29,778 nt of DNA from a virus. Below, piece by piece: positions 1 through 29,778 of the stretch (the first letter of the stretch is position 1; each line of letters starts with the position of its first letter). The position numbers were made by a program, and so were the translations under genes. The stretch is from positions 1 through 29,778 of the IMG/VR virus record IMGVR_UViG_3300005957_000010. One strand, given 5' to 3'. Below the pieces are notes generated by a model. That model worked only from the letters and a program-made list of their open reading frames with translations. It was not told the DNA's origin and did not search any database.

Positions 1-243
1 GCCTGGCTCCCCTTCCCCGAGGCCGGGACCATCGGGACGTGGATCGAGACCGGGGGCTGGCTCATGGCTTCGATGCAGCTCGCCGGCGCCCGCTTCATCG
101 TCTCGGGCGGGGACGTGCGCCGGAGCATCTTCCTGAACGGGAACGCGTTCCGGGTCTTCGAGACCGACGACGACGCGATCGCCTGGCTCCAGGCTCCGGG
201 GAGCGAGGGTGCCTGGCTCCGCTCCGCGACGCGACCCGCATGA
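1..243 (+). CDS. Hypothetical protein, C-terminal fragment (5' end outside window)
   Basis: An open frame enters from the left edge and ends at TGA 241-243, giving 80 residues with the codon preference of the neighbouring genes. The tail reads FRVFETDDDAIAWLQ, and the triplet AWL occurs three times (residues 2-4, 61-63 and 71-73), because the decamer GCCTGGCTCC is repeated at 1, 181 and 211. I recognise no domain. Its stop overlaps the terminase start by ATGA, so the two genes are probably translationally coupled. The place before the large terminase is where a small terminase often sits, but nothing in this fragment shows a DNA-binding fold. Confidence 0.7.
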   Translation, partial: AWLPFPEAGTIGTWIETGGWLMASMQLAGARFIVSGGDVRRSIFLNGNAFRVFETDDDAIAWLQAPGSEGAWLRSATRPA

Positions 244-1883
244 AGATCCGCCGCCGCGCGTCCCCCCGGGAGGACGTCTACACGGACGAGGACGACCGCG
301 AGGCCGCGCTACTCGAGGCCGAGCTGGAGCGGCGCGAGCTGGAGTCCGAGCTGGCCCGTGCCCACGCTCGCCGGATCCAGGCATGCCGCGAAGACGTCGA
401 CGAGTTCTGCGCGTACGTCGGTCGCGACGCGGAGACCGACGAGCCGATCGTCCAGGAGGAGCTTCACGAGGAGTTCCAGGCCCTGGCCGACGTCTTCCCC
501 CGGATGATCCTCATGAGCTTCCCGGAGTCCGGGAAGACGTCCCAGCTCGGGATCCTGCGCATGCTCTGGGAGCTGGGCCGGAACCCGAACCTCCGCATCG
601 CGATCGTCAGCAAGAACCAGGGCCGCGCGATCGACATCGCGAAGGTCATCCGGAGCTACATCGAGAAGAGCAAGGAGCTGGCCGAGGTCTTCCCGGACCT
701 CCTCCCCGGCGGGACCTGGCGCGAGGACGCGTTCACCGTCCGCCGCCCGGTTCACTCCCGGGACCCCAGCGTCCAGGCCCTGGGCCTCTACGACGCCGTC
801 ACCGGCTCGCGCATCGACATCCTTCTCCTGGACGACGCCCTCGACTCGGAGAACACGGCGACACCGGACCAGCGCAAGAAGGTGATCCGGCGCATCCGGA
901 AGGCCTTCATCGACCGCGTCAGCAAGAAGGGCCGGATCTGGTTCCTCACGAACGCGTGGCACCCCGAGGACGCCGCCCACACCCTCGAGAAGGCCGGATG
1001 GCACTGCGCCCGGTACGTCAGCATCGACGAAGACGGCAACCTGACCTGGCCCTGGAAGTGGGACCACGACCGGCTCGACAAAGCCCGGACCGACATGGGC
1101 CCGCTCGAGTTCGCGCGCGCCCACCTCTGCAAGGCCCGGGACGAGGGCGAGAGCCCCTTCGACGAGGAGGCCCTTCAGGCCTGCATCGACGCGGCCAAGG
1201 ATCTCGAGCTGGTCTATCGCCTGGACCCCGCCGAGCTTCCCCCGGGGGCCATCGCGATCACCGGGGTCGACCTCGCGACCGGCGAGAAGAAGAAGGGAAG
1301 CCACCTGACCGCCCTCGTGACCATCCTGCTGTGGCCGGACGACCTCTCGCGTCAGCTCCTCTGGGTGGAGTCCGGGAGGTGGTCCAGCGCCGAGATCCGG
1401 GAGCGCATCCTGGACCACGACCGCCGCTACCTCCCCACCTTCATCGTGGAGAACAACGCCGCGCAGCGCTGGATCCTCGACATCGTCCGGAACCAGGCCG
1501 ACCTCCCCGAGGAGGAGCGGCGACTCCCCACCCTGATCCCCTTCCACACCGGCAAGAACAAGGCGCACCCCCAGTTCGGTGTGGAGGGCCTGGCCGTGGA
1601 GATCTCGGCGGGGGACTGGCTCTTCCCCTCGTCCGGACACGACAAGGCCGTGGAGGAGGCCGAGGCCCTTCTGGCCGATATGCGCTACTACGTCCGAGGC
1701 GCGCACACCGGGGACCGCCTCATGGCGCTGTGGTTCGCCCGCGAGTTCGCCCGCCGCGGCCGCGACGCTGGATCGATCGAGTCCGAGGAGGAGCGCGACC
1801 TGGAACCGGACCACGGAGCCATAGGCGCCGAGGTCGTGGGAAGCGGCGAGGTGGACATCGGGAGCGTCCTCACGTTCGGTTAG
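240..1883 (+). CDS. terL: Terminase large subunit (packaging ATPase/nuclease)
   Basis: 547 residues; the motor that cuts phage DNA and pumps it into the prohead through the portal. The N-terminal ATPase domain shows a Walker A-like SFPESGKTS at about residues 93-101, a Walker B ILLLDDA at about 194-200 and a coupling-type motif TNAWHPED at about 237-244. The C-terminal RNase H-like nuclease shows ITGVDLATG (Asp at about 344), FIVENN (Glu at about 404) and acidic residues near LLADMRYY (about 478-484). Length is normal for the family. The longer open frame from position 39 is rejected, because ATG 240 overlaps the preceding stop by ATGA and begins the basic stretch MKIRRR that is also seen on four other proteins here. 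The portal gene lies 18 kb downstream, which is unusually far. Confidence 0.95.
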   Translation: MKIRRRASPREDVYTDEDDREAALLEAELERRELESELARAHARRIQACREDVDEFCAYVGRDAETDEPIVQEELHEEFQALADVFPRMILMSFPESGKTSQLGILRMLWELGRNPNLRIAIVSKNQGRAIDIAKVIRSYIEKSKELAEVFPDLLPGGTWREDAFTVRRPVHSRDPSVQALGLYDAVTGSRIDILLLDDALDSENTATPDQRKKVIRRIRKAFIDRVSKKGRIWFLTNAWHPEDAAHTLEKAGWHCARYVSIDEDGNLTWPWKWDHDRLDKARTDMGPLEFARAHLCKARDEGESPFDEEALQACIDAAKDLELVYRLDPAELPPGAIAITGVDLATGEKKKGSHLTALVTILLWPDDLSRQLLWVESGRWSSAEIRERILDHDRRYLPTFIVENNAAQRWILDIVRNQADLPEEERRLPTLIPFHTGKNKAHPQFGVEGLAVEISAGDWLFPSSGHDKAVEEAEALLADMRYYVRGAHTGDRLMALWFAREFARRGRDAGSIESEEERDLEPDHGAIGAEVVGSGEVDIGSVLTFG

Positions 1884-1886
1884 ACT
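1881..1886 (+). promoter_or_regulatory. Start-proximal -10 hexamer TAGACT
   Basis: TAGACT fits TANNNT and lies six bases before the GTG at 1893. Its TAG is the terminase stop codon. Spacing matches the GGCTGATACTC family in this window and would give a leaderless mRNA. Assignment is by position and motif only. Confidence 0.45.
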
Positions 1887-1892
1887 TCCGAC

Positions 1893-2234
1893 GTGCCTAC
1901 GAAGCCCTCCCAGTCCTGGTACATGCCGACGCAGGATCGGCGGGACCTCTACGTCGCCCGGCACCTGTCCGGCGCCACGGAGCTAGCCCGCGCCCTGTTG
2001 GCCGCCGCCGGCGTCGACGCCGACGCCATGGGGGAGGCCTACATGGACCGGCTCGAGGATGGTCTGCGCCGGATCCTGGTCGCCGCCTTCGACGAAGGGG
2101 CCAAGCACGAGGACGGGCTCCGGACCGCCGTCCATACCCAACGCGTGATCCAGCAACAGCTCGAGGCCTTGCTCCGCGCCCATGGGATCCCGGTCCCGAC
2201 GACGCGCCTCGGGACGAACGAGCCCGAGGGCTGA
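1893..2234 (+). CDS. Hypothetical phage protein, 113 aa
   Basis: Starts at GTG 1893, nine bases after the terminase stop, with no Shine-Dalgarno sequence but with TAGACT six bases upstream, so translation may be leaderless. The sequence is mostly helical-looking (ATELARALLAAAGVDADAMGEAYMDRLEDGLRRIL is split here by Gly/Asp turns), then a Gln-rich QRVIQQQLEALLRAHGIPVP. I recognise no catalytic motif or known family. Its TGA stop at 2232-2234 is part of the next promoter motif. A small-terminase-like or other packaging accessory role is possible from position only. Confidence 0.75.
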   Translation: MPTKPSQSWYMPTQDRRDLYVARHLSGATELARALLAAAGVDADAMGEAYMDRLEDGLRRILVAAFDEGAKHEDGLRTAVHTQRVIQQQLEALLRAHGIPVPTTRLGTNEPEG

Positions 2235-2239
2235 TACTC
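2229..2239 (+). promoter_or_regulatory. Leaderless-type promoter element GGCTGATACTC
   Basis: An exact copy of the 11-mer found six times in the window. The hexamer GATACT (2233-2238) lies six bases before ATG 2245. The TGA within it is the stop codon of the upstream gene. No -35 match is seen 15-19 bases upstream. Confidence 0.65.
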
Positions 2240-2244
2240 GGGCC

Positions 2245-2715
2245 ATGGAGCCCATCATCAGCTTCCGCGGGACCGCGTTCTCCAACTTCGCCGCCGTGCC
2301 CGGGGGCGTCACGCTCGAGGACCCGGGTGGCCCGCCCGTGCTCGACCTCGACACCCTGGCGCCTGTTCGATACCCCACCGTCGAGCACGCCTACCAGGCC
2401 GCCAAGACGCTCGACCAGAAGGCGCGGGAGCGGATCCGGCTCCTGCCCACCGCCGGCAAGGCCAAGGCCGCCGGCAAGCGCCTGAAGATCCGCCCGGATT
2501 GGGAGGCGATCAAGGTGGACGTGATGCGGGGGCTCCTTCGCCAGAAGTTCCGCCCGGACACCTTCCTCGCGCGCGTCTTGCTCGAGACCGGCGAGCGGGA
2601 GCTGATCGAGGTCAACACCTGGGGGGATCGCTTCTGGGGGGAGTGCCCCCGGGGTGTCGGGGAGAACCAGCTCGGGAAGCTCCTCATGGAGATCCGGGGA
2701 GAGCTGCGCGGATGA
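2245..2715 (+). CDS. NADAR-family protein (YbiA-like ADP-ribose N-glycosidase fold)
   Basis: 156 residues covering one NADAR domain. Family hallmarks are in order: AFSNF (11-15), YPTVEHAYQAAKT (43-55), an AGKAKAAGK segment, RPDWEAIK (83-90), KF near 101, NTWGDRFWG (124-132) and GENQLGKLLMEIR at the C-terminus. Characterised NADAR proteins are N-glycosidases acting on ADP-ribosyl or riboflavin-pathway substrates; several remove ADP-ribose from guanine and counter DarT-type DNA modification. A defence-countering or NAD-related role is therefore plausible but is inference. The start is ATG 2245, six bases after GATACT and without a Shine-Dalgarno sequence. The gene overlaps the next one by ATGA. 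Confidence 0.9.
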   Translation: MEPIISFRGTAFSNFAAVPGGVTLEDPGGPPVLDLDTLAPVRYPTVEHAYQAAKTLDQKARERIRLLPTAGKAKAAGKRLKIRPDWEAIKVDVMRGLLRQKFRPDTFLARVLLETGERELIEVNTWGDRFWGECPRGVGENQLGKLLMEIRGELRG

Positions 2716-3098
2716 AGGTCCGACACGGCGAGGGCCGGACGCAGTACGGGCCCGGGGTGAGCATCGAGCTGACCGGGGACGAGGTTGCCACCGCGATCGA
2801 CGCCTACCTGGTCGCGCACGGGGTCCACGTGAGCGGTCCCCGGACCGTCACCGTCAACGGGGAGCTGTGCGAGGAGGGCCGGGTCTACGTCGACCCCTCC
2901 GGCTTCGCGATCCACAACGGCGAGAAGGTCTCGGGGCGCGGCCCGGAGGAGGTCAACGTCTGCGAGCATGGCGACCACCCGGCCCCGCCGGGGAAGCGCT
3001 TCTGCTCGAAGGCCTGCCAGGACTGCGAGGCCTGCCTGGACGACCCGCCGGAGGGCGAGAGCTGCATGGGGATCTGCGGGGGCCAAGGGCTGCCGTGA
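2712..3098 (+). CDS. Hypothetical phage protein with Cys-rich C-terminus, 128 aa
   Basis: Starts in the ATGA overlap with the NADAR gene. The N-terminal half (GPGVSIELTGDEVATAIDAYL, then HVSGPRTVTVNG and EGRVYVDPSGF) looks like a small beta-rich phage domain of unknown role that I recognise only as commonly hypothetical. The C-terminal 45 residues hold eight cysteines and two histidines (CEHGDH, FCSKACQDCEACL, CMGIC), suggesting one or two zinc sites. It overlaps the next gene by GTGA, so the NADAR gene, this gene and the next form a translationally coupled trio. No catalytic function can be assigned. Confidence 0.8.
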   Translation: MKVRHGEGRTQYGPGVSIELTGDEVATAIDAYLVAHGVHVSGPRTVTVNGELCEEGRVYVDPSGFAIHNGEKVSGRGPEEVNVCEHGDHPAPPGKRFCSKACQDCEACLDDPPEGESCMGICGGQGLP

Positions 3099-3295
3099 GG
3101 CGCCCCGCGCGCTGCGCCGGCTGCCGCGACCCTCTGGGGGAGGACGCCATCCGGACGCCGGCGGGCCGATGTTGCCCGCTCTGCGCCGCTGCGGCGGACG
3201 AGCTGGTCGAGATCCTGATCTGGGAGATCCAGGAGGCCACGGCGAAGGTCCGGGCCGTCATCGCTGAGATCGAGCGGACCGAGGTTCTGAGGTAG
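3095..3295 (+). CDS. Small zinc-ribbon protein, 66 aa
   Basis: GTG 3095 overlaps the preceding stop (GTGA). Two Cys pairs, CAGC at 7-10 and CPLC near 27-30 inside RCCPLC, form a zinc-ribbon-like N-terminus, followed by a helix rich in Glu, Ile and Ala (ADELVEILIWEIQEATAKV) that could be a coiled coil. It is one of about fifteen small Cys-pair proteins in this window. Its role is unknown; protein or nucleic-acid binding would be typical of such folds. Its TAG stop is part of the next -10-like hexamer. Confidence 0.75.
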   Translation: MRRPARCAGCRDPLGEDAIRTPAGRCCPLCAAAADELVEILIWEIQEATAKVRAVIAEIERTEVLR

Positions 3296-3298
3296 GCT
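3293..3298 (+). promoter_or_regulatory. Start-proximal -10 hexamer TAGGCT
   Basis: TAGGCT matches TANNNT, overlaps the upstream TAG stop codon and lies exactly six bases before ATG 3305. The following bases (CGGGCCATGGAG) are nearly the same as after the 2233 element. Probably a variant of the same leaderless promoter. Confidence 0.45.
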
Positions 3299-3304
3299 CG
3301 GGCC

Positions 3305-3883
3305 ATGGAGTTCATCCGGAGCTGGAAGTTCATGGCGATCATCCTGGCCGTGCTCGCGCTCGCCGCCGGCATCCTGGTCGCCGTCGGAGTCGCCACGCAC
3401 GAGGAGGCCGGGCTCATGCCCGACGCGCCGACCTGGCCCCGGGAGCGCTTCCCCCTGGCCGTCTGCCCGGAGGCCTACCTCGACACCTCGGACGACCTCA
3501 TGGAGGCCGTGACCGCCGTCGGGGAGGCCTGCGACGCCACGAACCAGCGGCTCGGCTTCCCCGCGCTCGAGGTCCGGACCGACGACTGCGACGTGACCGT
3601 CCTCGTGGGCGTTCCGAGCGAGCCCGGCATGGAGCCCGGGGGCGACGCCCGCTTCCGATCCGGGCCGAGCTGCGCCATCCGGACGGCGAACACCGGGACC
3701 TCGGAGATCCTCCACCTGGTCCTCCAACACGAGCTAGGTCACTGCCTCGGGCTCGCGCACGACGACTTCGACACCAGCATCATGCGCCCGGTCCAGACCC
3801 CCACCCCGGATCGGACCTTCCCCCCTCGCATCACGGACGCCGATCGGGAGCTTTTGAGAGCGCTATACGGTCCGCCTGGCTGA
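3305..3883 (+). CDS. Membrane-anchored matrixin-like zinc metalloprotease
   Basis: 192 residues. Residues 9-30 form a hydrophobic segment (AIILAVLALAAGILVAVGVA) after a short basic N-terminus, consistent with a membrane anchor or uncleaved signal. The C-terminal half carries the metzincin zinc site HELGHCLGLAH (142-152) followed by Asp and a Met-turn SIM (158-160), the M10 matrixin pattern HExxHxxGxxH. Two cysteines near 123 and 147 could form a disulfide. It probably acts outside the cytoplasm as a peptidase; the substrate is unknown. The start is ATG 3305, six bases after TAGGCT. A virion, lysis or host-surface role is possible but unsupported. Confidence 0.85.
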   Translation: MEFIRSWKFMAIILAVLALAAGILVAVGVATHEEAGLMPDAPTWPRERFPLAVCPEAYLDTSDDLMEAVTAVGEACDATNQRLGFPALEVRTDDCDVTVLVGVPSEPGMEPGGDARFRSGPSCAIRTANTGTSEILHLVLQHELGHCLGLAHDDFDTSIMRPVQTPTPDRTFPPRITDADRELLRALYGPPG

Positions 3884-3888
3884 TACTC
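3878..3888 (+). promoter_or_regulatory. Leaderless-type promoter element GGCTGATACTC
   Basis: Exact 11-mer. GATACT (3882-3887) is seven bases before ATG 3895, and the TGA inside is the stop of the metalloprotease gene. A TATACG sequence also occurs 18 bases upstream (3864-3869) without a well-placed -35. Confidence 0.65.
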
Positions 3889-3894
3889 CCCGGC

Positions 3895-4503
3895 ATGGCA
3901 ACGAGACGCGTCAGCGGGGGCAAGAGGATCGAGCGCCACGAGATCACGAGCGCCGACGGCCGGAAGCTCCTGGTCGACATCTACATGGTCAAGGGGTCCG
4001 GCTACTCCTCCACGAAGTTCCGGGCGATCTGCGACGAGATCGATCTGGACATCGAAGGGGACGACGTCGACGACGTCACGAAGCGCGGCCTGAAGGAAGC
4101 CGCGGCCCGGAGCGACGTCACCTGGGAGCCCTGGCTCCGCGTGAGCGTGAAGGGCTACCGCCCGGCCAAGAACCAGACCGAGGAGCAAGCCGCGGACCTG
4201 TTCCTGGCCCGGGGCTCGGGTTGGGGCTCGAACCGGACCACGACGACCTTCGACGTCGAGATCCACGTGGAGTGCTTCGAGCTGGCGACCATCGCGGACC
4301 GGAAGGTCCACCGCTCGCCGCCGACCCGCGATGACAAGGCCCCCCGCGTGCAAGAGGGCTGGCCCCGCACCGGGCGCGACGAGCGGGCCCATCATCTTCA
4401 GGATCGTCGACGTCTTCATGATTACGAGTATACGGATTCAAAGACCGGACGCAAGCGGAAAACGACGGGCCCGGGCGATTCCTCGAGACGGCTCCCGGGC
4501 TGA
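3895..4503 (+). CDS. Hypothetical phage protein, 202 aa
   Basis: Begins at ATG 3895, seven bases after GATACT. Residues 1-140 look like a folded, beta-rich domain (LLVDIYMVKGSGYSSTKF, then FDVEIHVECFELATI). The last 60 residues are Arg/Lys/Ser-rich and low-complexity (HDYEYTDSKTGRKRK), with unusually A/T-rich codons around 4420-4445 compared with the rest of the gene. I recognise no family. The odd tail could reflect a frame change or DNA doing double duty as a regulatory region, since it holds a TATACGGATTCA stretch. The TGA stop is embedded in the next GGCTGATACTC. Confidence 0.75.
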   Translation: MATRRVSGGKRIERHEITSADGRKLLVDIYMVKGSGYSSTKFRAICDEIDLDIEGDDVDDVTKRGLKEAAARSDVTWEPWLRVSVKGYRPAKNQTEEQAADLFLARGSGWGSNRTTTTFDVEIHVECFELATIADRKVHRSPPTRDDKAPRVQEGWPRTGRDERAHHLQDRRRLHDYEYTDSKTGRKRKTTGPGDSSRRLPG

Positions 4504-4508
4504 TACTC
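4498..4508 (+). promoter_or_regulatory. Leaderless-type promoter element GGCTGATACTC
   Basis: Exact 11-mer. GATACT (4502-4507) is five bases before ATG 4513, and the TGA is the upstream stop. No consistent -35. Confidence 0.65.
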
Positions 4509-4512
4509 GGGC

Positions 4513-4785
4513 ATGCCCCGACCCCATGAACGCGTCGACTTCGACGAGCTGGACCGCCTCGCCGATGCCCACCTGGCCAGGATCCAGGGATGGCGCCGCG
4601 CCAGCGTCACCGTGACCTGCAACGTCGCCCGCCACGGGACCACCTGGACCGTGGAGGTCCGTGCGGTCTCGACTGGAGGCGCCTCGCGCCACCTCTGGTT
4701 CCAGGGGAACGAGATGGTGGACGCCGTCGACCTGGCGAAGACCATCCTCCGGGGCCCGTGGCAAGGCTGGGAGATCTTCCGGTGA
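4513..4785 (+). CDS. Hypothetical protein, 90 aa
   Basis: ATG 4513 follows GATACT by five bases. The protein starts with a charged helix (DELDRLADAHLARI), then alternates hydrophobic residues in a beta pattern (ASVTVTCNVARHGTTWTVEV) and ends WQGWEIFR. No known motif is recognised. The stop overlaps the next start by GTGA, so it is co-translated with the following gene. Confidence 0.75.
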   Translation: MPRPHERVDFDELDRLADAHLARIQGWRRASVTVTCNVARHGTTWTVEVRAVSTGGASRHLWFQGNEMVDAVDLAKTILRGPWQGWEIFR

Positions 4786-5168
4786 GGAGGAACTACGACC
4801 CCGCGGACCGGATCGCCCCCGGCGTCTACCGCATCGACTGGAACCGCTTCGCCCTCCGGGCCGTCGTGAAGTGGCGCGGCCAGCGCGTCGTCGACGAGAC
4901 CCGGGAGATCACGACCACGGACCCGGAGCGAGCCATCGCGGAGCGCGCACGGTGGGTTGCGGAGCTGCGGGCTCCCTACACGCCCACGGAGGTGTTGGAC
5001 TCGGACGGCCGGGTCATCTTTCGTGATGCCCCCGCCCTTCCTCCTGGGGCCCGGTTCGTCATCGGGATCGACTTCGGGATCGGGCGAGACCTGACCGCCC
5101 CCCTCCAGCTCCCCCGGACCCGGCACGACGACTGCGACTGCTCGGCCTGCCTTCCCCCCACCTACTGA
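4782..5168 (+). CDS. Hypothetical protein, 128 aa
   Basis: GTG 4782 overlaps the previous stop by GTGA and is chosen over the longer frame from 4590, which would run through the preceding gene. The protein has a beta-rich body (GVYRIDWNRFALRAVVKWRG) and a C-terminal HDDCDCSACLPP with three closely spaced cysteines, perhaps half of a metal site. No family is recognised. It is probably in the same transcript as 4513-4785. Confidence 0.75.
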   Translation: MRRNYDPADRIAPGVYRIDWNRFALRAVVKWRGQRVVDETREITTTDPERAIAERARWVAELRAPYTPTEVLDSDGRVIFRDAPALPPGARFVIGIDFGIGRDLTAPLQLPRTRHDDCDCSACLPPTY

Positions 5169-5175
5169 GGACGTC

Positions 5176-5862
5176 ATGAGCAGAGACGCGACCGGCATCT
5201 ACTCCGCCTGGGCTGTGGAGACCTCCACCTGCCCCGTCTGCCGCGCCGGCAAGGGCGAGCCCTGCGACCTCGACGTTCCCGGGTACACGGAGCACGGGAC
5301 CCACTGGGAGCGGACCGAGACCGCCCCCTCCTACCCTCCCCCGGACCCCGCTCGAGACCTCGCGATCGATCTGGTCTTCGCGGCGCGCGGCGATCGCACC
5401 GGGCTCCTGAGCGAGGCCGAGGAGGAGCTGGTGGAGTCCTTCCGGGAGAAGCTGACCCGGTTCGTCGCCCGGACGCTCGAGGACGCGGAGGCCCCGCTGC
5501 GCGCGATGCAGACCGCCCAGGCCGCCGCCATGCGCCGGATCCGGGACGCCTTCCACGAGACCTACGGGAGCTTCTGGAAGTGCGGCCGCTGCGGGGGCTA
5601 CGTCGGGCCCCGCTCGCCGGCGGAGACCTCGGGGAGCTACGTCTGCGCCTACTGCGGGAGCACGGACACGCGCCCCCACGGCTACAGCTACCCCGCGTGC
5701 GTCGCCGACGTCCCCAGCGCCTACCCCGCCGAGCTGGCCGAGGTCCACGCCCCGGACTGCGACCCGGACGCCTTCAACGGCTGCTCTCCGGACTGCCCGA
5801 CCCTGAAGGCGGAGCGCGAGGCCGAGGGCGCGCCCCCGTGGGACCCGACCCCGGAAAAGTGA
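5176..5862 (+). CDS. Zinc-ribbon protein, 228 aa
   Basis: ATG 5176 is preceded by a GAGGA Shine-Dalgarno overlapping the upstream stop. Cysteine pairs occur at the N-terminus (CPVCRAGKGEPC, residues 15-26), in the middle (CGRCGGY and CAYCGS, about 136-160) and near the C-terminus (CDPDAFNGCSPDC). Between them lies a long charged helix (LSEAEEELVESFREKLTRF). This suggests two or three small zinc-binding modules joined by a coiled helix. The middle pair resembles a rubredoxin-type ribbon. The function is unknown; such ribbons usually bind nucleic acid or protein. Confidence 0.8.
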   Translation: MSRDATGIYSAWAVETSTCPVCRAGKGEPCDLDVPGYTEHGTHWERTETAPSYPPPDPARDLAIDLVFAARGDRTGLLSEAEEELVESFREKLTRFVARTLEDAEAPLRAMQTAQAAAMRRIRDAFHETYGSFWKCGRCGGYVGPRSPAETSGSYVCAYCGSTDTRPHGYSYPACVADVPSAYPAELAEVHAPDCDPDAFNGCSPDCPTLKAEREAEGAPPWDPTPEK

Positions 5863-5867
5863 CGGCT

Positions 5868-5921
5868 GTCAAGATTTCGACGATCTCTTATCTTGACGCG
5901 TCGTTGATCTCACCGTATAGC
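5868..5921 (+). promoter_or_regulatory. Sigma-70-type promoter with overlapping inverted repeat
   Basis: TTGACG (5893-5898), 17 bp, TATAGC (5916-5921). The -35 lies inside the right arm of an inverted repeat, GTCAAGAT (5868-5875) and ATCTTGAC (5890-5897), separated by 14 bases. Such a placement suits a repressor operator. The expected start near 5928 gives a leader of about 26 bases with GGAGGG (5940-5945) before ATG 5954, so this transcript is not leaderless. Confidence 0.75.
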
Positions 5922-5953
5922 GGAAGGGTACCGCTACGACGGAGGGATCGCCG

Positions 5954-6478
5954 ATGTACGCCACCGCCCAAGCCTTGTCCTCTCGGGAGGACGCCTTCAG
6001 CATCGGGGCCATCCGCTCCACGCCGAAAAGGAAGTGTTCGAGCTGTGGCCGGCCGGGCCACGACCGGCGGAGCTGCGGCCGGCTCGGGAAGAGCCCGAAG
6101 CCGTTCGACCCCTGGAGCGACCTCGAGTGGGAGGAGCACGCCGAGGTCCGGCGTATCGTGGCCGACAACCCGGACGGCATGACGCTCGAGGAGGTGGGGG
6201 TCCACCTCGGGATCACCCGCGAGCGCGTCCGCCAGATCGAGGCCGCGGCCCTGGCGAAGCTCCGCGAGGGCGCCGAGGGCTACGACACCGCGACGGTCCA
6301 GGGGATGACGGTCGCGATCTGCGACTGTGAGCGCTGCGGGGAGCCCTACATCCGGCGCGGCCGCCTGAAGCTCTGCGAGCTGTGCTCCACGCCCCGGACC
6401 GAGAAGCCCCAGCTCCGGATGGTGAAGCCCGCGCCCGCGCCGACCTTCCGGCTCGCGCTGAACCTCCGCTGGAAGTAG
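5954..6478 (+). CDS. Zinc knuckle / sigma-70 region 4-like HTH / zinc ribbon regulator
   Basis: 174 residues with three recognisable parts. A CCHC zinc knuckle (C28, C31, H36, C41 in CSSCGRPGHDRRSC); a helix-turn-helix at about 76-104 (MTLEEVGVHLGITRERVRQI) that closely follows sigma-70 region 4.2, including the TRERVRQIE signature that reads the -35 element; and a zinc ribbon (CERC at 125-128, CELC at 141-144). There is no region 2, so it is not a complete sigma factor. A role in redirecting or adjusting host RNA polymerase is inferred. It has its own sigma-70-type promoter with an overlapping inverted repeat and a GGAGGG ribosome site, unlike many neighbours. Whether it controls one of the promoter classes here is unknown. 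Confidence 0.85.
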   Translation: MYATAQALSSREDAFSIGAIRSTPKRKCSSCGRPGHDRRSCGRLGKSPKPFDPWSDLEWEEHAEVRRIVADNPDGMTLEEVGVHLGITRERVRQIEAAALAKLREGAEGYDTATVQGMTVAICDCERCGEPYIRRGRLKLCELCSTPRTEKPQLRMVKPAPAPTFRLALNLRWK

Positions 6479-6487
6479 CTGTCCCCG

Positions 6488-6498
6488 GGCTGATACTC
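6488..6498 (+). promoter_or_regulatory. Leaderless-type promoter element GGCTGATACTC
   Basis: Exact 11-mer ten bases after a TAG stop. GATACT (6492-6497) is five bases before GTG 6503. Here the embedded TGA is not the upstream stop codon, so conservation of the motif cannot be explained by a stop alone. Confidence 0.65.
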
Positions 6499-6502
6499 GA
6501 GC

Positions 6503-6679
6503 GTGCCCATTCGGAAGAAGCGCTCGCCGTCCCCGGAGCCCGCGCCGCAGCCCGGCATGCTCCAGGGGACCCCGTTCACGTGCTCGGGCTGCGGCAAGGA
6601 CTCCACCCGGATCGTGCTCGCCGGGACCCTCCTCCGCCCCGACCTCTGCGGCGCGTGCTGGTTGAAGCCTTGCCCATGA
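6503..6679 (+). CDS. Small zinc-ribbon protein, 58 aa
   Basis: GTG 6503 lies five bases after GATACT. The product starts MPIRKKRSPSPEPAPQ, a basic Pro-rich tail, then CSGC (27-30) and CGAC (49-52) 18 residues apart, a compact zinc ribbon, and ends LKPCP. The stop overlaps the next start by ATGA. It was recognised from the promoter motif, the overlap and the paired cysteines. The function is unknown; the basic N-terminus and ribbon suggest nucleic-acid binding. Confidence 0.75.
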   Translation: MPIRKKRSPSPEPAPQPGMLQGTPFTCSGCGKDSTRIVLAGTLLRPDLCGACWLKPCP

Positions 6680-7023
6680 GGATCCGCCGTCGCCGGCGCG
6701 CGAAGGTGGAGGACTTCCTCCCCCGGTGGGTGACCGAGTCCTTCGACCGGATGGGCATCACCGAGGAGGCGATCCGGGAGGCCTACCCCCAGAAGGACGA
6801 ACCTCCAGGCCTCTTCCTCGCGTGCGCCCCCGGGCCTCTCCTGGAGAGCCTGAGGCCGGAGATGTACCGCGCCCACGTGCGGGAGCTGGTCACCCGCTCG
6901 CGCTCGAGGAGCCCGGAGTACAGCGTCGCGACCGAGCCCGAGATCCTGGCCGCCCTCCTCCGGGCCGCGACGGTCGCCCCGCTGAACCGCGCCGGCTCGG
7001 CGGACACGGCGCCATGTACATGA
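6676..7023 (+). CDS. Hypothetical protein with M-RIRRR start, 115 aa
   Basis: ATG 6676 sits in an ATGA overlap. The first residues MRIRRRRRAKVED are strongly basic, like the starts of 240, 7609, 10558 and 13645. The body is mostly helical (FDRMGITEEAIREAY; LRPEMYRAHVRELVTRSRS). No family is recognised. The longer frame starting at 6382 is rejected because it would cross the sigma-4-like gene. The 3' end overlaps the next gene by ten bases. Confidence 0.75.
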   Translation: MRIRRRRRAKVEDFLPRWVTESFDRMGITEEAIREAYPQKDEPPGLFLACAPGPLLESLRPEMYRAHVRELVTRSRSRSPEYSVATEPEILAALLRAATVAPLNRAGSADTAPCT

Positions 7024-7268
7024 TCGGGGCCCGGAACCTCCTCGCCCTGGACGGGCTCGGCGGGCTCCAGTTCAAGGTTATGAAGAACGCGCGCGGCGTG
7101 ACGCACGTTCGGATCGAGCTGGAGCCCTCCGACACCTACGCCGTGTCCTTCCACAAGGTCACGCGCCGCGGGCTCGAGACCCGCGAGCTGGCGCGCTTCG
7201 AGCGCGTCTACGCGGACAGCCTCCGCCGCATCTTCGAGGCCGAGACGGGCCTCTACCTGAGCCTCTGA
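7014..7268 (+). CDS. Hypothetical phage protein, 84 aa
   Basis: ATG 7014 overlaps the end of the previous gene by ten bases. The protein reads as a small alpha/beta domain (LQFKVMKNARGVTHVRIELE, DTYAVSFHKVTRRG, ADSLRRIFEAETGLYLSL). I recall this general pattern from many phage hypothetical proteins of about this size but know no function. It is not the start of a longer gene, since the frame upstream belongs to a shadow of 6676-7023. Confidence 0.75.
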   Translation: MYMIGARNLLALDGLGGLQFKVMKNARGVTHVRIELEPSDTYAVSFHKVTRRGLETRELARFERVYADSLRRIFEAETGLYLSL

Positions 7269-7288
7269 GCCGAACCCTCACCCCGGGA

Positions 7289-7294
7289 GATACT
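7289..7294 (+). promoter_or_regulatory. Start-proximal -10 hexamer GATACT
   Basis: GGGAGATACTC is a variant of the 11-mer family. GATACT lies six bases before ATG 7301 and about 20 bases after the previous stop. No -35 match. Confidence 0.6.
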
Positions 7295-7300
7295 CTGACC

Positions 7301-7612
7301 ATGGCCTCCACCTTCACGACCTGGAACGGGCCCTCGAGCCTGAGCCGCTACGTTCGCGCCGCCATCGAAGGCCGCGAGACCGACGCCGCCGCCCTCCGCG
7401 AGGAGGCCTACCGCGACGGCTCCACCTGGGGCGAGATCGACCGCGCGCTGTTCGAGGCGCGCCTCCGGCACGAGCGCGAGCGCGGGGACAACCTGGTCCG
7501 GTTCGTCGACGCCGCGATCGACGCCAGCTTCTCGGGCCCGCCCGCGGGGCGCCTCTTCATCGACCCCGTCACGGGCGCGCACGGCTGGGCGTCCCCCCGG
7601 GGGGACGCGTGA
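7301..7612 (+). CDS. Hypothetical protein, 103 aa
   Basis: ATG 7301 follows GATACT by six bases and lacks a Shine-Dalgarno sequence. The protein is alpha-helical in appearance (SLSRYVRAAIEGRETDAAAL; DRALFEARLRHERERGDNLV), ending HGWASPRGDA. No known motif. The stop overlaps the next start by GTGA. Confidence 0.75.
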   Translation: MASTFTTWNGPSSLSRYVRAAIEGRETDAAALREEAYRDGSTWGEIDRALFEARLRHERERGDNLVRFVDAAIDASFSGPPAGRLFIDPVTGAHGWASPRGDA

Positions 7613-7944
7613 GGATCCGGCGCAAGAAGGCGGCCCCGGTGGTCTTCCGGGTCTTCTACAAGGACGCGGGCCCGGATCGGTTCGGCCGGCGGAGCTTCTT
7701 CCTCCACTGGGAGGAGCCCGACGGGGTCTTCCGCCCCGAGCCCTCCATCCTGGACGGGAAGCCGGTCGGCTACCGCCGCGCCCAGGTCTTCTTCACGGTC
7801 CCGGCCGAGTGCTTCGCGAACCTCGAGAGCCGGGGCCACCGCGTCGAGATCGCGACCGAGCCCGACCCCTACGAGGTCGCGGCGGCGCGCCGGCGTGACA
7901 AGCCGACTCGCCCCAAGCGGCGTACCACGACACGAATGTCATAG
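7609..7944 (+). CDS. Hypothetical protein with M-RIRRK start, 111 aa
   Basis: GTG 7609 overlaps the previous stop. It begins with the basic MRIRRKKAAP, then a beta-rich region (VVFRVFYKDAGPDRFGRRSF; RAQVFFTVPAECFANLESRG). The last dozen codons run into the first copy of the five-copy intergenic element, and its TAG stop (7942-7944) lies inside the element's conserved CATAGCG. The tail RRTTTRMS is therefore dictated by the element and may have been added when the element was inserted or copied. No family is recognised. Confidence 0.75.
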   Translation: MRIRRKKAAPVVFRVFYKDAGPDRFGRRSFFLHWEEPDGVFRPEPSILDGKPVGYRRAQVFFTVPAECFANLESRGHRVEIATEPDPYEVAAARRRDKPTRPKRRTTTRMS

Positions 7945-8016
7945 CGCACAACGGAATCAAGCCACTACCCCGCTTGATTCCGTATGGCACAACGTCTGCA
8001 CTAAGAGCCGAGCATG
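7897..8016 (+). repeat. Five-copy intergenic element, copy A
   Basis: Shares with the other copies: GACA-CCGACTCG block (7897-7910), GACACGAATGTCATAGCG (in 7925-7946), an 11-bp stem CGGAATCAAGC / GCTTGATTCCG (7952-7962 and 7972-7982, nine-base loop), and ATGGCACAACGTCTGCAC ending 30 bases later in the start codon at 8014. Unlike the other copies, the upstream ATG (7984) meets TAA after six codons (8002-8004), because CACATAGAC is CACTAAGAG here. Confidence 0.85.
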
Positions 8017-8343
8017 ACCACGATGGACACCACCTGGGCCCCCTGCCCCGCATGCAACGTGACCGTGCTCTTCCCCGACGGCGCCCGCGAGGCGTCGTGT
8101 CGGGGCTGCGGGGCCGATCTGGAAGTGGAGCCGGAGCCGCAGGGTCGCCCCGACCCCACCCCGAACCCCGCGCCCATCATGGAGCGGACGCTGGACCTCG
8201 GGAACAACGAGTCCCTGAGCCAGGGTGTCTTCCCCCAGCACGACGGGCGCTTCCTGGCCCTCACCTTCACCCGGAGCCGCTGGTTCAAGACCGAGCGCGG
8301 CGCCGTGCGCTGGTTGAAGCGCCAGCTCGGGGAGGACGCGTGA
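8014..8343 (+). CDS. Zinc-ribbon protein, 109 aa
   Basis: First gene after element copy A. ATG 8014 is the shared start of the element family, and here the upstream in-frame ATG (7984) cannot be used because of a TAA. Residues 10-32 hold CPAC and CRGC, a short zinc ribbon, followed by an acidic Pro-rich linker (EVEPEPQGRPDPTPNP) and a basic helix (FKTERGAVRWLKRQLGEDA). There is no Shine-Dalgarno sequence. It overlaps the next gene by GTGA. The role is unknown. Confidence 0.8.
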   Translation: MTTMDTTWAPCPACNVTVLFPDGAREASCRGCGADLEVEPEPQGRPDPTPNPAPIMERTLDLGNNESLSQGVFPQHDGRFLALTFTRSRWFKTERGAVRWLKRQLGEDA

Positions 8344-8489
8344 GCCGCGCGGATCGCTGGTTCCGTGTCGAGGTCGACGGCCAGGCCGTGGTCCACGTCA
8401 TCGGCTGGAAGGAAGCCCAACAGGAGCTGAAGGCGGCCAGGAAGCGCTACGGCGCGCGCCGGGTCCGCCTCGTGGAGGAGACGCCGTGA
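8340..8489 (+). CDS. Small hypothetical protein, 49 aa
   Basis: GTG 8340 overlaps the upstream stop and its own stop overlaps the next GTG, so it is held in the cassette by GTGA overlaps at both ends. The sequence (WFRVEVDGQAVVHVIGWKEA then QQELKAARKRYGARRVRLVE) looks like a beta hairpin plus basic helix, the shape of a tiny adaptor or DNA-binding protein. No family is recognised. Confidence 0.7.
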   Translation: MSRADRWFRVEVDGQAVVHVIGWKEAQQELKAARKRYGARRVRLVEETP

Positions 8490-8770
8490 AGCAGAACAGG
8501 ATCCAGAAGGCGGCCGCCAAGGCCATCGCCGCCCACGAGGCGGTTCGGGCGGCCTACCTGATCGCCGCGAAGGCGAACCCCTGGCCCGAGTCCCCGGACT
8601 CGCCGGAGAGCGAGTGGGACGCCCACGACGAGCGCGACGAAGCGATCCGGGCGAGCGGGATGGTGGTCTCCACGAAGGTCACCACGGACCCCCGCGGGGA
8701 CGCCCTGGTCATGGAGGCGGCCCCCGCCTACCTCGAGCGCCTGGAGCGCGCCATCGCCGCGGCGGCGTGA
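8486..8770 (+). CDS. Small hypothetical protein, 94 aa
   Basis: GTG 8486 in a GTGA overlap. Ala-rich helical N-terminus (IQKAAAKAIAAHEAVRAAYL), an acidic middle (SPESEWDAHDERDEAI) and a C-terminal helix (APAYLERLERAIAAAA). No recognised domain. Codon use matches its neighbours. Confidence 0.7.
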   Translation: MKQNRIQKAAAKAIAAHEAVRAAYLIAAKANPWPESPDSPESEWDAHDERDEAIRASGMVVSTKVTTDPRGDALVMEAAPAYLERLERAIAAAA

Positions 8771-8797
8771 GCCGTCCACGAGACGAAGGGAACCGCC

Positions 8798-9031
8798 ATG
8801 CTGCTACCCGGATACGACGACTGGAAGACGACCGAGCCCTACGACTTCGAGCGCGAGCGCGAGGAGGCCGAGCGGGAGGCCATGGAGGAGGCCGAGGAGG
8901 CCCTGGACGCTGCCCTCGACTTCGCCAGCCTCTGCGCCTCCCTGGGGCTCGAGGGCGAGGCGGAGGACCCCTGGGCGGTCTACGAGCGCGAGGTCTGCAA
9001 GGCCCGCTACGTGCGCGGACTGGAGGCGTGA
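8798..9031 (+). CDS. Small acidic hypothetical protein, 77 aa
   Basis: ATG 8798 is preceded by GAAGGGAA as a likely ribosome site, so translation is conventional. Residues 12-45 are very rich in Glu and Arg (DFEREREEAEREAMEEAEEA), predicted to form a single charged helix or coiled coil. The stop TGA shares its last A with the next ATG (TGATG). Function unknown. Confidence 0.75.
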   Translation: MLLPGYDDWKTTEPYDFEREREEAEREAMEEAEEALDAALDFASLCASLGLEGEAEDPWAVYEREVCKARYVRGLEA

Positions 9032-9189
9032 TGCTCGCCGGCGACGACTTCGAGATCGTGAGCTGCCCCGAGTGCTCGTGCGAGGCGTGCGAGCTGGGCG
9101 ATCGGACCCTGGTCCGGTGCCTCGGCTGCGGCTTCGAGTGGCACAGCGACCAAGACGACTGGGACCGGGCGGACGCCCGGATCGACTGA
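9031..9189 (+). CDS. Small zinc-ribbon protein, 52 aa
   Basis: ATG 9031 overlaps the preceding TGA by one base. CPECSCEAC (12-20) and CLGC (31-34) form a compact zinc ribbon, followed by FEWHSDQDDWDRAD, an acidic tail. Many phages encode such tiny ribbons near regulators; the role here is unknown. Confidence 0.7.
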   Translation: MLAGDDFEIVSCPECSCEACELGDRTLVRCLGCGFEWHSDQDDWDRADARID

Positions 9190-9202
9190 AAGCGAGGAGA
9201 GC

Positions 9203-9400
9203 ATGAGTAAGACCATCGTGATCCGGTTCCGGATCGACTTCGACCCCAACGGGCAGGACATCGCCCCGATCGACATCTTCGACAACGTCCTGGACACCGG
9301 GACGATCCAGGACGCGCTCGCGGAGCACGCCGAGGACGAGGGGGTCGAGCTGGCGATCCGGAGCGCCACCGTGGACTTCGAGCCCGGAGACGACGAGTGA
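9203..9400 (+). CDS. Small acidic hypothetical protein, 65 aa
   Basis: ATG 9203 has a clear GAGGAG ribosome site seven bases upstream. The protein alternates beta-like segments (SKTIVIRFRIDFDPNG; GVELAIRSATVDFEPG) and acidic turns, with a calculated strong negative charge at both ends. No family is recognised. The stop overlaps the next GTG. Confidence 0.75.
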   Translation: MSKTIVIRFRIDFDPNGQDIAPIDIFDNVLDTGTIQDALAEHAEDEGVELAIRSATVDFEPGDDE

Positions 9401-9714
9401 CCCGCTACCAGATCTTCGCGCGGACCGAGCCCAGGGGGCCGGCCCACGACACCGCGACCGCGGCCATCCTCTGGGCCCTCGAGCACGTGGAGCCGGGGAC
9501 GTCGTGGGTCTGGGTCCCCGTGACCCCGCGCTACGAGCTGGACAACGGCAGCCCCGGGGATCCGGACCTCATGGAGACCACGCTCGAGACCTTCCTGGCC
9601 GCCAACGACTTCGACCCGGAGACCGCGGCCGCCCTCCGCGGGCTCGAGGTCGGGGCCACCTACCAGGGCGACGAGGGTGCCGGCGGGACCTGGAGCCTCC
9701 GGCGGCTCGAGTAG
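9397..9714 (+). CDS. Hypothetical protein, 105 aa
   Basis: GTG 9397 in a GTGA overlap. Mixed alpha/beta sequence (TRYQIFARTEPRGPAH; SWVWVPVTPRYELDNG; LETFLAANDFDPETAAALRG). No motif is recognised. It is the last gene of the cassette between element copies A and B; the element starts ten bases after its stop. Confidence 0.75.
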   Translation: MTRYQIFARTEPRGPAHDTATAAILWALEHVEPGTSWVWVPVTPRYELDNGSPGDPDLMETTLETFLAANDFDPETAAALRGLEVGATYQGDEGAGGTWSLRRLE

Positions 9715-9723
9715 ACCGGGTGC

Positions 9724-9842
9724 GACAACCCGACTCGCCTCGGCTGCGCACCACGACACGAATGTCATAGCGTCTAGCGGAATCAACCCGGGAACCCGCT
9801 TGATTCCGTATGGCACAACGTCTGCACATAGACCCCAGCATG
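9724..9842 (+). repeat. Five-copy intergenic element, copy B
   Basis: GACAACCCGACTCG (9724-9737), conserved GACACGAATGTCATAGCG (in 9751-9772), stem CGGAATCAA (9778-9786) / TTGATTCCG (9800-9808) with a 13-base loop, and the ATGGCACAACGTCTGC segment from 9810 ending in ATG 9840. The upstream ATG is in frame with the gene and would add MAQRLHIDPS. Confidence 0.85.
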
Positions 9843-10184
9843 ACCACGACGAAGACCGCCATCGCCACCGCCACCGCCCAGGGCATCACCCCCAAGCCCT
9901 TCGGCGGAGCCGGGGGCCACCCCAGCTACCAGACCAACCTCGAGCGGGTCGGCCGCATCGGGCTCGGTCGCAAGGGCTACGGCGCCGGGCAGACCGAGTG
10001 CTGTGCGTTCTGCGGCAAGCTCGCGATCGGCGCGAGCTTCCGGGCCTTCACCCTGACGGGCGCGAGCTTCGACGCGCGGAGCGAGGACCCCGACGCCGTG
10101 GGCTTTTACCCCCTGGGCTCGGACTGCGCGCGCCGCCTGCGCCGCATCGTCCCCGTCTACACCGCCAACGGGGAGCGGGTCTGA
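9840..10184 (+). CDS. Hypothetical protein with CxxC motif, 114 aa
   Basis: Single gene between element copy B and a terminator-like hairpin. I take ATG 9840, at the same place as in copy A; ATG 9810 is in frame and would add ten residues encoded by the element. The body has CCAFCGKLA (about 59-67) and a later SDCARRLRRI, possibly one zinc site or a redox pair. The start MTTTKTAIATATAQ is Thr/Ala-rich and probably disordered. There is no Shine-Dalgarno sequence. Function unknown. Confidence 0.75.
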   Translation: MTTTKTAIATATAQGITPKPFGGAGGHPSYQTNLERVGRIGLGRKGYGAGQTECCAFCGKLAIGASFRAFTLTGASFDARSEDPDAVGFYPLGSDCARRLRRIVPVYTANGERV

Positions 10185-10209
10185 AAATCGACCGAGCCTG
10201 GTCGATTTT
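10184..10209 (+). terminator. Terminator-like hairpin AAAATCGACC / GGTCGATTTT
   Basis: Perfect 10-bp stem (10184-10193 and 10200-10209) with a six-base loop, starting at the last base of the stop codon and ending in TTTTGTCTT. It could terminate in both directions because the arms carry A and T tracts. The next promoter's -35 follows four bases later. Confidence 0.7.
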
Positions 10210-10212
10210 GTC

Positions 10213-10241
10213 TTGACCCCTGGCCATGCGGGTCGTATATA
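10213..10241 (+). promoter_or_regulatory. Sigma-70-type promoter TTGACC-17-TATATA
   Basis: -35 TTGACC (10213-10218), 17 bp, -10 TATATA (10236-10241), preceded by the shared GTCGATTTTGTCTTGAC box and followed by CAGAATCAAGAGACGCGA, which is also found after the 12289 -10. It drives 10280 with a leader and a GAAGGAAGGA ribosome site. Confidence 0.85.
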
Positions 10242-10279
10242 CAGAATCAAGAGACGCGAGCGAAGGAAGGAACGACGCC

Positions 10280-10561
10280 ATGAAGACCGACCCCAAGACC
10301 GGCCGCACCACGAACGAGATCTTCCGCAACGCGAAGGAGCTGGACGACACCATCGCCCGGATCTCCTCGTTCAAGTCGAACGTGGCCCTCCACACCGCGA
10401 TGACCGAGCACGGCTACGTCCCCACGCTCCGCACGGACCACCTGGTCCGCCGCCGCTCGGCGGCCGCGAAGCAGGAGCGCGAGGACGTCCTGAACCTCCG
10501 CGCCTACCTCCGCGCCTACGGCTTCAGGGTCTTCCCCGAGACGGTCCCGGGGGAGCTGTGA
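10280..10561 (+). CDS. Hypothetical protein, 93 aa
   Basis: ATG 10280 is used because a GAAGGAAGGA ribosome site lies just upstream; the in-frame ATG at 10226 lies inside the promoter and is rejected. The protein is basic and helical (NEIFRNAKELDDTIARISSF; RRRSAAAKQEREDVLNLRAY), ending GFRVFPETVPGEL. No family is recognised. The stop overlaps the next gene by GTGA, making a two-gene unit on this promoter. Confidence 0.8.
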   Translation: MKTDPKTGRTTNEIFRNAKELDDTIARISSFKSNVALHTAMTEHGYVPTLRTDHLVRRRSAAAKQEREDVLNLRAYLRAYGFRVFPETVPGEL

Positions 10562-11211
10562 GGATTCGGCGTCGCAAGCCCGTCCCCCTTCTGGGGGGCA
10601 TCGCCCCGGTCTTCAACAGCCCCTACGCCGCCACCGTCCCGGCTCCGGATCCGATGCCCTGGGGATGGCAGGCGGCCCCGGAGCCCACGCTCCTCCGCGT
10701 CCTCGAGCGCGCGGGGTTCGGCGACGCCGAGCGCGTCTACACGGGCCAGCACGCCGCGAGCTTCCGGATCCGGCGCGGCGACACCGCGCTCTTCGTGGTC
10801 TGGTACCACGGAGGAGGGTTCAGCCTGGGATCGATCGGGGACAAGCTCCCGACGAAGCTGGTGGAGGCGATCGTCGCGTTCGTGAACGGGGCCGAGGGCG
10901 AGCCGATCGATCCCCGCCCCGGGTTCTACTACGTCAGCGCGATCGACGGGCCCCGGCGCTCCATGGTCCGCGGACCCTTCCCGACGCACGCCGAGGCGCT
11001 GGAGCGCGTGGAGGCGACGCGCCGGCTCGTGGAGGAGCGCGACCCTCGCGCCCACTGGTACGCCTGGGGAACGGCGAGGAGCGAGACCGACCTGGGGAAG
11101 GGGGTCCTGGACCGTTGGGAAGCCGAGCGCGAGGCCGGCCGTCCCGAGCCCGTCACGGAGCGCGAGGCCGGCGCGCTCGAGGGGGAGGCGGACAGCTACG
11201 AGCTGGGCTGA
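10558..11211 (+). CDS. Hypothetical protein with M-RIRRR start, 217 aa
   Basis: GTG 10558 overlaps the upstream stop. It starts MRIRRRKPVPLL, one of five such basic starts in the window. Two folded parts can be guessed: residues 45-115 (VLERAGFGDAERVYTGQHAA; DTALFVVWYHGGGFSLGSIG), and residues 120-185, with FYYVSAIDGPRRSMVRGPF and an ALERVEATRRLVEERDPRAH helix, a pattern I have seen in phage hypothetical proteins. The C-terminus is acidic. The function is unknown. The longer frame from 10213 is rejected because it begins in the promoter. The TGA stop is part of the next GGCTGATACTC. Confidence 0.8.
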   Translation: MRIRRRKPVPLLGGIAPVFNSPYAATVPAPDPMPWGWQAAPEPTLLRVLERAGFGDAERVYTGQHAASFRIRRGDTALFVVWYHGGGFSLGSIGDKLPTKLVEAIVAFVNGAEGEPIDPRPGFYYVSAIDGPRRSMVRGPFPTHAEALERVEATRRLVEERDPRAHWYAWGTARSETDLGKGVLDRWEAEREAGRPEPVTEREAGALEGEADSYELG

Positions 11212-11216
11212 TACTC
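11206..11216 (+). promoter_or_regulatory. Leaderless-type promoter element GGCTGATACTC
   Basis: Exact 11-mer. GATACT (11210-11215) is six bases before ATG 11222, and the TGA inside is the upstream stop codon. No -35 match. Confidence 0.65.
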
Positions 11217-11221
11217 CCGGC

Positions 11222-11920
11222 ATGAACCCCGCCGAGAGCGTCCTGGGCGTCCTCCTGACTGAGCCGAAGATCCGGGCCGTGGTCCGCGCCTCCCCCTCGG
11301 GGAGCGGCCTCCGCGTCCGGGTCTACACGCCGGAGGGCCGAGAGATCCTGAACCTCCGCGCCTCCGAGGTCGAGCGGACGGTGATCGAGGTCCCGACCTT
11401 CGCTCCGGGGAACCTCCCGGTGAGCCTGGGCCTGGCCAAGTTCCCCGGCGCGGTCTGGTTCTACGGGCCCCGGGGCGAGACGATCGGCTTCCTTCCCGAT
11501 GCCGTCCTCCCGGACCTGGCGCGCCCTGGGGCCGTCGAGCGTCCGCCGCAAGGTCCCACGAGCCCTCGGACGCTGGAGGGTCTCCAAGAGGCGCTGGCGG
11601 CCGTCCTCGGGGGGCTCGACAACCTGGCGACCTACCTCGAGACACGAGCCCGCCGATCCGGCGACCTCGAGCGCTCGCGCCGAGCCGCGCACGCGATCAA
11701 GTCCCTGACCTCCTGGACTCGAGCGCGATACGAGGATCCCGGGATCCGGGCCATGGTCGCCAACGCGGCCCACGATGCCCTCGAGCGGCTTCTGGACTTG
11801 GCTCGAGGCCCGGCGGGGACCGAGGAGAGCCGAGCGGCCGCGCTCCGCTTCGAGCCCGTGGCCGAGCTGTCCCGCATCGTCCGGGACCGCGAGAACGAAG
11901 CCCACGCCCGGACCCTGTAG
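11222..11920 (+). CDS. Hypothetical protein, 232 aa
   Basis: ATG 11222 follows GATACT by six bases. The N-terminal 95 residues look like a beta-rich domain (GLRVRVYTPEGREILNLRAS; FPGAVWFYGPRGETIGFLP), followed by a Pro-rich hinge (PPQGPTSPRTLEG) and a long helical half (LEGLQEALAAVLGGLDNLAT; DLERSRRAAHAIKSLTSWTR) rich in Leu, Ala and Arg. No recognised motif. It is the last gene before element copy C. Confidence 0.8.
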   Translation: MNPAESVLGVLLTEPKIRAVVRASPSGSGLRVRVYTPEGREILNLRASEVERTVIEVPTFAPGNLPVSLGLAKFPGAVWFYGPRGETIGFLPDAVLPDLARPGAVERPPQGPTSPRTLEGLQEALAAVLGGLDNLATYLETRARRSGDLERSRRAAHAIKSLTSWTRARYEDPGIRAMVANAAHDALERLLDLARGPAGTEESRAAALRFEPVAELSRIVRDRENEAHARTL

Positions 11921-11923
11921 TGC

Positions 11924-12043
11924 GCCAGACCGACTCGATCCTCTAGTCGCACCACGACACGAATGTCATAGCGTCTAGCGGAATCAAGCCACTACCCGGC
12001 TTGATTCCGTATGGCACGGCGTCTGCACATAGACCCGAGCATG
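11924..12043 (+). repeat. Five-copy intergenic element, copy C
   Basis: ACCGACTCG (11929-11937), GACACGAATGTCATAGCG (in 11952-11973), and the longest stem of the family: CGGAATCAAGCC (11979-11990) / GGCTTGATTCCG (11998-12009), 12 bp with a seven-base loop. The segment from ATG 12011 reads GGCACGGCGTCTGC and ends in ATG 12041. The upstream ATG is in frame and would give MARRLHIDPS. Confidence 0.85.
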
Positions 12044-12238
12044 AACACGCTGACGAACATCGAGGATCGGGCGCGCACCATGACGGACGCGGAGCTGTGG
12101 CACTCCCGCATGGACGCGGTGAAGACCGCCGAGGCCATGGACGCGCTGGACCGCGTCGACGACCTGGACCGCGCGGGCCGCTACCGCGACGAGGCCGGGA
12201 TCTACTGGACCGAGCTGAAGCGCCGCGGCGCGCGCTGA
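12041..12238 (+). CDS. Small hypothetical protein, 65 aa
   Basis: Single gene between element copy C and the second terminator-promoter junction, the same arrangement as 9840-10184. ATG 12041 is taken; ATG 12011, in frame, would add ten element-encoded residues. The protein is helical and charged (NIEDRARTMTDAELWHSRMD; ALDRVDDLDRAGRYRDEAGI). No family is recognised. Its TGA stop supplies the first A of the following hairpin. Confidence 0.75.
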   Translation: MNTLTNIEDRARTMTDAELWHSRMDAVKTAEAMDALDRVDDLDRAGRYRDEAGIYWTELKRRGAR

Positions 12239-12262
12239 AAATCGAGGGGGTCTGTCGATTTT
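12238..12262 (+). terminator. Terminator-like hairpin AAAATCGA / TCGATTTT
   Basis: An 8-bp perfect stem (12238-12245 and 12255-12262) with a nine-base loop, beginning in the stop codon and ending in TTTTGACTT. Same design as 10184-10209, but the loop sequence differs, so the arms are conserved and the loop is not. Confidence 0.65.
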
Positions 12263-12265
12263 GAC

Positions 12266-12294
12266 TTGACCCCCTGCCTAGCAGGCCGTATATA
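12266..12294 (+). promoter_or_regulatory. Sigma-70-type promoter TTGACC-17-TATATA
   Basis: -35 TTGACC (12266-12271), 17 bp, -10 TATATA (12289-12294), followed by CAGAATCAAGAGACGCGA. The spacer (CCCTGCCTAGCAGGCCG) has diverged from the 10213 promoter, while the -35 box, the -10 and the initial transcribed region are kept. Confidence 0.85.
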
Positions 12295-12331
12295 CAGAAT
12301 CAAGAGACGCGAACGAGACGAGGAGAGAACG

Positions 12332-12901
12332 ATGGCCCGCACCTACCACCACCACAACCGCGCTTCTTCGGCCCGCTACTGGAACAAGGAAGCGAAGCCC
12401 GCGCGCAAGGCCACGACTCGCGCCCTCCGCCGCGCGAACGCAGAGCTGGAGCGCGCCGCGCGCGTCTCCCCCGTCGACGTCGACGCGATCGCCCTCCCGG
12501 TCCTCCGCGGGACGCTCTTCCTGAACCTGAACAACGTCAACGCCCGGGCCCTCCTGGCCCTCCTCGGCTGGGCGGCCGCGCCCTCCAGGATCCCCCTCGG
12601 GGAGATCCGGGTCGGGGAGCCCACCGGGGAGTTCGACCTCTGGGGCGAGCGCACGCTCCCCGACGCGCGCCGCGCCGTCATGGTCGCGCGGGCGACCTTC
12701 GATCGCCGCGTCTCGGCGCTCGTGCGCGAGGACGACTGCGGCGCCCCGCGCGTGCGCGAGGACGGGGCCGTGGAGATGCGCCCTGTTCGGGTCCAGTCCT
12801 TCGGGCTCGACGCGGAGGGTCTCCGGGACCGCCTCGAGTCCTTCGCCGCCCTCGTGGAGGAGGGCGGCACCCTCGGGGCCGTCAAGGTCACCTGGGGGTG
12901 A
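12332..12901 (+). CDS. Hypothetical protein, 189 aa
   Basis: ATG 12332 has GAGGAGAG seven bases upstream. The N-terminus is basic and His-rich (MARTYHHHNRASSARYW; KPARKATTRALRRANAELER). The middle shows LRGTLFLNLNNVNARALLAL and a Gly/Leu-rich stretch, and the C-terminus has beta-like segments ending GTLGAVKVTWG. No enzyme motif is recognised. The only gene between its promoter (12266) and the following stem-loop. Confidence 0.8.
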   Translation: MARTYHHHNRASSARYWNKEAKPARKATTRALRRANAELERAARVSPVDVDAIALPVLRGTLFLNLNNVNARALLALLGWAAAPSRIPLGEIRVGEPTGEFDLWGERTLPDARRAVMVARATFDRRVSALVREDDCGAPRVREDGAVEMRPVRVQSFGLDAEGLRDRLESFAALVEEGGTLGAVKVTWG

Positions 12902-12925
12902 GCCGAAAAGTGGACCCCGCACGCG

Positions 12926-12948
12926 GGCCCTGGAACGCTGCCAGGGCC
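12926..12948 (+). other. Stem-loop GGCCCTGG / CCAGGGCC
   Basis: Perfect 8-bp GC-rich stem with a seven-base loop between the stop at 12901 and the ribosome site of 12965. No T tract follows, so it is more likely an mRNA processing or stability structure, or a weak factor-dependent stop, than a rho-independent terminator. Confidence 0.5.
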
Positions 12949-12964
12949 GACGAAAGGAGCCCCC

Positions 12965-13192
12965 GTGAAGCTGAGCCGCGACCTTCGGACCGTCCTCTCG
13001 AACCTCTCCACGCATGAGGATCGGGGGACGCACGCCAAGGGTATCAACCCGACGATCAAGACCCTGGAGCGCCGGGGTCTCATCGAGCTGAAGCTCCGGT
13101 CCCCCTCGGATCCGGACTGGCTCGCCTGCCCCTACTTCGGGTGGGGGCTGACCCCCAACGGGCGCGCCGCGCTCGGGAAGGCCTGGAACTAG
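12965..13192 (+). CDS. Small winged-helix-like protein, 75 aa
   Basis: GTG 12965 has GAAAGGAG upstream. The sequence RDLRTVLSNLSTHED, NPTIKTLERRGLIELKL and GWGLTPNGRAALGKAW has the spacing of a winged helix: a recognition-helix-like TIKTLERRGLIEL, then a wing, then LTPNGRAAL, which recalls the LTxxGR ending of MarR/PadR-type domains. The assignment is by pattern only. It would be a small DNA-binding regulator. Its TAG stop directly abuts the next ATG. Confidence 0.7.
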   Translation: MKLSRDLRTVLSNLSTHEDRGTHAKGINPTIKTLERRGLIELKLRSPSDPDWLACPYFGWGLTPNGRAALGKAWN

Positions 13193-13648
13193 ATGAGCAC
13201 GACCGATACCCCTCCGACCCTGGCCGAGGTCCGCTCCGGGCTCGAGGACTTCGCGCTCGAGGCTGCGCCGGCGCGCGAGGTTTTCGCCGGGCGCCTCGAG
13301 CCGGACCCCAACGGATCGAGCTGGGGCTGGGACAGTCTCCGGCGGAAGATCCGGCAGGCGATCGAGGCCATGGAGACCGGGGTCTCGGCCTGGTCCGCCG
13401 ACGTCCAGATCCTCGAGCCGGCACCTTCCGACGTCCAGGAGGCCGTCCGGCTGTACGAAGCCCTCCGGCGCGCCATCACCGCCGCGGACTTCCTGGTCTA
13501 CGGCGCGGCCAACGTCCCGGGCTCCACGAGCGTCGACGTCGACGCGTTCCGGGAGCGAGTCCTCGACAAGCGGGACGCCATGAAGGCGCTCCGCGCGCGC
13601 ATGGAGACCTACGCGGACGACTATCCGGCCGTCGCGGTCCGCCCGTGA
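13193..13648 (+). CDS. Hypothetical protein, 151 aa
   Basis: ATG 13193 immediately follows the preceding TAG. Predominantly helical (LAEVRSGLEDFALEAAPARE; SLRRKIRQAIEAMETGVSAW; RLYEALRRAITAADFLVYGA), with a C-terminal MKALRARMETYADDYP helix. No recognised family. Overlaps the next gene by GTGA. Confidence 0.75.
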   Translation: MSTTDTPPTLAEVRSGLEDFALEAAPAREVFAGRLEPDPNGSSWGWDSLRRKIRQAIEAMETGVSAWSADVQILEPAPSDVQEAVRLYEALRRAITAADFLVYGAANVPGSTSVDVDAFRERVLDKRDAMKALRARMETYADDYPAVAVRP

Positions 13649-14049
13649 AGATCCGGCGACGTCGCCGCCCGCTCCTCCGCCCCCTGAAGAAGTGGACGAA
13701 GGGCGCGATCCGGGAGATGACCGGCGCCCTGGACGGCTTCGTCCTGAACCTCGAGCTGTACCGCCCGCTCGCTGCCATCGGGCACGTCATCGAGACGAAG
13801 CGCCTGGAGGTCGTCCGGGTCTACCTCCAGGACCACCGCCGGATGTTCGTCGACCGGGTGAAGCAGAACCGGGCGACCGCGCTCCACTACCGCGACCACT
13901 TCCGGGACCTCGAGACCTTCCAGCGCTTCGAGGGCTACGCCCGGGAGGCCTGGATCAAGGCGCTCCGGATCGCCCAGATCCTGAAGAAGCTCGAGACCGA
14001 GCCCCTTCCTCCGGAGGTCGTGGACTACAAGCCGGTGAGGTTCCGATGA
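13645..14049 (+). CDS. Hypothetical basic protein with M-KIRRR start, 134 aa
   Basis: GTG 13645 in a GTGA overlap. It starts MKIRRRRRPLLRPLKKW, the most basic of the five M-[KR]IRR starts. The rest is helical with many aromatic and basic residues (RVYLQDHRRMFVDRVKQNRA; DHFRDLETFQRFEGYAREAW; ALRIAQILKKLETEPLPP). A nucleic-acid-binding role would fit the charge but no family is recognised. The ORF extending back to 13141 is rejected, as it runs through two other genes. Confidence 0.75.
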   Translation: MKIRRRRRPLLRPLKKWTKGAIREMTGALDGFVLNLELYRPLAAIGHVIETKRLEVVRVYLQDHRRMFVDRVKQNRATALHYRDHFRDLETFQRFEGYAREAWIKALRIAQILKKLETEPLPPEVVDYKPVRFR

Positions 14050-14408
14050 CCCGCAAGCGCTCCGGGCTCCCCTCCGATCTGCGCGCCCTCCTGGAGCGGG
14101 CCGCCGACGCGCTCGGGGGCTCGCCCCTGGCCGCGGAGCTGCGGGAAGCTGCCGCGGGTCCTCTTCCGATCGCAGGCCGCTCCGAGGCCGTACGCGAGGC
14201 GAGCATCGCACGCGCGCGCCTCCGGGAGAGCCAACTCCGGGAGGCTGCGCTCGAGGAAGCGATCCGGACCGCCATCGAGCGGATCGATCGCCCGGACCTG
14301 ACCGACTACGACCCGAAGGATCTCCGACCGCACCACTTCCGGACCGTGAGCCGAGCGGCCGCCGTGCTCGAGACCGCCATCGGGCGCGAACCCCGGTGGA
14401 AGGACTGA
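14046..14408 (+). CDS. Hypothetical protein, 120 aa
   Basis: ATG 14046 in an ATGA overlap. Arg/Ala/Glu-rich helices (LRALLERAADALGGSPLAAE; SIARARLRESQLREAALEEA) suggest a coiled coil. No family is recognised. Last gene of the cassette before element copy D, whose first conserved block begins one base after the stop. Confidence 0.75.
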   Translation: MTRKRSGLPSDLRALLERAADALGGSPLAAELREAAAGPLPIAGRSEAVREASIARARLRESQLREAALEEAIRTAIERIDRPDLTDYDPKDLRPHHFRTVSRAAAVLETAIGREPRWKD

Positions 14409-14409
14409 G

Positions 14410-14527
14410 ACAACCCGACTCGTCCCGGCGTCGCACCACGACACGAATGTCATAGCGTCTAGCGGAATCAACCCGGGAACCCGCTTGATTCCGTATGGCA
14501 CGACGTCTGCACATAGACCCCAGCATG
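14410..14527 (+). repeat. Five-copy intergenic element, copy D
   Basis: GACAACCCGACTCG (14410-14423), GACACGAATGTCATAGCG (in 14437-14458), stem CGGAATCAA (14463-14471) / TTGATTCCG (14485-14493) with the same loop as copy B, and the segment from ATG 14495 (GGCACGACGTCTGC) to ATG 14525. Copies B and D are the closest pair. The upstream ATG is in frame (MARRLHIDPS). Confidence 0.85.
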
Positions 14528-14884
14528 AGCACGACGCAGAACACGGGCTGGAACCTCTTGGACTTCGACACCGCCGGCTGGGCGGACCTCACCCCCACCG
14601 CGGGCGATCGCATCGTCGCCGTCTACGGGATCGGCTGCGGCGAGGCCTTCGGGCGCCTCGTTCGCCAGGAGACGACCCGCTGGGGAACCCACTGGGTCGT
14701 CCGCATGGACGACGGGACCGAGACCACCTTCCACGGCAGCTACCGCGGGCGCGCGCTGGCGACCCCCTACCGTGGAGGAACACCCTCGAGCGACCCCGTC
14801 CTACACCACGAGACCAAGGGGATCGGGACCTACGTCGTCCGCGCGGCGGCCCACTACTCGCCCTTCCCCGGCGCGGACTACTGA
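14525..14884 (+). CDS. Hypothetical protein, 119 aa
   Basis: ATG 14525 at the standard place after element copy D; ATG 14495 in frame would add ten residues. The protein is Gly/Thr-rich and beta-like (DRIVAVYGIGCGEAFGRLV; GTHWVVRMDDGTETTFHGSY), ending HYSPFPGADY, possibly a small barrel. No family is recognised. Its TGA lies next to a TAGCGT hexamer for the following gene. Confidence 0.75.
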   Translation: MSTTQNTGWNLLDFDTAGWADLTPTAGDRIVAVYGIGCGEAFGRLVRQETTRWGTHWVVRMDDGTETTFHGSYRGRALATPYRGGTPSSDPVLHHETKGIGTYVVRAAAHYSPFPGADY

Positions 14885-14890
14885 TAGCGT
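14885..14890 (+). promoter_or_regulatory. Start-proximal -10 hexamer TAGCGT
   Basis: CTGATAGCGT overlaps the TGA stop at 14882-14884. The TANNNT hexamer is seven bases before GTG 14898. A weaker relative of the CTGATACT family. Confidence 0.4.
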
Positions 14891-14897
14891 GGGCTTC

Positions 14898-15068
14898 GTG
14901 AAACTTCCGCCTCCTCCGCTCGTCCCCAACTTCCCCACCCCGGAGGAGGCCCAGGCGAGTCTGATCGCCAAGTGGGGCCGCGAGGTACACGAACGTCTAG
15001 AACGCCCCACCTTGCCGGCTCGGCCGAGGGGACTATCGCCCGCGGCCGTTCCGGCTGATACTCGGTAA
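14898..15068 (+). CDS. Small Pro-rich hypothetical protein, 56 aa
   Basis: GTG 14898 lies seven bases after TAGCGT. The protein (KLPPPPLVPNFPTPEEAQAS; IAKWGREVHERLERP) has a Pro-rich start and one amphipathic helix. Its 3' end encodes PADTR across the GGCTGATACTC element, so the element here lies inside coding sequence rather than at a stop. Codon use is acceptable, but the gene is short and no family is recognised. Confidence 0.55.
   Translation: MKLPPPPLVPNFPTPEEAQASLIAKWGREVHERLERPTLPARPRGLSPAAVPADTR
15053..15063 (+). promoter_or_regulatory. Leaderless-type promoter element GGCTGATACTC
   Basis: Exact 11-mer lying within the last codons of 14898-15068 in a different reading phase from the stop-codon cases. 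GATACT (15057-15062) is eight bases before ATG 15071. Confidence 0.6.
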
Positions 15069-15070
15069 CC

Positions 15071-15595
15071 ATGAGCGATCTCCGGAAGCGCGTGCGTGGG
15101 ACGAACGATCCCATCAACCCCGAGTTCCCCGAAGGCCGCTGGCAGGACGCCCTCCGTCGGATGCAGCGCCGGATCGCCGCGGGCCTCCCGCTACGGCTCG
15201 AGGACTCGGACGCCATCGGCGAGAAGCGGACGAGCGCGAGCTGGGGGATGTGCTCCGGCGACCGCGAACAGTGGCCGGAGCCGGACGACCACGTCTTCCC
15301 CGAGGCCTTCGTCCGGGACGGGCGCGTGGCCCCCCGCGACCCGCCGGACGGCGCGCGCTGTCCGATGGACCTCGCGGACCCCGAGGACCTCACCAGCTCG
15401 GTCCTCGGGCACTACGGATGCTTCTACCGCTGCCTCCTCTTCCAGGCCCCGGAGCCGCTGCGACGCGAGCCGGAGCGCCTCCGGCTTCGCGTCCTCCAGC
15501 GCTTCGAGGAGTCCCTGGCCGAGCGCGAGACCGCCAACGGCTCCCGATCGACCGAGATGGAGCCCTGGACGGAGGTCGCCGGCGCCGCCGAGTAA
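15071..15595 (+). CDS. Hypothetical phage protein with conserved Cys, 174 aa
   Basis: ATG 15071 follows GATACT by eight bases. Four cysteines are spread through the middle (SWGMCSGDRE, ARCPMDLAD, GHYGCFYRCLLF), a spacing compatible with one structural zinc or two disulfides. The pattern WGMCSGD...CPMD...GCFYRC is familiar from phage hypothetical proteins, but I know no function. The stop lies in a short CCGAG/CTCGG hairpin at the next promoter. Confidence 0.75.
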   Translation: MSDLRKRVRGTNDPINPEFPEGRWQDALRRMQRRIAAGLPLRLEDSDAIGEKRTSASWGMCSGDREQWPEPDDHVFPEAFVRDGRVAPRDPPDGARCPMDLADPEDLTSSVLGHYGCFYRCLLFQAPEPLRREPERLRLRVLQRFEESLAERETANGSRSTEMEPWTEVAGAAE

Positions 15596-15613
15596 GCCTC
15601 GGTCGATTTTGCC

Positions 15614-15642
15614 TTGACACCTCGCACGTCAAGGCGTAAAAC
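15614..15642 (+). promoter_or_regulatory. Sigma-70-type promoter TTGACA-17-TAAAAC
   Basis: -35 TTGACA (15614-15619), 17 bp, TAAAAC (15637-15642), with the shared GTCGATTTTGCCTTGAC box just upstream and AGAATCAAG just downstream. Upstream, CCGAG (15588-15592) pairs with CTCGG (15598-15602) around the TAA stop, a shorter hairpin than at the two sister sites. Confidence 0.8.
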
Positions 15643-15684
15643 AGAATCAAGCGCGCGCCAACGCGCTAGAAAGGGGTGCGAGTC

Positions 15685-16227
15685 ATGACGAAGGGAACCA
15701 GGTACGTCGAGATCCCCGCCGAGAGGCTGGTCTCGGAGCTGGAGGGGATCGGGCTGAAGGTCCGGGAGCGCGGCGGCGACTTCGCCTGGCGCGTCCAGGG
15801 CCGCGAACAGGTCTTCGACCTCACGGTCCCGGGGGCTGCGGCCCAGGTCCGGATCTTCACCACGCTGGACGGCGCCGCGACGGCGCGCGGCTGCGGCGAG
15901 GACGCGATCCGGGTCTGCGTCGGCGGGCTCGAGAAGGAGCGCGACGACTTCGGCGAGACCGGCAAGCTCCGCTTCCGCCCCACGGAGAAGGGGATCAAGA
16001 TCCTCCGGACGGCGCCCCACGGGGTCGCGGATCGCGTCGCCACCTTCCTCGAGCGCCTTCGGGGCGCGGTCCGGGAGGCCTACGTGCGCGCGCGCGAGGT
16101 CCGCCCCTGCCCCGACTGCGGGCGCGCCATGGCCCGGCGCGAGGGGAAGTTCGGGCCGTTCCTCGGCTGCACGAGCTACCCCGAGTGCAAGAAGATCGTG
16201 AACCTCCCGCGGGCGGCGGCGTCGTGA
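15685..16227 (+). CDS. Protein with topoisomerase-type C4 zinc ribbon, 180 aa
   Basis: ATG 15685 has GAAAGGGG about ten bases upstream; a GTG nine bases earlier is in frame but would place the ribosome site inside the gene. Residues 142-168 form the C4 ribbon found at the end of type IA topoisomerases: CPDC, then GKFGPFLGC, then YPEC. The N-terminal 130 residues contain no topoisomerase catalytic domain and I do not recognise them. The ribbon binds single-stranded DNA in topoisomerases, so a DNA-binding role is likely. Overlaps the next gene by GTGA. Confidence 0.8.
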   Translation: MTKGTRYVEIPAERLVSELEGIGLKVRERGGDFAWRVQGREQVFDLTVPGAAAQVRIFTTLDGAATARGCGEDAIRVCVGGLEKERDDFGETGKLRFRPTEKGIKILRTAPHGVADRVATFLERLRGAVREAYVRAREVRPCPDCGRAMARREGKFGPFLGCTSYPECKKIVNLPRAAAS

Positions 16228-16481
16228 CGGACGCCGAGGTCGAGAAGGTCATGGAGACGCTACGCCCCCACCTCCGGCGGGCTACCGACCGCATCACGAC
16301 CGAGGTCAACGCCGCGTTCGAGGTCGCCCTGGCCCCGGCGAAGGGGCTCGGGCTCCTCCCGCTCACCCTCGGGGGCGGGCTCCTCGGGCGGCGGGTCTAC
16401 AACCCCTTCCTGCCCTGGGGCATCGAGGCCCGGTGCGGGCTCGACCACTTCGGGCGCGACCTGAAGCCGGCGAACGCGTAG
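16224..16481 (+). CDS. Small hypothetical protein, 85 aa
   Basis: GTG 16224 in a GTGA overlap. An N-terminal amphipathic helix (AEVEKVMETLRPHLRRATDR) is followed by a Gly/Leu-rich hydrophobic stretch (GLGLLPLTLGGGLLG), too short and Gly-rich to call a membrane segment with confidence, and a C-terminal CGLDHFGRDLKP. No family is recognised. Confidence 0.7.
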   Translation: MTDAEVEKVMETLRPHLRRATDRITTEVNAAFEVALAPAKGLGLLPLTLGGGLLGRRVYNPFLPWGIEARCGLDHFGRDLKPANA

Positions 16482-16484
16482 CGC

Positions 16485-17261
16485 ATGGAGCGGATGAGCT
16501 GGGACGAATGGGTCGCGTTCCAGGAGCGCTTCCCGGCGCTCTCGCGACGCTTCGCGAAGCAACCCCCCCGCCAGGCCCCCGCCCCGCCGGCGCCGGCGCC
16601 ACCCCGCTACGACACGCGCCCCGCCCGCGCGCGCCGAGCCTGGACCGAGGAGGAGGATCGGATCCTCGCGAACCACTGGGGGACGACCCTCCCCCGGATC
16701 GCGAAGCTCCTGGACCGCTCCCCGGATGCGCTCCGCGCCCGCGCCGAGAAGCTGGGCCTCGGCCCTCCGCGCCACGGGCTCGAGGCGATCACCCTCCGGC
16801 GGTTCGCCGCGATGTCCGGGTTCAGCACGACGAAGATCCGGCACGCGGCCGGCGCGCTCGGGATCAAGCTCCGCCATGCGCCCGCGGGAAGGCCGCGCCG
16901 CCGCCGCGCGAAGTCGAAGGTCTACGCCGTCACCCCCGGCCAGACCGAGCGGATCCTGGCCCTCATGCTCGAGGGCGGCTTCATTGGGCGCTCGAGGTCG
17001 TGGGATGGCCGCGAGCCCCCCGCGTGCGTCGTTTGCGGCGGCACGGACCGCCCCCACAAGGCCAAGGGGGCGTGCTCGCGCTGCTACAGCACGGCCGCGA
17101 CGCGGAAGGCTCGAGGGCTACGCCGAAGCAACGTCGGCCCGCCAGCGGACCGGGTTCATGAGGACGAAGAAGTCCGGGGCCAGCTTCTGGAGCTGGAGCC
17201 CGGGGTCGCCCGGGGAGATCTCGAGGGTGACGGGTCGCCGGGCGGCGAGCCGGAGCTGTAG
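16485..17261 (+). CDS. SANT/GcrA-like DNA-binding protein with zinc ribbon, 258 aa
   Basis: ATG 16485 lies three bases after the previous stop. After a Pro/Ala-rich linker, residues 52-92 carry a Myb/SANT- or GcrA-like helix set beginning WTEEEDRILANHWG and ending ALRARAEKLGL. A second helical part (TLRRFAAMSGFSTTKIRHAA) and a zinc ribbon CVVC...CSRC (181-200) follow. It is probably a DNA-binding regulator. The last 47 residues, from about 212 on, are antisense to the minus-strand gene 17118-17330 and are Gly/Glu-rich and unlike a folded domain. The gene may once have ended near residue 210. Confidence 0.8.
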   Translation: MERMSWDEWVAFQERFPALSRRFAKQPPRQAPAPPAPAPPRYDTRPARARRAWTEEEDRILANHWGTTLPRIAKLLDRSPDALRARAEKLGLGPPRHGLEAITLRRFAAMSGFSTTKIRHAAGALGIKLRHAPAGRPRRRRAKSKVYAVTPGQTERILALMLEGGFIGRSRSWDGREPPACVVCGGTDRPHKAKGACSRCYSTAATRKARGLRRSNVGPPADRVHEDEEVRGQLLELEPGVARGDLEGDGSPGGEPEL

Positions 17262-17330
17262 CTCGCACAGCTCCGGGTGGTCTTCGCGCTGGCCGACGAG
17301 AGTCCGACCGCAGTGGGGGCAACGCTGCAT
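17118..17330 (-). CDS. Minus-strand Cys-containing small protein, 70 aa
   Basis: The only minus-strand gene I accept. It has the phage's preferred codons throughout on this strand (CTC, GTC, GAG, ATC, CGG, TTC), whereas the + frame opposite it has poorer usage. ATG at 17330 is preceded by AGGAAGAAGG at a normal ribosome-site distance. The protein begins MQRCPHCGRTLVGQ with a CPHC knuckle, then EDHPELCELQ, a second metal ligand set, then PGDPGLQLQKLAPDFFVLMN and WRADVA. It is a probable zinc-finger protein of unknown role. It overlaps the end of the SANT-like gene tail to tail by 144 bases. A TTGACA promoter is oriented toward it. Confidence 0.7.
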   Translation of the reverse strand: MQRCPHCGRTLVGQREDHPELCELQLRLAARRPVTLEISPGDPGLQLQKLAPDFFVLMNPVRWRADVASA

Positions 17331-17384
17331 GATGGGCCTTCTTCCTACGGGCCCGGGGTCCGTCACGTGGAGGTCATGCGCGCC

Positions 17385-17412
17385 ATGGTGAACCCGATCC
17401 TCCGAATGTCAA
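17385..17412 (-). promoter_or_regulatory. Minus-strand sigma-70-type promoter TTGACA-16-CACCAT
   Basis: On the minus strand, TTGACA (17407-17412), 16 bp, CACCAT (17385-17390), directed at the gene starting at 17330. The -35 is perfect but the -10 is weak (3 of 6). It lies just outside element copy E. Confidence 0.45.
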
Positions 17413-17431
17413 GCCGTAGATCGCCCCGTGT

Positions 17432-17539
17432 GACACAACGACTCGACCACGACACGAATGTCATAGCGCCAAGCGCCACGCATATCAAAATCCTTCTTGA
17501 TTGCGTATGGCACAACGTCTGCACATAGACCCGAGCATG
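17432..17539 (+). repeat. Five-copy intergenic element, copy E
   Basis: The most divergent copy. ACGACTCG (17438-17445), GACACGAATGTCATAGCG (in 17447-17468), stem CGCATATCAA (17479-17488) / TTGATTGCG (17497-17505) and the segment from ATG 17507 to ATG 17537. The stem bases differ from the other copies but still pair, apart from one bulged T. The start segment is unchanged. The upstream ATG is in frame (MAQRLHIDPS). Confidence 0.85.
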
Positions 17540-17668
17540 ACCATCGAGAGCATGAGGAAGGCGATCCTGGAGAACCTGGCGCGGTACGAAGCCGCGGGCG
17601 ACGAGCGCGCCGCGCGAGCTGCGCGCGTCATGCTGGAGCGCCTGGACGCGATGACGGTGGCGAAGTGA
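17537..17668 (+). CDS. Small helical hypothetical protein, 43 aa
   Basis: ATG 17537 at the element's standard start; ATG 17507 in frame would give 53 residues. The product (ESMRKAILENLARYEAAGDE; AARAARVMLERLDAMTVAK) looks like a helical hairpin. It overlaps the next gene by GTGA. Its reality is supported by the element upstream, the overlap and the codon use. Function unknown. Confidence 0.65.
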   Translation: MTIESMRKAILENLARYEAAGDERAARAARVMLERLDAMTVAK

Positions 17669-18054
17669 CCTGCCCCCACTGCAACCGCTGGGGGGACGAG
17701 TGCAAGCCGGCGCAGTGCGAGGGCTGCGGGACCTGGCAGTGCTTCAGCAACGGGACCTGCAAGGTCTGCCTCTACGGCCACCTCTCGGGCTGGTCCAAGG
17801 GCTTCATGGACGGGAAGACGTGCGGCTACAAGGGCTGCGATCGCGAGGCCGTCTTCTTCGGCCTCCCCCGGGTGAAGCGCTGCTGCGCCGAGTGCGCTCC
17901 CCGCGTGAAGATCCGGATCGGGTTCGGGCAGAACCGCGAGACCGAACCCCTCGACGTGTTCGTGCGCCGCATGGCGGACCCCAACGCTCGACACGCGCGA
18001 AGCTACCGACGAGAGACCTACGCCGAGTGGGTGGAAAGGAACCGAGGACGATGA
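17665..18054 (+). CDS. Cys-rich zinc protein, 129 aa
   Basis: GTG 17665 in a GTGA overlap; the longer frame from 17497 is rejected because it crosses element copy E. The first 80 residues hold about fourteen cysteines (CPHC, CKPAQCEGC, CFSNGTCKVC, CGYKGC, CCAEC) with two histidines, enough for several zinc sites in a treble-clef or RING-like arrangement. The C-terminus is basic (FVRRMADPNARHARSYRRE). Possibly protein- or RNA-binding; I cannot assign a family. Confidence 0.8.
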   Translation: MTCPHCNRWGDECKPAQCEGCGTWQCFSNGTCKVCLYGHLSGWSKGFMDGKTCGYKGCDREAVFFGLPRVKRCCAECAPRVKIRIGFGQNRETEPLDVFVRRMADPNARHARSYRRETYAEWVERNRGR

Positions 18055-18061
18055 CCCGACG

Positions 18062-18199
18062 ATGCGGCGGATGTACCGCCTGTTGCGAAGCACGCGCCGC
18101 CACGCGATCAATCACCGCGAGGAATGCGAGCCGTGGTGCGACGCGTGCCGCGAGAACGGGGAGCGGGGTCTCAACCCGGACGGGACGGTGAAGTCGTGA
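18062..18199 (+). CDS. Small Cys-containing protein, 45 aa
   Basis: ATG 18062 starts a frame with good GC-rich third positions: MRRMYRLLRSTRRHAINHRE, then ECEPWCDACRENGERG. Its GTGA stop overlap with 18196 supports it. A competing frame from ATG 18051 (ATGA overlap with the previous gene) begins MTRRCGGCTACCEA, resembling the start of YkgJ-type Fe-S proteins, but decays into poor codons. One of the two frames may be a relic of the other through a frameshift. Confidence 0.55.
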   Translation: MRRMYRLLRSTRRHAINHREECEPWCDACRENGERGLNPDGTVKS

Positions 18200-18783
18200 C
18201 GCAGGGCCGCTGCGTCCCTTGCGGGACCGCCTACCGCTGGAGCGGCGCCCCGCTCCTGAAGGACGCCGCCTGCCCCCGGTGCGCGCGTCCCCTCGAGAGG
18301 ACGACGCAACACCTGAAGCGGGCGATCTGGAAGGACGAGACCCCCCGCCTCCGGAAGACCGACGGGAAGGGCTACCTCTCGGCCGGCGACGCCCGCGAGG
18401 CCGCCGCCATCGTGCGCGAACGCGTCTACCCCCTGGCCGAGGCGCTGAAGGGCTCCGGGCTCGAGGTCATCACGGGCTTCGGGAAGCACGCCGTCACCCT
18501 CGCCGCACGCCGGCGCGCCCCCCAGGAGGCGATCGACGCCTACCTGAAGGTCACGACCTGTTCCCACGACCCGAACCGCGACTTCTTCCACACCGCCAAG
18601 GCCTGGATCACCACCCCGACCGAGGAGGAGGTGGATCGCGTCCTCGCCGCCGTCCTGGGCCACGTCTCCAGGGACATCGACCCCCGGAGCACGTCCAGCT
18701 ACAGCGGGGGCGACTGGGTACGGAACAACCCCAACAACGTCGAGAAGGGCCGGGAGATCCTGGCCCAGATCGCAAACGCTTGA
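18196..18783 (+). CDS. Zinc-ribbon protein, 195 aa
   Basis: GTG 18196 overlaps the upstream stop by GTGA and is chosen over ATG 18124, which would cover 18062-18199. Residues 6-31 form a zinc ribbon (CVPC, CPRC). The body is alpha/beta: RKTDGKGYLSAGDAREAAAI, LKGSGLEVITGFGKHAVTLA, FHTAKAWITTPTEEEVDRVL, then a Ser/Asn-rich stretch. No known family. Its TGA is part of the -35 of the next promoter. Confidence 0.8.
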   Translation: MTQGRCVPCGTAYRWSGAPLLKDAACPRCARPLERTTQHLKRAIWKDETPRLRKTDGKGYLSAGDAREAAAIVRERVYPLAEALKGSGLEVITGFGKHAVTLAARRRAPQEAIDAYLKVTTCSHDPNRDFFHTAKAWITTPTEEEVDRVLAAVLGHVSRDIDPRSTSSYSGGDWVRNNPNNVEKGREILAQIANA

Positions 18784-18808
18784 CGCGTCGCCGTTCGCGA
18801 CGCATAAC
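18780..18808 (+). promoter_or_regulatory. Sigma-70-type promoter TTGACG-17-CATAAC with inverted repeat
   Basis: -35 TTGACG (18780-18785) uses the TGA stop of the previous gene; 17 bp; -10 CATAAC (18803-18808). An inverted repeat GCGTCG (18785-18790) / CGACGC (18798-18803) fills the spacer, as an operator would. It serves the ribbon-helix-helix gene 18831, which has GAAGGGAG before its ATG. Confidence 0.7.
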
Positions 18809-18830
18809 ACAACCGAAGGGAGATCGACCG

Positions 18831-19163
18831 ATGAAGACGCGAACCAAGCCGGCGGCGCAGACCGCCACGACCCCCACGCCGGAGGCGCCGAAGCGAGGCG
18901 GCCGCCGCGAGGGCGCGGGCCGCAAGCCCGCCGGGGGCGAGACCATGGACAAGGGGATCTACATCCGGTGCTCGGACGAACAGAAGTCCGCGCTCCAGGA
19001 GTACATCGACGAGCTGAACGCCGAGCGCGAGGCCAAGGGGCTCTCGAAGGTCGACCTCTCGACCTGGATCCGCGAGCTGGCCCTGAAGCACTCCAACAAC
19101 GAGCACCTGGGCTTGGCCGCCCGCGCGCGCGCGCAGGCCGAGGCCGCGGCCACCATCGTCTGA
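18831..19163 (+). CDS. Ribbon-helix-helix-type DNA-binding protein, 110 aa
   Basis: ATG 18831 with GAAGGGAG upstream. The disordered Thr/Pro N-terminus is followed by GGRREGAGRKPAGG (23-36), an Arg/Gly motif common at the start of phage DNA-binding proteins. A beta strand KGIYIRCS and two helices (DEQKSALQEYIDELNAEREA; DLSTWIRELALKH) make a ribbon-helix-helix-like fold. It is a likely dimeric repressor or segregation-type protein. An inverted repeat in its promoter spacer suggests autoregulation, by inference. Confidence 0.8.
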   Translation: MKTRTKPAAQTATTPTPEAPKRGGRREGAGRKPAGGETMDKGIYIRCSDEQKSALQEYIDELNAEREAKGLSKVDLSTWIRELALKHSNNEHLGLAARARAQAEAAATIV

Positions 19164-19165
19164 CC

Positions 19166-19636
19166 ATGCACGTCTCCACCGAACCCCCGCGCCCGGGCGA
19201 GACCGCCGTCCGGGTGACGCGCTACCAGGGGAAGTGCGGGAGCTGCGACTTCGAGGGCCTGGTCATCGAGGGGCACGACCCCGACGTGATGACCGGGCTC
19301 GCGTGCCCGGACTGCGTCATGGCCGGCCGGGCCTCGCGCTTCGCGCCCGAGCATCCTGCGATGCGCCCGATCGTCTTCGTCGCCCGGGCCATGCGCGGGG
19401 AGGAGCCCTTCCGAACCCTCCTCGAGTCGGCCGAGAAGCAGCGCGAGAATCCGGAGGCCCACGCGGCCGCCGTGCGCCGGACGCAGGACGAGATCGCTCG
19501 CCAGAAGGCCATCGTGGAGGCCCAGTCCTCGCTTGGATCCCGGAAGGGCAAGCGAGCCTACGAGGCCATGGAGCGCCGGGCCGCTCGGAAGGCGCGCCGG
19601 GCCTCGAAACGTGCGAAGCTGCGCGGCGGAGACTAG
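19166..19636 (+). CDS. Zinc-ribbon protein with basic coiled-coil tail, 156 aa
   Basis: ATG 19166, two bases after the previous stop. Residues 24-50 contain CGSC and CPDC, a zinc ribbon. From residue 85 the protein is a long charged helix (FRTLLESAEKQRENPEAHAA; RRTQDEIARQKAIVEAQSSL) ending in a strongly basic AARKARRASKRAKLRGG. This resembles small nucleic-acid-binding proteins often lying just before portal genes. No precise family is assigned. Confidence 0.8.
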   Translation: MHVSTEPPRPGETAVRVTRYQGKCGSCDFEGLVIEGHDPDVMTGLACPDCVMAGRASRFAPEHPAMRPIVFVARAMRGEEPFRTLLESAEKQRENPEAHAAAVRRTQDEIARQKAIVEAQSSLGSRKGKRAYEAMERRAARKARRASKRAKLRGGD

Positions 19637-19639
19637 CCC

Positions 19640-19942
19640 GTGCGCTACGAGATCCGCTGCTACGAACACCCCCACCGCTTTCCCAAGACGAAGGCGGAGG
19701 ACGAGGCGAACCTCAAGCTCCGGGAGCTGAAGCCTCCGGAGTGGACTCCCATCGTGGTCACGGCCCGGGGCTGGGACGGCGCCAAGCGCGCCGCGCGCGC
19801 CGAGGTCGAGAAGCGCGGCCGCGTCGTTCGCGGGGTCCACATCGGCCAGGACGGGATCCGGGTCGTGGTCTTCACCGCCGAGGACTCCAAGACGCGCCCC
19901 GTCACGATGCGCGCGAGCGATCGGCGCTACCCTTCGCGGTGA
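19640..19942 (+). CDS. Hypothetical protein, 100 aa
   Basis: GTG 19640, three bases after the preceding TAG. Alpha/beta pattern: MRYEIRCYEHPHRFP, WTPIVVTARGWDGAKRAARA, GRVVRGVHIGQDGIRVVVFT. It could be a small ferredoxin-like fold but I recognise no family. Last small gene before the portal; stop and portal ATG are three bases apart. Confidence 0.75.
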   Translation: MRYEIRCYEHPHRFPKTKAEDEANLKLRELKPPEWTPIVVTARGWDGAKRAARAEVEKRGRVVRGVHIGQDGIRVVVFTAEDSKTRPVTMRASDRRYPSR

Positions 19943-19945
19943 GCC

Positions 19946-22036
19946 ATGAGCACGGAGAGCACGGAACACGACGAGGTCTGGGGCGACGACTGGGGCGACG
20001 CCGACGTGGTGAGCGTCGCCGGGATCGCGGACCCGGTGGCCCTCGTGAAGGCCCACATCGTCGGGAGCGACGTCCAACCGTCCAACGTCACCCCCGCCGG
20101 CGACCGGGACCGCGGCAATCACATCTTCGAGGAGGTCGGGGCGCTCCTCCCGCCCTACCCCCCGGAGATCCTGGTCAAGTTGTGGGAGCACTCCAACAGC
20201 CTCCGCCAGAACGTCGACGCCTACGCCGTCAACATCGACGGCCACGGCCACCGCTTCGAGCCGGTGATCGACCTCGACGCCGACGACGCCGAGGAGCGCG
20301 TATCCGACTCCATGTACCTCGAGCGCCTGGCCGAGGCCGAGGCGAGCGGGGACCCGGCGGCCGAGGACCAGGATGGCGACCCCTACGCTGTCCCGGAGAT
20401 CGAGCCGCCCACCGCCGCCGAGGTCCGGGAGCGCATGAAGCTCCTCGATCGCGCGATGCGCCTCGAGCGCGCGCGCCTGGACTCGTTCTTCGAGTTCGCG
20501 TGCCTGGACCAGTCCTTCGTGGCGCTCCGGAAGGAGACCCGGGAGGACAAGGAGATCATGGGCAACGGCTACTGGGAGGTTCTCCGGAACGCCGGGGGGA
20601 AGATCGCCCAGTTCAACCACGTGCCCGCGTTCACGATGCGGCTCCTCCCCCTCGACAAGACCCCGGTGGAGGTGAGCGTCCAGGTCAAGCGCGCCCCGCT
20701 GACCTACGACACGATCAAGGCCTTCCGGCGCTTCCGCCGGTTCGTCCAGATCCACGAGGGCCGGAAGTGCTACTTCAAGGAGTTCGGCGACCCTCGGGTG
20801 ATCTCGAGCCGAACGGGCAAGGTCTACGCCTCGCCTGAGGATCTCGAGCGTGAGGAGGGCGACCAGGGCGCCGCTCCCCCGCCGGCCACGGAGATCCTCC
20901 ACTTCCGCGTCCGGAGCCCGCGCTCCCCCTACGGGGTTCCGCGCTGGATCGGCAACCTCCTCGCCGTCCTCGGCTCGAGGCAAGCCGAGGAGGTCAACTT
21001 CCTCTACTTCGAGAACAAGGGGGTCCCACCGCTCGCGCTGCTCGTCTCGGGCGGCCACCTGGCGAAGGACGCGACGAAGAAGATCGAGGACTTCGTCGAG
21101 AACCGGCTGAAGGGCCGGCAGAACTTCCACAAGATCCTGATCGTCCAGGCCATCCCGGCCAAGGGCGCCGCGCTCGACGCGAACGACGCATCCCGGACCC
21201 GGATCGAGATCGTCCCCCTCATGCAGGCCCAGCAGTCGGACGCGCTCTTCCAGAACTACGACGAGCGGAACATCGACAAGGTGGGGATGAGCTTCCGGCT
21301 TCCGCGGCTCCTCCGCGGCGACATCCGGGACTTCAACCGGGCCACCGCCGACGCCGCGCTCGAGTTCACGGAGATGCAGGTCTTCGATCCGGAGCGGAGC
21401 GACTTCGACTGGTTCATCAACCGGAAGCTGTTCCCCGAGCTGGGGATTCGCTTCTGGCACTTCCGGAGCAACGCGGCGACGACCCGCAACCCGATCGACC
21501 TCGCCGGCATCCTCGAGAAGCTGGTGAAGGCCTCCATCCTCACCCCGGGCGAGGCCCGGGAGCTGGCGGAGGGGATCTTCAATCGCAACTTCAAGAAGCT
21601 CGAGGATCTCTGGACGCGCATCCCCCCGGAGCTGCTGAAGGCGGGCATCCTTCCCGACGACGCCGAGCCGCCCCCGGGTACGGAGCCCGAGCCCGAACCG
21701 GAGCCTGACGAGGACCCGGACGCGCCCGAGCCCGATCCGGACGCGCCCGAGCCCGCCGAGGAGGACGAGGAGAAGGCCAAGAAGAAGCGCCGGACCGACC
21801 GCGACAAGCGGACCCGCCTCGGAGCGCGGTACGCCGAGGCCGTGAAGCAGCGCGACCTCCGGAAGCTGGCGCGCGAGCTGGTCCAGCTCCGCTCCATCAT
21901 GCTCGAGGAGGAGAAGCGCGAGGCCGTCACCGCCGCGAACACGACCCGGGACGCCGACAACGTGGAGATCGTGGAGCTGGCTCCGGAGGAGTTCGCCCAG
22001 CTCGTGACCGCGACGCCGGCGCCCGAGGGCTCGTGA
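19946..22036 (+). CDS. Portal protein (PBSX/XkdE-like)
   Basis: 696 residues. The portal is the twelve-part ring at the capsid vertex through which DNA enters and leaves. Typical portal features are NSLRQNVDAYAVNIDGHGHR near residue 90, a long helical stem region with LRRETREDKE-like sequence (LRKETREDKEIMGNGYWEVL), and the core RSPYGVPRWIGNLLAVLGSR, then EVNFLYFENKGVPPLALLVS and VGMSFRLPRLLRGDIRDFN, matching PBSX-type portals. The C-terminal 120 residues are an acidic Pro/Glu/Asp stretch (EPEPEPEPDEDPDAPEPDP) and a basic coiled coil, longer than in compact portals. It overlaps the MuF gene by GTGA. Confidence 0.9.
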   Translation: MSTESTEHDEVWGDDWGDADVVSVAGIADPVALVKAHIVGSDVQPSNVTPAGDRDRGNHIFEEVGALLPPYPPEILVKLWEHSNSLRQNVDAYAVNIDGHGHRFEPVIDLDADDAEERVSDSMYLERLAEAEASGDPAAEDQDGDPYAVPEIEPPTAAEVRERMKLLDRAMRLERARLDSFFEFACLDQSFVALRKETREDKEIMGNGYWEVLRNAGGKIAQFNHVPAFTMRLLPLDKTPVEVSVQVKRAPLTYDTIKAFRRFRRFVQIHEGRKCYFKEFGDPRVISSRTGKVYASPEDLEREEGDQGAAPPPATEILHFRVRSPRSPYGVPRWIGNLLAVLGSRQAEEVNFLYFENKGVPPLALLVSGGHLAKDATKKIEDFVENRLKGRQNFHKILIVQAIPAKGAALDANDASRTRIEIVPLMQAQQSDALFQNYDERNIDKVGMSFRLPRLLRGDIRDFNRATADAALEFTEMQVFDPERSDFDWFINRKLFPELGIRFWHFRSNAATTRNPIDLAGILEKLVKASILTPGEARELAEGIFNRNFKKLEDLWTRIPPELLKAGILPDDAEPPPGTEPEPEPEPDEDPDAPEPDPDAPEPAEEDEEKAKKKRRTDRDKRTRLGARYAEAVKQRDLRKLARELVQLRSIMLEEEKREAVTAANTTRDADNVEIVELAPEEFAQLVTATPAPEGS

Positions 22037-23103
22037 CCGACCTCGAGCTGGGCGCCGCCGCGGCGGCGGACATCATCCGCCACATCGCCCGCGTGGACAT
22101 CACGAAGGCGCTCGACCCGCTGGACCCGTCCGACTTCGACACCATCGTGGCGCGGCTCCAGCGCGCCATGACCCGAGCGACCGCCGGGACCGAGGCGAAG
22201 ATCCTGAACGCCGCCGTCAACGCCCTGGACGTCGACTGGGCGAACCTGAGCCCCGCGGCGCGCGCTCGCGTGATGCAGGCGGCCGCGTCGACCATCGCGA
22301 AGATCCCGGCCCGCACCATCCCCGCCCTGACGTCGACGATGCGCGTCACCGGGGAGCGGATCCAACGCACGACGCGCCGCGCGGTCCGGACCAGCGTCTC
22401 GGCGACCTTCCGGAGCCGGATCGGGGTCTCGCTGAGCGCCCAGGACCGGCGCGTGACCGAGCACGCCGCCGAGTCCCAGGCCCACTTCATCACGGACCAG
22501 TGGGGGAGGCGCCGCGACGAATGGAGCCGGACCGCGCGCGGGATCGTCGCCCAGGGGCTCGAGGACGGTCTGGGCCGCGACGAGATCGCCGCGATGCTCC
22601 ACGCTCGCCTGGGCCCCGAGGCCGGTGCGCGCGCGAGCCGCGCCTACTACGACGTCGTGGCGTCGACCTACGCCGCGCGCGCCCGGAGCTTCGCCCACCT
22701 CCGGAGCTTCGAGGACGCCGGGATCGAGCGCTACGTCTTCGAGGCCGTCATGGACGAGCGAACCACGGACCAGTGCGCGTGCCTCCATGGCCGGGTCTTC
22801 GAGACGGGCGCCGCCGTGGGCCTCTACGACGCCGTAGCGCGCTCGGAGGACCCCGAGGCCGTCCGGGACATCCAACCCTGGCTCCGCGTCGGACGTGGTC
22901 CCGAGGGCGAGCGCATCCTCTTCACGGAGCGCCGCGACGGATCCCGGACGCACGTCGCGACCGTCGTCGAGTCCCGGGTGGGCCAGCGCGACGCGCCGGG
23001 TAGCTTCACGAACGTCCGGAGCAACCGAGACCTCCAGGACATGGGCCTCTGCATGCCGCCGCTCCACGCCCGATGCCGGTCCACGATCGTCGCTGACGTC
23101 TGA
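22033..23103 (+). CDS. Phage head morphogenesis protein (SPP1 gp7 / MuF family)
   Basis: 356 residues. MuF proteins are minor capsid components made next to the portal and carried in the head in a few copies. The conserved core is visible at about residues 190-257 (GIVAQGLEDGLGRDEIAAML; YVFEAVMDERTTDQCACLHG) with the C-terminal MPPLHARCRSTIVADV; the family's paired Cys/His residues are present (DQCACLHGR and PPLHARCR). No toxin domain is fused. GTG 22033 overlaps the portal stop. Confidence 0.92.
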   Translation: MTDLELGAAAAADIIRHIARVDITKALDPLDPSDFDTIVARLQRAMTRATAGTEAKILNAAVNALDVDWANLSPAARARVMQAAASTIAKIPARTIPALTSTMRVTGERIQRTTRRAVRTSVSATFRSRIGVSLSAQDRRVTEHAAESQAHFITDQWGRRRDEWSRTARGIVAQGLEDGLGRDEIAAMLHARLGPEAGARASRAYYDVVASTYAARARSFAHLRSFEDAGIERYVFEAVMDERTTDQCACLHGRVFETGAAVGLYDAVARSEDPEAVRDIQPWLRVGRGPEGERILFTERRDGSRTHVATVVESRVGQRDAPGSFTNVRSNRDLQDMGLCMPPLHARCRSTIVADV

Positions 23104-23118
23104 CCTGTCGATTTTGTC

Positions 23119-23146
23119 TTGACACCGCGCTATGCGGATTCATACT
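23119..23146 (+). promoter_or_regulatory. Sigma-70-type promoter TTGACA-16-CATACT, leaderless
   Basis: TTGACA (23119-23124), 16 bp, CATACT (23141-23146), then only six bases to ATG 23153. It combines the shared GTCGATTTTGTCTTGAC box with the start-proximal -10 placement, so it links promoter classes 1 and 2 and supports reading GATACT elsewhere as a -10. Confidence 0.8.
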
Positions 23147-23152
23147 AGGGTC

Positions 23153-23338
23153 ATGACGACGATCGTGATCAAGGCGCGAACCTCGGACCTCAACGGAGCG
23201 GCGGATGCCGCGACGAATCACTTCCGCACCGTGGGAGTGAGTCGGGACACGGTCCAGACGTTCGTCCTCAACTGCCGCGAGGCTGGGTTGAAGGTCGGGC
23301 GCCAGGGTAACACCCTCGTCCTATTCCACGCGGAATAG
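23153..23338 (+). CDS. Small hypothetical protein, 61 aa
   Basis: ATG 23153, six bases after CATACT, so probably leaderless. The sequence (TTIVIKARTSDLNGAADAAT; VGVSRDTVQTFVLNCREAGL; KVGRQGNTLVLFHAE) has a beta-alpha-beta look. It sits between two head genes on its own strong promoter, a moron-like arrangement, and its third codon positions are less GC-rich than its neighbours (GGA, GAT, AAT, GGT, CTA, GAA), suggesting a separate origin. No family is recognised. Confidence 0.75.
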   Translation: MTTIVIKARTSDLNGAADAATNHFRTVGVSRDTVQTFVLNCREAGLKVGRQGNTLVLFHAE

Positions 23339-23395
23339 GCGACGCGCCGATCGCTTCCTTGTCCCCCCGGGAGGACGCGTGGCATCCTCCGCGGC

Positions 23396-23815
23396 ATGGA
23401 AGAGGTTCGACGCCAAGCCGGCCACGCCGCCGGAGACCTCGCGAAGATGGTCACGGAGGGCTGGACCGGCCGCGTGGTCTCGGGGGTCGAGACCGCGATC
23501 CGGAAGAGCTTCGCGACCGACGCCCTGATCCGTCCCGTGGTGACGCAGGACGAGATCAAGCGCCGGTTCAAGATCTGCCTGGACGGCTTCCGGATGATGC
23601 GCCGGGACCTCGGCTGGGCCGTCCCCCGGATCGTCGACACGCTTCCGGCCTACCTCCGCGCCGAGCTGGACGAGCCCGGAGGCTGGACGCCGCCCCCCGA
23701 GCATCGATCGAGCTGGTTCGAGGAGGGCAAGTCTCGCCCCGCCGAGCTGGACGGTCCCGATCTGGCCCCCGAGGTCCCCGATGGCGAGGGGATCGAGACC
23801 GAGGGGCTTGGTTGA
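23396..23815 (+). CDS. Hypothetical protein in head module, 139 aa
   Basis: ATG 23396 has no ribosome site, but a CATCCT hexamer seven bases upstream could act like the start-proximal -10s. Helical N-terminal half (RQAGHAAGDLAKMVTEGWTG; TQDEIKRRFKICLDGFRMMR), then a Pro/Glu-rich tail (WTPPPEHRSSWFEEGKS). Position between MuF and scaffold-like genes suggests a head assembly role; no family is recognised. Confidence 0.75.
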   Translation: MEEVRRQAGHAAGDLAKMVTEGWTGRVVSGVETAIRKSFATDALIRPVVTQDEIKRRFKICLDGFRMMRRDLGWAVPRIVDTLPAYLRAELDEPGGWTPPPEHRSSWFEEGKSRPAELDGPDLAPEVPDGEGIETEGLG

Positions 23816-23840
23816 TCGCTGGGACGTTCCCTGCGATGCT
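23812..23840 (+). promoter_or_regulatory. Possible promoter TTGATC-17-GATGCT
   Basis: TTGATC (23812-23817) overlaps the end of 23396-23815; 17 bp; GATGCT (23835-23840). It would give a leader of about 48 bases to ATG 23895, which has GGAGGAG upstream. Both hexamers are imperfect. Confidence 0.35.
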
Positions 23841-23894
23841 GACCGCGCAACTTCCGGGGCCCCGAGCCCGCGGACCTCTGGAGGAGACGAGACC

Positions 23895-24620
23895 ATGAAG
23901 GATCTACTGGAGCGGATGAAGAAGGCGCTCGGCGACCTGGCGGCGGAGGACGCGCCCGCGCCCGGCCCACAGACCATGACCCCCGAGCAGTTCCTGGCCT
24001 ACGCGACCGAACAGGTCGAGAAGGCCGCGAAGGACAAGCCGGAGGTCCGCAAGGCGCGCCTCCTCCACCTCCAGGGGCAGGTGGCGGCCGTCGCCAAGAA
24101 CTTCGAGGGCTCGGTCCCGGCCGCGCTCCCGGTGTCCACCTTCAAGGACCCGGACCAGTCCACGCCGACGAGCGCGGACGGCGGCGCCCCCGGCCCCCAG
24201 GGCCAGTCCGAGGGCCTGGGCAACTTCGCCGCGAACGACCCGGGTCCCGCGGGCTCCAGCGTCGGGTCGCAGCCCCCGGGCGGCCAGAACCCGCCCCTGA
24301 CCGCCGGCTCCGGAGCCGAGGCGCCCGAGCAGTTCGCGAAGATGTTCGCGGGCCTCCAGAAGGCTCTCGAGAACCTGGCACCCGCTCCGGCGGCCGCGCC
24401 CGCTCCGGCGGCGACGCCCCCGGTCCAGACCGCGCCGACGACGACGACCGAGACCCCGGCAGACGTCCAGAAGGGCATGGGCGTGATCTGGCCCGCGGAC
24501 ATGAACAGCCCGTTCGGCCAGGAGCTGGACGAGGGCGAGGTCGAGCCCGACTGGGGCTTCGACAAGGGGAGCCAGCCGGCCCGTCGCGCCGAGACCCGCA
24601 AGGCCGCGCCCCAGGCCTGA
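23895..24620 (+). CDS. Scaffold-like low-complexity head protein, 241 aa
   Basis: ATG 23895 with GGAGGAGACGAG upstream. Helical N-terminus (DLLERMKKALGDLAAED; EQVEKAAKDKPEVRKARLLH), a disordered middle rich in Ala, Pro, Gly and Thr, and a C-terminal QKGMGVIWPADMNSPFGQEL. Low complexity, position before the capsid gene and a helix-disorder-tail layout suggest a scaffolding or head-assembly protein. The WPxDMN motif recurs at the very end of 25919-26845. No sequence family is recognised, so the function is inferred from context. Confidence 0.8.
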   Translation: MKDLLERMKKALGDLAAEDAPAPGPQTMTPEQFLAYATEQVEKAAKDKPEVRKARLLHLQGQVAAVAKNFEGSVPAALPVSTFKDPDQSTPTSADGGAPGPQGQSEGLGNFAANDPGPAGSSVGSQPPGGQNPPLTAGSGAEAPEQFAKMFAGLQKALENLAPAPAAAPAPAATPPVQTAPTTTTETPADVQKGMGVIWPADMNSPFGQELDEGEVEPDWGFDKGSQPARRAETRKAAPQA

Positions 24621-24626
24621 TCCGAG

Positions 24627-25856
24627 ATGGCGCGCGTTCGGCGAAAGGACGAGGGCGAGGTCTCGCTCGGAGAGACCCGCCGGCGCACCGTGCGCAAGCG
24701 CGCGGGCGAGCCGCATCCCCTCGGCCGCGCGGGCGCGCGCCATCCCGATCTCGACTTCGACGAGGGCCTGAAGCCGATCCCGGTCGAGAAGGCGTCCCCC
24801 CAGGGGGACGCCGCTCCCGCGTCGGCTCCCGCAGCTCCCCCGACCCCTCCGGCGACCGTGAAGACGTCCAAGGCCGACTTCCCCGCCGTGCTGACCTGGG
24901 ACGCCGTGCGGACGGGCCAGCTCCCGGCCGAAGGGTCCGGGCTCCCCCCGAGCCTCGAGCGCGATGTCCCGCCCGCGTACCGCTTCTGGAAGGCGGCGAG
25001 CGCGGAGGATGCCCTCCTCGTGCGCGAAGCCCTCGTGGAGTCCGAGCTGTTCACCCCGGACACCGTCCGGCTCGTGAACGGGGAGCCCCGCCGCGTGAGC
25101 TTCGAGCCCGTGGTGAAGATGTACCTCCCCCCGAGCTACGACGAGACCGAGCCCGTCGTGGTCCCGGCGCCGCGCCGGCCCATCGAGAAGGCGGCCGCGC
25201 TCCTGGTCGACTCCGAGACCCCGGTGGCGCTGTTCGACGAGGACGTCACCGCTGCGCTGGGCCTGGACACCCTCCTCGAGAAGACGGCGAAGCTGAAGAC
25301 CGACTGGGTCATCGCGGTTCGCGACTCCGAGACGGTCCGCAAGGTGCTCGCGCCCGCGTTCCGGCTGCGCGGCCGCACGGACCTCCTCTTTGCGACCAGC
25401 GCCGACCTCGAGAACTCGGACGCCGTGGAGTGGATCACGACCGACCGCGCCGGCGCCCTCGTGAAGTTCGCGCGCGAGCGCGACATCCGGATCCTGAAGG
25501 CGAAGACCGCCAACGAGGAGCGGATCGTGGTCGGGGTCGTCCTCGAGCCCGACGAGGTGGACGCCCAGGGCGACACGATCTCCAAGGAGGAGATCCGGAA
25601 CGCCGCCCACCGCTTCATGGAGGAGTTCCAGGTCTCGGGCGTCCAGCACAAGGAGTTCGCCGGTGGCCGGCTGAAGATCCTCGAGTCCTGGATCGCGCCG
25701 GTCTCCTTCGAGATGGAGGGTCAGGCCGTCAAGGAAGGATCCTGGCTCATGACCAAGCGCGTCGTGGACGACGAGCTGTGGAAGGCCGCCAAGGCCGGCA
25801 AGTTCACCGGGTTTTCGATCGGCGGGTCGGCGATCCGAAAGCCCGTCAAGGCGTAG
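24627..25856 (+). CDS. XkdF-type prohead serine protease, 409 aa
   Basis: ATG 24627. The C-terminal 115 residues (about 293-405) match the XkdF / peptidase S78-like family: RIVVGVVLEPDEVDAQGDTI, then EEIRNAAHRFMEEFQ, GVQHKEFAGG with the conserved His, LKILESWIAPVSF, and GSWLMTKRV followed by GKFTGFSIGG with candidate Ser residues. Such proteases mature the prohead by cutting scaffold and capsid proteins. The N-terminal 290 residues include a Pro/Ala linker and an unrecognised alpha/beta region (DWVIAVRDSETVRKVLAPAF). The EVSIVDRPAN segment that usually follows in this family is instead at the start of the next gene. Confidence 0.85.
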   Translation: MARVRRKDEGEVSLGETRRRTVRKRAGEPHPLGRAGARHPDLDFDEGLKPIPVEKASPQGDAAPASAPAAPPTPPATVKTSKADFPAVLTWDAVRTGQLPAEGSGLPPSLERDVPPAYRFWKAASAEDALLVREALVESELFTPDTVRLVNGEPRRVSFEPVVKMYLPPSYDETEPVVVPAPRRPIEKAAALLVDSETPVALFDEDVTAALGLDTLLEKTAKLKTDWVIAVRDSETVRKVLAPAFRLRGRTDLLFATSADLENSDAVEWITTDRAGALVKFARERDIRILKAKTANEERIVVGVVLEPDEVDAQGDTISKEEIRNAAHRFMEEFQVSGVQHKEFAGGRLKILESWIAPVSFEMEGQAVKEGSWLMTKRVVDDELWKAAKAGKFTGFSIGGSAIRKPVKA

Positions 25857-25918
25857 GACGCGATCCCTTGCGTCCTGCGACGGCGACCCGGTAGAGTCCA
25901 AACCGTCGAGACCTCGCC

Positions 25919-26845
25919 ATGACCAAGAAGCAGCAAGTCCACCGGCTCGAGGATCTTCTGGTGGAGGAGGTCTCCATCGTGGATCGTCCGGCCAACAAGC
26001 GGCCCTTCCTCATGGTGAAGTCCGAGGGCGGACACGGCGCCGAGGTCGTTCCGGGTTCGGGCGGCGAGCTGGTCACGGACCCCGCGAAGCCCGCGCCGGC
26101 GCCCCCGGCTCCCACGCCGACTCCCGCCATGGACCCGGCGATCGCGGACCGCGTCGAGAAGATGCTGACCCGGATCGAGAAGGGCCTGACCCTCACCCCC
26201 GAGGTCCGCCGGGAGCTGTTCAACAGCCTGGGCGAGGGCATGCGCCGAGTCCACGTCGTCATGAACCTGGCCGACGTCGCCCAGACGGACTACGACGGCA
26301 AGGAGCCGAGCGCGCTCGCTCCGCTGTTCGCGACCGAGCTGGCCGCCGCGGCCGCCAGCATCGCCGAGGTGGGCAAGAAGATCGGCAAGCTGGCGAAGAA
26401 CGACCCCAGCCCCGATCCGGACCCCTCCGACGTGGAGAAGGGCCTGTCCTCGCTCGTGGAAGGCCTCGAGACCGAGATCCAGAAGCGTGGCGCGAAGATG
26501 TCCTCGGCGCGGCTCGGGAAGTTCAAGGAGGCGCTGGGGCTCCTCCACAAGCTCCTGGAGGAGCTGGACAACGCGGCCGGCAACGTCAAGCCCGAGAAGG
26601 GCCGGAGCCCGAAGCAGGCCGCCGAGACGCCTCCCGCGCCGGCTGTCCCCGTGGAGGTCACGAAGGCGCTCGAGACCGCGACCGCGGTAATCGAGACCCT
26701 GAAGGCCACCGTCAAGAAGCAGGCCCAGGAGATCCGGACGCTGAAGGAGGCGCGCCCCGCGTCCCAGGCGATCCCGGTCGACACGAGCGAGCCCGCGCCC
26801 CGCGCCCCCGAGAAGGTGACGTGGCCGCGGGACATGAACGCCTGA
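25919..26845 (+). CDS. Scaffold-like protein with XkdF C-terminal start, 308 aa
   Basis: ATG 25919, 62 bases after the protease gene and in another frame. It opens with HRLEDLLVEEVSIVDRPANK and RPFLMVK, the piece that usually ends XkdF-type protease domains. Then follow a Pro-rich linker, helical segments with LTRIEKGLTLTPEVRRELFN and ALGLLHKLLEELDNAAGN, and a C-terminal coiled coil (AVIETLKATVKKQAQEIRTL) ending KVTWPRDMNA. It is probably the main scaffolding protein made just before the capsid gene. A TTGCGT-18-TAGAGT pair upstream is a weak promoter candidate. Confidence 0.8.
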   Translation: MTKKQQVHRLEDLLVEEVSIVDRPANKRPFLMVKSEGGHGAEVVPGSGGELVTDPAKPAPAPPAPTPTPAMDPAIADRVEKMLTRIEKGLTLTPEVRRELFNSLGEGMRRVHVVMNLADVAQTDYDGKEPSALAPLFATELAAAAASIAEVGKKIGKLAKNDPSPDPDPSDVEKGLSSLVEGLETEIQKRGAKMSSARLGKFKEALGLLHKLLEELDNAAGNVKPEKGRSPKQAAETPPAPAVPVEVTKALETATAVIETLKATVKKQAQEIRTLKEARPASQAIPVDTSEPAPRAPEKVTWPRDMNA

Positions 26846-26941
26846 GGAAGAACCGCCGAAGGCTGGACAACGAGAGAAGCGTCCGAAACAGTTGACCCCG
26901 TCGCCGGCTGCGGTGGACCCCCGAAGGAGAGAGAGACCATC

Positions 26942-27877
26942 ATGATGCTCGACAACCGCACGATCCTCGAGAAGGCGGATCTGGCCCTGTCCGATCTTCT
27001 GTCGGGCGGCGAGCTGGTCCCCGCCCAGGCCAAGAAGTTCATCCGGCTCCTCATCCTCGAGAGCGTGGTCCTCGGGATGGCGACCGTCCGGCCGATGGCC
27101 GCGCCGAAGTCGCGCATCGAGAAGATCCGCTTCGGCGGCCGCGTGCTCCGCGCCGGCTCGCCCGGGACGGCGCTTCCGGCCGGCGACCGCGTGAAGCCCG
27201 ACCTCTCGAAGGTCGAGCTGGACGCCAAGCTGTTCAAGGCGCAGGCGAACCTCGAAGACGAGGTGCTGGAGGACAACATCGAGCAAGGCTCGCTCCGGCA
27301 GACCATCATGGAGCTTCTGGGCGAGGCCGTGAGCCGCGATCTCGAGGAGGTCACGGTCCAGGGCGACACCGGCAGCGCCGACACCTTCCTCGCGCAGTTC
27401 GACGGCATGCTCGCGGCCGCGACGAGCAACACGGTCGGCCCCGTGGCCGGTCCGCTGGTCTCGACCGTCCTCAAGAACATGATCAAGGACATGCCGAAGG
27501 AGTTCATCCGGAACAAGAAGAAGCTCCGCTTCCTCACCGGCACGGACGCCGAGATCGACTACCGGGAGACGCTGAGCAACCGGAACACCGTGGTCGGCGA
27601 CCGCTTCCTCCAGGACGACGCGCCGATCATGTACTCCGGCATCCCGCTCGAGGACGTCCCGCTCTTCCCGGAGAACCTGGGCGGCGGCTCGAACGAGACG
27701 AACGTCATCCTCACGGACCCGAAGAACCTCCTCCTCGGGATCTGGCGCCGGATCCGGATGGAGACGGACAAGGACATCGAGGCCGGCGTGCTGAAGGTCG
27801 TCATCACGATGCGGTGCGACTTCAAGTACATGCACGAGCCGGCCGTGGTGAAGGCCACCGGCGTCACCGTCTCCTGA
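26942..27877 (+). CDS. Major capsid protein, HK97 fold, 311 aa
   Basis: ATG 26942 with a strong GAAGGAGAGAGAG ribosome site and a 95-base leader after the preceding stop. Typical HK97-type landmarks: an N-terminal helix region, KFIRLLILESVVLGMATVRP, then RIEKIRFGGRVLRAGSPGTA, an E-loop-like stretch KVELDAKLFKAQANLEDEVL, spine/P-domain DLEEVTVQGDTGS...FDGMLAAA, and the A-domain with DAPIMYSGIPLEDVP and a late VVITMRCDFKYMHEPAVVKA. The position after protease and scaffold fits. A strong hairpin follows the gene. Confidence 0.93.
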   Translation: MMLDNRTILEKADLALSDLLSGGELVPAQAKKFIRLLILESVVLGMATVRPMAAPKSRIEKIRFGGRVLRAGSPGTALPAGDRVKPDLSKVELDAKLFKAQANLEDEVLEDNIEQGSLRQTIMELLGEAVSRDLEEVTVQGDTGSADTFLAQFDGMLAAATSNTVGPVAGPLVSTVLKNMIKDMPKEFIRNKKKLRFLTGTDAEIDYRETLSNRNTVVGDRFLQDDAPIMYSGIPLEDVPLFPENLGGGSNETNVILTDPKNLLLGIWRRIRMETDKDIEAGVLKVVITMRCDFKYMHEPAVVKATGVTVS

Positions 27878-27884
27878 TCCTGAA

Positions 27885-27914
27885 CTTGGCCCCGGGGGCA
27901 TCCCCGGGGCCAAG
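27885..27914 (+). terminator. Strong stem-loop after capsid gene
   Basis: Perfect 13-bp stem CTTGGCCCCGGGG (27885-27897) / CCCCGGGGCCAAG (27902-27914) with a GCAT tetraloop, eight bases after the capsid stop. There is no T run downstream, so it may act as a 3' stabiliser or partial terminator that raises capsid mRNA over downstream genes. Confidence 0.65.
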
Positions 27915-27950
27915 TCCGGGGGGACCCCAGGCGAGAGCGAGCGAGGAACC

Positions 27951-28181
27951 ATGACCACGATCAAGACCGACTTCGGATCCGGCGGCGCGAACCTGACGCC
28001 GGGGGGCTCGTCCGGGGACCCGGACCTGGCCACGACGCTCCGCGACATTGCGGACGACCTGGCCGAGCTACGGACGAAGTACCAGGCACTCCTGGCGAAG
28101 CTCGACGCCGACGCCGGCGTCACGGACGCGGACTACGTGGCCACGGTGGGCGCGGCCGCGCTGAAGACGATCAAGGGCTGA
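27951..28181 (+). CDS. Small head protein (fiber- or decoration-like), 76 aa
   Basis: ATG 27951 with GCGAGGAA upstream. Gly/Ser-rich start, then a helical segment DLATTLRDIADDLAELRTKY, QALLAKLDADAGVTDADYVA. Such short coiled-coil proteins after the capsid gene are often annotated as head fiber or decoration proteins. The function is inferred from position and shape. Confidence 0.7.
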   Translation: MTTIKTDFGSGGANLTPGGSSGDPDLATTLRDIADDLAELRTKYQALLAKLDADAGVTDADYVATVGAAALKTIKG

Positions 28182-28241
28182 ACCAGCCCGGGCCCCAGGC
28201 CCTAGAGGAGCGGCCCAAGGCCCCCAGAAGGAGAGCGGAAG

Positions 28242-28580
28242 ATGGCGATCGGAGCGATGGCGAAGGACGCGGCGCAGTCGGGCGGTTCGAGCCCCGGCCC
28301 GCTGTTCGTGGACACGATCTCGTTCGAGGGCGACGACGCGTACGCGACCGGCGGCACCGACATCGAGACGCCGTTCAAGGCGCTCGTGGGCGCGACCCGG
28401 GAGATCCTGGCCGTGGTCCCGGCGGGCCCGTGCGGCGGCTACGTGCCCCGCTTCAACAAGGCGGACGGGAAGCTCCTCGTCTACACGAGCAACGGCGCCG
28501 CGCCGGCCGCGCTCGCGGAGTTCACGAACGCCGGGGACCTCTCCGGGACCACGTTCGTCCTCCTCGTGATCTCGCGCTGA
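28242..28580 (+). CDS. Putative head decoration-type protein, 112 aa
   Basis: ATG 28242 with AAGGAGAGCGG upstream. Beta-rich sequence: FVDTISFEGDDAYATGGTDI, REILAVVPAGPCGGYVPRFN, KLLVYTSNGAAPAALAEFTN, DLSGTTFVLLVISR. The pattern ending in ...F..LV..R matches many phage proteins found just after the capsid gene; a decoration or stabilisation role is likely but unproven. Preceded by a 60-base gap with a strong ribosome site, followed by a terminator-like hairpin. Confidence 0.75.
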   Translation: MAIGAMAKDAAQSGGSSPGPLFVDTISFEGDDAYATGGTDIETPFKALVGATREILAVVPAGPCGGYVPRFNKADGKLLVYTSNGAAPAALAEFTNAGDLSGTTFVLLVISR

Positions 28581-28608
28581 CCGGGAGGTCGGCCGTCCGT
28601 CAACACCG

Positions 28609-28645
28609 GGGCGCGGGGAGCTTCCTCGCGCCCTTGTCCTTGTCC
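28609..28645 (+). terminator. Terminator-like hairpin with T-rich tail
   Basis: GGGCGCGGGGA (28609-28619) pairs with TCCTCGCGCCC (28623-28633), 11 bp with one G-U in RNA and a three-base loop, followed by TTGTCCTTGTCC. This is the best rho-independent terminator candidate in the head module. Confidence 0.6.
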
Positions 28646-28666
28646 GCAAGGGGAAAGACCAGACCC

Positions 28667-29104
28667 ATGAGCAAGCTCGTTCGGATCGCGCCCTACAACC
28701 CGCGCCAGGGCTACGTGAAGCGGCGCCACACCATCCTGAAGCCGCGCCCGATGCGGTTCGACGTCGACCGCGGCTGGTACGAAGTCGACGACGAGGTGGC
28801 GGAGGCCCTCCGGAAGATCCCCCAGGAGGATCGCAAGCCGGCCGGGCTGCGCGCGTTCCTGATCGCGACCGACCGCGAGGACGCGAAGCGCCAGGAGGAC
28901 GAGCTTCGCCAGGCCTCGCGCCGGAACGACGAGGAGGTCATCGGGACGGTGGAGGAGCCGATCAAGGCGACGCGCCCCGGGACCAAGCCGGCCTCGGCCT
29001 CGGCCCGTGCCCAGGCGAGTGAGACGCCCCGGACCCGCACGCGCCAGCGCTCGCGCGCGAAGCCCGAGACCGACGAGTCCGACGAGTCCGACGACGAGAG
29101 CTGA
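28667..29104 (+). CDS. Hypothetical head-module protein, 145 aa
   Basis: ATG 28667; an AAGGGGA ribosome site lies farther upstream than usual (about a dozen bases). The folded N-terminal 85 residues (KLVRIAPYNPRQGYVKRRHT; DRGWYEVDDEVAEALRKIPQ) are followed by a disordered tail rich in Ser, Thr, Arg and Glu, ending TDESDESDDES. Its position matches small connector or head-tail joining genes; the sequence gives no proof. Confidence 0.75.
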   Translation: MSKLVRIAPYNPRQGYVKRRHTILKPRPMRFDVDRGWYEVDDEVAEALRKIPQEDRKPAGLRAFLIATDREDAKRQEDELRQASRRNDEEVIGTVEEPIKATRPGTKPASASARAQASETPRTRTRQRSRAKPETDESDESDDES

Positions 29105-29107
29105 GCC

Positions 29108-29497
29108 ATGGACGCCGTCCGGAGCCGCTACGCCGCGATCCGGGCCGTTGTGGCCCATCGTGGAGGAGCGGCCGCCTGCCAGCGCACGGCCGTTCTGGTC
29201 GAAGCCCTCCAGGGCATCGTGGTGAAGGGGGTCGCGTCCGGGGCCATCAGCGTCCCGCAGACCCCGGAGGAGACGGCGCGGCTCCTCAACCAGTGGATCA
29301 TGGCCGCGCGCGACGCCGCAATCCGGGTCGGTCGGGAGAACCTCCAGGAGGCTGCCCGCTTCGAGGGCGAGGCCCGAGCCCTGACTCACCAGCTCGAGGC
29401 CACCGGAGCCGGGAACGTGATCGCCTTCCCCGAGGTCCCGAAGGCTCCCAAGGGCCGGGTCCGGCGGCGCAAGAAGACCGCGCCCGCGGGCGAGTGA
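29108..29497 (+). CDS. Hypothetical head-module protein, 129 aa
   Basis: ATG 29108, three bases after the previous stop. Helical (RSRYAAIRAVVAHRGGAAAC; TARLLNQWIMAARDAAIRVG) with a basic C-terminus KGRVRRRKKTAPAGE. No recognised family. The TGA stop is embedded in a GTGATACGCT motif before the next gene. Confidence 0.75.
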   Translation: MDAVRSRYAAIRAVVAHRGGAAACQRTAVLVEALQGIVVKGVASGAISVPQTPEETARLLNQWIMAARDAAIRVGRENLQEAARFEGEARALTHQLEATGAGNVIAFPEVPKAPKGRVRRRKKTAPAGE

Positions 29498-29503
29498 TAC
29501 GCT
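29498..29503 (+). promoter_or_regulatory. Start-proximal -10 hexamer TACGCT
   Basis: GTGATACGCT contains the TGA stop of 29108-29497. The TANNNT hexamer is nine bases before ATG 29513, the widest spacing of the family, so this is the least certain member. Confidence 0.35.
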
Positions 29504-29512
29504 GGGCGCGCC

Positions 29513-29778
29513 ATGCCCAGCATCGCCCGCGGACAGACCTCCAGCCCCCAGAACCCGATCCTGGACCTCTACACGGTCCAGAACGGCGCCCTGGTCGATG
29601 TGGCGGTCCTCGAGTTCCAGATCTTCGACGTCACGGACCCGGACGCTCCCGTCCAGGTCTTCCCCGTGGCCCCCGACACGCGCCAGGCGCTCGACCCCAC
29701 GACCGACGCGCCGGCGGGCGACCGCCTGGGCCCCGGCCCCTACCCCCCGCCCCGGGCGCCGGACGGGCGCGAGCCCCG
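29513..29778 (+). CDS. Hypothetical protein, N-terminal part (runs off window)
   Basis: Open to the right edge, 88 residues visible. The start (PSIARGQTSSPQNPILDLYT; VQNGALVDVAVLEFQIFDVT) is beta-rich, then VFPVAPDTRQALDPTTDAP and a Pro-rich stretch. It may be a neck or tail-joining protein given its place after the head genes. Not assigned. Confidence 0.7.
   Translation, partial: MPSIARGQTSSPQNPILDLYTVQNGALVDVAVLEFQIFDVTDPDAPVQVFPVAPDTRQALDPTTDAPAGDRLGPGPYPPPRAPDGREP

Follow-up and report, generated by a model that had tools for sequence, protein, structure and literature searches.

Most phages are thought to depend on the housekeeping sigma factor of the host or on a polymerase of their own, and host sigma-54 acts only while a sensor of stress or nutrients is switched on. 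The described systems closest to the locus reported here are the sigma-54 (RpoN) promoters, which have TGGCAC and TGC at -24 and -12 in exact spacing, activator-like dyads upstream and a regulatory site between, and for which the consensus TGGCAC-N5-7-TTGCT has been given (PMC12316311). Our locus shares this arrangement; it differs from RpoN promoters in that it is phage-borne in at least five copies, that its predicted start lies almost at the ATG and that an inverted site lies directly against the -24 box. A second likeness is to lambda-type operators and the stoperators of mycobacteriophages, in which a short asymmetric site likewise stands at many promoters and overlaps polymerase contacts. 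However, the candidate operator described here would serve both sigma-70-like and sigma-54-like promoters, and its inverted pair occurs only in the sigma-54-like ones. The third likeness is to moron-type accessory cassettes, which also place small ORFs under separate promoters between other phage genes, whereas here the promoter is sigma-54-like and one cassette recurs at no fewer than five sites. A description of sigma-54 promoters in phages was not found in the open-access literature text.

The window, by which we mean the whole stretch of 29,778 nucleotides that was analysed (IMG/VR record IMGVR_UViG_3300005957_000010), contains a repeated stem that is one part of an element of approximately 100 bases. 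Five copies of the element occur in the window, all on the plus strand, and one occurs in a phage contig, L007, a 10.6-kb IMG/VR record that has only the element in common with the window. Each copy begins with a GACA-N4-TGTC dyad, which lies within a 23-bp block that is invariant in the alignment, ACCACGACACGAATGTCATAGCG, and continues with the stem, a TA, TATGGCAC-N5-CTGCA and an ATG at a constant distance. Copy A (7924-8016) has its block at 7924-7946, its arms at 7952-7960 and 7974-7982, TGGCAC-N5-CTGCA at 7985-8000 and its ATG at 8014. The corresponding positions for the block, the two arms, the -24/-12 core and the ATG are 9750-9772, 9778-9786 and 9800-9808, 9811-9826 and 9840 in copy B (9750-9842); 11951-11973, 11979-11987 and 12001-12009, 12012-12027 and 12041 in copy C (11951-12043); 14435-14457, 14463-14471 and 14485-14493, 14496-14511 and 14525 in copy D (14435-14527); and 17446-17468, 17479-17488 and 17497-17505, 17508-17523 and 17537 in copy E (17446-17539). 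Counted from the T of TGGCAC, the ATG follows at 29 nt in every window copy and at 28 nt in L007, where the core reads TGGCAT AGCGT CTGCA. We think it reasonably likely that the element is a sigma-54-type promoter cassette with an enhancer and a regulator-binding dyad, sigma-54 being the core of this combined reading.

The preliminary description concerned the stem alone and claimed that copy E carries a compensatory change. Its letters and coordinates are correct. Copies A (7952-7982), B (9778-9808), C (11979-12009) and D (14463-14493) all have CGGAATCAA pairing with TTGATTCCG. The dyad of copy E (17479-17505, plus strand) is CGCA[T]ATCAA paired with TTGATTGCG, in which the G-to-C change on the left is matched by a C-to-G change on the right; its left arm, CGCATATCAA, occupies 17479-17488, where the T at position 17483 is bulged, and its right arm occupies 17497-17505. 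The spacer from ATCAA to TTGAT is 8 nt in E instead of the 13 nt of A-D and L007. It had further been argued that the paired structure itself is maintained, in RNA or as a dyad in DNA. A maintained dyad is borne out, as the dyad is present in six of six copies and every copy folds better than its dinucleotide shuffles (z-scores of -3.3 to -6.9 as DNA, and similar as RNA); the further step, that pairing as such is selected, is not established by a single compensatory event with P of about 0.05 and adjacent pairs that change on one side.

The covariation evidence from copy E is weak. Among the six known copies, a single change affects both members of one of the nine core pairs, and the sixth copy, L007, adds no change in these pairs. 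When one random substitution and one insertion were placed in the left arm of E, the nine pairs with the right arm of E survived in 4.6% of trials. Furthermore, the five window copies are not independent witnesses, because B does not differ from D anywhere in the stem-loop and A differs little from C there. Template switching within an inverted repeat can copy an arm and thereby produce a matched change without selection, and a copied-arm mutation of this kind could be the source of the change in E. The pairs adjacent to the nine core pairs show one-sided changes. At the innermost flanking position on the left, copies A, C and L007 carry G and copies B and D carry C opposite an unchanged C, and the right side of the innermost flanking pair carries a C-to-T change in L007; at the outermost flanking pair, copies A, E and L007 have A-T and copies B-D have G/T. 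Pattern scans of IMG/VR, some with patterns that included the arms or the adjoining -24 box, and a survey of portal relatives yielded L007 as the only additional homologue, and a covariance model search of 16 viral records and 7 host genomes found no further copy of the full element. A terminase search found nothing, and L006 was rejected as a copy because the match is a chance one within an ORF.

The alternative that survives best is that the hairpin itself is functional, as RNA or as cruciform DNA kept by selection for pairing, for example to insulate against or terminate read-through from upstream; we regard it as unlikely. The good folding of all copies, the loop letters that vary among them and the matched double change in E, which comes with the additional outer pairs GCCA/TGGC, speak for such a function, but the compensatory event is single and the pairs beside the arms change on one side only. 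An insulating role would suit copies A-D, in which the upstream ORF stops just before or inside the element, but copy E sits after a minus-strand ORF, where a read-through terminator is not needed, and an intrinsic terminator was rejected at every copy for want of a T-run after the stem on the plus strand. The stem also has no match to an Rfam family, so a curated RNA family was rejected as well, and the predicted start lies downstream of the stem, which would leave the stem absent from the element's own transcript. Of the two possibilities in the earlier wording, the DNA dyad is favoured and the RNA structure disfavoured.

The distribution of the arm sequence bears on the same question. The window contains 11 instances of the heptamer GAATCAA, where 0.83 would be expected; eight of them are the arms of A-D, and the other three lie unpaired at sigma-70-like promoters, just downstream of the -10 at +1. 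These promoters, picked by eye on the plus strand, are TTGACC-N17-TATATA followed by ATACAGAATCAAG at 10213-10251 (site at 10239-10251) and again at 12266-12304 (site at 12292-12304), and TTGACA-N17-TAAAAC followed by AAACAGAATCAAG at 15614-15651 (site at 15639-15651); a strict consensus scan reported no sigma-70 promoter in 7000-18000. On the minus strand, the right arm of the element reads ATACGGAATCAAG, with ATACGCAATCAAG in E and ATACGGAATCAAA in L007. With up to two mismatches, ATACRSAATCAAG occurs 10 times in the window against 0.2 expected, and nine of these occurrences are in the sigma-54-like and sigma-70-like promoters described here. The right-hand site of the element, CTTGATTCCGTAT, overlaps the -24 box, and the same 13-bp site, reversed, overlaps the -10/+1 region of the three sigma-70-like promoters; a repressor would be expected at such positions. 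One short site thus stands at several promoters and is rare elsewhere, as in phage operator families. Pairing alone does not predict an arm that is conserved and unpaired at three promoters, and because the 13-bp site is common to both promoter classes, a DNA operator is favoured over an RNA structure.

The reading of the stem as an operator dyad is moderately supported, and we lean slightly towards it. The stem, at approximately -59 to -29, would be an inverted pair of sites for a DNA-binding regulator, in which the left-hand copy is inverted, less strict and 13 bp from the right-hand site (8 bp in E); the hairpin would be made up of both sites. The most likely candidate for this regulator is a phage repressor, which would block the polymerase at both promoter classes; at the element, it would act from the right-hand site with help from the left-hand one. 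The shift of 5 bp in the dyad spacing of E is odd for rigid dimer binding. The left arm of E is displaced by 5 bp, yet the spacing between the block and the right arm varies by no more than 1 bp (49, 49, 49, 49 and 50 bp in A-E and 49 bp in L007, counted by hand), a pattern consistent with proteins touching the DNA at two points. The locus also illustrates that matched substitutions in a recurring stem can be a sign of a DNA operator instead of an RNA fold.

Several observations concern the sigma-70-like promoters themselves. Those at 10213, 12266, 15614 and 23119 are preceded by GTCGATTTTGNC, and at 23119 the ATG is a few bases from the -10, so that this gene may be leaderless too. Another sigma-70-like promoter, at 18780-18808, contains GCGTCGC...GCGACGC, an inverted repeat of 7 bp, within its spacer (P of about 0.008 against shuffles), and the small ORF downstream of it may encode a ribbon-helix-helix DNA-binding protein, a judgement by eye with no Pfam match. 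Spacer inverted repeats were rejected as a feature of these promoters, as only one of five is beyond chance.

The assignment to sigma-54 rests on the core and the upstream dyad. All six copies match TGGCAY-N5-CTGC at the exact -24/-12 spacing, and they depart from the sigma-54 consensus (YTGGCAC-N5-TTGCW, with GG at -24 and GC at -12) in having C instead of T at -15 and A at -27. In the 29.8-kb window, TGGCAY-N6-TGC occurs five times and GACA-N4-TGTC, the predicted activator site, also occurs five times, in both cases once per element and against 0.17 expected. Use of sigma-54 by the element is well supported by these matches and is, in our view, very probable. A host enhancer-binding protein would bind the GACA-N4-TGTC of the 23-bp block, centred near -76, sigma-54 RNA polymerase would bind TGGCAC-N5-CTGCA at -24/-12, and the activator on the enhancer would open the polymerase at the core. 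Transcription would then start approximately 3 nt before the conserved ATG and give a nearly leaderless mRNA of a small accessory gene.

It is improbable that the element instead belongs to another system, for example as an operator or promoter for the phage's own sigma-70 region-4 protein. The phage does encode a Sigma70_r4 protein (ORF 5954-6478, E-value 1.4e-11), but the element has no -35/-10 pair at the right place, and the exact -24/-12 spacing in six copies argues against a system other than sigma-54. Moreover, in unrelated phages the same enhancer dyad stands before textbook TTGGCAC...TTGC cores, and it is because of these associations that we read the element as an enhancer with a promoter. 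The ORF at 5954-6478 contains Sigma-70 region 4 and no other sigma domain, and it has a sigma-70-like promoter of its own at 5893.

We consider it slightly less probable still that IHF, or a nucleoid protein like it, binds and bends the DNA at the dyad, between the enhancer and the sigma-54 core. The IHF consensus is WATCAANNNNTTR, with the core WATCAA. The dyad does occupy the usual position of an IHF-type bend, between the enhancer and the -24 box, and its arms contain WATCAA; however, the TTR half is missing after every WATCAA in the arms, as read from the listed sites, and WATCAA also stands at +1 of the sigma-70-like promoters, where no bend is needed. An IHF-assisted sigma-54 promoter was rejected because WATCAANNNNTTR is not found between the activator site and the core.

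The element, which we continue to read as a probable sigma-54-type cassette, stands before at least five small genes of this phage, all on the plus strand. The ORF downstream of copy A (8014-8343) has a DUF1391 domain. The ORFs downstream of copies B (9840-10184, 114 aa), C (12041-12238, 65 aa) and D (14525-14884, 119 aa) have no Pfam match, and the ORF downstream of copy E (17537-17668) has 43 aa and a stop that overlaps the GTG of a zinc-ribbon-like ORF. That the conserved TATGGCACAACGTCTGCAC is a coding 5′ end (MAQRLHIDPS) and the element a mobile gene start, or that the frame is a leader peptide, is scarcely credible, because the frame, although it runs on into the gene without a stop in copies B-E, is stopped in two of the six copies, A (MAQRLH*) and L007 (MA*). 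Elsewhere in the window, a NADAR-domain protein (E-value 5e-24) is encoded at 2182-2715, near the window start and before the structural genes.

Because a search for genes of enhancer-binding proteins (PF00158) gave no hit in the window or among 18 other phage records, which are fragments, whereas 14 of 14 control genomes score, the activator is presumably host-borne; we consider a host-encoded activator likely. Relatives of the portal protein are found mainly in MAGs of Myxococcota and Deltaproteobacteria, at approximately 50-57% identity, and these point to a myxobacterium as the probable host. Myxococcota are rich in enhancer-binding proteins (PMC12316311). If several phage genes hang on host sigma-54, the phage could read the state of its host. 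RtcR, considered because the L112 site has an RNA ligase and a tRNA in its vicinity, was rejected as the activator because the region upstream of E. coli rtcBA has a sigma-54 core but no TGACA-N4-TGTCA.

In unrelated phage records, tandem TGACA-N4-TGTCA dyads lie upstream of TTGGCAC-N5-NTGC. A search for the dyad-plus-core pattern returned 26 viral stretches, which, after duplicates were removed and two loci from the phylum Myxococcota were added, gave 23 distinct loci, and six of the 23 have at least two dyads within 150 bp. These six have the consensus Y at -27 in five cases and the consensus W at -11 in five cases, and neither position was in the search pattern. L098 is a further dyad-plus-core case. 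L100, an unrelated 43-kb phage record found via the 23-bp block and also matched by the covariance model, has five GACA-N4-TGTC in a row upstream of TATGGCACGAGTCTTGCT, and its nearest dyad starts 60 bp from the core, compared with 57 bp in the window. Across fourteen records, GACA-N4-TGTC occurs 65 times and the reversed pattern 11 times, a contrast that is inflated because 13 of the records were chosen for the dyad. Four of 377 genomes of the phylum Myxococcota contain the dyad-plus-core pattern, whereas none contains the reversed control. The other phages that share the enhancer lack the stem dyad, and the stem is thus not general to the class.

We put forward tentatively, as a possibility that falls somewhat short of an even chance, that these loci belong to a widespread, undescribed phage promoter class that borrows one host sigma-54 enhancer-binding protein recognising TGACA-N4-TGTCA, and that the present phage has also wired this class to a phage repressor through an operator shared with sigma-70 promoters. 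If true, phages of many GC contents would time their own genes via one host enhancer-binding protein. An enhancer dyad common to unrelated phage records also offers a sequence with which the activator could be sought and the prevalence of the arrangement gauged.

The individual records differ in layout. One or more dyads lie upstream of a sigma-54-like core in L098, L100, L111, L112 (the same site as in L122 and L124), L113, L120 and L125 (the same site as in L126), and single-dyad cases are L110, L114, L115, L119, L129, L133 and L134, the last two being genomes of the phylum Myxococcota. At L100:1949-2150, two diverging sigma-54-like cores flank the tandem dyads, with TTGGCACGGTTCTCGCT on the minus strand and TATGGCACGAGTCTTGCT on the plus strand. 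The RNA ligase and tRNA gene of L112 are near its site, the first downstream gene of L120 has a weak Sigma70_r2 match, and dnaK and dnaJ lie downstream of the dyad and core in L114. The phage and phage-like records with a dyad and core range in GC content from approximately 28 to 66%.
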